A stretch of DNA of 44,747 nucleotides. It comes from Clostridia bacterium (GTDB taxonomy: Bacteria > Bacillota > Clostridia > Christensenellales > Aristaeellaceae). Positions 1 to 44,747 of this stretch are shown here, one piece after another (within the stretch, counting starts at the first letter, position 1; each line of letters starts with the position of its first letter). The position numbers were made by a program, and so were the translations under genes. Under the pieces are notes generated by a model, which saw nothing but the letters and a program-made list of their open reading frames with translations, did no database searches and had not been told where the DNA came from. The stretch covers positions 1 through 44,747 of the forward strand of contig JAFQOD010000029.1 in the NCBI GenBank assembly GCA_017395685.1, read 5' to 3'.

Positions 1-80
1 AGACTACCAGGTGATAGGTCAACGCTGGAAGTGTGGTAACACATGCAGGTTGTTGATACTAATAGGTCGAGGGCTTGATT
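1..80 (+). rRNA. 23S ribosomal RNA, 3' end (partial)
   Basis: The first bases match the conserved 3' terminus of bacterial 23S rRNA, with the hallmark stretch GACTACCAGGTGATAGG near the start and ACTAATAGGTCGAGGGCTTG at 58-77. The rest of the gene lies before the window. The exact mature end is set by analogy and may be off by a few bases. It is followed by 5S rRNA with no tRNA between, as in many Bacillota rRNA operons. Confidence 0.93.
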
Positions 81-170
81 TCAAGAGCGCGAATGAGACT
101 AAGAAGGTCAGAAAGATGAATGTTTTTTCGATGTGCAGTTGTCAAGGTGCGGGAAGAGAATGATATAATT

Positions 171-287
<117 letters not shown>

Positions 288-294
288 TCCAATT

Positions 295-326
295 GAGCAT
301 CTCCTATGAGATGCTTTTTCTTTTTT
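295..326 (+). terminator. Rho-independent terminator of the rRNA operon
   Basis: Stem GCATCTC (297-303) / GAGATGC (308-314) with a four-base loop, then a T-rich run to about 326, directly after 5S rRNA. Confidence 0.85.
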
Positions 327-377
327 ATAATATTTTATATGTAATAGAAGCATACACTTAATATAGTGGAAGATATG

Positions 378-1755
378 CTATTCAGCGAGGTCATTATGAA
401 AGCTGATTATGACCAGACTTAAAAAATTACCAAAAACTAACAAGAAAAGAACCAATGAGTTATAGCGGATTACACTCAAAAGAAAAGCGCTTAAAGAGAT
501 CATGAAAAGGGAATTTCTGATGTATTTGTCGCTGTAATCGGTGCCGGTTTCCTTTTTCAGCTTCTCTGCCACATCCTGCAGCCTGTTTTCCATGCCCCCG
601 GCTGAATGGCCGCAGCCCCTACCACATCCCCCAGGTATCCTTTCCCTTGGGTTGCCATGCTGTACAGCTTCTGCACCATCTGCAGCGCCGCCTTCGCATC
701 CTTGTCTGTGGCCACCTGGGCGGATAGTTCCGCATCCTCCCCAACATCCGGGATGGATTCGTTGGGGGGCTGAAGGCTGTAACGGATATCAGAATTTTTT
801 CATCAAATTTTCCAAGATTTTTTTCCTTGACAGAATCGATGTTTTCTGCTATATAAGAATTAACGCTGGTATGTTTCAATTCGGAAGGCCCCGAGATCCC
901 CAGCGCACCGGCTGCGGCAGCGATGGCCTTATCGTTGTTAACCTCCGTCTTACCACGGTGGGCAGCAGGTACAGAAGAGCGCAATTTAGCGCTCTTTTCT
1001 TTGTTTAAAGCATAATATGTATAAACAAAGTTCTCGCTGCTCTTCTCCTTCACATCAATGAACACCGTGTACGTTTTTTTATCGCCTGACATTTCTTCTG
1101 CAATGATATCCGTAGCAAAATAATGCCACTGTTTCACACCAGTGTGCGTATCCTTCTGTTTTCCGTTTTCTTCTTCACTTGTCAAGTAAGAAGAATCAGA
1201 AATAATCTGATACATATCTCCAGAAGGCCCCAGTGTAACCCTCCGTTCTTTCGAGTTTCCCATACGGTTACCGTATACCATTTTCCCGATATCCGTTAGA
1301 CGGTTCCCTGTTGGGTCAAAGTCCGGATCAAACTGTGCCGAAATCTGCCGTTTTACACCGTCATCGTCAATGGTAAGGATAATAGGATTTTTTGCCTATA
1401 CGTTGCGGATCATCTCTGCAAGCGCAGTTTGCTTCTCAGTCTTCGAAAGGCCCACACCGAAATCCACCCGATAGATTTTTAGTCCGGAATCCTCGTCAAC
1501 CCCCTGGAAAGAATACTTCACATCACTACTATATTCCTTGTCCCCCTCCATCATCGCTTCCTGCTGGCCCAGGTATACGGAAAGCAGCATATTTTCGCTT
1601 CCCTCTGCCGGGGCAATGAAGCCAGCCGCCTCCAGCGCAGTGGCTACGAATGCCTCGCCCTTTCCATAGCGCAGCAGGGCGCCCCGGAATTCCTTGAGCG
1701 AAAGATCAATATCCGCATTCCGGTTCCGCTCCAGCCATGCCTTTTGGGTCTGCAT
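378..1755 (-). pseudogene. Decayed hypothetical membrane or secreted protein gene
   Basis: A coding-like reading frame runs from about 1755 down to 378 but is broken three times. An in-frame TAG sits at 1396-1398, and the frame continues cleanly after it (AKNPIILTIDDDGVKRQ). A one-base loss in a C run near 770 shifts the frame; restoring one C gives PPNESIPDVGEDAELSAQ. A second one-base loss in a G run near 597 shifts it again; restoring one G gives MENRLQDVAEKLKKETGTDY. The 3' part ends in a long hydrophobic stretch of about 40 residues, so the product may have been membrane anchored. The frame stays open upstream of the ATG at 1755 towards the Nudix promoter, so the true start is unclear and may be lost. 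No family was recognised. Homopolymer sequencing error could explain the two shifts but not the TAG. Confidence 0.6.
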
Positions 1756-1812
1756 GAAGATCCGGGGAACAAAAAACGGAATACGATCAGCCAGGAAAGA
1801 AGAAAGTATACA

Positions 1813-1841
1813 TTGCGTTTCTCAATGAGATATGATAGGAT
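1813..1841 (+). promoter_or_regulatory. Promoter of the Nudix gene
   Basis: TTGCGT (1813-1818), 17-base spacer, TAGGAT (1836-1841). A transcript start near 1848 would exclude the upstream in-frame starts at 1744 and 1825 and supports the ATG at 1867. Confidence 0.5.
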
Positions 1842-1866
1842 AGAGAAAAAAATTTGCGAGGCATAT

Positions 1867-2313
1867 ATGGATCGGGAGAATATCCGAAAAGAATTGCAAT
1901 GCGTGATCCATCCGCTGAATTCATTGGGCGGATATAAATATGTGGTGGTGTGCAGCTGGTATCGGGGCCAATGGATTCTGAGCCGGCACAGGAACCGGGA
2001 TACCTGGGAAACCCAAGGAGGGCACATTGAGCCGGGGGAGACGCCCCTGGAGGCCGCGCGCAGGGAATTGCAGGAAGAAAGCGGCATTGAAAATGCTGCC
2101 CTCTATCCCGTATGTGATTATTATGGATACAATCATCTGGGCCATGCAAACGGCATGGTTTTCCTGGCAATGGCAGAGGAACTGGGAATGCTGCCGGAAA
2201 GTGAAATGAAGGAAATCAGGGGATTTTATCCTTTGCCGGGTAATCTCACCTATCCTGACACCACGCCGGTGCTAATCCAGGAAGCGGAAAACCGAAAGAA
2301 ATTGCTGGAATAA
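1867..2313 (+). CDS. Nudix hydrolase
   Basis: A 148-residue protein with a full Nudix box, GGHIEPGETPLEAARRELQE followed by ESGI, matching GX5EX7REUXEEXGU. This motif binds the catalytic Mg2+ for cleavage of nucleoside diphosphates linked to another group. The beta-strand VVVCSW before the box and WETQGGHI fit the usual fold. The substrate is not evident; MutT-like clean-up of oxidised nucleotides or isopentenyl-diphosphate-type chemistry are both possible. ATG 1867 is chosen because a GAGG lies five bases upstream and the promoter ends at 1841. The stop is 57 bases before the next gene on the same strand, so the two may share a transcript. Confidence 0.85.
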   Translation: MDRENIRKELQCVIHPLNSLGGYKYVVVCSWYRGQWILSRHRNRDTWETQGGHIEPGETPLEAARRELQEESGIENAALYPVCDYYGYNHLGHANGMVFLAMAEELGMLPESEMKEIRGFYPLPGNLTYPDTTPVLIQEAENRKKLLE

Positions 2314-2370
2314 AAAAGAACCAGGGAAAAAGAAAATATACAGAGGATAAGCAATGATTGAGGAAAGAAA

Positions 2371-3327
2371 ATGAATTATCAGGAAGTGGCAGAACGCCTG
2401 ATGGCAATGCAGCCTGATCCCATTCCCCGGTATGTGCTGATGAAAGAATATCTGGGGGCGGATCTCCGGTCAAAAGAGATGCAGGCGCTGTATTGCCAGG
2501 TATGTGAACATCCAAGAATCAGGAAAATTGAGGCAGAGCAGCGGCCAGACGGCGACTGGGCGCCTTTTCATGGCAATACGGAGGGGAAGATCAGGCTGCT
2601 TCTGAATGCCGGCCTGGATATCCAGCATCCGGCATTGAAAAAAGCCAGAGATTATCTGGTTGATCTATTGGAGGGCAGAACATCTACCGGGCAAGGGGAA
2701 AAGCAGGATGATCCCCGGTGGTATTCCATGATGTTGGAACCCCTGATCGCGGCTGCCATGCTTTCGCTGATCGATCCACAGCATGAATTGGTGCAGAAGC
2801 ATAAGAAAATCTGGGGCGGGCTGGCCGAAAAAGCCTCTGAAAAAGGGGAGTATTGCCTGGAAGCTGATCGGGAGGCCAAGGCGGAGCACTTTGGATTTAA
2901 GGTGAAGCGCCCCATTCCTCCCTTCAATTATTTCAATCTGCTGCTGCTTTCCCCCCGGAGCGGCCGCATCCTCAGCCCGGAAACGGATCAGGCCATTGTG
3001 AAGCATGCATTATTCAATGAAACTGCACTGGGATATGTATATAATGAACGGCCGGGCACGTGCATCCCCATCGGAACAAAACGCCGGGACAGCCGGGATT
3101 TCTGGCACTGGATCCGGGCCCTTTCCATTATCGGGCAAATGGATGCCTGGGAGAATATCAAAGAAGATTATGAAAGCTTTATTCTGGGCCAGAGGAATGA
3201 AAACGGGCTATGGGAATTGCCGGGGAGATTTGAATTCATCCTTTCCGATCGCTGGCAGGGAAAGGGAAAGATGATTGACAGCACCATCTTTGTAATGCGG
3301 CTGCTGACAGGGAAAAAAGCGTTTTGA
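2371..3327 (+). CDS. Hypothetical alpha-helical protein, cyclase-like repeats
   Basis: A 318-residue soluble protein without a signal peptide or membrane segment. It contains short repeats of the type QRPDGDWAPFHG (about residue 57) and QRNENGLWELPG (about residue 272), which resemble the Q-x-x-DG-x-W turns of alpha/alpha-toroid proteins such as terpene cyclases and prenyltransferases. No catalytic DXDD or similar motif was found, so an enzymatic role cannot be claimed. GAGGAAAG lies just before the ATG. It follows the Nudix gene closely and ends at a bidirectional terminator. The family is not recognised with certainty. Confidence 0.7.
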   Translation: MNYQEVAERLMAMQPDPIPRYVLMKEYLGADLRSKEMQALYCQVCEHPRIRKIEAEQRPDGDWAPFHGNTEGKIRLLLNAGLDIQHPALKKARDYLVDLLEGRTSTGQGEKQDDPRWYSMMLEPLIAAAMLSLIDPQHELVQKHKKIWGGLAEKASEKGEYCLEADREAKAEHFGFKVKRPIPPFNYFNLLLLSPRSGRILSPETDQAIVKHALFNETALGYVYNERPGTCIPIGTKRRDSRDFWHWIRALSIIGQMDAWENIKEDYESFILGQRNENGLWELPGRFEFILSDRWQGKGKMIDSTIFVMRLLTGKKAF

Positions 3328-3339
3328 TTTACTGCCATG

Positions 3340-3373
3340 AAAAAACGCCCGGATGATACCGGACGTTTTTTTG
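3340..3373. terminator. Bidirectional terminator between convergent genes
   Basis: Stem around CGCCCGG / CCGGACG flanked by an A run on the left and a T run on the right. It therefore works for the plus-strand gene ending at 3327 and the minus-strand gene ending at 3375. Confidence 0.8.
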
Positions 3374-3374
3374 A

Positions 3375-4334
3375 TTAATCGATATTTCCTTCCACTTGCT
3401 CTTTCAGGGCGGAAAGCAATTCTTCCGGTGCTTCTCCTTCCTGATCGGCGGTGGCCAGGGCGCTTTTCAATGCTGTGTATGCGGCAAAATGCTCCGCCAT
3501 TTCTTTTTGCTCTCTGAATACTTCCTTTAAGGATTCTCGGGTGGCAATATGATCGATGATCTTTTGCATCAGGCGGAAAAGCTGCTGATCAGGCCGGTAA
3601 TCCGCCGGGGCGTAGTAATTGATGCGGCCGTCATGGAACAATTCGTAAACCCTGCGGCGGTTATCCTTTTGCGGATCGAATACGCCGATGGAGGTGCCGC
3701 CCTTGCTTTTGACCAGGCGCATGCAGGGAATATCCGTTTCGCTGTCGCCAATATAGATCATGTTTTCATAGGGGACATATAATTGATCCTCCGGCATGGT
3801 CTGATTGACGGAATCATCATTTTCTTCCAATGCGCCCTTGGCAATGCGGAAGATATACTGGGTTTTATTGGTGTAATTGACCGCTTGGGCTGGCCAGCGG
3901 GCCACATCATCGGCGCCGTAATAGAAGGATGAGGCATAGATGCGCTTGAAATGGTGGCCGATACAGCTGCCCTCGATGATTTCCTTCAGGCCGGAGGAAA
4001 TGATATAATGATCCACTGCCAGATTTCTTTGGGCAGCATAATCATCGATTTGCTGAAACCATTGCTCCACACCCTGATACAATTGAATATCCTGGCCCAG
4101 GGCCTGGAAGGCGGCGCGCTGAATGGAAATATTCTTTTCTTTGGCCTTTTCAATCATCAGCCACATCCATGCAAGATTTCTTTCCATGCCGTTCTGATTA
4201 GCCAGAAGGTTCGTTTCCTTCCAGAAATCATCGCTTCTCATTCCCAGGGAGGGAATGAAGGTGAAGGCCTGCATATCATCAGGGGCCAGGGTTTTATCGA
4301 AATCATAGCAGATAGCAAGACGCTTTGCTGCCAT
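3375..4334 (-). CDS. HAD-superfamily hydrolase
   Basis: A 319-residue cytoplasmic protein with the haloacid dehalogenase motifs in order: DFDKT (residues 11-15; Asp11 nucleophile, Asp13 acid/base), SSG (113-115), a lysine in NKTQ (about 157), and GDSETD (196-201) for Mg2+ binding. The insertion between motifs I and II is long and helical, suggesting a C1 cap. The family mostly contains phosphatases; the substrate is not shown. GGAGGG precedes the ATG. The gene lies 33 bases after the GH43 gene and is probably co-transcribed with it, so a role in sugar-phosphate handling is possible but only inferred. Confidence 0.85.
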   Translation of the reverse strand: MAAKRLAICYDFDKTLAPDDMQAFTFIPSLGMRSDDFWKETNLLANQNGMERNLAWMWLMIEKAKEKNISIQRAAFQALGQDIQLYQGVEQWFQQIDDYAAQRNLAVDHYIISSGLKEIIEGSCIGHHFKRIYASSFYYGADDVARWPAQAVNYTNKTQYIFRIAKGALEENDDSVNQTMPEDQLYVPYENMIYIGDSETDIPCMRLVKSKGGTSIGVFDPQKDNRRRVYELFHDGRINYYAPADYRPDQQLFRLMQKIIDHIATRESLKEVFREQKEMAEHFAAYTALKSALATADQEGEAPEELLSALKEQVEGNID

Positions 4335-4367
4335 ACAAATTCCCTCCTTTGGATCAATGGCAGAAAA

Positions 4368-5696
4368 TTACTTCATGAATACAAAATTTTTCAGTTCAAA
4401 CAAGGGCTTATCCGTGAAATAATCGGCCATCCAGCCTTCCACTGTATGGCGGCAGACAAAATAGATGGCATGCCGGCCGGTCAGGGGCTTTACCTTGGCC
4501 TTATAGACGCCGCTGGCAGCGCCCACTTCGCATACGCCGATCTCTTTGCCGTTTTCCCAGTCATCCAGCATAATCCGTACCTGGCAATTGGTGCCCATAC
4601 CGCCGATATCCAGGGCCAGGGTCATGGAATCGCCGGTGAAATCCTCGCCGAAATCGAAGTATTTATAGCCCATCACGCAGCCGCTGGTGATGCGGGCGAT
4701 GGACCGGTCAAAGATGTTCCTTTCAATTACGAAACAGCCGCCCTTGAGCACGCAGGCAATATCTGCCGGGGTGATCTTATAGGGATTCAGCGCCTCTTCA
4801 AAGCCCAGGGAGGTCATTTCCACCGGCGGAATGGTGCCGTCGGGCAGGATTTCAATCCTTTCCACGCATGCCCGGCGGGACATGATGGTATTGTTGGTCA
4901 TCCGGTGATAGAATACATACCACTGCCCATTGAGGCAGGCAATGGAGCCGTGATTATTGCCGGCGGGATAATCCACCCCGTTATCGATGATATAGCCCCG
5001 ATACGTAAAGGGACCGGTAGGGGAGGGGGCGGTGACATAGGCCAGGCGGCTGCCCTTGCGGGGAGAATAAATCAGATAATAGGTATCGCCCACCTTGCGG
5101 GGGGAGCTGGCCTCGAAAAAGCGTTGTTCCTCCGGCACCTCTTCTCGATCGTCAATGACGGGACGGCGGTAGCTGCCGGGGATGACGGTGCACATATCCC
5201 TGCCATCCAGTTCATTCATATTGGATTCGGTAAAGCCGTAATAGACGTACACCTTGCCATCCTCATCCACCAGCACCCCGGCGTCGTTGAAAATGCCGTT
5301 ATCGCCCACCTGGATATTTTCATCATATTGATACTGGGAAAGCAGCCGGAAGGGGCCTTCGGGGTGATCGGAAACGCCGATGGCCCCCTTGGCGCCCACG
5401 ATGTAGGCATACAGATAATATTTTCCGTCCTTTTCAATGACGTCCGGGGCGAAGAGGGCATTGCCGGTCCAGGGGGTATCGGCAGGCCGCTGCCCATCCC
5501 GGGTACGGAAGCTGTCCCCGTGGCATTGCCAGTTATTCAGATCATTCAGCGGGGCAGACCATACCTTCAATTTATAATCGCAAAAGGATTGCCCAGCCGG
5601 CCGGTCATGAGAGCCATAAAGATAAACCCGGTCGCCGAACACCCGGGGCTCTCCATCGGGGATATATTCCCATAAGGGCAAAATAGGATTGGGCAT
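4368..5696 (-). CDS. Glycoside hydrolase family 43 protein, intracellular
   Basis: A 442-residue protein with an N-terminal five-bladed beta-propeller of GH43 type. Landmarks are IPDGEPRVFGDRVYLYGSHD (Asp14 as likely general base), FNDAGVLVDEDGKVYVYYG (Asp138, pKa modulator) and FFEASSP (Glu195, general acid). Residues about 310-442 form a beta-sandwich like carbohydrate-binding module 6. GH43 enzymes remove arabinose or xylose side chains by inversion. No signal peptide is present, so it should act on imported oligosaccharides in the cytoplasm. It has its own promoter at 5746-5774 and is followed by the HAD gene. Its specificity (arabinofuranosidase or xylosidase) cannot be told from the sequence alone. 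Confidence 0.88.
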   Translation of the reverse strand: MPNPILPLWEYIPDGEPRVFGDRVYLYGSHDRPAGQSFCDYKLKVWSAPLNDLNNWQCHGDSFRTRDGQRPADTPWTGNALFAPDVIEKDGKYYLYAYIVGAKGAIGVSDHPEGPFRLLSQYQYDENIQVGDNGIFNDAGVLVDEDGKVYVYYGFTESNMNELDGRDMCTVIPGSYRRPVIDDREEVPEEQRFFEASSPRKVGDTYYLIYSPRKGSRLAYVTAPSPTGPFTYRGYIIDNGVDYPAGNNHGSIACLNGQWYVFYHRMTNNTIMSRRACVERIEILPDGTIPPVEMTSLGFEEALNPYKITPADIACVLKGGCFVIERNIFDRSIARITSGCVMGYKYFDFGEDFTGDSMTLALDIGGMGTNCQVRIMLDDWENGKEIGVCEVGAASGVYKAKVKPLTGRHAIYFVCRHTVEGWMADYFTDKPLFELKNFVFMK

Positions 5697-5745
5697 TGTT
5701 CATTGCTCCTTTCCATTTACTGGAGGATTGGGTGATACTACCCTC

Positions 5746-5774
5746 ATTTTATCATAAGGCTGGGGCCGACACAA
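5746..5774 (-). promoter_or_regulatory. Promoter of the GH43-HAD unit
   Basis: Read on the minus strand: TTGTGT (5774-5769), 17-base spacer, TAAAAT (5751-5746), about 50 bases ahead of the GH43 start. Confidence 0.5.
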
Positions 5775-5792
5775 GAGGATATCAGGAAAGAA

Positions 5793-5822
5793 AAAGGCGG
5801 GGAATCCCTTATCCCCGCCTAT
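5793..5822 (-). terminator. Terminator after the GH74-GH31 unit
   Basis: On the minus strand a GC-rich stem AGGCGGGGA / TCCCCGCCT followed by TTTTTCTTT, just past the GH31 stop at 5828. It separates GH31 from the GH43 unit. Confidence 0.85.
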
Positions 5823-5827
5823 GATGA

Positions 5828-7903
5828 TCATTCCTTAGTGTGATAGATTTCAAATTCTTTGCCATCCCGGATCATGACAGGGATCACGTCGATGGGGGCA
5901 GGCACGGTGACGAATTGCCCGCCCGCATAGGTTTTAAGGGTGTAAGCATCCGTCCATCGGGCTCCCTCGGGCAGATAGATGCGGCGTTGGGATACGCCTG
6001 ATTCCATCACCGGGGCCACCAGCAGATCGGGGCCGAACATATAGCAATCCTCCGTCTTCCAGGCCTGGGGATCCTGCGGGAAATCATAGAACAGGGGGCG
6101 CATCACCGGTGCGCCGGTTTCATGGGCGGCCTGCATCAGGGATCTGATATAGGGGCGCAGCCGTTCCCGGATGAAGAGATATTGGGTCAGGATGGGGGTA
6201 TTCTCTTCGCCGAAGGCCCATACCTCGTTATCCTGGCCAGAGGTGAGCTGGCGCACCCCATTGCGGAATTCCTCTTCCCGCTCATACCAGGGGCTGCGCT
6301 CCCCGTGCATGCGGAAGACAGGGCTGAAGCATCCCCAGGCGAACCATCTCAGCAGCAGTTCCTTGAAGGCGGGATCGGAAATATCGCCCCCCATAAAGCC
6401 GCCGATATCGCTGGTCCACCAGGGAATCCCCGCCATCTGCATGGAAAGGCCGGCCTGCAATTGCTCCCGCATGGCCCGGAAGGAGGAATAAATATCCCCG
6501 GACCAGGTGAGCACCGCGTATTTCTGGCTGCCTGCCCAGGCACAGCGGGTCAGGCTCATGATTTCGGTTTCGCCTTCGGCCCGGAGGCCGTCATAGAATC
6601 CTTTGGCGTAGCCTACGGGATAGATATTGGATGTCTGCAGTGCCGGGCCTGCCCAGTAGCGGTAATTATCAAATTCATAGCAGCCGTATTCCGGCTCCGC
6701 TTCATCCAGCCAGAAGCAGCGGATGCCTTTTTTATAGTAGTTTTCTTTGCATCTTTCCCATACGAATTTCTGGGCGCCGGGGTGGGTGGCATCAAAATAT
6801 ACAGCGGCCCCCATCCAGGTGGATACATCATTGCCCCGGTCTGTGCGCACCAGATAGCCGTGATCGGCCATGGCGCCGTAGTTTTCGCTGCGTTCATCGA
6901 TGGTGGGCCATACGGAAACCACCGTTTCCACGCCCATTTCCTTCAGTTCTTTTACCATGGCATCGGGATCCGGCCAATCCAGGGGCTCGAATTTGAAATC
7001 CCCCTGTCGTGTCCAGTGGAAAAAATCCACCACGATGGCATCCAGGGGCAGCCCCATGGCTTTATGCTTCCGGGCCACGGCCATCAGCTCATCCTGGGTG
7101 CGGTAGCGCAGCTTGCACTGCCAATACCCCAGGCCGTATTCCGGCATCATGGGGGTGCGGCCGGTGGCGGCGGAATAATTGCGCAGGATATCTTCCGGGG
7201 TATCCCCGCAGGTGATGAAATAATCCATTTTCTTGGTGGATCGGGCAGTCCATTCGGTGCGGTTCATGCCGAAGGTGGCAGTGCCGATGGCGGGATTATT
7301 CCATAAAAAGCCGTAACCCCGGCTGGAAACATAGAAGGGCACACTAGCCTGGGAATTGCGATGGCACAATTCCAGGGTGGAGCCCTTTTTATTCAGATGC
7401 TTATCCTGATACTGGCCCATGCCGAAAATCATTTCATCATCGAATGCTTCGAACCGGGCGGAGAGGGCAAAATCATTGGTGCCGGGGATGGGCTTCAATT
7501 CCCGTGCTGGGATGCGCAGGGAGGTGGAATAGCGGTTGATGCGGTTGCGGTTGCGCCAGTATTCTTCGGTAAGCAGATCCCCCTTCTGATTATAAAAAGA
7601 GAGCCAGCCCTCGTGATTGATCTTTACCGTAATTTTTCCGTTTACAAAGGTATATTCCTTGCCGGTCTGATGATAATGGGCGTATTCAGGGGCTTTATAC
7701 CAAGGATCGGTGGTATCAAGCTCCTGAACGGTGATCAGGGGATCGGCAGCTTCGACCGGTTCCGTCAGCGCCCAGTCGTGCCCGTCCATTTCGGGTTCAT
7801 TGGTCATGCGGATGCGCAGGCTGTCCTCTCCCCAGGGATCGATCCACAGCTGGGTGCAGCCCTCATGAATGATCAGGCGATGATTGTGAATTTCGATACG
7901 CAT
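5828..7903 (-). CDS. Glycoside hydrolase family 31, alpha-xylosidase-like
   Basis: A 691-residue GH31 enzyme. An N-terminal beta-sandwich (to about 240) is followed by a TIM barrel. FWLDEAEPE carries the nucleophile Asp400, and TWSGDIYSS carries the acid/base Asp470. The WLDEAEPE form is typical of alpha-xylosidases of the YicI type, which remove the alpha-1,6-linked xylose at the non-reducing end of xyloglucan oligosaccharides. No signal peptide is present. Its ATG directly abuts the stop of the GH74 gene (TGAATG), so translation is coupled, and a GGAGG sits inside the upstream gene. A GH74 next to an alpha-xylosidase is a classic xyloglucan pairing. Alpha-glucosidase activity is the main alternative. 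Confidence 0.9.
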   Translation of the reverse strand: MRIEIHNHRLIIHEGCTQLWIDPWGEDSLRIRMTNEPEMDGHDWALTEPVEAADPLITVQELDTTDPWYKAPEYAHYHQTGKEYTFVNGKITVKINHEGWLSFYNQKGDLLTEEYWRNRNRINRYSTSLRIPARELKPIPGTNDFALSARFEAFDDEMIFGMGQYQDKHLNKKGSTLELCHRNSQASVPFYVSSRGYGFLWNNPAIGTATFGMNRTEWTARSTKKMDYFITCGDTPEDILRNYSAATGRTPMMPEYGLGYWQCKLRYRTQDELMAVARKHKAMGLPLDAIVVDFFHWTRQGDFKFEPLDWPDPDAMVKELKEMGVETVVSVWPTIDERSENYGAMADHGYLVRTDRGNDVSTWMGAAVYFDATHPGAQKFVWERCKENYYKKGIRCFWLDEAEPEYGCYEFDNYRYWAGPALQTSNIYPVGYAKGFYDGLRAEGETEIMSLTRCAWAGSQKYAVLTWSGDIYSSFRAMREQLQAGLSMQMAGIPWWTSDIGGFMGGDISDPAFKELLLRWFAWGCFSPVFRMHGERSPWYEREEEFRNGVRQLTSGQDNEVWAFGEENTPILTQYLFIRERLRPYIRSLMQAAHETGAPVMRPLFYDFPQDPQAWKTEDCYMFGPDLLVAPVMESGVSQRRIYLPEGARWTDAYTLKTYAGGQFVTVPAPIDVIPVMIRDGKEFEIYHTKE

Positions 7904-10168
7904 TCAGGTTTCCTCCCTTTCTCCGTATAGCAGGCCGCTGGAGCCTGTGGCAAGATAGAAGCGGCCAAAGATTCTTTTATCCCCGTCGATGGAATGGATA
8001 CGGCCGTACATCTGCTTTTCATGATTGAGCCGCTGATAGGTTTTTCCCTCATCCAGGGTGCGGTAAAAGCCGTAAGCGCCACCCAGAATGCCATTGAAAT
8101 ATAGTGCCTTCGGTTCTTTTGCATATTCACCGCCGGGCCGGCCCAATCCCAGCCCGATGCAGAAGGCGCGGTCGCCCGGCTTTGTCAGACGGCGGCCGGA
8201 AAAGCAATCGGTGGCTTCATCATAATGCAGCTTCCACAATCCTTCCCCAGTGGCAATGTACAGATCCCCCGGCTGGCCGGATGCGGCCCGGATTTCCGTC
8301 TGATCAGCGCAATCCACCAGGCCGAAATTTACTTTGGGGAAGCCTTCCGGCGGCTGTTTTTCGCGGAAGGTATCGCCGCTATCGGTGCTGACGAATAATT
8401 CCCCCTGATCGCCGAAGCCGTAAAAGATGCGGGGCAGGCAGCGATCGGCAATGGGCTTCATCATTCCCTGAGCGGGCAGTCCTTTCTGATCCAGCACCCG
8501 GGCCCTGTGAAAATGCTGCCCTTTATCATGGCTTACCAATAGATTGCGGGCGTACAGCATCACCCTTTGGGCCACCGCCCACAGATAGGTATTGCCATCG
8601 GCGCTTACGGCGGCCCAGCCTGCATTGGTATTGGGCTGTTCGATTTTTTGCAGCAATTCATCCATATCCGCCCCGCAGCCCATGGGCGTGGGCAGGCGAC
8701 GCCAGGATTTGGCCCCGTCCAGGGATTGGATCAGGCCACCCTTGGTTTTTCCCGTCCAATTGCCCCGGGCGGTGACCAGGATATGATCGGGCTGATCATC
8801 CGGCCAATCGGCATTGAGGCAGGTAATCCAGCGGTTGTTTTCAGCATCGGCAAAGGTATTTTCACAGTGCTTTTTCACATCCGTAAAGGCGAAGCCCCCC
8901 AGATCCCCTACGATATCCATGACTTGCACCCTGCCGCCAGGAGGTGCATAAACGCCGATATGCACCGTTTCTTCCAGGCCGTCGCACCAATCCTGCCAGA
9001 TGACTGGATCGCCGGTAAGATTTTCCGTACGGAATACGCCGGTGCCGGTATTGAACCAGGCGGTGCCGGGGCGATGGGGATCTATCTTTACATCGGTCAT
9101 CCAATGCACCAGATTGCCGCCGCCATTGTTTTTGGGCTGCATGTAGGGCAGACGGAAATCCATCCTTCCCGCTTCCAGCCGGTGCAGGATTTTCCGCCAG
9201 CTTCTTCCTTGATCGGAGGAAAGGTAAATGGCGTCCCCGTCCATGCGATGGGCGGTGGCGGTGATCAAAAGACCATGCCGGGCGTCGACGGCAGAATATC
9301 CCCACCGGCCCTTTTCCGGGGTGATATCCTCCATGGGGCCGATGCCCTCCGGGACAAGGGGATACCTTGCCAGCCGACCGGCGCTGCAATCCCCGCAATC
9401 GCAGGCATATCCCCGCTGGATATTCTGGCTGTAGGGCCCATTGGCGGAAAAGGAAACATACAGATCATTTTCGTCAAAGGCGCAGCGCTGGGCCACCAGG
9501 CCGTGAAGCTTGCTGCCCTCTGCATATTCATATTCTGGCTGGGGCAGGGGGAAGAAGGAGTGGCCTCCATCCAGGGAGGCATACAGGCTGTGGCCCCGCT
9601 GATCGCCCTTCCTCAGGGCGATGCCCTCCGTTCCGACCAGCAGAAGATTGCCTTTCTTTATTACAAAGGTGCAGGCCGTTTCCGGAAAAGAGGAAATCTT
9701 TTCCCAGGAGGCACCTGCATCATCAGATCGCCACAGGCCGTCGCTCTGGCTGGCAAGATACAATTGATCGCCCTCCGCCCATAGCCTTTCCCCAGCGCTT
9801 CGGCCGTGCAGATTGCCGTGGGCATAGACAGGCAGTTCATGGGCAGAAAAATGCTCCCCTCTATCATCGGACAGGGTGAGCAGCCCCTTGCTTTCCGGAT
9901 CCCACAGGCCGCTGACAATATAGATGCGCTCAGGTCGGCCTTCATCCAGGGCAGCAGAAATGGGGCAGGTTTCCCGCAGATCCTGCCAGGATACATGATC
10001 CATCAGGCTGATCCACTGCTGGGCAGAATAATCAAACCGGTATACGCCGCCGATATCCGTGCGGCAATAGAGAATATCAGGATCGGAGGGATGAAAATAG
10101 AAGCCGGTTACATAGCCGCCTCCTCCGATGGGCAGGTGATGATAGCGATAGGGCAGGGAAGGGATCAT
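7904..10168 (-). CDS. Glycoside hydrolase family 74, xyloglucanase-like, no signal peptide
   Basis: A 754-residue tandem beta-propeller protein. The GH74 start GGGGYVTGFYFHP then RTDIGGVYRFD is clear; Asp38 in DIGG and Asp422 in VGDLGGF match the two catalytic aspartates of the family. Repeated SDDxGxSW/F motifs (BNR/Asp boxes) mark the blades. GH74 enzymes cleave the beta-1,4-glucan backbone of xyloglucan or its oligosaccharides. The absence of a signal peptide is unusual and points to action on imported oligosaccharides. A CDCGDC cluster near residue 255 lies in a loop and could bind metal. It has its own promoter (10225-10253) and is translationally coupled to GH31. Confidence 0.9.
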   Translation of the reverse strand: MIPSLPYRYHHLPIGGGGYVTGFYFHPSDPDILYCRTDIGGVYRFDYSAQQWISLMDHVSWQDLRETCPISAALDEGRPERIYIVSGLWDPESKGLLTLSDDRGEHFSAHELPVYAHGNLHGRSAGERLWAEGDQLYLASQSDGLWRSDDAGASWEKISSFPETACTFVIKKGNLLLVGTEGIALRKGDQRGHSLYASLDGGHSFFPLPQPEYEYAEGSKLHGLVAQRCAFDENDLYVSFSANGPYSQNIQRGYACDCGDCSAGRLARYPLVPEGIGPMEDITPEKGRWGYSAVDARHGLLITATAHRMDGDAIYLSSDQGRSWRKILHRLEAGRMDFRLPYMQPKNNGGGNLVHWMTDVKIDPHRPGTAWFNTGTGVFRTENLTGDPVIWQDWCDGLEETVHIGVYAPPGGRVQVMDIVGDLGGFAFTDVKKHCENTFADAENNRWITCLNADWPDDQPDHILVTARGNWTGKTKGGLIQSLDGAKSWRRLPTPMGCGADMDELLQKIEQPNTNAGWAAVSADGNTYLWAVAQRVMLYARNLLVSHDKGQHFHRARVLDQKGLPAQGMMKPIADRCLPRIFYGFGDQGELFVSTDSGDTFREKQPPEGFPKVNFGLVDCADQTEIRAASGQPGDLYIATGEGLWKLHYDEATDCFSGRRLTKPGDRAFCIGLGLGRPGGEYAKEPKALYFNGILGGAYGFYRTLDEGKTYQRLNHEKQMYGRIHSIDGDKRIFGRFYLATGSSGLLYGEREET

Positions 10169-10224
10169 AACATATTCCTTTCTGCGGATTGATTCCGGAT
10201 CTATGCATGGCTGAATTTGTCAGT

Positions 10225-10253
10225 ATTATATCACAGACGAAAGAACGGGGCAA
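10225..10253 (-). promoter_or_regulatory. Promoter of the GH74-GH31 unit
   Basis: On the minus strand TTGCCC (10253-10248), 17-base spacer, TATAAT (10230-10225), about 57 bases ahead of the GH74 start. It makes GH74-GH31 a transcription unit separate from the transporter operon upstream. Confidence 0.6.
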
Positions 10254-10339
10254 CCGCTGGAGGATGATTGCTTTGCCGGGGAGGCATGAAAAAGAGTGGA
10301 CTGACGGCAACTGGGGCGGAGCGATCCACTGAAGAAATG

Positions 10340-10371
10340 AAAAATCCCCCTGCGCCGGAGGCGAGGAGGAT
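10340..10371 (-). terminator. Terminator after the transporter-oxidoreductase operon
   Basis: On the minus strand, stem ATCCTCCTCGCC / GGCGCAGGGGGAT with a short loop, then TTTTT, starting 16 bases after the oxidoreductase stop at 10387. Confidence 0.75.
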
Positions 10372-10386
10372 ATGGAGGAAGCGCTG

Positions 10387-11352
10387 TCAGGAGGGGAGCG
10401 CCTCCAGCGTTTCAAGTACAGCCAGAACCTGGCTTTCCGGAACCATGGGCGAGGGAATATTCTTTTCTGCACAGGCAAGAAAATGCCCCAATTCCCGGAA
10501 AAACCAGCCGTTGGCGGGCAGATTGATGCCGCCGACGATCTGGATGGGATCGGTGATATCATATGCATCGATGCTGCCATCGGCCCTGTATCCTGTGATG
10601 CATTGCCCGTCATGGATGAGCATGCCCCGTTCAAAATACACCCGCCAGCGTGCCGTAAAAGGGATGGCGGCATTGAACCAGGCGGCCTCTGCACAGACGG
10701 TCAGCCCGTTTTTCCAGGCATAATCGACCCGAAGATGATCCCGGAGGCCGTTATTTTCACCGCAGGCAGCGATCCGGGCCTCATCAGGCTTTCCGAACAG
10801 GCTGACAATCAGATCCAGATCATGGATATGGAGATCGAAGGGCAGCAGGCCGCTTTTTTCTTTATCCAGCAGCCAGGAGCCCTGAGACCAGGCGGGCTTT
10901 GCGCTCAGCCGTTCAAAGAAAGCGTCCAGGGGCTTTCCGTACCGTTCATCCCGGATGACCGTGCGCAGGGCCTCCGTTTCCAGGGTAAATTGCAGCACCT
11001 GGGCCACATACAGCTGACGATTGGCCTTTCGTGCAGCGCTGAACATCTCTTCCGCACTTTTTCTGGTCAAAGCACAGGGCTTTTCAGTGATGACGTGCAG
11101 CCCGTTTTCAAATGCTTCCAGGGCCAGGGGATGATGCAGGAAGGTGGGAACGCACAGATCGGCGATGTCAATGGGCTCAGCCTGTACCGCTTCGGTAATG
11201 GTGGAATAGAGGGGAAGGCCCCATAGGGCTGCCGCCTGCCGGTCCGCATCCGTTTTACCCACGATGGCCTGAACGTGTGCGCCATCGATGTGGGCGTAAT
11301 TCCGGAAATGGGCAGCGCCCATACCGCCGGCGCCAACCAGCAGCACATTCAT
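10387..11352 (-). CDS. Gfo/Idh/MocA-family oxidoreductase (second of pair)
   Basis: A 321-residue NAD(P)-dependent dehydrogenase. The N-terminal Rossmann motif VGAGGMGAAHF (residues about 6-16) and the catalytic TEKPCA (about 90-95, Glu-Lys-Pro signature) define the family; a mixed alpha/beta C-terminal domain with a DLHIHDLDL strand carries the active-site histidines. Members oxidise or reduce sugars, inositols and sugar acids; the substrate is unknown here. ATG 11352 is chosen because AGAGG lies eight bases upstream; the GTG at 11361 would overlap that site. It sits 44 bases after another family member and is the last gene of the CUT2 transporter operon. Confidence 0.85.
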   Translation of the reverse strand: MNVLLVGAGGMGAAHFRNYAHIDGAHVQAIVGKTDADRQAAALWGLPLYSTITEAVQAEPIDIADLCVPTFLHHPLALEAFENGLHVITEKPCALTRKSAEEMFSAARKANRQLYVAQVLQFTLETEALRTVIRDERYGKPLDAFFERLSAKPAWSQGSWLLDKEKSGLLPFDLHIHDLDLIVSLFGKPDEARIAACGENNGLRDHLRVDYAWKNGLTVCAEAAWFNAAIPFTARWRVYFERGMLIHDGQCITGYRADGSIDAYDITDPIQIVGGINLPANGWFFRELGHFLACAEKNIPSPMVPESQVLAVLETLEALPS

Positions 11353-11405
11353 CTTCAACACCTCTTATCATGCATATTCAGCAGGATGATGGATTGCGGC
11401 ATCCT

Positions 11406-12443
11406 TTATTGGTTCACTTTCACCGTGCATCCTGTTTCGGAAGATTGAACGGCGCCGAAAACGGCCCGCATGGCGGTCAGCACGCTTTCACCGGAGATGC
11501 AGGGCTTTTCGGGCTGCAGCAGATGATCCACAAACAGATCGATGATGCCGGATTTGGTCTGGTTATCATTGGTCTGGATCTGCTCCACATCGTAATAAAG
11601 GGTTTCGCCGGTGCGCTTTTTCAATACAATGCTGTGATTGGGATCATCATAGATGCGCAGCATACCCTCCGTTCCGGAGAGAATGGTGGAATTATCTTCA
11701 TCACAATAGTTCGTCCAGGAGGCGATCATGGTACCCACCGCACCGTCGCTGAGGCGATAGATGCAGATGGCGTTATCATCCACGGTAATGGGGGTGCCAT
11801 CGGCATATTTTTTATCCAGTGTGCCCAGCCAGGCGGTAACCTCGGTAACCGTCTGCCCGGTCAGATACTGAATCAGATCAGTTTTATGAATGCCCAGATC
11901 GGCCATGGCGCCCATGGCCGCCCGATTCTTATCAAAGAACCAGGTGCCCGCCCCGGGATCAACGCTCCAGGTTTCGGGGCCGCCGTGCCTGAAGGATGTC
12001 TGGAAGGAAAGAATGCGGCCGATGGCCCCTTTCTCAATCAGGGCACGGGCCTTGATATGGGCGGCGGCCAGGCGCTGATTCTGATCAATCATCAGCGTTT
12101 TCTGGCTTTCCCGGGCCGCTTCCACCATGCGTTCGCAATCGGCCAGGGTGGTGGCCATGGGCTTTTCGCATAATACATGCTTCCCTGCCCGGAGGGCGGC
12201 CACCGTCATATCGGCATGGGCAATATTGGCGGAGCAGATGCTGACGGCGTCGATCCCGGGATCGGCCAGCATTTCCTCATAGGTGGCATATGCGGTGGCG
12301 CCGTACTGATCGGCCAGTGCGGCGGCACGATCCTGATTCAGATCGAACAGGCCGCAAATCTGCACATCGGGCCGGGCCTGATATTCAGGAAGATGCCGCA
12401 CCTGTGCAATCTTGCCGCAACCGGCAATACCAATGCGAATCAT
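11406..12443 (-). CDS. Gfo/Idh/MocA-family oxidoreductase (first of pair)
   Basis: A 345-residue NAD(P)-dependent sugar dehydrogenase-like protein with the dinucleotide motif GIAGCGKIAQ at residues 4-13 and the CEKPMATT signature near residue 93, followed by the C-terminal beta-sheet domain with DLGIHKTDL. It starts 15 bases after the permease gene and is plainly part of the same transcript. Two divergent paralogues in a row suggest a two-step oxidation/epimerisation route for the imported sugar, but this is inference; the sequence gives no substrate. Confidence 0.87.
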   Translation of the reverse strand: MIRIGIAGCGKIAQVRHLPEYQARPDVQICGLFDLNQDRAAALADQYGATAYATYEEMLADPGIDAVSICSANIAHADMTVAALRAGKHVLCEKPMATTLADCERMVEAARESQKTLMIDQNQRLAAAHIKARALIEKGAIGRILSFQTSFRHGGPETWSVDPGAGTWFFDKNRAAMGAMADLGIHKTDLIQYLTGQTVTEVTAWLGTLDKKYADGTPITVDDNAICIYRLSDGAVGTMIASWTNYCDEDNSTILSGTEGMLRIYDDPNHSIVLKKRTGETLYYDVEQIQTNDNQTKSGIIDLFVDHLLQPEKPCISGESVLTAMRAVFGAVQSSETGCTVKVNQ

Positions 12444-12458
12444 TCGTATACGCCTCCG

Positions 12459-13559
12459 TTAAGCAGCCTTTTCTTTCTTCTGCAGCAATACAGCGGCAAT
12501 GACGATGAAGCCCTTGAAGGCTTCCCGCAGGAAGGGGGTAACATGCACCAGATTGAGCAGGTTATCCATCACGGCAATGATCAGCATACCCAGTACGGTG
12601 CCCAATATGGCGCCTTTACCGCCGCTCATGCTGGTGCCGCCTACGACGACCGCAGCGATGGCGTCCATTTCATATCCGCTGCCGGCGCTGGCATAGTCCA
12701 TGCTGCCGATACGGCCCACATTGATTACCGTGGCAACGGCGACCAGCATGCCGGAGAGAACATAAACCAGCGTCTTTACCCGTTCCACATTAATACCGGA
12801 AAGACGGGCCGCCCGTTCGTTGGAGCCGATGGCATAGACATGCCGGCCAAAGGGCGTTTTCTTTGCGATCAGCATCAGCAGTGCGGCAATGACCAGCCAA
12901 TAAATGATGGGCAAAATGATTTCACCGCCGATGGTGGTGTTGGTGATGGCACGGAATTCCCTGGGAACGCGGGCACCGGCCGTCTGCATGAAATTCTGCG
13001 TGACGCTGCGGCAGATTTTCATCGTGCCCAAGGTTACAATGAAAGCGGGGATTCTGCCCCGGGCCACCAGGAAGCCGTTGACAGAGCCGATCAGGCTGCC
13101 CATAAGCAGCGCAGCCGCGATACCGATGATGAAGGCGGGCACGCCAGTGATGCCGGCGGAGGTGAGCACGCCGGTGGTATTGGAATTGATCATGGTGATC
13201 ATCACAGCGCCCACCGCAACCAGGGTGGAGCCTACGGCCAGATCGATGCCGCCGGAAATGATAACAAAGGTCATGCCCAGGGCGACGATGCCCACGCTGG
13301 CATTATTGCGCAGGATGTTGATCCAGTTTTTGCCCCAGCTGGAGAACCAGGCGCCGAAAGAGGGATAATCAAAGCCCAGGGCGATGGTCTGAACGATGAT
13401 CATGATCACCAGCACCAGGGTGGTGGAATACAGGGGATTTTCCTGCCATTTCCTTGCAAAGCGCTTCAGCAGGGATGCATCATTGGCAGCAAGGGTGGGT
13501 GCTGCGCTGTTTTTCTTGAATTTGAGGGAAATATTCCCCAGTTTATCTTTGAAAGCCAT
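12459..13559 (-). CDS. CUT2 sugar ABC transporter permease (RbsC/XylH type)
   Basis: A 366-residue polytopic membrane protein with about ten hydrophobic segments. The family block GMTFVIISGGIDLAVGS (about 95-111) and the C-terminal GGTSMSGGKGAILGTVLG (about 310-327) are characteristic of ribose/xylose-type permeases, which act as homodimers with the tandem ATPase encoded just upstream. The stop of the ATPase gene is 19 bases before this start. CUT2 systems carry monosaccharides or very small glycosides, which constrains what the downstream glycosidases can receive through it. Confidence 0.92.
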   Translation of the reverse strand: MAFKDKLGNISLKFKKNSAAPTLAANDASLLKRFARKWQENPLYSTTLVLVIMIIVQTIALGFDYPSFGAWFSSWGKNWINILRNNASVGIVALGMTFVIISGGIDLAVGSTLVAVGAVMITMINSNTTGVLTSAGITGVPAFIIGIAAALLMGSLIGSVNGFLVARGRIPAFIVTLGTMKICRSVTQNFMQTAGARVPREFRAITNTTIGGEIILPIIYWLVIAALLMLIAKKTPFGRHVYAIGSNERAARLSGINVERVKTLVYVLSGMLVAVATVINVGRIGSMDYASAGSGYEMDAIAAVVVGGTSMSGGKGAILGTVLGMLIIAVMDNLLNLVHVTPFLREAFKGFIVIAAVLLQKKEKAA

Positions 13560-13578
13560 TGTATCTTCCCCTCTCTTA

Positions 13579-15057
13579 TCAGCCGCCCGTGGCCAGGCGC
13601 ATCATGTTTGCTTCATTCATGGTTTCGCCGGAAACCTCGGCGCGCACATCCCCGTGGTACATGACCAGGGCCCTTCTGCACACGCGGATGATTTCCTGGG
13701 CTTCATTGGAAAGCACCACCACCGCTACGCCCTGCCGGGCCAGGCGGAGAATGATATCATAGATTTCTTCCTTGGCGCCCACGTCCACGCCCTGGGTGGG
13801 ATTATCCAGGATCAGCAGCTTGGGCTCCGCCGCCAGCCATTTGGCCAATACGACTTTTTGCTGATTGCCGCCGGACAGGCTGCTGATCATATCCGTGGGG
13901 CTTTCCATCTTGATCTGCAGTTCCTTCCGCTGCCGTTCAAAATCCTGCAGCTGCTTTTTCCGGTTGATCAGGCCGAAGCGGGTATTCTTTTTCAGGGTGA
14001 CGATGGAGCCGTTATCCAGGATATTCATATCCTTGATGATGGCGTTTTCCTTTCTGTTCCGGGGCAGATAGCCGATGCCCAGGGCCAGCGCCTGACGGGT
14101 GGATTTGATGTGGACGGGCTTTCCATCCAGGATGATCCGGCCCTGATATTTGCCGCCGTCGCCGAATACGGTGCGGAATAATTCGCTGCGCCCGTCGCCC
14201 AGAAGGCCGGTAACGCCCAGCACTTCGCCGGCATGAACGGAAAGGGATACATTACGGTAATGAGGCTCCTGGGTGAGATTTTCCAGCCGCAGGATTTCTT
14301 TATCCAGCTGCGCGGTCTGGGCCAGCGCTTCGGTACGCACATCATGGCCCACCATATTCCGGGCAATCTGGGCGATGGTAGTATCCTTTACCGGGCCGCT
14401 GGCAACCAGTACGCCGTCCCGCAGCACCACGTGGGTATCGCAGATTTCCATAACTTCCCGCAATTTATGGGAAATAAAAATTACGCCCACATTCTGGGTT
14501 TTCAGGGTTCTGAGCATATCAAAAACGCGCTCGATCTCCGGATCGGTGAGGGATGTGGTCGGCTCATCCATGATGATGATCGACGCATTAAACATCAGTG
14601 CGCGTGAGATTTCAACAATTTGCTTATAGCTTGCATCCAGGGATTCAACCTGCGCCAGCGGATTGATATCGATATCCAGCTTGGCAAATAATTCGCGGGT
14701 CTGGCGGAGTTCTTCCTTATGATCGATCAATCCGCCGAATTTCTTGATTTCCCTGCCGATAAACATATTTTCATATACCGGCAGATCGTTGATCAGATTC
14801 AGTTCCTGATGGATAAACGCAATGCCCGCTTTCAACGATTGAGCGGGGGAATGAAAAGCAACGGCCTTTCCATCCAATTCAATCTGGCCCTGATCAAGCT
14901 GCAGCACCCCGCCCAGGATGTTCATCAGCGTGGATTTGCCGGCGCCGTTTTCCCCAAGCAGTGCGCAGATTTCCCCGCCTTTTACGGAAAAATCCACCTT
15001 CCTGAGTACATCATTGGCACCGAAGGATTTTACGATTCCTTTCATGGAAACGTTCAT
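13579..15057 (-). CDS. CUT2 sugar ABC transporter ATP-binding protein (RbsA/MglA type)
   Basis: A 492-residue tandem ATPase. The first domain has Walker A GENGAGKST (near residue 40) and Walker B IIIMDEPT. The second has a degenerate Walker A (GLLGDGRSE), signature LSGGNQQKV and Walker B LLILDNPTQGVDVG, the usual asymmetry of RbsA-like proteins. ATG 15057 is chosen because AAGGAAG lies eight bases upstream and MNVSMKGIVKSFG aligns with family starts. Upstream, a strong hairpin separates it from the binding-protein gene. Confidence 0.92.
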   Translation of the reverse strand: MNVSMKGIVKSFGANDVLRKVDFSVKGGEICALLGENGAGKSTLMNILGGVLQLDQGQIELDGKAVAFHSPAQSLKAGIAFIHQELNLINDLPVYENMFIGREIKKFGGLIDHKEELRQTRELFAKLDIDINPLAQVESLDASYKQIVEISRALMFNASIIIMDEPTTSLTDPEIERVFDMLRTLKTQNVGVIFISHKLREVMEICDTHVVLRDGVLVASGPVKDTTIAQIARNMVGHDVRTEALAQTAQLDKEILRLENLTQEPHYRNVSLSVHAGEVLGVTGLLGDGRSELFRTVFGDGGKYQGRIILDGKPVHIKSTRQALALGIGYLPRNRKENAIIKDMNILDNGSIVTLKKNTRFGLINRKKQLQDFERQRKELQIKMESPTDMISSLSGGNQQKVVLAKWLAAEPKLLILDNPTQGVDVGAKEEIYDIILRLARQGVAVVVLSNEAQEIIRVCRRALVMYHGDVRAEVSGETMNEANMMRLATGG

Positions 15058-15093
15058 GGCTTCACTTCCTTGAAATGTGCTCTGTCTGAAAGA

Positions 15094-15120
15094 AGGACCG
15101 TGGGGGTTAGCCACGGTCCT
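15094..15120 (-). promoter_or_regulatory. Intercistronic hairpin between binding protein and ATPase genes
   Basis: AGGACCGTGG (15094-15103) pairs with CCACGGTCCT (15111-15120), an almost perfect ten-pair stem with a short loop, 20 bases after the stop of the binding-protein gene. There is no strong T run after it on the minus strand, so it looks like an mRNA-stabilising or attenuating element rather than a full terminator. Such elements raise binding-protein output over the membrane parts. Confidence 0.75.
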
Positions 15121-15139
15121 TTCTGGAAAGAAACAGGGA

Positions 15140-16084
15140 TTAATAGATGGTGTTGCTGGGATCCAGATATTCTTCTACGTTTTCAGCAGATACGATCTGG
15201 GAGGGGATCACGGTGACGGCCTGCACTTCTTCGCCAGCCAGCTTGGCCAGGGCAACGTCGAAGCAGTCACGGATCATCAGGGGGCTGTACAGGGAAGAGC
15301 TGACAGCGATTTCCTTGTTTTCCTGGATCATCTGGAAGTATTCCTGGCAGCCGCCGCCGCCGGTGATGGCCTTGATATCGGTGCGGCCGGCATCTTCGAT
15401 GGCCTGCAGAACGCCGATGGAGGTTTCGTCATCCAGGCTGTAAACGGCGTCGATGTGGGGATTGGAAACCAGGATGTCAGCGAAATCCTTCAGGCCGTCT
15501 TCACGGGTGAACTTGGTGCCGTATTCCAGAACCTTTAGTTCGGGGGCGATTTCGGCGATGGTTTCATTGAAGCCAGCCATACGCAGTTCGGAAACGGAGC
15601 CGCTGGTGGGCACGGGCAGGGCGATAACGGTGGCGGTGGGGCCAACCTTATCAACGATGAACTTCGCGCCGGCAACGCCCATGGACTTGTTATCGCCGGT
15701 GACCTTCAGGATGCCTTCGGCGTCAATATCCATGTCGAAAGCAACGACGACCAGGCCCTTATCGATGGCGTCCTGAACGGGGGCTTCCATGCCGGTCCAC
15801 TGGGGAGCGATAACCAGAATCTTGGCGCCCCACAGGATGGCTTCTTCGATCTGGGTGGTCATTTCTTCAGCGTTGCTGGAGGTGGTGAGACGATAGTCGA
15901 TCTTGCCTTCAGCCTTCAGCTGCTTGGCATAGGCGTCAGCCTGATAGGTGATGCCGCTGACCCAGCCGTGGGTCATAACGGGAACGAGCACGCCAACCTT
16001 GACGGGGGCAGCGGTTTCCGCAACGGCGGGAACCAGAGAGATGCACAGCATCAGAGCGAGAACCAGGGCAATAGCCTTCTTCAT
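15140..16084 (-). CDS. CUT2 sugar-binding protein (RbsB-like), secreted
   Basis: A 314-residue type I periplasmic-binding protein. The leader MKKAIALVLALMLC ends in AVA before ETAAPVKVGV, a signal peptidase I site; there is no lipobox cysteine. The mature part has two alpha/beta lobes with VVVAFDMDIDAEG and ITGGGGCQEYF, typical of ribose/xylose-type binding proteins. ATG 16084 is chosen for the AAAGGAGGAA just upstream. It is the first gene of a five-gene operon behind a consensus promoter. The ligand is unknown; xylose or a small xyloglucan product fits the context. Confidence 0.9.
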   Translation of the reverse strand: MKKAIALVLALMLCISLVPAVAETAAPVKVGVLVPVMTHGWVSGITYQADAYAKQLKAEGKIDYRLTTSSNAEEMTTQIEEAILWGAKILVIAPQWTGMEAPVQDAIDKGLVVVAFDMDIDAEGILKVTGDNKSMGVAGAKFIVDKVGPTATVIALPVPTSGSVSELRMAGFNETIAEIAPELKVLEYGTKFTREDGLKDFADILVSNPHIDAVYSLDDETSIGVLQAIEDAGRTDIKAITGGGGCQEYFQMIQENKEIAVSSSLYSPLMIRDCFDVALAKLAGEEVQAVTVIPSQIVSAENVEEYLDPSNTIY

Positions 16085-16124
16085 TGGGGGTTCCTCCTTT
16101 TTTGTTGTACGACATTTCGCAGAC

Positions 16125-16140
16125 CCGTGGATGTTCACGG
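16125..16140 (-). promoter_or_regulatory. Small inverted repeat in the 5' leader
   Basis: CCGTG-N6-CACGG, lying between the operon promoter and the binding-protein start. It may be an operator or a leader hairpin; no regulator gene is adjacent. Confidence 0.35.
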
Positions 16141-16156
16141 CATTGCGACTACCATT

Positions 16157-16185
16157 ATAATAATACACTCATCATGGTATGTCAA
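16157..16185 (-). promoter_or_regulatory. Promoter of the CUT2 transporter operon
   Basis: On the minus strand TTGACA (16185-16180), 17-base spacer, TATTAT (16162-16157), about 70 bases ahead of the binding-protein start. Confidence 0.7.
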
Positions 16186-16382
16186 TGAATTTTGAAAGTT
16201 TTCTTTCATTACTGATGCAATTATTTCCATATAAATGTGTTTTTAGGAGGATGCGATACGGATGCTTGGAAGCAGGGAATGGCTTTTGTATAAAGAAGCA
16301 GGGGAATGATGGAAAATGCATTCTTGAAGAAGGGGAAATAAAGGACAGCTGTATTCAGATGCGAGAAATTATTCAATATGAG

Positions 16383-16411
16383 TTGAGATTTCTGTCGAAA
16401 TAGTGTATAAT
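16383..16411 (+). promoter_or_regulatory. Promoter of the acyltransferase-carrier pair
   Basis: TTGAGA (16383-16388), 17-base spacer, TATAAT (16406-16411), 35 bases before the ATG at 16447. Between 16186 and 16383 nothing else was seen. Confidence 0.7.
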
Positions 16412-16446
16412 AAGAAGCAATAGTCTTTGAGGGGGACGGTGGATGC

Positions 16447-18369
16447 ATGACGGACCGCCAGCATGCCAGACACAAGCTATTGATCGCGGTCGGGGTATTG
16501 CTCGCTTTCGGCATACTGGTGCTGTTTGCAATTTCCGGCAGTAATAGTGAAATTCTAAAGAATCTGTTTACCCAGGAACTGTCAAATGAAGAATTACGGG
16601 ATCAACTGATGGATTTCGGCTGGCGCGGCTACACTGTGGTCGCGGTATTGGCGACCCTGCAATTGATATGTACGGTTTTACCTGCAGAACCGGTTCAGGT
16701 GCTGGCAGGCTTTTCTTTTGGTTTCCCAGTAGGGGTGCTCTGCTGCATGGCGGGCGTATTACTGGGGAGCTCGCTGATCTATCTGCTGCAGAAAACCTTC
16801 GGGGATCGGCTGCGGGGATATTTCATCAGGAAACTGAATCTGGATCTGGAAAAGATTGCACGCTCCAATAAAGCTACGGTGATCATGTTTATTCTGTATT
16901 TCCTGCCGGCCATTCCTTACGGGATGATCTGTTTTTTTGCGGCGAGCATGGGCATGTCCTACCGGCGGTATACCACGGTGATGATGCTGGGGGCGCTGCC
17001 CTCCGTCTGTATCGGCGTCGGATTGGGGTATGTGGCCGTTGTATCCAACTGGATTGTGACGGTATGCATATTTGCCGTGCTGATCCTGGTGATGATCATT
17101 ATTTTCTGCAAAAAGGATCTTTTATTTTCCCGATTGAACAACTACGCTGATATGCATAAAAATGTCCCGCTCAATAAGGTGCGGGATGTAAACGGCTTTG
17201 TGATGTCCATCGTATATTATGTGATCCGGGCGTTTTTCTTCCTGCGCGGCATCCGGGTGAAATCCGTCAATAAGGCGGGCGATCTGAAGGGCCCGGCGCT
17301 GGTGCTGTGCAATCATGGATCCTTTATTGATTTTATTTATGCGGCGACGGTGCTGCGGAAATTCAAGCCCAATTTCATCAGTGCCAGGCTGTATTTCTAT
17401 CATAAGTATCTGGGCTGGCTGATGCGGTGCGTGGGGGCATTCCCCAAGAGCATGTTTGCCGTGGATATGGAAAATGCCCGGAATTGCTTTACCGTGCTCC
17501 GGCAGAAAAAAATCCTTGCCCTGATGCCGGAGGCCCGGCTTTCCACTGCCGGCCGATTTGAAGATATTCAGGAAAATACCTATTCATTCATCAAATCGGC
17601 CAATGCCAATATCTATTCCATCAAAATCAGCGGCGATTATCTGGCCGATCCCAAATGGGGGAAGGGCTTCAGGCGCGGGGCTGAGGTGGAAGTGGAAATG
17701 GATGTGCTCCTGACGGCGGAACAGACGAAAGAGCTTACCCTGGATCAACTGAAGCAGGCCGTTGTAGAGCGGCTTTCCTATGATGAATTCGAGTGGCTGA
17801 AGCAGCGACCCCACATTCATTACCGTTCCCGGCATATGGCGGAGGGGCTGGAAAATATCCTGATGACCTGCCCGGTATGCGGGAAAAAGCATACCCTTGC
17901 CACGAAAAAGGATCAGATTTCCTGCGAGCATTGCGGCCTGCTTACCACCTTGAATAACCGGTATGAGTTTACTGGCGGGTTCCGGTTTGAAAATCTTGCC
18001 CAGTGGTATGAATGGCAGAAAGAAAAGCTGAAAGAGGAAATCATCGGGGATGAGCAGTATTCCCTTTTCTCCAAAGTGGAGCTGCGCCTGCCCAGCAACG
18101 GCAAGGGCTTTACCCGCCACGGCGGCTGGGGAGAATGTACGCTCAGCCGGGACGGCCTCACATATGAAGGCACCAAGGATGGGGAGAAGGTTCATATTCA
18201 TTTCACCATTGAGCGGATTTACCGGCTGCTATTTGGGGCGGGCGTCAATTTTGAAATCTATAACGGCCCTGAGATATTGTTTTTTGTACCGGAGGAAAAG
18301 CGTTCGGCAGTGGATTGGTATCTGACATCCATGATTCTGTATGATGATGCCTTCAAAACTGCCGTATAA
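16447..18369 (+). CDS. VTT/DedA-like membrane domain fused to PlsC acyltransferase and zinc ribbon
   Basis: A 640-residue three-part protein. Residues about 10-225 are polytopic with the VTT (SNARE-associated/DedA) pattern, including PAEPVQVLAGFSFG and the re-entrant FLPAIPYGM; this family moves or scrambles phospholipids or undecaprenyl phosphate. Residues about 255-430 are an acyltransferase of 1-acylglycerol-3-phosphate type, with NHGSFID (His290-x4-Asp295) and PEARLS (361-366) in place of the usual EGTR. Residues 475-496 hold a zinc ribbon, CPVC...CEHC, followed by a beta-rich tail. A fusion of lipid flipping and acylation is inferred. The gene is translated just ahead of a carrier with 12 bases between them. 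Confidence 0.82.
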   Translation: MTDRQHARHKLLIAVGVLLAFGILVLFAISGSNSEILKNLFTQELSNEELRDQLMDFGWRGYTVVAVLATLQLICTVLPAEPVQVLAGFSFGFPVGVLCCMAGVLLGSSLIYLLQKTFGDRLRGYFIRKLNLDLEKIARSNKATVIMFILYFLPAIPYGMICFFAASMGMSYRRYTTVMMLGALPSVCIGVGLGYVAVVSNWIVTVCIFAVLILVMIIIFCKKDLLFSRLNNYADMHKNVPLNKVRDVNGFVMSIVYYVIRAFFFLRGIRVKSVNKAGDLKGPALVLCNHGSFIDFIYAATVLRKFKPNFISARLYFYHKYLGWLMRCVGAFPKSMFAVDMENARNCFTVLRQKKILALMPEARLSTAGRFEDIQENTYSFIKSANANIYSIKISGDYLADPKWGKGFRRGAEVEVEMDVLLTAEQTKELTLDQLKQAVVERLSYDEFEWLKQRPHIHYRSRHMAEGLENILMTCPVCGKKHTLATKKDQISCEHCGLLTTLNNRYEFTGGFRFENLAQWYEWQKEKLKEEIIGDEQYSLFSKVELRLPSNGKGFTRHGGWGECTLSRDGLTYEGTKDGEKVHIHFTIERIYRLLFGAGVNFEIYNGPEILFFVPEEKRSAVDWYLTSMILYDDAFKTAV

Positions 18370-18381
18370 GGAGGAATTCAC

Positions 18382-19833
18382 GTGAGCTTGGCGACAGCAA
18401 AACGTCCCAGGGAAAAAGAAAAGGCATATTCCAATATCAGCGCCCGTTCCTTTCTGGTGGTAGTGGCGATTCTATTGGTTTTCCTGCTTTTCTGCGGCTC
18501 GCTTTCTTATTTCATTCCCCAGGGTGCTTTTGAACGGGATGCAAACGGCAATATCCTGCCCGGCACCTATGTAAAGGGCCAGCTGAAGGGCATTGCCATC
18601 TGGCGCGTCATCACTGCGCCGGCCCGTGTATTTGCATCGGAGGATGCCCTGACCATTATCATGATCAGCATTTTCCTGCTGGTGATGAGCGGCGTATTCA
18701 ATTTGCTGGATAAAACCGGCGGCGTCAGGACATTCATTATCTATATTATGCGCCGGCTGCGGGACCGGGGCGGCCCGGTGGTCTGCATGACTGTGCTGAT
18801 TTTCATGCTCTTTGGCAGCCTGTTCGGCATGTTTGAAGAATTGGTGACCCTGCTTCCGCTGATTATTGTATTCATGCTGTCCATGAAGCTGGATACCATG
18901 GTGGGCCTGGGCGCCTGCCTGATGGCGGCGTGCTTTGGGTTTTCCACGGCCATCACCAATCCTTTTTCCGTTGGCACGGCGGCGCAGCTGGCCGAAATCC
19001 ATGTTTCTTCCGGCGCATGGCTCAGAATCGTATTTTTCGGCATCGTCTATCTGGTTCTGTGCATTTTCCTGATGCGTTATCTGAAAAAGCTGAGCCGGGA
19101 TCCTCAATCCTCGCCCACCTATGAAAATGATCTGAAGCGGCGTGAAAGCCTGATCGATCAGGCGGATGATGCGCCCAAGGAATTGAAAAAGATCTTCCGG
19201 GTCTATTCTGCCTTCTTTGCCATTCAGGGCGTTTTGCTGGTATCCATTGCCTGCATCCGGGCGATTGCGGATTTTGCGATTCCCCTCCTGGCGGCCAGCT
19301 TCCTGATTTCCGGGCTGATTTCCGGGCAGATCGTATGCAGGGATTTTAAAAAGGTGCTTTCCTGGTTCCTGAAGGGGGCAGCAGCCATGCTCCCGGCGGT
19401 TTTCATGATCGCCCTGGCCTCTTCCGTAAAGCTGGTCATGGTGGAAAGCAATGTGATCGATACGGTGATGCATACGGTGCTGCAGCTGCTGGGCGGCAAA
19501 GGAAAACTTATCACCATCCTGCTGATCTATGCGCTGATTCTGTTTCTGCAGCTGTTCATCGGCTCCGCTTCGGCGAAGATTTTCCTGGTGATGCCCATCG
19601 TTTTGCCCATTACCACCGCTCTTGGTATTTCCCCGACGCTGATCATCCTCACCTATTGCATGGCGGATGGCTTTACCGATGTGATCCTGCCCACCAATCC
19701 GGTGCTGTTGATCGGCCTTTCCATGGCCAATGTATCGTATTGGAAGTGGCTGAAGTGGACCTGGAAAATCCAGCTGCTGCTGTTTGCCATTTCTGTGCTG
19801 GTGCTGCTCTTTGGTGTGATGATCGGTTACTGA
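18382..19833 (+). CDS. YfcC/DcuC-family carrier protein
   Basis: A 483-residue membrane protein with about twelve hydrophobic segments, related to the anaerobic C4-dicarboxylate carrier superfamily (YfcC-like). The SLSYFIPQGAFERD start, GMFEELVTLLPLII and TNPFSVGTAAQLAEI then NPVLLIGLSMANVSYWKW match that family's conserved blocks; many relatives carry amino acids or peptides rather than dicarboxylates. The start is a GTG, chosen because AAGGAGGAATTCAC precedes it. Pairing with the lipid acyltransferase upstream gives no clear clue to the substrate. Confidence 0.8.
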   Translation: MSLATAKRPREKEKAYSNISARSFLVVVAILLVFLLFCGSLSYFIPQGAFERDANGNILPGTYVKGQLKGIAIWRVITAPARVFASEDALTIIMISIFLLVMSGVFNLLDKTGGVRTFIIYIMRRLRDRGGPVVCMTVLIFMLFGSLFGMFEELVTLLPLIIVFMLSMKLDTMVGLGACLMAACFGFSTAITNPFSVGTAAQLAEIHVSSGAWLRIVFFGIVYLVLCIFLMRYLKKLSRDPQSSPTYENDLKRRESLIDQADDAPKELKKIFRVYSAFFAIQGVLLVSIACIRAIADFAIPLLAASFLISGLISGQIVCRDFKKVLSWFLKGAAAMLPAVFMIALASSVKLVMVESNVIDTVMHTVLQLLGGKGKLITILLIYALILFLQLFIGSASAKIFLVMPIVLPITTALGISPTLIILTYCMADGFTDVILPTNPVLLIGLSMANVSYWKWLKWTWKIQLLLFAISVLVLLFGVMIGY

Positions 19834-19910
19834 TTGGGTAATGATTGAAGAATTATTTTCAGCTAAAAAATACAGTGAATAAGTGAACTGCTCCTCATGT
19901 GTTTTCAGTG

Positions 19911-19960
19911 TAGGTGTCATGATATTGATAGTTTTTGTGGCAAGGGCAAACGTAATCTAC
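19911..19960. repeat. IS-end-like repeat, copy 1
   Basis: TAGGTGTCATGATATTGATA then GTTTTTGTGGCAAGGGC and onward. About 39 of 50 positions agree with 28167-28217 in the same orientation, where the second copy adjoins a truncated IS3 transposase. It is probably a leftover element end. Confidence 0.5.
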
Positions 19961-19993
19961 CCCGTCTTCTGGCAAGTGGAAGACGGGGCTTTG
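19959..19993 (+). terminator. Terminator after the carrier gene
   Basis: Stem CCCCGTCTT (19960-19968) / AAGACGGGG (19980-19988) with a T-rich tail, 126 bases after the carrier stop and inside the island edge. Confidence 0.6.
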
Positions 19994-20020
19994 CTTTGAA
20001 GTCACAATGATTAACAGTGA

Positions 20021-20395
20021 TTATGAGTTTGAGGCATCAATGATTTCTGCCACAATCGCGCAGATATCCGGTTGTGCAGCCGGAAGCAGTTCATGCAAGA
20101 AGCTGCCTTCTTCGCCATTACTTAGGCGGATTTGGGCATCTGAAGATCTGCAATGATAGCGATGCCATCCCTCCAGCGCATTTATCGGACGCATATGTTT
20201 CTGCAGCGTTCTCAGGTATACCGGCCATATCTGTTCTTCGGGTATGCTTTTTGTTCTTAAAACAATCAGGAAAACATAAACGGCTTCTGATATCCGATCC
20301 TCAATTTCAATGGCAGTCCATTTCCATTTGCAATGCCTGCGAATTATTGGTTCCATCATTTGTAGAATAGCGGCTTCATTTTCTCTGGCGGTCAT
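20021..20395 (-). CDS. Sigma-70-like region 2 small protein
   Basis: A 124-residue protein. EIEDRISEAVYVFLIVLRTK and IWPVYLRTLQKHM resemble sigma-factor region 2 (DLISEA...LLEALR...FWPYA), and SSDAQIRLSNGEEGSFLHEL with LLPAAQPD resembles the linker after region 3. It has no region 4, so it could be a truncated or accessory sigma-like factor. Its ATG overlaps the stop of the upstream gene by four bases (ATGA), so the two are translationally coupled. The assignment rests on pattern likeness only. Confidence 0.55.
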   Translation of the reverse strand: MTARENEAAILQMMEPIIRRHCKWKWTAIEIEDRISEAVYVFLIVLRTKSIPEEQIWPVYLRTLQKHMRPINALEGWHRYHCRSSDAQIRLSNGEEGSFLHELLPAAQPDICAIVAEIIDASNS

Positions 20396-20814
20396 GTGTT
20401 CTCAACTCCTGCCAGAATCCTGGCGGGATCCACTTTGCGGGGACGTTTGTTGGGCTTGTTCGTGGGAATTGTATCGGGAATGCTGACTTCATCTGCAGTG
20501 GCGATCCAGTAATCATCTTGCCTGTATGCAGAGAAGCTGATGGGCGGCTTGATGTTTCTTTCCATCAGTACAGCGCTTAATTCCTTTTTTTGCAGCGATC
20601 CACTGACTGGTAAATGAATGCCGCCGCCTTCTTTTACTTTTCGTAAGCATAGTACAGGATCTGTGGGATGAATAAAAATCTCAATCCATCGCCCCAGCTC
20701 GTTCAGCAATGCACCATTGATGTTAAATGCACGTTCGTTGCGGAAATTGATAGCATACTTGTTCTTGGGCGACAGGACAATTGGAATGAAGTCGTCGATA
20801 TGATATTGTTTCAT
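20392..20814 (-). CDS. Hypothetical protein, partner of the sigma-like gene
   Basis: A 140-residue basic-tailed protein starting MKQYHIDDFIPIVLSP. It has no signal peptide, no membrane segment and no recognised motif; the C-terminus is proline/lysine rich (TNKPNKRPRKVDPAR). ATG 20814 is chosen because AAAGGAG precedes it. It is coupled by a four-base overlap to the sigma-like gene. Both lie in the accessory island between IS-end-like repeats, so they may be remnants or cargo of a mobile element. Confidence 0.6.
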   Translation of the reverse strand: MKQYHIDDFIPIVLSPKNKYAINFRNERAFNINGALLNELGRWIEIFIHPTDPVLCLRKVKEGGGIHLPVSGSLQKKELSAVLMERNIKPPISFSAYRQDDYWIATADEVSIPDTIPTNKPNKRPRKVDPARILAGVENT

Positions 20815-20951
20815 GATTCTTTCTCCTTTGTATAAATGTGTGAGAAAGAGCGCTCTTTCTATGTCATATACCCGGAAAAGGGGATATGGAAACAAAAGAA
20901 AAAGGATATTCCAAGCGAAAAGGCGAGGATGAACTAATGAAACGCCACATT

Positions 20952-20963
20952 GTAAACGCTTAC
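20952..20963 (+). promoter_or_regulatory. LacI-type operator of the maltodextrin operon
   Basis: GTAAACGCTTAC, an 11-of-12 palindrome centred on CG as in MalR/CcpA-type sites, just ahead of the operon promoter. The obvious candidate to bind it is the LacI protein encoded at 26198, though a CcpA-like global site cannot be excluded. Confidence 0.6.
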
Positions 20964-20974
20964 GCTAATTTACA

Positions 20975-21003
20975 TTGACAGTTGTGTGTAAAAAAGCCAC
21001 AAT
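20975..21003 (+). promoter_or_regulatory. Promoter of the maltodextrin operon
   Basis: TTGACA (20975-20980), 17-base spacer, CACAAT (20998-21003); a TACAAT five bases further on is an alternative -10. Confidence 0.55.
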
Positions 21004-21053
21004 ACAATTAGCAATCGCAACTTAGAAGAGTTGTGAAATAAGGAGGAATAAAA

Positions 21054-22226
21054 ATGAAAAGGCTTCTTTCCATCATCCTCGTTTTGGCCATGTGCTGTGC
21101 TGCTGGCGTGGCGATGGCGGAAGACATCACCCTGAAGGTTTGGGAAGGACAGGAAGATCAGGAACTGCTGAAGGAACTGTGCGAAGCATACGCAGCATTG
21201 CACCCTGAAAACACCTATACTTTCCAGTATGGTGTTGTTGGCACTGCTGATGCAAGCACCCGCTATCTGGAAGATCCGGCTGCTGCTGCAGACGTGTTCG
21301 TTTATCCTGATGATCAGCTGATTCGTCTGGTGCAGGCTGACGCTCTTTACGAGGTAACTCGTAACCACGATGCGATCGTCGCCGCCAACAGCGTTGGTTC
21401 TGTGAATGCGGCAACGTACAAGGACACGCTTTATGGCTATCCTATGACCTCTGATAATGGTTACTTCCTGTTCTACGATAAGTCTGTTCTGACTGAAGAA
21501 GACGTCAAGACTCTGGATGGCATTCTTGCTGCTGCCGAGAAGGCAGGCAAGCTGTTCAACTTTGATATCGCTAATGGCTGGTATCTGGCTTCCTTTTTCA
21601 TCGGTAATGGCTGCACCATCACGCTGGATGACAACGGCAACCAGGTATGTGACTTTAACAATGAAAAGGGTCTGGAAGCCGCTAAAGCTGTGGCTGCGCT
21701 GTGTGCACACCCCGCCTTCCTGCCTGGCGATCAGAATATTCTGACTGGTACGATCGGTGAAAGCGTTTGTGCCGGCGTGTGTGGTACTTGGGTGGCTGAT
21801 GCCATCAAAGAACGCCTGGGTGATAACTATGCTGCGGTTAAGCTGCCTACCTTCACGGTTAACGGTGAGCAGGTTCAGATGGGTTCCTTTGGCGGTTGCA
21901 AGATTCTGGGCGTGAATACTCAGAGTGCCTATCCCGTTGAGGCGATGAATCTGGCTGAATTCCTGACCAGCGAAGCGAGCCAGTTGCGTCGTTTCGAAGT
22001 TCGTGGTTATGGTCCGTCCAACATCAACGCCGCGAACAATGAAGCCATCGCTTCCGATCCTGCGCTTGCCGCTCTTGCCGCACAGAGCAACTATGCCATA
22101 ACTCAGTTGATTATTGGTGATTTCTGGACGCCTGCAACTGCATTTGGTAATGCTCTGATCGCTGAGCCCAATGCGGATCTTCAGCCGCTGCTTGATCAGT
22201 GGGTGGCTCAGACTGTTGGTCAATAA
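21054..22226 (+). CDS. CUT1 maltodextrin-type sugar-binding protein, secreted
   Basis: A 390-residue extracellular solute-binding protein. The leader MKRLLSIILVLAMCCAAG ends in AMA before EDITLKVWEGQ, a signal peptidase I site; the two cysteines in the leader do not form a lipobox. The mature part has the MalE-like start LKVWEGQEDQELLKELCEAY and YGYPMTSDNGYFLFYDKSVL, the hinge region of the family. AAGGAGGAATAAAA precedes the ATG. It is followed by a hairpin, two permeases, a GH13 enzyme and a LacI regulator, which together point to malto-oligosaccharides or cyclodextrins as the ligand. Confidence 0.9.
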   Translation: MKRLLSIILVLAMCCAAGVAMAEDITLKVWEGQEDQELLKELCEAYAALHPENTYTFQYGVVGTADASTRYLEDPAAAADVFVYPDDQLIRLVQADALYEVTRNHDAIVAANSVGSVNAATYKDTLYGYPMTSDNGYFLFYDKSVLTEEDVKTLDGILAAAEKAGKLFNFDIANGWYLASFFIGNGCTITLDDNGNQVCDFNNEKGLEAAKAVAALCAHPAFLPGDQNILTGTIGESVCAGVCGTWVADAIKERLGDNYAAVKLPTFTVNGEQVQMGSFGGCKILGVNTQSAYPVEAMNLAEFLTSEASQLRRFEVRGYGPSNINAANNEAIASDPALAALAAQSNYAITQLIIGDFWTPATAFGNALIAEPNADLQPLLDQWVAQTVGQ

Positions 22227-22239
22227 TTCGTCTACTCCA

Positions 22240-22270
22240 GGAAAGGCTGCCAGAACATGGCAGCCTTTCC
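22240..22270 (+). promoter_or_regulatory. Intercistronic hairpin after the maltodextrin-binding protein gene
   Basis: GGAAAGGCTGCC pairs perfectly with GGCAGCCTTTCC across a seven-base loop, 14 bases after the stop. No T run follows and the next gene's ribosome site begins about ten bases on. It probably favours expression of the binding protein over the permeases. Confidence 0.75.
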
Positions 22271-22292
22271 CGGCTTTCCGGAGGTACATTTT

Positions 22293-23633
22293 ATGAAACA
22301 GCTGCTGATTGGGATGCGGCAAGGAGATATCTGGGTAAAGGGTTCCTGCCTGGTTATGGGGCTTGGCTGCATCAGGCGAAAGCAAATAGTCAAGGGCTTA
22401 CTTTACCTGGCTGCAGAAGGTATGTTTTTCCTCTTTTTCTTTGGCTTTGGTTGGAAATACCTGCAGCACTTTCTGACGCTGGGTGAGAATGCACAGAAAC
22501 GCATCTGGAATGAGAGTCTGCAGATTTATCAGCGAGTTCCTGGCGATAACAGTATGCTGATTTTGCTTTTCAGTGTACTGACAGTTGCGATGATTGTATT
22601 GTTTGTTTATCTGTGGCTGCTGAATCTGAAAAGTGCTGTTCATGTGTACCACTTGGAAAAAGAAGAGAAACATATTCCTTCTTTTTGCGAGGATCTGCGC
22701 AGCTTGTTGGATGAGAGATTTCACCTTACGCTTCTCAGCGTTCCAATGACTACGCTCTTGCTATTCACGGTGCTTCCAATCATCTTCATGATCTTGATTG
22801 CCTTTACAAACTTCGATGCCAATCACCAGCCTCCGGGGAATCTATTCACATGGACAGGTTTGCAGAATGTAACGGATATTTTCCTCGGCAATGCAACAAA
22901 GACGCATACGTTTACCGGCATTCTTGGATGGACAATGGTATGGGCTGTCTTTGCTACATTCACCAACTACATTTTCGGTATGCTGCTTGCAATCATCATC
23001 AATCACAAGCTGGTACGCCTGAAGAAAATGTGGCGGACATGGTTCATGATCCCGATTGCAATTCCGCAGTTTGTCAGCTTACTGCTGGTTTCCCGAGCAC
23101 TGGAGCCAACAGGTGCAATCAACGTAGCACTGATGGAACTTGGCTGGATTGATACGCCGCTTCCTTTCCTGACGGATGTCACACTATCGCGCATTGTAGT
23201 CATTGTTGTCAACATGTGGATTGGCATTCCTTATACCATGATGACATTCTCGGGTGTTCTGATGAATGTGCCAGAGGAACTCTATGAAAGCGCTGCGATT
23301 GATGGCGCAGGCCCTGTACGCAAATTCATCAACATTACATTACCATATATGATTTTTGTCACAGCACCTGCCACCATTACCACATTCGTCGGTAACATCA
23401 ATAATTTCAATGTGATTTACTTGCTCACTGCTGGTGGCCCTGCCAGTCTTGACTATTACCAGGCTGGTAAAACAGACCTGCTGGTTACCTGGTTGTACAA
23501 GCTGACAGTTGATCAACATGACTACGCTCTGGCATCCACCATTGGTATTTTCATTTTCATGATTGTTTCCGTATGTTCCCTGACCGTGTATAACCGCACT
23601 GGTGCCGTAAAGAAGGAGGATATGTTCCAATGA
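22293..23633 (+). CDS. CUT1 sugar ABC transporter permease (MalF type)
   Basis: A 446-residue membrane protein with an N-terminal extension of two to three membrane segments and a C-terminal six-helix transport domain. The EAA loop reads ELYESAAIDGAGPVRKFINI (about residue 335), the contact point for the ATPase. The long N-terminus and P2 region are typical of MalF rather than of shorter permeases. ATG 22293 has CCGGAGGT eight bases upstream. The stop overlaps the next start (ATGA). No ATPase gene is in the operon, so a shared MsmK-like ATPase encoded elsewhere is presumed. Confidence 0.9.
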   Translation: MKQLLIGMRQGDIWVKGSCLVMGLGCIRRKQIVKGLLYLAAEGMFFLFFFGFGWKYLQHFLTLGENAQKRIWNESLQIYQRVPGDNSMLILLFSVLTVAMIVLFVYLWLLNLKSAVHVYHLEKEEKHIPSFCEDLRSLLDERFHLTLLSVPMTTLLLFTVLPIIFMILIAFTNFDANHQPPGNLFTWTGLQNVTDIFLGNATKTHTFTGILGWTMVWAVFATFTNYIFGMLLAIIINHKLVRLKKMWRTWFMIPIAIPQFVSLLLVSRALEPTGAINVALMELGWIDTPLPFLTDVTLSRIVVIVVNMWIGIPYTMMTFSGVLMNVPEELYESAAIDGAGPVRKFINITLPYMIFVTAPATITTFVGNINNFNVIYLLTAGGPASLDYYQAGKTDLLVTWLYKLTVDQHDYALASTIGIFIFMIVSVCSLTVYNRTGAVKKEDMFQ

Positions 23634-24484
23634 AAAAGCATGTGAACAAGCGCAATTTGCGCACCTCCATCGGGCTGCATACACTTTTGACAGCCCTTTC
23701 GGTCCTGTGGATGCTGCCGGTTTTCTGGCTGTTGCTTTCTTCCTTCCGCAAGGAACCGGGCGCATATACCCCCTATCTTTGGCCGAAGGGCTTTACCTTT
23801 GACAATTACACGCGCCTGTTTACAGATACACGTCTTTTCAACTTTCCTCGCTGGTTCATGAATACATTGTTTGTAGCAATATGCTGCTGCGTGCTGACAA
23901 CCATCCTGACGCTGATGGTTGCATATGTGTATTCTCGTCTGCGTTTCAAGAGCCGTAAAGCCATTATGAACATATCTCTCATTCTGGGTATGTTCCCTGG
24001 CTTTATGAGCATGATTGCAATATATCATTTCATGAAGGCAATCGGATTGGATCAGACTTTGTTGGCACTGATTCTGGTCTATTCCGGTGGTGCTGCTTTG
24101 AACTATTACATTGCCAAAGGTTTCTTCGATACGATTCCGAAAGCACTGGATGAGGCTGCAACGCTTGATGGAGCATCAAAAAACACAATTTTCTGGAGGA
24201 TCATCCTTCCAAACTCTAAGCCTATCGTTGTGAACACAGCAATCAACGCATTCATTGCTCCCTGGGTCGATTTCATCTTTGTTTCTGTTATCATGAAGGA
24301 TAACTACAATAACTACACTGTTGCCAAAGGTCTGTATACGATGGTAGATAAGGCAAATATCTACCATTACTACACGGTATTCTGTGCCGGTTCTGTTATT
24401 GTAGCCATTCCCATCGTCCTTCTGTTCATCCGACTGCAAAAATACTATGTTGCTGGCGTTACCGGCGGCGCGACGAAAGGATAA
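23630..24484 (+). CDS. CUT1 sugar ABC transporter permease (MalG type)
   Basis: A 284-residue six-helix permease. The EAA motif is KALDEAATLDGASKNTIFWR (about residue 173) and the C-terminus ends in RLQKYYVAGVTGGATKG, a near-exact MalG-type ending. It overlaps MalF by four bases and ends five bases before the GH13 gene. It forms the heterodimeric channel with the preceding protein. Confidence 0.92.
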   Translation: MKKHVNKRNLRTSIGLHTLLTALSVLWMLPVFWLLLSSFRKEPGAYTPYLWPKGFTFDNYTRLFTDTRLFNFPRWFMNTLFVAICCCVLTTILTLMVAYVYSRLRFKSRKAIMNISLILGMFPGFMSMIAIYHFMKAIGLDQTLLALILVYSGGAALNYYIAKGFFDTIPKALDEAATLDGASKNTIFWRIILPNSKPIVVNTAINAFIAPWVDFIFVSVIMKDNYNNYTVAKGLYTMVDKANIYHYYTVFCAGSVIVAIPIVLLFIRLQKYYVAGVTGGATKG

Positions 24485-24489
24485 TCACT

Positions 24490-26217
24490 ATGCAATATGC
24501 TGCCATTCTTCATCGGCCTATGAGCGAATTCGCCTTCCCTTTGGACAGAACACATTTCGTTTTTCGCCTCCGGACAGCCAAGAATGATCTGAAAAAAGTG
24601 ACCTTTTATTATGCCGACCGGGCAGACATGGCACCGGAATTAACGTTCTTTTCACTGCCAATGCCATTAATTCGCTCTGATATGCTTTATGATTGGTATG
24701 AAGTCACATTGGAGACGCAATGGCAGCGTGTTGCCTATTACTTTCTGCTCGATGATGGCGACTCTCAATGCTGCTTTGCTGGAGAATGCTTTGAAAAAGC
24801 AGAGGCTATTATTGAGCGTAGTGAATATTTTCAGTATCCTTTCAATCATAAGGCTGATCTTGCGCAAATACCAGAATGGGTAAATGAGGCCGTTGTCTAT
24901 AACATTTTCCCTGACAGTTTCGCAGATGGAAAGCGCAGAATTTCCTGCAATGGGAGAAGCGAAACTTATGGGGATTATCCTTCTGTTTCAAATTACGGCG
25001 GCACGATCAATGGAATTAGGGAAAACCTCGATTACATCAAAGATATGGGGTGCAATTGCTTATACCTTAATCCGATTTTCACAGCTGGTGCCTATCATAA
25101 ATATGATACGCTTGATTACAAGCATATTGATCCTTGTTTCGGAACAGATGATGATTTCAAAGCAATGGTGCATGAGGCACATCGTTTGGGAATTCGTGTG
25201 ATTGTGGATGGAGTTTTCAATCATATGAGTTGGTATCATTTTTCTTTCCAGGATGTTCTCAATAAGGGAAAAGCATCGCCATACTATAACTGGTTCTATG
25301 ATCTTCCTGATCCGCTGGTATTGCCGCAGGGCAACGAAGTACCGCAATACACTTGTTTTGCATATGTAGCCAATATGCCGAAGACAAATACTGCTTGTCC
25401 TTCTTTACAGGCATATTTCTGTGAAGTGGGCCAATACTGGCTGCGGGAGTTTGATGTAGATGGCTGGCGGCTGGATGTGGCAAACGAAGTTGATGATAGT
25501 TTTTTGCGGGCATTCCGAAAAGCGGTAAAAGAAATCAAGCCTGATGCCATAATTATCGGTGAAGTCTGGGAAAACTCGGAGCATTACATGACAGGTGACA
25601 TGGTAGATGGGGCTATGAACTATGATTTTCGTCGTTTTGCCACACAGTATTTTGCTGAAAACATCCTGACAGCGGCCGAATTTGATCTCAGGCTTAGCAG
25701 CTTGCTGATGCGATATAAGAAGCAAATGCTGCCCGGGCAGCTGAACTTGCTGGATGGGCATGACACACCTCGCTTCTTGTCGCTTTGCCAGGGTGACCTT
25801 AGAAAGATGGAACTGGCTATCCTTTTCCAGATGACCTTTGTTGGTATGCCATGTGTCTTCTATGGAAATGAAAAGGGAATGATGGGAAGAAAGGAAGCAG
25901 AATACCGTATGCCCATGCCCTGGGAGAACGTTTCATCTCTGACTGACATCTATCAGCAAATGATTGGTCTGCGCAAAGGGAATATGCCTTTGACACATGG
26001 CGATTTTGAAACGATAAAGGCAGAAGGCATGCTGCTTCATTATGCTCGCATTTGGCAGAATGAACGCATTGACATCGCCATGAATCCAGGTCAAACCTCA
26101 ATAAAATATGAAATCAGTGGGGAATGTCTATTGAAAAAAAGAGCTTCCTGTGGTTTACTGATGCCAGGTGGATATGTGATTACAAGGAGCGTTATCAATG
26201 GCGAACACGATTTATGA
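24490..26217 (+). CDS. Glycoside hydrolase family 13, cyclomaltodextrinase/neopullulanase-like
   Basis: A 575-residue enzyme. An N-terminal domain (to about 125) resembles the beta-sandwich of cyclomaltodextrinases. The barrel has region I DGVFNH (240-245), nucleophile Asp329 in GWRLDVANEV, acid/base Glu358 in IIGEVWE, and Asp425 in LLDGHDTPR. There is no signal peptide, so it hydrolyses imported maltodextrins or cyclodextrins in the cytoplasm. It lies five bases after MalG, and its last 20 bases overlap the LacI gene in another frame. Confidence 0.92.
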   Translation: MQYAAILHRPMSEFAFPLDRTHFVFRLRTAKNDLKKVTFYYADRADMAPELTFFSLPMPLIRSDMLYDWYEVTLETQWQRVAYYFLLDDGDSQCCFAGECFEKAEAIIERSEYFQYPFNHKADLAQIPEWVNEAVVYNIFPDSFADGKRRISCNGRSETYGDYPSVSNYGGTINGIRENLDYIKDMGCNCLYLNPIFTAGAYHKYDTLDYKHIDPCFGTDDDFKAMVHEAHRLGIRVIVDGVFNHMSWYHFSFQDVLNKGKASPYYNWFYDLPDPLVLPQGNEVPQYTCFAYVANMPKTNTACPSLQAYFCEVGQYWLREFDVDGWRLDVANEVDDSFLRAFRKAVKEIKPDAIIIGEVWENSEHYMTGDMVDGAMNYDFRRFATQYFAENILTAAEFDLRLSSLLMRYKKQMLPGQLNLLDGHDTPRFLSLCQGDLRKMELAILFQMTFVGMPCVFYGNEKGMMGRKEAEYRMPMPWENVSSLTDIYQQMIGLRKGNMPLTHGDFETIKAEGMLLHYARIWQNERIDIAMNPGQTSIKYEISGECLLKKRASCGLLMPGGYVITRSVINGEHDL

Positions 26218-27196
26218 TTTGGCTGAGGCAGCTGGTGTATCTATTGCAACGGTATCGCGCGCATTGAATAATCACTATGCCGTTTCAGAAGCAACCAAGA
26301 ATCGCATTCAGGCGTTAGCAAAGGAGATGGATTTCCATCCAAGTGCCAGAGCGCGCAGCTTTGCGAAAAAAAGATCCGGAATTGTTCTGTTCGTAACCGA
26401 TCTATACAGGAATATTGCCTTTGAGAACCCGCACATGTTTGAGATTATCACAGGAATATCCCAATACTTGGATTCCAAGAACTACTCTCTGTTGATTAAG
26501 CATATTTCTGCAAAAGATGCACCAGCAGGCATAAAGGATCTGATGAACAAGGAACAGGCAGATGCCGTGATTATTCATGCGGCAATCCTAAACCGTGCTT
26601 TGGCAGGGGTGATCAGCCACATGGCGCTGCCACATCTGATCATTGGCAAGCCTGATTTTCCAACATCCATATGCTGGATTGATGTCGATCACGAGCAAGC
26701 AGGACAAAAGGCGGCAACATATCTACTGGATAAGGGATATCGCCGGATGGTTTTCCTGATGGGCAACAAAGAGACTGACAAAATTTCTTTAGCCCGCAGG
26801 AATGGTATGCTGAGTATGTTTGAGGAAGAAGAACTGTCATTCACCACATTATATGGAGATAGCAGTTATGAGTCCGGGATTGCTCTGGCGGAAGAAGCGC
26901 TGTCTCAGAATTCATCACCTGATATCATCCTGTGTACAAATAACTATATAGCCATGGCGTGTTTACAGGTGGCGCGACAAAAAGGTCTGGATGTCCCTGA
27001 TACGGTTGCAATCATGACGTTTGATAATTATCCCTTTTCCATGCTTGTCCAGCCGCAGTTAACTGCCGTAGAGGCGGATATGTATGATATGGGGCAGGAA
27101 GCGGCACGGTTCATTCTGCGGAAAATTAAGCTGCCCGAGCTTCAAACCCAAAGCTATTGTACCATTCCAAGGATTGTTGAGCGTGCATCCACATAA
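26198..27196 (+). CDS. LacI-family regulator of the maltodextrin operon
   Basis: A 332-residue repressor. The helix-turn-helix TIYDLAEAAGVSIATVSRAL (residues 4-23) is followed by the hinge region and a sugar-binding core with DAVIIHAAIL, WIDVDHEQAGQKAATYLLDKG and the C-terminal TAVEADMYDMGQEAARFIL. It overlaps the GH13 gene by 20 bases and is co-transcribed with its targets, so it probably senses malto-oligosaccharides and feeds back on GTAAACGCTTAC at 20952. Confidence 0.92.
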   Translation: MANTIYDLAEAAGVSIATVSRALNNHYAVSEATKNRIQALAKEMDFHPSARARSFAKKRSGIVLFVTDLYRNIAFENPHMFEIITGISQYLDSKNYSLLIKHISAKDAPAGIKDLMNKEQADAVIIHAAILNRALAGVISHMALPHLIIGKPDFPTSICWIDVDHEQAGQKAATYLLDKGYRRMVFLMGNKETDKISLARRNGMLSMFEEEELSFTTLYGDSSYESGIALAEEALSQNSSPDIILCTNNYIAMACLQVARQKGLDVPDTVAIMTFDNYPFSMLVQPQLTAVEADMYDMGQEAARFILRKIKLPELQTQSYCTIPRIVERAST

Positions 27197-27224
27197 AGTT
27201 AAAAGCTGAAGATACTTAAAGGAT

Positions 27225-27410
27225 ATGGAGGTGAAAAAATGCTTGTTTATTTTATGCTCTCTGAAAAAAATGGCGATATATATCAGTATCGTGGCTGATT
27301 TACTGGGTCATGCCGATACCAGGATGATTGAAACAACCTATGCCCGCACTCGTCACGAAGGTATTATGAAGCAGCGCAACGAAATAGAGGCATTGAATGC
27401 TTTTCTGTAA
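27225..27410 (+). pseudogene. C-terminal tail of a tyrosine recombinase (integrase)
   Basis: Only about 45 residues resemble the family: VADLLGHADTRMIETTYART is the classic end of phage and ICE integrases, with the LGH histidine box and the catalytic tyrosine in TTYAR. All upstream catalytic arginines are missing. It lies 180 bases before two direct copies of a tRNA 3' end, the usual target of such integrases, so it is probably what remains of an excised or collapsed element. Confidence 0.7.
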
Positions 27411-27562
27411 AGGAAATGCACCGCCCATTGCACCGGGGATTTTGCCGCAAGCCCTTGTATTTCCTTGCTTTTCCCTGTCAAAGAAACCCGGCGTTTTGCA
27501 CTTGGAATTGCACTTTTCTGTATTTTTGCTCTGAGTTCATAAACTAATCCAAACCAAAAACG

Positions 27563-27591
27563 AAAAAAGCCTTGAAAAATCAAGACTTTTT
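27563..27591 (-). terminator. Terminator after tRNA-end copy 1
   Basis: On the minus strand CTTGA / TCAAG stem followed by GGCTTTTTTCG, directly after the CCA of the first tRNA-end copy. Confidence 0.55.
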
Positions 27592-27623
27592 CACTGGTGG
27601 GATTAGTAGGACTCGAACCTATG
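27588..27623. repeat. 36-bp direct repeat containing a tRNA 3' end, copy 1
   Basis: Identical over 36 bases to 27801-27836. On the minus strand it reads CATAGGTTCGAGTCCTACTA then ATCCCACCAGTGAAAA: the T arm, acceptor 3' strand and CCA of a tRNA, and a few bases beyond. The remaining tRNA body is absent. It is interpreted as an attachment-site half left by integration into a tRNA gene. Confidence 0.75.
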
Positions 27624-27778
27624 TCTACAATTCGCAATAGGGTTCTATCTTCGCTGCCGCTCGCTATAACCCTTTGCTCATTGGGCCTTCGCCTCACTTT
27701 ATCACCCACGGGGTGCGCTCGGCTGCGGCCCCCCCACGATCGTGGGGACCACGGTTCAGCGTCCCATAAACCGCACAA

Positions 27779-27803
27779 AAAAACCACCCACAAGGGGTGG
27801 TTT
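27779..27803 (-). terminator. Terminator after tRNA-end copy 2
   Basis: On the minus strand AACCACC / GGTGGTT stem with loop CCTTGT, followed by TTTTTTT, directly after the second CCA end. Confidence 0.7.
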
Positions 27804-27836
27804 TCACTGGTGGGATTAGTAGGACTCGAACCTATG
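27801..27836. repeat. 36-bp direct repeat containing a tRNA 3' end, copy 2
   Basis: Perfect second copy of 27588-27623, same orientation, 213 bases on. The 177 bases between the copies hold no recognisable gene. Confidence 0.75.
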
Positions 27837-27856
27837 ACCCCCACGATGTCAACGGA
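27808..27856 (-). pseudogene. tRNA 3' half, possibly tRNA-Val(GAC)
   Basis: On the minus strand the second copy extends into an anticodon arm. Loop TTGACAT (anticodon GAC if spacing is canonical) precedes stem CGTGG, variable GGGTC, T arm ATAGGTTCGAGTCCTAC and acceptor TAATCCCACCA. The 5' half is missing: no GGGATTA acceptor strand is found nearby and the anticodon stem pairs poorly. It is therefore a truncated, presumably non-functional tRNA. Confidence 0.5.
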
Positions 27857-27962
27857 ATCCGGGAAAGAGGATTTCCTTTACACTTGAAGCCTGTTTCTTC
27901 GCATTTCAAGGTGCAATAAATTAAATTCAAATGAATAAGAATGCAATGGCTCTTTCCTTTTT

Positions 27963-28088
27963 GCTGTCGATGAAGAAGAACAATTCCGTGTGCAGTTTAA
28001 ACCGTCTCTGAAACTCGTAAAGGATATTACAAGAGTTTAAAAAAACATTGAGGAAGTATTTGAATTCATTGAAAATGAGAAAGAGTAA
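27963..28088 (+). pseudogene. Short decayed coding remnant
   Basis: One frame reads EEEQFRVQFKPSLKLVKDIT, a TAA stop, then KNIEEVFEFIENEKE and a final stop. The composition is protein-like and acidic-helical but no start or family is visible. The rest of 27857-28166 shows nothing recognisable. Confidence 0.3.
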
Positions 28089-28166
28089 TGTGTGGTACGA
28101 GAAAATGATCTACCTGCAAATGGTATATTTTCTGATTCAGACGATAGTGTGAGAAAAAATTAGTTT

Positions 28167-28217
28167 TAGGTGTCATAGTATCAATACTTTTTGTGGAAAG
28201 AGTAAATATAATTTACA
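28167..28217. repeat. IS-end-like repeat, copy 2
   Basis: TAGGTGTCATAGTATCAATA then CTTTTTGTGGAAAGAGTAAA, resembling 19911-19960. It adjoins the truncated IS3 transposase and is likely one terminus of that element. Confidence 0.5.
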
Positions 28218-28686
28218 CTGGCGAAAAATATGTGGAAGTATGTTTTGCTGCAAAAGAGATTGCCGCAGAACTTCAAAAGGCTGGCGTAAGGGACTTTGAT
28301 GTCTGTCACCCAGAACTGATTGGGCCGCACCTGATCAAAGCGGCGATTCAGCAGATTGGGATACTTGTGAACAGCCTGCTGGTAACGGGTATATGCCCAG
28401 CGGCGGCGAATCACCGACAGCAGGTTCAGTTTGCGCATCACTCGCAGAATCGCCTTGCGATTCACATGCTTCTTCTTCCGGCACCAGAACCAGCTTTGCA
28501 CCCGCAGGATTCCATAGGTCTGCTTGCTGTGCTGCTGACACTCTACGATCAGATCAACCAGCCACTGATCCTTCGCTTCCTTTCCCTGCCTTTTCCGCCA
28601 TGCGTAATACCCGCTGCGGGATACTTCAAACACCTTACACATCGCTTCAACACTGTACTTCCCACGGAATCGTTCAATGACCCGAT
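28181..28686 (-). pseudogene. IS3-family transposase OrfB, truncated at both ends
   Basis: The frame reads IERFRGKYSVEAMCKVFEVS then RSGYYAWRKRQG, the HTH_21 start of IS3/IS150 OrfB, and continues through RKAILRVMRKLNLLSVIRRR to RPNQFWVTDIK, which includes the first catalytic aspartate of the DDE domain. After that the family likeness stops, so about the last 170 residues with the second D and E are gone. The upstream side is cut at 28686 by the IS30 remnant, removing OrfA. It cannot encode active transposase. Confidence 0.8.
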
Positions 28687-29165
28687 CTTGAATTTACAAT
28701 GTAAGTGCACCAATGAAAAGAAAAAGTGATTCAAAGAGAAAACTCCTTTAGAATAGTGTTTGCGGACAACTAGGAAAGGAGTAAGTCAATGAGCTACTAC
28801 GAACATCTTAGCATAAAAGAGCGGGCAAGTATACCGAATCATTTAATAACGGGGATAGGGAGTCGAGAGATCAGCCGCGTGCTGGAATGAAACGCTGGCA
28901 CGATCGGCAGGGAAATGAAGAGGAATAGCGGAAAGGATGAATACTGGCCAACACAGCAGAAAAGAAGTATAGGAAGCGGAGAAAGAAATGTTGTCGTATC
29001 ATCCATGAATATTGCCCCAAGTCTATTGATCTGGAATCCTTTGATCCCGCGTTCTTCCATATCCTTATCAACAAGATTAATTTTCGCCCGCGCAAATGCC
29101 TCGGCTGGAGATCTCCTTTTGAGGTTTTCTTCAATCTGCTGTTGCACTTGACTTGACAATTCAAG
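28687..29165 (+). mobile_element. Collapsed IS30-family element with terminal inverted repeats
   Basis: The left end CTTGAATTTACAATGTAAGT (28687 on) and the right end TTGCACTTGACTTGACAATT (29142 on) are imperfect inverted repeats of each other. Between them lies only a deleted transposase gene. The element interrupts the IS3 OrfB region, so it arrived later. Confidence 0.7.
28789..29156 (+). pseudogene. IS30-family transposase remnant, internally deleted
   Basis: It starts MSYYEHLSIKERASI with REISRVLE, the N-terminal helix-turn-helix of IS30. A TGA then interrupts before NAGTIGREMKRNS. After one frameshift it reads TAEKKYRKRRKKCCR and runs in one frame directly into the C-terminal INFRPRKCLGWRSPFEVFFN and LLLHLT, the family's last helix. 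The whole DDE core is deleted. AGGAAAGGAG precedes the ATG. Confidence 0.75.
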
Positions 29166-29172
29166 ATAGAAA

Positions 29173-29196
29173 AACCTCCCACAAGGGGAGGTTCAG
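29173..29196 (-). terminator. Terminator after the GH172 gene
   Basis: On the minus strand AACCTCCC / GGGAGGTT stem followed by TTTTTC, about 85 bases past the GH172 stop. Confidence 0.65.
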
Positions 29197-29216
29197 ATCG
29201 TTAACAAAGTGGTCTG

Positions 29217-29257
29217 ACGCGGGAATGAAGCCTTGGGTTTCATTCCTGCGTTTTTTA
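29217..29257 (+). terminator. Plus-strand terminator at the island edge
   Basis: CGCGGGAATGAA pairs with TTTCATTCCTGCG, followed by TTTTTT (29251-29256). It would stop read-through from the IS remnants into the antisense of GH172. Confidence 0.75.
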
Positions 29258-29279
29258 TACAAGTTTTTACATATTAATT

Positions 29280-30386
29280 TCATAATATTTCCAGATCATC
29301 ATCTCCCGGAAATGCAGGAAACGGCGCAGTAGGCAGCGTTTGATACCAGTATGCGGTTGAGCAAATATCATGCTGCCCATGATGATAGCGACCATCGGAT
29401 CGCCAGCCCAACGATTGAACCGTGACCCGAATATCCTTTTCAAAATAAATGGGATCAGGAATATGCCAGCGATACATCCCGAAGCGGGGCTGTAAATGAT
29501 AAAGTTGATCGCCGGGGTAATATTCGTGCATTCCTGCATACAGACCGGAATAGGTCTGATATTTGCCTTCCACTTCCCAATCATACGAACCTAGAAAATA
29601 ATCCTCCGTTCCTGTTCCACAGATTGTAGGGAACTCCCCATCCCCATCCAGAAAAAACTTCACTTCCCCCTCGCCCCACCATAGATTAGGGGTATTGATT
29701 CCCCAGCCCATGGAGGTGCCCACATAATGTCCTCTCCCACATATGCCATCCAGGATGACATATACCTCCATGGCTGGCAAAGGCTTTTTTATGCGGAATT
29801 GTGCATGAAAATATGCACAATTATCCGGCACCTGATCCAGTAGATAGTCTATCTGGTAATATACAGGGATTTCTGCTAATTTGTTTCTATTCTCCAATGT
29901 GATTCTACAGTGTTTCCGAAACGGCATTTTCCAGAAACAGTTGAAGCCTCTGTAGGGCGCAACCTGAATCGGCACAGAATTGAGGGGAAAATAAGGCCCA
30001 GGGGGAGTACCTGTCGGCGAAGGGTTAAACCAGTGCTTGGCAAAAAAATCTCCCAGCGGGCATTCTACAGAAGGCTGCTCTTGCTCGTCCCAATAAATGC
30101 GAAGCACAGCGTCTCTTCCTGCGGGCCCTGCAATCCAAATATGGGTTATTACACCAGGTCCTTCAATGTCCGCCAGCGTTATGGTCTCACCAGGCGCTGC
30201 CTTCACTGCAGGGCTTATCTTCCAACCCTGTCCCAGTTCCCGGGCTGCATTCGCCCCAAATCCCTTTGTGGCCATGCCCCCTTTTCCCTTTTCTCCGGTA
30301 AAATTCTCTGCAGTAATGGAGCGTGAACGGGCATTGGATAAACGGCTCAGCCCCTCCAAGCCCAAATCATGATATGAAAGGTTCAT
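29280..30386 (-). CDS. GH172 (DUF2961) glycoside hydrolase, cytoplasmic
   Basis: A 368-residue DUF2961 protein. The family landmarks are the N-terminal RSITAENFTGEKGKGG, the jelly-roll strand GPGVITHIWI (about 76-85), VECPLGDFF (107-115), WWGEGEVKFF (236-245) and GTGTEDYF (257-264). Glu239 or Glu241 and Glu261 in the last two motifs are the likely catalytic pair. GH172 is known for exo-D-arabinofuranosidases acting on D-arabinan and for difructose dianhydride/alpha-D-fructofuranosidase enzymes. No signal peptide is present, so it should trim imported oligosaccharides. It is divergent from the catabolic operon at 30771 across a shared regulatory region; AAGGAGGAA precedes the ATG. Confidence 0.88.
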   Translation of the reverse strand: MNLSYHDLGLEGLSRLSNARSRSITAENFTGEKGKGGMATKGFGANAARELGQGWKISPAVKAAPGETITLADIEGPGVITHIWIAGPAGRDAVLRIYWDEQEQPSVECPLGDFFAKHWFNPSPTGTPPGPYFPLNSVPIQVAPYRGFNCFWKMPFRKHCRITLENRNKLAEIPVYYQIDYLLDQVPDNCAYFHAQFRIKKPLPAMEVYVILDGICGRGHYVGTSMGWGINTPNLWWGEGEVKFFLDGDGEFPTICGTGTEDYFLGSYDWEVEGKYQTYSGLYAGMHEYYPGDQLYHLQPRFGMYRWHIPDPIYFEKDIRVTVQSLGWRSDGRYHHGQHDICSTAYWYQTLPTAPFPAFPGDDDLEIL

Positions 30387-30416
30387 GCGATTCCTCCTTG
30401 CCTTTTACATTGCTTT

Positions 30417-30546
30417 ACGTATCGTTTCATCTTTCTGTTTCGTGCGCATTTCGTTGCATTTCTGTCGTTCTTTTCTTTCGAGAGTATTATATCGTATATT
30501 TTCCCTTTGCGTCAATAGGGGAAATCAATTATATTCGAAACGTTTC
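30417..30546 (-). promoter_or_regulatory. Promoter of GH172 with two candidate operators
   Basis: On the minus strand TTGACG (30515-30510), 18-base spacer, TATAAT (30491-30486). A downstream ACGTATCGT (30417-30425), an ACG-N3-CGT match to the locus motif, lies in the leader, and an upstream palindrome GAAACGTTTC (30537-30546) lies before the -35 box. The operators are weaker matches than the other four. Confidence 0.5.
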
Positions 30547-30661
30547 TTACTGTAGTGCTTAGTTTTTCTATATTCTGTGCCAATTCCGCCGGTTTTTGAA
30601 CTTTTCTGACGAACATAAGAAATTAATTTTTATTTTTTTAGAAAAATCATGGTTATTTCTA

Positions 30662-30714
30662 TTGATATTTATCCCATTATATGCTATTCTAGTTGAGACA
30701 AAACGTTTCGTCTT
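30662..30714 (+). promoter_or_regulatory. Promoter and LacI operator of the catabolic operon
   Basis: TTGATA (30662-30667), 17-base spacer, TATTCT (30685-30690), then AAACGTTTCGTCTTT with the core ACGTTTCGT at 30703-30711. The core is centred 17 bases after the -10 box, a position suited to repression by blocking initiation. Confidence 0.65.
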
Positions 30715-30770
30715 TCAAATCGGTATTCTGGAAGCCAACAGAACGGATCATTAAAAAGGAGGTATATGAA

Positions 30771-31940
30771 ATGGGTCAGTTTTCATTTAATCTACCCGTA
30801 AAGATTCATTTCGGCACTGGTAAAGCATCTGAAATCGGTAAGATCGTTGCCAAATATGGCAAAACCGCCATGATGGTCACCCGGCCCTGGACGGGCGTTC
30901 AGAAGGCAGCCTTTGAACGGGTGCGCGCCCTGGTGGAGGCCGAAGGCGTGAAGGTGATCGTATTTGACAAGGTCACCCCTAACCCCACCACCTATGCCAT
31001 CAACGAAGGCACCCTCATCGCCAAAGGCGAAAATGTGGATGTGCTTCTGGGAGTAGGCGGCGGCAGCAGCATTGACGCCGCCAAAGCCATCGCCGTAGCT
31101 GCTACCCATCCCGGCCCCGCCTGGGATTATGTATACACCAGCAGCAAGACTGCCGATCCCGCCATTACCCTGCCCATCATTGCCGTTACCACCACCAGCG
31201 GCACTGGATCTCATGTGACCAAATATTCCGTATTTTCCAATCCTGATGTGAAGGTGAAATCCACCATCGTCAACGAGGCAGTATTCCCTAAGGAATCCAT
31301 CGTGGATCCCGAGCTGTGCACCACCATGCCCGCTTTCGTTACCGGCACCACCGGCTTTGACGCCTTTGCTCATGCCTTCGAAAGCTACACCAATATCAAC
31401 GCCAATCCCTTCATCGATTCCATCGCCCTGCAGGCCATTCAATTGATCGTGGAAAATCTGGAAAAGGCCGTCAAGGATCCGGAAAATGTGGAGGTTCGCG
31501 AAAAGATGTGCTATGCCGATACCCTGGCCGGCATCAGCATCGCCAATGTGGGCACCACCCTGCCCCACTCCATGGGCCAGCCCATCAGCGGCAAATGTCC
31601 CTGGGTATCCCACGGCCAGAGCCTGACGCTGGTCTATCCCGAATTCATCCGCCTCACCCAGGCCTCCTGCCAGCAGAAATTTGCCGTCGTGGCCCGGATG
31701 ATGGATCCCGCCCTGAAGGATAAATCCGACGCCGAGGCCGCCGCTCAGCTCAACGGTCTGATCATTGACTGGCAGAAGCGCCTTGGAATCTATACCTCCC
31801 TGGAGGAAATGAAGGTGCCCATGGAGGAAATCGAGGGCCTCACCGCCGACGCCATGGCCTGCCCCGATACCTATGTGAATCCCGCCGTTCCCACTGCCGA
31901 GCAGGTAAGGGAAATGTTCATGAATATGTGGAGCAAATAA
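30771..31940 (+). CDS. Iron-containing alcohol dehydrogenase
   Basis: A 389-residue group III dehydrogenase. GGGSSID (96-102) binds the dinucleotide. The metal ligands are Asp197 and His201 in FDAFAHAFESY, His266 in LPHSMGQP and His281 in VSHGQS. The FucO/1,3-propanediol dehydrogenase family reduces small aldehydes such as lactaldehyde or glycolaldehyde. ATG 30771 has AAAAAGGAGGT eight bases upstream. As the first gene of an operon with an aldolase and an isomerase, it most likely disposes of the aldehyde released by the aldolase, as FucO does in fucose and D-arabinose breakdown; that role is inferred. Confidence 0.9.
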   Translation: MGQFSFNLPVKIHFGTGKASEIGKIVAKYGKTAMMVTRPWTGVQKAAFERVRALVEAEGVKVIVFDKVTPNPTTYAINEGTLIAKGENVDVLLGVGGGSSIDAAKAIAVAATHPGPAWDYVYTSSKTADPAITLPIIAVTTTSGTGSHVTKYSVFSNPDVKVKSTIVNEAVFPKESIVDPELCTTMPAFVTGTTGFDAFAHAFESYTNINANPFIDSIALQAIQLIVENLEKAVKDPENVEVREKMCYADTLAGISIANVGTTLPHSMGQPISGKCPWVSHGQSLTLVYPEFIRLTQASCQQKFAVVARMMDPALKDKSDAEAAAQLNGLIIDWQKRLGIYTSLEEMKVPMEEIEGLTADAMACPDTYVNPAVPTAEQVREMFMNMWSK

Positions 31941-31971
31941 TCATTCATATGCAAAATTGAAGGAGGAGACT

Positions 31972-32661
31972 ATGATGTTGACCCGTGAAGAATTTGCCAA
32001 GATGCAGGATCATTCCATTCTGGAGCCCTATCAGGTATTGGAAGATATCGATAAAATGATCGGCCAGACCATCGAATACGGTTTTAATGCCACCTATGTG
32101 GAGCCCTGCCACGTAAAGCATGCCCGCGAACTGAGCGGCGACAAAGCCAAGGTAGGCACCGTAATCGGATTCCCCTTCGGCACCAACACCACCGAAATCA
32201 AGATCGCAGAAGGCCTGCAGTGCATCCGCGACGGCGCCGACGCCCTGGATCTGGTGATCAACTATTCCATGCTCAAATCCGGCAAGGATGAGTATGTGAA
32301 GAATGAAGTGAATGAATTCGTCAAGGCCATGAAGGCCGAAAACCCCGAAGTGGTGATCAAGGTGATCATCGAATGCTGCTATCTGACCCATGACGAAAAG
32401 GTGCGCGCCATCGTGATCGTCCGTGACAGCGGCGCCGATTTCATCAAGACCTCCACCGGCACCGGCTCCGGCGGCTGCCGCATCGGCGATATCCGCCTGA
32501 TGAAGCGCCTGTGCGGCGAAAAGTGCCAGATCAAGGCTGCCGCCCAGATCACCAATATCGAAGATGCTCTGGCCGTTATCGAAGAAGGCGCTACCCTGAT
32601 CGGCGAAAATACCGCTGTTAAGCTGCTGGCCGATTGGGATAAGGAACGCTGGACCCGCTGA
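31972..32661 (+). CDS. DeoC-family aldolase, divergent
   Basis: A 229-residue class I aldolase of the deoxyribose-phosphate aldolase family. Schiff-base Lys159 is in FIKTSTG, the partner Lys188 is in IKAAAQ, and Asp93 is in ALDLVIN. The phosphate-binding end differs from classical DeoC: the usual GGIRT is AQITN and the usual G(T/S)S is GEN. That suggests a changed substrate or phosphate position. AAGGAGGAG precedes the double ATG. It sits 31 bases after the dehydrogenase and abuts the isomerase-like gene. It may cleave a ketopentose or its phosphate to a small aldehyde plus a triose. Confidence 0.88.
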   Translation: MMLTREEFAKMQDHSILEPYQVLEDIDKMIGQTIEYGFNATYVEPCHVKHARELSGDKAKVGTVIGFPFGTNTTEIKIAEGLQCIRDGADALDLVINYSMLKSGKDEYVKNEVNEFVKAMKAENPEVVIKVIIECCYLTHDEKVRAIVIVRDSGADFIKTSTGTGSGGCRIGDIRLMKRLCGEKCQIKAAAQITNIEDALAVIEEGATLIGENTAVKLLADWDKERWTR

Positions 32662-33213
<552 letters not shown>

Positions 33214-33243
33214 TAAATACCCTGTATTCGAATATACGCAAAC

Positions 33244-33271
33244 GCCCCGCGCTTTCCTGCGCGGGGCTTCT
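33244..33271 (+). terminator. Terminator of the catabolic operon
   Basis: GCCCCGCGC / GCGCGGGGC stem (33244-33267) followed by TTCTTC, 30 bases after the isomerase-like stop and ahead of the convergent LacI gene. Confidence 0.75.
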
Positions 33272-33296
33272 TCAATACATTTCTTACATCAAATCT

Positions 33297-34319
33297 TCAT
33301 ACCGGATTCAGAAGCAGATTGCACACCGATTCCCCATGCACCTGTCGGGTGGGCAGGGTTATAATAGTGGATTGCCCCTGCTTCCCCTTTTCCTCTCCCA
33401 GCCGCTGAAGCATCAGTTGCGCTGCCTGATGCCCAATCTCCGTCAGGGGCTGCTCAATTACCTCCAGGCGCGGATGAAAGATATTACAAAGCTGCATATT
33501 GTCAATGCAGATGATTGAAAGCTCCTGCCCGATCAGCACATTCTTCTCATTGCAGGCCATAATCATCCCCAGCGTCATATCATAATTCGTAACCAATAGG
33601 GCCGTCATATCCGGCGATTCCTCCAGCATTTTTATCGTCTGTTCATAGCCGGACTGAACGGTATAATCACCATAACCCACAAAACGCTGTTCAGGAAAGA
33701 TTCCGTTCTTCAGCATGGCATGACGGAAACCAAGCAAGCGTTGCTGAGAGGTAAAAATATCCTGTGGACCGGCAATGATGCCAATATTCCGATGACCGTT
33801 GGCAATAAAATACTCGCAAGCCTTCTGAGCTGCGCCAATATTATCGATCAGTACAGCATCCAGCTTGCAGTCACTGACGACCCGGTCTATCAGCACGATG
33901 GGGATTCCACGGTCAATGGCAGGCTGCAGGTTTTTCTTGCTGTGGCAGACTGGCATATTGATCATACCATCCACCCGCTTTCCCAGCAGGAAAGAGATGG
34001 CGTCCGCTTCCCGCTGTACGTCCGTCCGGCAATCGCAGACAATAACCCCTAAATTATGCTGACGCAGCACATCCTCCATTGCGGAAATAATACACGCAGA
34101 AAACTGTATGCTTAATTCCGGGATCACCACGCCAATGGTTCCCGAGTGGCCCGTTTTCAGGCTTCTTCCAAATTCGTTTACATGATAATCAAGTTCTTTG
34201 ATTGCCTGATCGATCTTGATTCTGTTCTTTTCTAGAACATTCCCGCCGTTGAGGTATTTCGAGATGGTTGCCAGGCCCAGCCCGGTGTGCCGGGCTATAT
34301 CCTTGATTGTGACCGCCAA
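33297..34319 (-). CDS. LacI-family repressor of the GH172/GH183 locus
   Basis: A 340-residue regulator. The helix-turn-helix TIKDIARHTGLGLATISKYL begins at residue 4, with a hinge region and a binding core containing VLIDRVVSDCKLDAVLIDN and the C-terminal IEQPLTEIGHQAAQLML. The start is a TTG, chosen because GGAGGG lies six bases upstream and no in-frame ATG fits. It has its own promoter (TTGACA/TATAAT). Lying between the catabolic operon and the importer operon, it is the natural reader of the ACGTTTCGT sites. Confidence 0.9.
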   Translation of the reverse strand: MAVTIKDIARHTGLGLATISKYLNGGNVLEKNRIKIDQAIKELDYHVNEFGRSLKTGHSGTIGVVIPELSIQFSACIISAMEDVLRQHNLGVIVCDCRTDVQREADAISFLLGKRVDGMINMPVCHSKKNLQPAIDRGIPIVLIDRVVSDCKLDAVLIDNIGAAQKACEYFIANGHRNIGIIAGPQDIFTSQQRLLGFRHAMLKNGIFPEQRFVGYGDYTVQSGYEQTIKMLEESPDMTALLVTNYDMTLGMIMACNEKNVLIGQELSIICIDNMQLCNIFHPRLEVIEQPLTEIGHQAAQLMLQRLGEEKGKQGQSTIITLPTRQVHGESVCNLLLNPV

Positions 34320-34352
34320 TGCATTCCCTCCTGATAATCGCTTGATTTTATT

Positions 34353-34382
34353 ATTATATCGCGCCTGGCAGAATTTTGTCAA
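34353..34382 (-). promoter_or_regulatory. Promoter of the LacI gene
   Basis: On the minus strand TTGACA (34382-34377), 18-base spacer, TATAAT (34358-34353). No ACGTTTCGT core is seen here, so it may not be autoregulated. Confidence 0.65.
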
Positions 34383-34463
34383 TTCATCACCTCCTGGATC
34401 GTCAAAACATGAAACCCGGTGATTTACGAAGCAATAACAAAGCATAGTAAAATACACATATGT

Positions 34464-34503
34464 AAAAACTGCGCCAGGATGCTGATAACCGTCCTGTCGC
34501 AGT
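34464..34503 (-). terminator. Terminator of the importer operon
   Basis: On the minus strand ACTGCGACAGGA pairs with TCCTGGCGCAGT, one bulge, followed by TTTTT, directly after the permease stop. Confidence 0.8.
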
Positions 34504-34510
34504 CATGCTT

Positions 34511-35338
34511 TTATCCCTTGAGACCGGATATCTTGATTCCTTTGACGATAAAGCGCTGGAAAAACATGAATAGCATGATGGGCGGTACGGCCGCAAGAAA
34601 GGAGCCGGCCATCTGCACGCCATAATGTATATTCCGTTCCGTGCGGAAAAACGCCAGTTGCTGCATGATGGGATATAGTTTCGTTTTCGATATTGTAAGC
34701 AAGGGCCAAAGATATTGGTTCCAGTACCCAACGAACGCGCCAAAGCCCACGATTACAAAGGGGGCAGCAGACATGGGGATGAACACATGAATCAGCGCCT
34801 GCACCCTGTTGCCACCGTCAATCTGAACGGCTTCCTCAAGGGAAAGAGGAATACCCAGGAAATACTGACGCAAATAAAAGATATGCCCGGTCTGAGCTAC
34901 GCCAGGAATAATCAGCACGGCCATGGTATTCAGCATTCCCATTTTGTGTACCACTACATAAGAGGGGATCAGAATAGCAATGCTGGGAATAAACATGGGT
35001 AATAGGCAATATGCCCAGAGCAGCTTTTTTCCTTTGAAATCAATCCGCGCAAAGCCATATGCAGCCATGGCGTTGATGATCAAGCAGCATGTCGTGGATA
35101 TGCTGGCACCCAGCAGCGTTGTCAGCATGGAATTGGGGAAATTCTTATGGGTCAGTACCTTGCTGTAATTGGCCAGATTTGAAAAGTTATCTGGAAAAAA
35201 GGAAAAGGGAACCCGATATACCTCTGTTTTCTCTTTGAAGCCAGTCATCAGCATCCAGATGAGCGGAGCCAAAGAAATCAGCACGACAATGGCGCTCAAG
35301 GTAAGATACAGTAATTTCAGCAGTTTATTCTGTTTCAT
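34511..35338 (-). CDS. CUT1 sugar ABC transporter permease (second)
   Basis: A 275-residue six-helix permease. The EAA loop reads LSLEEAVQIDGGNRVQALIH, and the C-terminus FQRFIVKGIKISGLKG is typical of MalG-like partners. An ATG at 35353 would overlap the previous stop as ATGA; the ATG at 35338 has AGGTGG upstream, so either may be used, with coupling in both cases. No ATPase is encoded in this operon. Confidence 0.9.
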   Translation of the reverse strand: MKQNKLLKLLYLTLSAIVVLISLAPLIWMLMTGFKEKTEVYRVPFSFFPDNFSNLANYSKVLTHKNFPNSMLTTLLGASISTTCCLIINAMAAYGFARIDFKGKKLLWAYCLLPMFIPSIAILIPSYVVVHKMGMLNTMAVLIIPGVAQTGHIFYLRQYFLGIPLSLEEAVQIDGGNRVQALIHVFIPMSAAPFVIVGFGAFVGYWNQYLWPLLTISKTKLYPIMQQLAFFRTERNIHYGVQMAGSFLAAVPPIMLFMFFQRFIVKGIKISGLKG

Positions 35339-35349
35339 TTTTTCCCACC

Positions 35350-36294
35350 TCATTCCATGGATTTTTCTGAGCTGATCAGGCGGAAGATCACGGCTGTCAG
35401 TCCGGCTAGCAACAAGAAGATCACAAGGGACGCTGCTACCGTATAGCCCAGGCTGGTATCATTGATGAAGTGTGTATAGATGTGCAGATTCGGGGTGGTG
35501 GTACTGTACAAAGGCCCGCCATGTGTGATCAGATTGGGCAATTCAAATACCTGCATGGAGCCCACAATGGAAGTTACAAGCAGATATATGAATACGTTCC
35601 GCATAGAGGGCAATGTGATTTTATACAGCTGCTGGAAGGCATTCGCTCCATCGATGGACGCCGCTTCATAATAAACCGTTGGGATATCATTCAGACCGGA
35701 TAGCATGATCAACGTAGTACCGCCAAGACTCATCCATATCGCAGGAATCGCCACAGCCAGCATGGCGTACTTGGTGTCCGTAACCCATCCGATTCTTTTG
35801 ATCCCTATTTTCTCCAGCAGCACATTGGCAAGGCCGCTGTCATAATCGTAAATGAAGATGAAAATGACAGAGGTGATAACGCCGGAAATGACGTTGGGAA
35901 TATAAATCGATGCTTTGAAAATGCCGGCTGCCTTCTTAGGAATACGGATCATCAGATTGGCGAGCATAAATGCCAGCAGTAGTGAGGCAGGGATTACGTA
36001 CAGCATATAACGGAAAGCTGTTTTGAAGGTAGACCAAAACACGGTGTCATGAAGCACCCGCTGGTAATTTTCAAAACCTACAAATTCAGTGCCCGTATAT
36101 AGGCTCACGTCATATACACTGGAAAACAAAGCGTAGATCATTGGAATAATTGCAAAAATCGTTATCAGCAACAATGCTGGAATAACCAGAAGCATTCCTT
36201 CAAGGTTATTTCGCAGTTGACGTGTCAACTGCCGCCTGCTGCGTTTCGGCCCTTTCGAGGCCGTCAACCCTGTGATATGCCTTTCATTCATCAC
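35350..36294 (-). CDS. CUT1 sugar ABC transporter permease (first)
   Basis: A 314-residue six-helix permease with a basic cytoplasmic N-terminus. The EAA motif reads YYEAASIDGANAFQQLYKIT (about residue 210), the UgpA/MalF-like form. It follows the binding-protein gene across a large hairpin and overlaps the next permease. Together they import the oligosaccharide captured by the binding protein, powered by an ATPase from elsewhere. Confidence 0.9.
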   Translation of the reverse strand: MMNERHITGLTASKGPKRSRRQLTRQLRNNLEGMLLVIPALLLITIFAIIPMIYALFSSVYDVSLYTGTEFVGFENYQRVLHDTVFWSTFKTAFRYMLYVIPASLLLAFMLANLMIRIPKKAAGIFKASIYIPNVISGVITSVIFIFIYDYDSGLANVLLEKIGIKRIGWVTDTKYAMLAVAIPAIWMSLGGTTLIMLSGLNDIPTVYYEAASIDGANAFQQLYKITLPSMRNVFIYLLVTSIVGSMQVFELPNLITHGGPLYSTTTPNLHIYTHFINDTSLGYTVAASLVIFLLLAGLTAVIFRLISSEKSME

Positions 36295-36320
36295 GTTGAT
36301 TTGCCTCTTTTCTTATAATT

Positions 36321-36376
36321 AGGGTTGCGAATAAGAAGCCTATATCCGCTGAAACGGCCCCTTTATTCGCAACCCT
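36321..36376 (-). promoter_or_regulatory. Intercistronic hairpin after the third binding-protein gene
   Basis: AGGGTTGCGAATAA (36321-36334) pairs perfectly with TTATTCGCAACCCT (36363-36376) across a 28-base loop, 14 bases past the binding-protein stop. No T run follows. It is the third hairpin in this position in the window. Confidence 0.75.
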
Positions 36377-36389
36377 GACGAATATCAGA

Positions 36390-37694
36390 TTAGTTCTTCA
36401 GGTTCTGGCCTGCCAAGCCGAAATTCTCAATATATTTGTTTACCTCGTCATCGGCAATGCGAAGCGCTTCCTCTGCATCATATCCTTCCAGCAGAATTCG
36501 ATTGACCGCCCTACCGAAGGCATAGGTTACCTCCCAGGGGTAGATGGGTTCGGGAATGGAATAGGGGATTACGGTATCCATAACCGTTTCCAGCCAGGGA
36601 TTGATGCTGTAGGTATCGGCCTGCGCAATCATGCTTTCAACTGATTTCCATGGCGAAAACTTAGAAAAATGAGACCGTTCAAAGAAATCGTACATGACAG
36701 CCGGATCGCGGGTAAACATCCATACCAGGAAATCTGCGCATTCTTGAGGATGCTCCGTTAGTTTATCCATTAGCACGCAATAGCCGCCCATGGAGGCAGT
36801 GGCATGATCATAGCTTCCATCTGGTGTCGGAAAATGGCTGACGCCGATTTTATCCACCATCTCGGGATAATCAATGAGTACCGTTGCCAGTGACCAAGAA
36901 CCGGTCATCAGCATGGCGCACCGGTTTTCACACAGTGCATCAATGGAGCCGTAGCCATAGATGGCCTGCTCTGGAGCAATATTCGCCCAGTAGACATCAT
37001 TGAAAAAATTTGCCAACTGATGATATCCTTCTAGTTCGCTCATGCGGCTCTTTGACCAATCGTCATTCAATGCCAGACTGCCGCTGAGGCCATACTGCAT
37101 CCCCCAGGTGGTCCAGCCGATATCCGCCTCGTTGGTGGGAATATGAAGCCCCCAGCATGTATCCGTTTTAAGCTTCTTTCCCGTTTCAATCAGTTCGTCC
37201 CATGTGGTCGGAGGCATTTCGGGATCCAGGCCTGCCGCTTCAAACAGATCCTTACGCCATAGCAGCATGGCGGAAGGCTCCAGATACCGTGGGAAGCTCC
37301 AGTAAGAACCGTTGATATAGGTATACTGCCGCGCCACATCCGTCAGATCCTCCCAGATGGCAGGATCGACGTATTCATCAAAGGCGAGCACAGTACCGTT
37401 TGTTACGTTACGCCCCGCATCTGCCAGCGGCATCCCGTAAATATCAGGGGCAGTTCCGGCGGCTTGTGCTCCTTTCAGTTTTACATTCCAGCCGTCCATC
37501 GGCACCCATTCAAGTTCAACATATACTTCGTTCTGTGAATTGTTATACTCCTCAATCCATTCCTCCCACCAGGCATCACTGTACTCATCCTGGGGATAAT
37601 GCCAAAAGATGATTGTTGTGCGCGCAGCGAAAGCATTGGGTATGCAGACCAGCAATAATGCTATCGTTAGGAACAGTGCAACAGCTTTTCTCAT
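36390..37694 (-). CDS. CUT1 oligosaccharide-binding protein, secreted
   Basis: A 434-residue extracellular solute-binding protein. The leader MRKAVALFLTIALLLVCIPN ends in AFA before ARTTIIFWHYP, a signal peptidase I site without a lipobox. The mature start IIFWHYPQDEYSDAWWEEWI and GTAPDIYGMPLADAG are typical of family 1 binding proteins, and the tryptophan-rich lobes suit an oligosaccharide. It is the first gene of the importer operon; a core operator lies just after its -10 box. The ligand is inferred to be D-arabino-oligosaccharides from the neighbours. Confidence 0.9.
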   Translation of the reverse strand: MRKAVALFLTIALLLVCIPNAFAARTTIIFWHYPQDEYSDAWWEEWIEEYNNSQNEVYVELEWVPMDGWNVKLKGAQAAGTAPDIYGMPLADAGRNVTNGTVLAFDEYVDPAIWEDLTDVARQYTYINGSYWSFPRYLEPSAMLLWRKDLFEAAGLDPEMPPTTWDELIETGKKLKTDTCWGLHIPTNEADIGWTTWGMQYGLSGSLALNDDWSKSRMSELEGYHQLANFFNDVYWANIAPEQAIYGYGSIDALCENRCAMLMTGSWSLATVLIDYPEMVDKIGVSHFPTPDGSYDHATASMGGYCVLMDKLTEHPQECADFLVWMFTRDPAVMYDFFERSHFSKFSPWKSVESMIAQADTYSINPWLETVMDTVIPYSIPEPIYPWEVTYAFGRAVNRILLEGYDAEEALRIADDEVNKYIENFGLAGQNLKN

Positions 37695-37752
37695 GTGTTA
37701 CCTCCTTTTCAATCTGGAAGTGCGATAGTGGATAGGAAATACCAATCATGCC

Positions 37753-37800
37753 GTAACGTTTCGTTACTTTTATTATAACACATCCGCTTTTTGATTGCAA
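37753..37800 (-). promoter_or_regulatory. Promoter and LacI operator of the importer operon
   Basis: On the minus strand TTGCAA (37800-37795), 17-base spacer, TATAAT (37777-37772), then the perfect inverted repeat GTAACG-AAA-CGTTAC (37767-37753), the most symmetrical copy of the locus motif. Confidence 0.75.
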
Positions 37801-37842
37801 TACTTATTTATAAATTATGATTTGGAAAAATTTATCACACTA

Positions 37843-37901
37843 TTGACAAGTTTTGCCCGTGGTTTTATAATGTAGCCACGCACAAGGCATAACGTTTCGT
37901 C
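37843..37901 (+). promoter_or_regulatory. Promoter and LacI operator of the GH183 gene
   Basis: TTGACA (37843-37848), exactly 17 bases, TATAAT (37866-37871): full consensus. ATAACGTTTCGTC follows at 37889-37901, centred 25 bases after the -10 box. A strong promoter with a tight operator suits an inducible secreted enzyme. Confidence 0.8.
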
Positions 37902-37997
37902 TTGTCTATTGACCGTCAACTTTCTGTACAATGTGTTTTCCATCCGTTCATGCCACTGCTGCTGCAAAACTGTTTTTGTTAAAAGGAGGTATTCTAC

Positions 37998-40160
37998 TTG
38001 CACTATCGGACGCTTCTTATCCTTGTTATTATATTGGTAGCAATTTTTCTCCCTTGTGGACTGGCAGATGAGTTTTCTGGCGACCAACTGGCAGCCGGAT
38101 GGCGGACGGTTTGTCCGCTTCCCGAATCCAAGCAAACCATCGTAAACGGCGTTGTCAGCCTGATTAATGCACAGGGTGCCAGCCAAGATCGTCAGGATCT
38201 GGGATGCAAACTCCTGCGTCCTGCCCTGGACGGGGACTGGGTGATTGAAACACACATTCTGGATCTTAAGTGCCAGGACGCCTCCAATGCCTATGGGCTG
38301 CTCCTGTATAATGATTCCGACAATTATATTACCTTGGCTCGCACCCAACAGGGGGTGACCGCCTACGGTATGCTGGATGGAAGCTTCCAGCAGCTTTTTG
38401 AAGCCGAAGATGCTGACTTTCTGCGGATCAAAAAGAATACCCGGCTTCAACCACATGCAACCTACGCATTTTACACTTCCTTTACCTCCACCGGAAGCTG
38501 GAACCACGTCGGAAATTATGTTGATGAAACTGGTCTGTTCAACGGCGCTGAATACGGCCTGCTGGGGGCCGGTCAGGCTGCCGGATATGCGATCTTTGAT
38601 TTCTTCACAGATGCCGTTTTAGAATCCGTCTATGATGATTTTAATGTGCCCAGCTTGGATCTGGGGCTTTGGCGACAGACGAAAAATGGAACGCTGGCCA
38701 CCGGTGGCACCCTTAACGGCACCTTTACCACGCCTACCAAGGGGAATCCCGGCTTTCTCATGCGCGACCCAATGCACGATGAGTATATCATCGATACGCG
38801 TCTTTCCTTCCGGTCCACCAGCAACACCAGCTGCGCTGGCTTATCTATTGAAAAAGGGAATGATTATCTTTTCTTCGGCGCTCAAGGACCCGGGGAAATT
38901 AAAGCAACCGCCTATGTTGATGGTGAAGAAGAAACACTTTTCCTTCTGGAGCATAGCGGTAACTGGCTGCGTATCCGCCGCTTCCCGGATCATTACCTTT
39001 TCGAATGCAGCTATGACGGCATTGAATGGGTACATTGCGGAACATATGACGATCCTCAGCGCAGTTTCTCTGACGCCTCCTATGGACTGGCTTATCAGAG
39101 CAAAATTCCGCTAATGAAGGTGCAATATGATTTCTTCCGAGAACGCCCCCTTCCCCAGGGTATTATCCAGGGAGTGGAATCTATCCATGAAATCGGCCAG
39201 CTATTGGGCTCCAGTGGAAGCAAGCTCATCAACGAAACTATGAGTACTTATAATGTAAACGGCGCCGATATCGGCAACATGGTAGATGCCGGGGATAAGG
39301 TATACATGATGTTCGGGGATACATTCAGCGGTTATAAAACCGGTTCCTGGCGGGCTAATACCCTGGCCGTAATCACCGATACGGATCCATCTGATGGGCT
39401 GACCTTCGACTACTACATCACCAATCCTCGAGGCCATGCCAAGGAGGTCATAACCTCCCGCCATGTAGATTATGAAGATATGACCAGCATTCCTACCAAC
39501 GGTGTCTATCTCAACGGCAGACTATATTATCACTATTTTAACGTATTCCATTGGGGAGCGGCCTCCCATTGGGATTGCAATTACAGTTCCTGGGCATATT
39601 CGGACGATGGTGGAAATACTTTCGTTAAGGCAAAGCCCTTCTGGGACAAGGATACCAATTTTATTCATGTTTCTATTGTGGAGGAAGGCGATTATCTCTA
39701 TATTTTCGGTATCCCTAGTGGCCGCTTTGGCAGTGTCAAATTGCTGCGGGTGCAGAAGGAAAGCATTCTTGTTCAGGATGCCTACGAATACTATGCCGGG
39801 AAGGCAGCAGATGGCCGAGAAATCTGGATCGATAACGAATATGACGCCATTTCGCTGACCCCAGCCTACACCGGAGAATTATCCGTGGTATATAATCCCG
39901 CTATCAGGCGATATGTGATGATCTATCTGAATGAAAACACCTTCGATATCGAGTTGCGAGAGGCAGAAGCACTGACAGGACCCTGGTCTGCTCCAGTAAC
40001 GCTGGTGGATCATAACATTGATCATTATTGCCTGTGGGTCAATTGCCCCTATATGCTGCCCCGGTATGTAATGGAGGATGGCAGTTTCTATTTCACCCTT
40101 TCCAAGGGCACTCCCTATTGTGTATTCTGGGAATACGTTAAGCTGGAATTGGCTCCTTGA
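37998..40160 (+). CDS. Secreted GH183 (DUF4185) enzyme with two N-terminal beta-sandwich domains
   Basis: A 720-residue exported protein. The leader ends in GLA before DEFSGDQ. Residues about 25-205 and 211-395 are tandem concanavalin-like beta-sandwiches (DDFNVPSLDLGLW...; WIHC-type blocks), likely carbohydrate binding. Residues about 395-715 are DUF4185: NVNGADIGNMVDAGDKVYMM then FGDTF (Asp424 and Asp441 conserved), WRANTLAVITDTDPSDGL, SIPTNGVYLNGRLYYHYFNV and WAYSDDGGNTF. DUF4185 is GH183, whose characterised members are endo-D-arabinanases. The start is a TTG with AAGGAGGT seven bases upstream. It would cut extracellular D-arabinan into importable pieces. Confidence 0.85.
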   Translation: MHYRTLLILVIILVAIFLPCGLADEFSGDQLAAGWRTVCPLPESKQTIVNGVVSLINAQGASQDRQDLGCKLLRPALDGDWVIETHILDLKCQDASNAYGLLLYNDSDNYITLARTQQGVTAYGMLDGSFQQLFEAEDADFLRIKKNTRLQPHATYAFYTSFTSTGSWNHVGNYVDETGLFNGAEYGLLGAGQAAGYAIFDFFTDAVLESVYDDFNVPSLDLGLWRQTKNGTLATGGTLNGTFTTPTKGNPGFLMRDPMHDEYIIDTRLSFRSTSNTSCAGLSIEKGNDYLFFGAQGPGEIKATAYVDGEEETLFLLEHSGNWLRIRRFPDHYLFECSYDGIEWVHCGTYDDPQRSFSDASYGLAYQSKIPLMKVQYDFFRERPLPQGIIQGVESIHEIGQLLGSSGSKLINETMSTYNVNGADIGNMVDAGDKVYMMFGDTFSGYKTGSWRANTLAVITDTDPSDGLTFDYYITNPRGHAKEVITSRHVDYEDMTSIPTNGVYLNGRLYYHYFNVFHWGAASHWDCNYSSWAYSDDGGNTFVKAKPFWDKDTNFIHVSIVEEGDYLYIFGIPSGRFGSVKLLRVQKESILVQDAYEYYAGKAADGREIWIDNEYDAISLTPAYTGELSVVYNPAIRRYVMIYLNENTFDIELREAEALTGPWSAPVTLVDHNIDHYCLWVNCPYMLPRYVMEDGSFYFTLSKGTPYCVFWEYVKLELAP

Positions 40161-40179
40161 AAAAATTTCAATAAAAGAC

Positions 40180-40232
40180 TTGCCAAATCGAAGGCTATAT
40201 GTTATAATTGAGCAAAACCGTAACGTTTCGTC
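40180..40232 (+). promoter_or_regulatory. Promoter and LacI operator of the beta-helix gene
   Basis: TTGCCA (40180-40185), 17-base spacer, TATAAT (40203-40208), then GTAACGTTTCGTC (40220-40232). The operator core is centred 19 bases after the -10 box. Confidence 0.75.
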
Positions 40233-40263
40233 TTTCTGTAAAAATAAAAAGGAGGATTTTCCA

Positions 40264-41598
40264 ATGAAAAAGTTTTTGCTCGTATGTCTGCTGGTTCTGT
40301 CCATCGCATTGCTTCCCCTCACCGGTCTTTGCCAAGAAGGCATAACGTTGGATCTTTCCAAGGGTGATGTTATTATCACTGCCGATGGCTATACCCAGGC
40401 TGAGAAGACAGAAAAGGCCGCGGGGCCCTATACCATCATCCAATCCGATCCTGCAGTTCCCGGTTTACTGAGTGTCAACGGTGCCAAGGTTGAGATTACG
40501 CTTGTGAATCTGGCCCTGGCGAATGCTGCTGCCAGCCCTATTGATATTTTCAATGAAGCGCAGGTCACCCTGATCTTTGACGGTATTAACACTCTGGATG
40601 GATCTCTTGCTGAGAACAAAGCCGGGCTTCGTGTCGCCACCGACAGTGCCCTCATCCTCCAGGCCGCCAATGAAGATGCATTTCTGGATGTAAAGGGCGG
40701 CTTCCATGGCGCCGGCATTGGCGGCAATAATGAAGAAACTGCCGGATCCATTACCATCAAAAATGGCACCATCAACACGCTGGGTGGCGTTGCAGGCGCT
40801 GGCATTGGTGGTGGTTTTTCGGGCCACGGCGGCAATATCACCATTGAAAACGGCTATATCATCGCTACCGGCAACGAAGCCGGCGCAGGCATCGGTGGCG
40901 GATGGATCGGTAATTGCGGCAATGTGGTTATTCTGGGTGGCGTGATTGAAGCAACCGGTGGTGCCCGTGCTGCAGCCATCGGCAACGGCTCTGATATGGG
41001 CGGCGGTTTCATTACCATCAAGGGCGGAACTATCAATGCCACTGCTGGGCTTTCCTCCTCCGCTATCGGCGGTGGTCTGATGAGCCAGCAGGGTTGCACC
41101 ATCGTTGTGGAGGGCGGCATTGTCAACGCCACTGCTGTGCAGGACGGCGCAGGCATCGGCTCCGGCTTTGCCATCAACTACGCTACCAAGGATGGCGGCA
41201 CACTGCTGATAACCGGCGGCTCCGTAACTGAATACAGCACCGGTTACGAATACCTGAACGCTATTGTCACGCTCCGGGGCGGCGAATATATGTCCAAGAC
41301 TACCATTACTGACGGAATTATTCTGGAAGGTGGCACACTGAAGATCATGTCCACTGGTCGATCCGTGGTGCCTCAGCCCATTGCTTCCGTGGAAGATACC
41401 GCAGAAATCGTTATCAATTACCATACCAAGGATGTGGAAGACGCAGAAACCGTATATAAAGTAACTGGCGATTTCGTTTTGCTCACCACCAAAAATCCCG
41501 AAGTGACTGCTGAATGCTTTACCATCCACGGCGCTCCCGATGCCAAACTGGTTGGTACGGACGCAAACGATATCGTTTCCTTCACTATCGTAAAATAA
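40264..41598 (+). CDS. Secreted beta-helix protein co-regulated with GH183
   Basis: A 444-residue exported protein with leader MKKFLLVCLLVLSIALLPLT, ending near GLCQEG. From about residue 125 to 330 it carries six or more repeats of the type GAGIGGG-x-GHGGNITIENGYI-ATG, about 22-30 residues each, the signature of a glycine-lined right-handed parallel beta-helix. Such folds occur in lyases, glycosidases and adhesins; no catalytic motif was recognised. AAAAAGGAGG precedes the ATG. It has the locus operator and its own promoter, so it belongs to the regulon; it may bind or cleave a side chain of the target polysaccharide. Confidence 0.8.
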   Translation: MKKFLLVCLLVLSIALLPLTGLCQEGITLDLSKGDVIITADGYTQAEKTEKAAGPYTIIQSDPAVPGLLSVNGAKVEITLVNLALANAAASPIDIFNEAQVTLIFDGINTLDGSLAENKAGLRVATDSALILQAANEDAFLDVKGGFHGAGIGGNNEETAGSITIKNGTINTLGGVAGAGIGGGFSGHGGNITIENGYIIATGNEAGAGIGGGWIGNCGNVVILGGVIEATGGARAAAIGNGSDMGGGFITIKGGTINATAGLSSSAIGGGLMSQQGCTIVVEGGIVNATAVQDGAGIGSGFAINYATKDGGTLLITGGSVTEYSTGYEYLNAIVTLRGGEYMSKTTITDGIILEGGTLKIMSTGRSVVPQPIASVEDTAEIVINYHTKDVEDAETVYKVTGDFVLLTTKNPEVTAECFTIHGAPDAKLVGTDANDIVSFTIVK

Positions 41599-41670
41599 TC
41601 ACAGCCTTAAAAGACAGCAGGAGGCATTGCTGTCTCCTGCTGCAAAGAGTTCTCTAATTTGTTCTTCGCT

Positions 41671-41721
41671 CCCTGCGTACAGCCGTCCGGAAGCCATTTT
41701 CCGCTGCACGCAGGGCTTTTT
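41671..41721 (+). terminator. Terminator after the beta-helix gene
   Basis: CCCTGCGT-CAGC pairs with GCTG-ACGCAGGG with single-base bulges, followed by CTTTTTAT. A second hairpin without a T run (41616-41641) lies just before it. Confidence 0.65.
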
Positions 41722-41768
41722 ATGAAAATTGATGTTCATCGGTTTTGCAGACCAGCACTCAGTAAGCA

Positions 41769-42150
41769 TCAGCCGTTTCCTGTAGTTCCGGGATCGTAGA
41801 GCATATCCTCGATCATGCCGGTATTCAGATTGACAGCCACCCAATACTGGCCATCCTTTTCGGTGAAGCCGTCATCGCCCTGCCACAATCAGAAAAGCAG
41901 ATGGGCTACGGGCTGATCATCATCAAAGGGGGCATAGGTGCTGTTCGGTTCTAGGATCAGCATTTTCATTTGATCATCTGACAAACCGTATCCCTGGGTA
42001 ATGTCGTTTTTCGCTCGTTCTGCGGTCTCCTGGATTGTGATCTTGCCCAGGGCTTCCAATGCCCGGATAAAGGACTTCGTTCCTCATCGGCCTTTTCAGC
42101 GGATCTACCGCCTGCTGATCCTCCTCTATCCAGGGCCGATCCTAGAGTGC
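41769..42150 (-). pseudogene. Decayed fragment of a hypothetical protein
   Basis: One frame reads KSFIRALEALGKITIQETAE, QGYGLSDDQMKMLILEPNST, then an internal stop, then EKDGQYWVAVNLNTGMIEDM with a final stop at 41769. Another frame carries EDQQAVDPLKRPMRNE upstream of about 42085, implying a frameshift. The ending resembles PepSY-like tails of secreted proteins, but this is only a likeness. From 42150 to 42320 nothing was recognised. Confidence 0.4.
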
Positions 42151-42322
42151 AGGGGCAGGGGCGGATTTAGCGGAAATATGCAAAGAAAGGTGTGAACCGG
42201 AAAGACTTACCTTTACTTTTGATCGCGGAACGAAAGACTTCTTACTTTGGATAACCGGATTACTCTCTAAATACACCAATCCCTATCTAGATTGAGGATG
42301 AAAGAGTTCCTTGATTGGAACC

Positions 42323-42351
42323 TTGCAATGGATGAATAACCCCTGTATAAA
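42323..42351 (+). promoter_or_regulatory. Promoter of the DUF2442 gene
   Basis: TTGCAA (42323-42328), 17-base spacer, TATAAA (42346-42351), 34 bases before the ATG. Confidence 0.6.
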
Positions 42352-42385
42352 ATCGAACCCCTTCGTTGAGGAAGGAGGAACCATA

Positions 42386-42631
42386 ATGAAAACCCCTGTC
42401 TGGGTTGTGAAAGAGGTCATCCCCAAGGAAGACTACACCCTGCTGATTACCTTCGCTGATGGCGGCAAGCGGGTGTATAATGCATTGCCGCTGCTTCAAA
42501 AGCCCATCTTTGCTGACTTGAAAAGCCTGCCCTTTTTCCTGAATGCCCGTGTCAGCGGCGATACTGTCATCTGGAATGATGATGTGGATATCGCCCCGGA
42601 GCATTTGTATGAGTGTAGTATTCCCGTCTGA
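42386..42631 (+). CDS. DUF2442 protein
   Basis: An 81-residue protein matching the DUF2442 pattern: VVKEVIPKEDYTLLITFADG, KRVYNALPLL, and the C-terminal VSGDTVIWNDDVDIAPEHLY. The family is small, cytoplasmic and often found near toxin-antitoxin or regulator genes; its role is unknown. GAAGGAGGAA precedes the ATG. It converges on an XRE regulator gene across a bidirectional terminator. Confidence 0.85.
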   Translation: MKTPVWVVKEVIPKEDYTLLITFADGGKRVYNALPLLQKPIFADLKSLPFFLNARVSGDTVIWNDDVDIAPEHLYECSIPV

Positions 42632-42645
42632 TTCTTAAACGCAAC

Positions 42646-42681
42646 GGCTCCCCGAGGTTTTCGCTTCGGGGAGCCTTTTAT
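42646..42681. terminator. Bidirectional terminator between DUF2442 and XRE genes
   Basis: GGCTCCCCGA pairs with TCGGGGAGCC (42646-42675), with TTTTATTTT on the plus side. Confidence 0.8.
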
Positions 42682-42694
42682 TTTGCTGATATAT

Positions 42695-42940
42695 TTACTG
42701 TATCTCCTGCTCCAAATCATCAAACACCTTTGCGGAAAAGAACTCGCCCATCGTCATTTCCAGACCGTCACAGAGCTTCTTGACTAAATTAACCGAAACC
42801 TCCTTGCGGCGGGGATCCAGCATAGAATAAACGGAAGAGGGCGTCACCCCGGCACGGTTAGCCAGTTCGTTGGTTTTGATATTTTTCTCTTTCATAATTT
42901 CCTGAAAGCGAGTGACCACCGCTTCTTTGACTGTCATCAT
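42695..42940 (-). CDS. XRE-family helix-turn-helix regulator
   Basis: An 81-residue single-domain regulator. The helix-turn-helix IKTNELANRAGVTPSSVYSM with LDPRRKEVSVNLVKKLCDGL is typical of Cro/C1 proteins, followed by a short acidic tail. AGGTGAT precedes the ATG. It is divergent from the large secreted repeat protein, and the region between them holds an 18-base perfect palindrome plus a related site, so autoregulation and control of that gene are likely. Confidence 0.88.
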   Translation of the reverse strand: MMTVKEAVVTRFQEIMKEKNIKTNELANRAGVTPSSVYSMLDPRRKEVSVNLVKKLCDGLEMTMGEFFSAKVFDDLEQEIQ

Positions 42941-42985
42941 TTCTTATCACCTCAAAAAGATGATAAAGATAACAACGCAAATGCG

Positions 42986-43048
42986 TATTCGCACTTGCGT
43001 ATTTTTTAGAAAAGAGTTATAATTTAGGAAAATACGCACGTGCGTATT
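42986..43048 (+). promoter_or_regulatory. Promoter flanked by paired palindromic operators
   Basis: TTGCGT (42995-43000), 17-base spacer, TATAAT (43018-43023). Site 1 TATTCGCACTTGCGTATT (42986-43003) covers the -35 box and matches site 2 AATACGCACGTGCGTATT (43031-43048), a perfect palindrome, at 15 of 18 positions. The centres are 45 bases apart. A further half-repeat ACGCAAATGCGT starts at 42975. Confidence 0.7.
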
Positions 43049-43208
43049 TTGCGTTTTGATACATTAATCAGTATCAAACGTAGTATATGGTTTTAGGATT
43101 TGGATATCATAGGAATCTTTGCGTGTTGGTTTTGAGGGTTTCCAAACATCAACAGCAAAATGAAATGAATGTGCAGTGCAAATCAATAGAACGAGGAAGT
43201 GGAATTTG

Positions 43209-44747
43209 ATGAAAAAGTTGGTTGTTTTCTTGTTTGCGATTCTTCTCGTCAGCATATGCCATACTGCCCTGGCAAAAACAGTGTATCCTGGAGATACATT
43301 GACGATGAGCATCTCCATCACTGCAACGGATGGAGGCGAAACTGCACGTGTCAGTTTGAATACCAATGGTGCACCTGTTACATTCGTCGGCGCAACAGCA
43401 AGCAGCAGTGGCGGAAATACTGTGGCTCAACCGCAGAGTTTTTCAGGTCGCTTCAGTATTATGAATATGAATGGGGTGGCCACCGGTCCCGTAGGAACGG
43501 TTACATTTCGTGTGAACAGCAATGCCCTGCCAGGGACATATTCTGTTTCTGCGTCTGGCTCAATGGCAGCCACTGGGGTATCCGGCAGCATCACCTTTAC
43601 CGTTGTCATTCCGTCTTGCAAAACGCACAACTGGGATGGAGGAAAAGTGACAACGCAGGGAAGCTGTACCGTCGATGGCGTAAAGATATATACCTGTTCC
43701 GCCTGTGGAGAAACCAAGACGGAAACAATCACTGCTCCTGGGCATCAAGCCGACGCCGGAACTATTGTTTCTTCAGCTACCTGTACAACATCTGGTGAAA
43801 AAGTATATAAGTGCACCGTTTGCCAGACGGAATTGAGGAAAGAATCCATCGCTGCCTTGGGGCATAACGAGGATGCAGGACAGCTGATTACCAATGTGAG
43901 CTGTACGATAGACGGTGTTCGCATGTTCAAATGTACCCGCTGCCAGAATGAAGTACGTCGGGAAACGATCACCGCTCCCGGGCATCAATCTGATGCAGGT
44001 ACTGTCACTACGGCCGCCACCTGTACCGCGGCCGGTGAAAAAGTATATAAATGCACAGTCTGCCAAACGGAAATAAAAAAAGACCCCATTTCTGCTCTGG
44101 GTCATAACGAGGGTGAAGGCGAAACCGTAACCAACGCCACCTGTACGAGCGACGGGGAAAAGGTTTATAAGTGTACTCGTTGCCAAGACGAAGTACGTCG
44201 GGAAACAATTACCGCTCCTGGTCATCAATCTGATGAAGGTACAGTCACTACGCCGGCCACCTGTATCACTGCAGGTGAAAAAGTATTCAAATGTACAGTT
44301 TGCCAAGTCCAACTCAATACAGAAATTCTGCCCGCTTTGGGACATGTAGAAGACGGCGGCACTGTCGTTACAAATCCCACCTGTACAGCCGATGGTGAAA
44401 AGGTGATTTCCTGCACTCGTTGCCAGAGTGAAGTGCGCCGCGAAAAAATCGATGCGCTGGGCCATTCCTCTGACGCCGGTACGGTAACCCGTGCGGCTAC
44501 TTGTACCGCTACTGGTGAAAAAGTATTCAAATGCACCATTTGCAATGAAGAACTTGAAAAAGAAACCTTGCCTGCGCTGGGACATTCAGAAAACAGCGGC
44601 ACTATCGTTACTAACCCCACTTGTACCACAGACGGCGAAAAGGTGATTTCCTGCACTCGTTGCCAGAGTGAAGTGCGCCGCGAGAAAATCGCCGCATTGG
44701 GCCATTCCTCTGACGCCGGTACGGTAACCAGCGCCGCCACCTGTACT
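43209..44747 (+). CDS. Secreted protein with tandem Cys/His repeats (partial, runs off the window)
   Basis: At least 513 residues, still open at the end. The leader MKKLVVFLFAILLVSICHTA ends in ALA before KTVYPGDTL. Residues about 25-140 are a beta-sandwich like cohesin or Ig-like folds. From about 140 on, eight or more repeats of about 40 residues occur, each with ATCT, a CxxC (CTVCQ or CTRCQ) and a closing LGH or PGH: three Cys and one His per unit. They alternate in two subtypes, giving an 80-residue (240-bp) super-repeat; copies at 44398 and 44638 are nearly identical. Function is unknown; surface attachment or metal binding is possible. It is driven by the palindrome-flanked promoter. 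Confidence 0.8.
   Translation, partial: MKKLVVFLFAILLVSICHTALAKTVYPGDTLTMSISITATDGGETARVSLNTNGAPVTFVGATASSSGGNTVAQPQSFSGRFSIMNMNGVATGPVGTVTFRVNSNALPGTYSVSASGSMAATGVSGSITFTVVIPSCKTHNWDGGKVTTQGSCTVDGVKIYTCSACGETKTETITAPGHQADAGTIVSSATCTTSGEKVYKCTVCQTELRKESIAALGHNEDAGQLITNVSCTIDGVRMFKCTRCQNEVRRETITAPGHQSDAGTVTTAATCTAAGEKVYKCTVCQTEIKKDPISALGHNEGEGETVTNATCTSDGEKVYKCTRCQDEVRRETITAPGHQSDEGTVTTPATCITAGEKVFKCTVCQVQLNTEILPALGHVEDGGTVVTNPTCTADGEKVISCTRCQSEVRREKIDALGHSSDAGTVTRAATCTATGEKVFKCTICNEELEKETLPALGHSENSGTIVTNPTCTTDGEKVISCTRCQSEVRREKIAALGHSSDAGTVTSAATCT

Follow-up and report, generated by a model that had tools for sequence, protein, structure and literature searches.

The question raised by this locus is whether a member of the Clostridia (Aristaeellaceae) carries a complete system for growth on D-arabinan, and whether the dehydrogenase, aldolase and isomerase genes found within it serve the breakdown of the released D-arabinose. 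The analysis covered a stretch of 44,747 nucleotides (the window; contig JAFQOD010000029.1, assembly GCA_017395685.1) and extended to the rest of the genome and to its relatives. The initial annotation had described a DUF2961 protein without a signal peptide, an exported DUF4185 protein, a CUT1 importer, a LacI regulator, a dehydrogenase-aldolase-isomerase operon and shared operators. All of these were recovered. Judging from protein families, conserved catalytic residues, synteny and the operator-like sites that its units share, the locus is very probably a LacI-repressed system for the use of alpha-linked D-arabinan. The same lines of evidence support external endo-cutting, ABC import and internal exo-cleavage of this putative substrate. 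Candidate sources would be the arabinogalactan, lipoarabinomannan or arabinomannan of Actinomycetota.

Glycoside Hydrolases of the Locus

The DUF2961 gene (29280..30386, minus strand) encodes a putative intracellular exo-alpha-D-arabinofuranosidase of family GH172. It matched PF11175 at 286.7 bits (cut-off 27), and no hydrophobic leader was seen by eye at its N-terminus. The catalytic Glu pair of the family, which in alphaFFase1 we take to be E270/E291, is aligned and kept. The best solved relative was ExoMA1 (8ic8, 351 bits). The difructose dianhydride enzyme alphaFFase1 (7v1v) is also a GH172 member and matched at 132.5 bits, as would be expected if the locus acted on alpha-D-fructofuranosides or difructose dianhydrides, the other activity of this family. 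That score alone is no proof of specificity, since DgGH172c (8ah3), an enzyme active on D-arabinan, scored only 111 bits. The available text on DgGH172c describes its activity on D-arabinan as proven and assigns the catalytic pair to E233/E254 (PMC10115798). The ExoMA1 match is, however, far stronger than that to alphaFFase1, and the locus protein has a bulky residue, Asp, not Gly, at the specificity position (Asn253 of ExoMA1, Gly299 of alphaFFase1). On these grounds the protein appears to belong to the exo-alpha-D-arabinofuranosidase clade, and the difructose dianhydride reading of it was set aside. Its GH183 partner also speaks against a fructoside substrate, as this family is reported to be active on D-arabinan in the available text of two studies (PMC10115798; PMC10509167). 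We consider such a substrate highly improbable.

The DUF4185 protein (37998..40160, plus strand) matched PF13810 at 237.6 bits (cut-off 39.5), so that both enzymes passed the profile check for their families. It is a putative secreted endo-D-arabinanase of family GH183, with a hydrophobic leader recognized by eye and an extra GH43_C2-like region preceding the GH183 domain. The match to EndoMA1 (8hhv) was 145.2 bits. Equivalents of EndoMA1 D33, D51, W138, R198 and E243 are kept; Tyr293 is replaced by Trp in the pairwise alignment, at a position where the multi-sequence column, through an alignment artefact, consists mostly of gaps. Identity to eight relatives was only 37-41%. This low identity, the extra region and the Trp count against the D-arabinan reading.

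Transport and Proposed Route

The importer genes (34511-37694, minus strand) comprise a sugar-binding protein (SBP; 36390..37694) with a profile match to SBP_bac_8/SBP_bac_1, and two CUT1-type permeases with PF00528 domains, permease 1 (35350..36294) and permease 2 (34511..35353). A hydrophobic leader, seen by eye, suggests that the SBP is exported. The SBP and permease 1 are kept across GH183 clusters, and permease 2 is 41-50% identical in most of them, compared with 21-31% for other permeases of the type. No ATPase was found among the ten locus proteins scanned; the importer would presumably be energized by an ATPase encoded elsewhere in the genome.

In the proposed route, secreted GH183 would make internal cuts in the D-arabinan polymer, the SBP and two permeases would take up the resulting D-arabino-oligosaccharides, and cytoplasmic GH172 would free D-arabinose from their non-reducing ends. 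We infer the substrate, the transport specificity, the inducer and the identity of the site-binding protein as the LacI of this locus.

Conservation of GH183 Loci

The comparison set drew on named genomes and comprised 44 GH183 loci, 24 of them from Bacillota and 17 from Actinomycetota; two of the 44 belong to the same genome and could be pieces of a single gene, in which case the set would represent 43 genes. Sequence counts in the residue comparisons include six contigs twice. Synteny is conserved in that GH183 is repeatedly accompanied by GH172 and the importer in both phyla. GH172 was near GH183 in 20/24 Bacillota and 14/17 Actinomycetota loci, and an SBP in 21/24 and 15/17, respectively. 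Seven other genomes of the same family had a strong GH183 match, with GH172 on the same contig in six and directly adjacent in five. GH183 was found in none of the 10 other genomes listed under the same genus, and for this reason the locus may have been acquired.

GH116 is not universal in these clusters, being within 10 kb of GH183 in only 9/44 loci, and no match to it was found in the genome studied here (~96% complete). DUF6259 was present in 20/24 Bacillota loci vs 0/17 actinobacterial ones. An arabinan-only role for the family as a whole was rejected, as matches occurred in 50/200 genomes of the bacterial family (37 above cut-off); the link to GH183 clusters is limited to a cluster subfamily. 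The DUF6259 profile had no PDB match at E<=1. Our genome encodes two DUF6259 proteins, neither of the cluster type. Because neither GH116 nor a cluster-type DUF6259 was found in the genome, beta-capped ends may remain after GH172 action.

Regulation of the Locus

The LacI-family regulator (33297..34319, minus strand; PF00356, PF00532 and PF13377; TTG start chosen by eye) has its own promoter-like site at 34353-34382 (12/12). A 13-bp operator pattern, ACGAAACGTTWYG, was detected across the locus. Exact copies lie at 30699..30711 before the iron-containing alcohol dehydrogenase (Fe-ADH) operon, at 37752..37764 before the SBP unit, at 37888..37900 before GH183 and at 40219..40231 before a beta-helix gene. 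These are placed 8, 7, 16 and 10 bp, respectively, past the -10 boxes of promoter-like sites at 30662..30690 (plus strand; weak, 9/12), 37772-37800 (10/12), 37843..37871 (plus strand; TTGACA-17-TATAAT, 12/12) and 40180-40208 (11/12). For GH172, a promoter-like site (30486..30515, minus strand; TTGACG-18-TATAAT, 11/12) is preceded by an operator-like site with one mismatch (30536..30548), detected by pattern scan. All five sites are intergenic in a region that is 89% coding. The beta-helix repeat protein (40264..41598, plus strand; PF18889), a putative exported surface accessory with a hydrophobic leader by eye, is an additional operator-bearing member beyond the gene set first described.

The four exact copies in this locus are the only ones in the genome. 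With up to one mismatch, six matches were found in the window vs 0.03 expected from shuffles, and eight genome-wide, compared with 27 genome-wide for the reversed pattern used as a control; as the pattern was derived from these same sites, the informative part is its restriction to the locus. Two one-mismatch sites outside the locus both fall within open reading frames. The sites shared within the locus support one repressor for the whole gene set. On the other side, the exact pattern was absent from the 54 relatives' loci scanned. A sugar signal would take LacI off the operators just past the importer, GH183, beta-helix and Fe-ADH promoters.

The Fe-ADH/DeoC-Like/LyxI Operon

The operon (30771-33213, plus strand) appears, judging by its operator, to be a member of the regulon. 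Its first gene encodes an aldehyde reductase-like Fe-ADH (30771..31940; PF00465/PF25137), which matched 16 NCBIfam models, below the cut-off of each; 199 other genomes yielded no hit to it at E<=1e-100. The second encodes a DeoC-like class I aldolase (31972..32661), 40% identical to its best match in other genomes. The Schiff-base Lys motif is kept, with AQ in place of the usual Gly-Gly and Asn in place of the usual Ser; we take the replaced residues to be the usual phosphate site. Both Gly-Gly and Ser were kept in 19/19 of the best-scoring DeoC relatives compared from other genomes; a relative encoded in the same genome as the locus also lacks Gly-Gly but keeps Ser. The third gene encodes a cupin of the D-lyxose/D-mannose isomerase family (LyxI; 32677..33213), with PF07385 at 30.2 bits (cut-off 20.8), matches to solved structures 2y0o (220.6 bits) and 7nzo (208 bits), and no NCBIfam match at E<=0.001. 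Its substrate may be mannose, lyxose or another sugar.

It is doubtful whether this operon catabolizes D-arabinose, and whether the system is complete. Family profile scans of the locus genes detected neither a kinase nor a FucI/AraA-type isomerase, no GH116 was found in the genome, the operon genes were found in 0/44 other GH183 loci, and the isomerase family is found beside alpha-mannosidases in one relative and at another place in the genome itself. The operon is no recognized D-arabinose pathway. FGGY kinases and two Fucose_iso_C matches are encoded elsewhere in the genome. A link between the Fe-ADH and DeoC genes and arabinan clusters of other genomes was rejected, given the 0/44 count, the lack of an Fe-ADH hit at E<=1e-100 in the 199 genomes and the 40% identity of the best DeoC match.

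The true substrate might instead be mannose-capped arabinomannan or lipoarabinomannan, with LyxI turning freed D-mannose (or D-lyxose) into a ketose and unlinked genes handling D-arabinose; we regard this as a tentative possibility, somewhat short of even. Besides the family assignment of LyxI, it draws on a relative in which the LyxI gene is part of a series that also includes GH172, two genes for GH38 alpha-mannosidases (one truncated at the contig end), a mutarotase, a PfkB kinase and a mannitol-dehydrogenase-like gene, and on the other lyxose isomerase of our genome (310.8 bits), which adjoins a GH38 gene. However, no alpha-mannosidase was found among the ten cluster proteins scanned, nor any GH38, by eye, in the gene lists of five of 11 relatives' loci (L129-L132 and L136). 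In L129, ribokinase and RpiB genes are arranged divergently to the isomerase relative, which points to pentoses. The proximity of LyxI and GH172 in L136 is probably due to chance, as the intervening genes look housekeeping by eye.

The three genes could also be an ordinary neighbouring module with a similar operator, for example for deoxyribose use by a deoxyribose-phosphate aldolase and an acetaldehyde reductase. The DeoC-like protein exceeds the NCBIfam cut-off for deoxyribose-phosphate aldolase (TIGR00126; 182.3 vs 117.3 bits), and third-position GC is higher in Fe-ADH (0.69) and DeoC (0.72) than in the seven other genes compared in frame (0.47 to 0.58); the 0/44 count fits as well. This explanation is nevertheless rather unlikely, as one of only four exact operators in the genome was placed just past the -10-like box of the operon, albeit at a weak promoter-like site. 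A more speculative idea, to which we give little credence, is a non-phosphorylative fermentative route under the arabinan repressor: a phosphate-independent DeoC-type aldolase would split a free aldose (e.g., D-arabinose) at C2-C3 to glycolaldehyde and glyceraldehyde, and Fe-ADH would reduce the aldehyde, regenerating NAD. The available text of studies on lyxose isomerase with D-arabinose and on phosphate-free DeoC (including PMC4012138) offered nothing that decides the role of the operon.

Significance and Comparison with Known Systems

The analysis extends probable D-arabinan use to Clostridia (some from rumen) and Paenibacillaceae, and the enzyme pairs may be tools for mycobacterial-type cell walls. 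Two leads emerged, the function-unassigned DUF6259 family tied to Bacillota GH183 clusters, and the divergent aldolase operon, apparently under the arabinan repressor.

A Gram-positive form of such a system, equipped with an importer of its own, had been thought new, but Microbacterium arabinogalactanolyticum already has one (PMC10509167). As described in the available text, its polysaccharide utilization locus (PUL) encodes GH183, which is secreted, GH172 and GH116, which are intracellular, an ABC importer with SBP_bac_8, and a putative kinase and isomerase; the authors state that such a PUL seems typical for gram-positive bacteria (PMC10509167). The core of GH183 (putatively secreted here), ABC importer and intracellular GH172 is present together in the window. 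The Microbacterium PUL has four GH183 genes, the GH116 enzyme ExoMA2, and the isomerase and kinase, whereas the window contains a single GH183 gene, lacks GH116, and has the Fe-ADH/DeoC-like/LyxI operon, which shares its operator with other units. The main text on the Microbacterium PUL does not contain the word "regulator" (PMC10509167). PUL42 of Dysgonomonas gadei also combines GH172 and GH183, and its enzymes were assayed on D-arabinan; according to the available text this Bacteroidota PUL has three DUF2961 and two DUF4185 genes and an abundant predicted fucose isomerase (PMC10115798), in contrast to the window, where each of the two families has a single member and the importer is of the ABC type. 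The difructose dianhydride I synthase/hydrolase alphaFFase1 shares the GH172 family and the catalytic Glu pair with the window protein but is an enzyme for alpha-D-fructofuranosides (PMC8605356); in our alignments, its Gly299 stands at the position of the Asp in the window protein. This kind of locus is thus already described in Actinobacteria, and is found here with a different sugar-processing operon attached.

Gene content and synteny

All of the proteins named in the initial annotation (DUF2961, Fe-ADH, DeoC, a D-lyxose-isomerase-family cupin, LacI, two permeases, a sugar-binding protein (SBP), and DUF4185) were detected by Pfam scan in the locus at 29280..41721. DUF2961 (GH172) and DUF4185 (GH183) each have a single match in the genome, inside the locus, and neither domain was found in 14 control genomes (0/14). 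Judged by eye, the N-termini of GH183, the SBP, and a beta-helix protein suggest export; no export leader was suggested in GH172. Left of GH172, an IS3-like transposase piece (28181-28642) and a tRNA-3′-end-like stretch present in two copies (~27595 and ~27806) were recognized by eye, and the features in 27590-29280 look like insertion remnants. No tRNA genes were found by ARAGORN. More sugar genes are located in 3375-27196. They encode GH43, GH31, and GH13 proteins, a sugar-binding protein, a BNR-repeat protein, and a Gfo/Idh/MocA oxidoreductase, and a LacI gene lies downstream of the GH13 gene. At the other end, a CxxC-rich protein with 240-nt tandem repeats and, by eye, a leader-like N-terminus (43176-44747) runs off the contig.

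DUF4185 was present in 10 of 200 same-family genomes: the genome under study, seven with a best match of at least 249 bits, and two with weak matches only. GH172 was found on the GH183 contig in 6/7 of the strong-match genomes and directly adjoined GH183 in 5/7. We also compared 44 GH183 loci of named genomes (two of which, L091 and L094, may be fragments of a single cluster): 24 from Bacillota (Paenibacillus, Cohnella, Gordonibacillus, and Clostridia MAGs), 17 from Actinomycetota, and 3 from Thorarchaeota. Partner genes were identified by tblastn (>60 bits, within 10 kb of GH183 or up to the contig end). Conserved synteny was observed, as GH183, GH172, and SBP recur together in Bacillota and Actinomycetota: GH172 was near GH183 in 20/24 and 14/17 loci, respectively, and SBP in 21/24 and 15/17. 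GH116 was near in 4/24 and 5/17, and LacI in 13/24 and 13/17, the LacI matches being too distant to establish orthology. None of these four had a match beside the three Thorarchaeota genes (0/3 each by tblastn, on short contigs of <7.5 kb), whose GH183 domains (L067, L071, and L092; Candidatus Thorarchaeota archaeon) are 37-39% identical to the query. The second permease showed 41-50% identity in most clusters, compared with 21-31% for other permeases of the same type; three loci (L056, L078, and L084) had only the weaker kind of match.

Regulation

The proposal that the units of the locus share an operator was supported. The 13-bp pattern ACGAAACGTTWYG occurs four times without mismatch in the 2.83 Mb genome, each time in this locus. 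Allowing up to one mismatch, eight matches were found genome-wide, six of them in the locus, and the other two both lie within ORFs; the pattern read backwards, used as a control, gave 27 matches. Six matches were seen in the window against 0.03 expected from shuffled windows, a count to be read knowing that the pattern was derived from the very sites counted. A promoter-like site directly precedes each of the four exact operators, which lie 7, 8, 10, and 16 bp past the -10 box. Such a position is common for a repressor site. Promoter-like matches as a class were not enriched (23 found, 19.3 expected); two, before GH183 and before LacI, match at 12 of 12 positions, and the one before Fe-ADH at 9 of 12 only. 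No exact copy was detected in 54 loci of relatives.

Putative D-arabinan-active enzymes

The window GH172 scored 351 bits against ExoMA1, a solved exo-alpha-D-arabinofuranosidase, 132.5 bits against the difructose dianhydride enzyme alphaFFase1, 120 against 4kq7, and 111 against 8ah3. By locus number, 8ah3 is DgGH172c, which is reported to be active on D-arabinan (excerpts of PMC10115798). Since this low-scoring relative is also D-arabinan-active, the gap between ExoMA1 and alphaFFase1 is in itself no proof of specificity. The catalytic Glu pair is aligned in the window protein. Excerpts of PMC10509167 assign the choice between arabinose and fructose to the position of ExoMA1 Asn253/alphaFFase1 Gly299, which is Asp in the window protein. 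Over 48 GH172 sequences (five contigs counted twice), Asn is the most frequent residue in this column (24 sequences), followed by Cys (14) and Asp (8); two sequences have a gap there. The family is expanded in some members of the host's family; contig C3 of one relative (G025) has seven DUF2961 matches.

GH183 matched EndoMA1 with 145.2 bits. D33, D51, and E243 were shown to be essential in EndoMA1 (PMC10509167, in part). The window protein has equivalents of these residues and of W138 and R198, as does each spanning sequence among 67 aligned GH183; Tyr293 is replaced by Trp in the window GH183.

DUF6259 (PF19773) was encoded near GH183 in 20/24 Bacillota loci (for example, L087:14319-16580), 0/17 Actinomycetota loci, and 0/3 Thorarchaeota loci, making it a candidate for a new D-arabinan-active enzyme. 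Twenty Asp/Glu columns are invariant over 19 cluster sequences, a pattern that would fit an enzyme. Profile search found no solved relative, and the name was not found in the open-access papers searched. The genome under study has no GH116 match and two DUF6259 genes, both on contig C64, where tblastn found none of the subfamily that accompanies GH183. These two genes lie at ~22500-36300 (L146, L179) with permease-like genes, an Fe-ADH-like gene, an FGGY kinase, and a DeoC-like aldolase (30% identical); this is another uncharacterised sugar locus.

The aldolase operon and sugar catabolism

The dehydrogenase-aldolase-isomerase operon (30771-33213) had been proposed to catabolise D-arabinose. 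Its tie to the locus is upheld by the operator, but it does not correspond to a recognised D-arabinose pathway. Fe-ADH, DeoC, and the isomerase (LyxI) were near GH183 in none of the 44 loci by the tblastn search. LyxI matched the solved D-lyxose isomerase 2y0o with 220.6 bits and is also similar to 7nzo. In one relative (contig C2 of G107; L051/L177), a LyxI homologue stands in one run with GH172, two GH38 alpha-mannosidases, a mutarotase, PfkB, and mannitol-dehydrogenase-like genes. The run resembles a cluster for lipoarabinomannan or arabinomannan, and the context suggests mannose as the LyxI sugar. A homologue divergent from ribokinase and RpiB (L129) suggests a pentose.

An ordinary deoxyribose role is possible for the DeoC-like aldolase, which scored above the NCBIfam deoxyribose-phosphate aldolase cut-off and retains the Lys motif. 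However, the GG and Ser usual at the phosphate site are changed to AQ and Asn, respectively. Both are kept in the best-scoring 19 other-genome relatives compared and in the two best solved relatives; a relative on contig C11 of the same genome is without GG and keeps Ser. Ribulokinase, xylulokinase, and two Fucose_iso_C matches were found elsewhere in the genome, and therefore a phosphorylating route through unlinked genes is possible.

Comparison with known D-arabinan systems

A complete Gram-positive-style D-arabinan locus with its own importer and regulator had been expected to be new. Novelty is not supported for a Gram-positive version with an importer, as the Microbacterium arabinogalactanolyticum PUL is already described: in excerpts of PMC10509167 it combines secreted GH183 and an SBP_bac_8 importer with GH172 and GH116 inside the cell, and it also encodes a putative isomerase and a putative kinase; D-arabinose induction was measured. 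Dysgonomonas gadei PUL42 encodes D-arabinan-active enzymes of both GH172 and GH183 (PMC10115798, in part). Among the matches listed from the open-access literature, none described a Bacillota D-arabinan locus. The locus is probably a D-arabinan utilisation locus of the kind already described, in another lineage and with a different co-regulated operon; the points of interest are the association of DUF6259 with GH183 loci in Bacillota and the unexplained aldolase operon.
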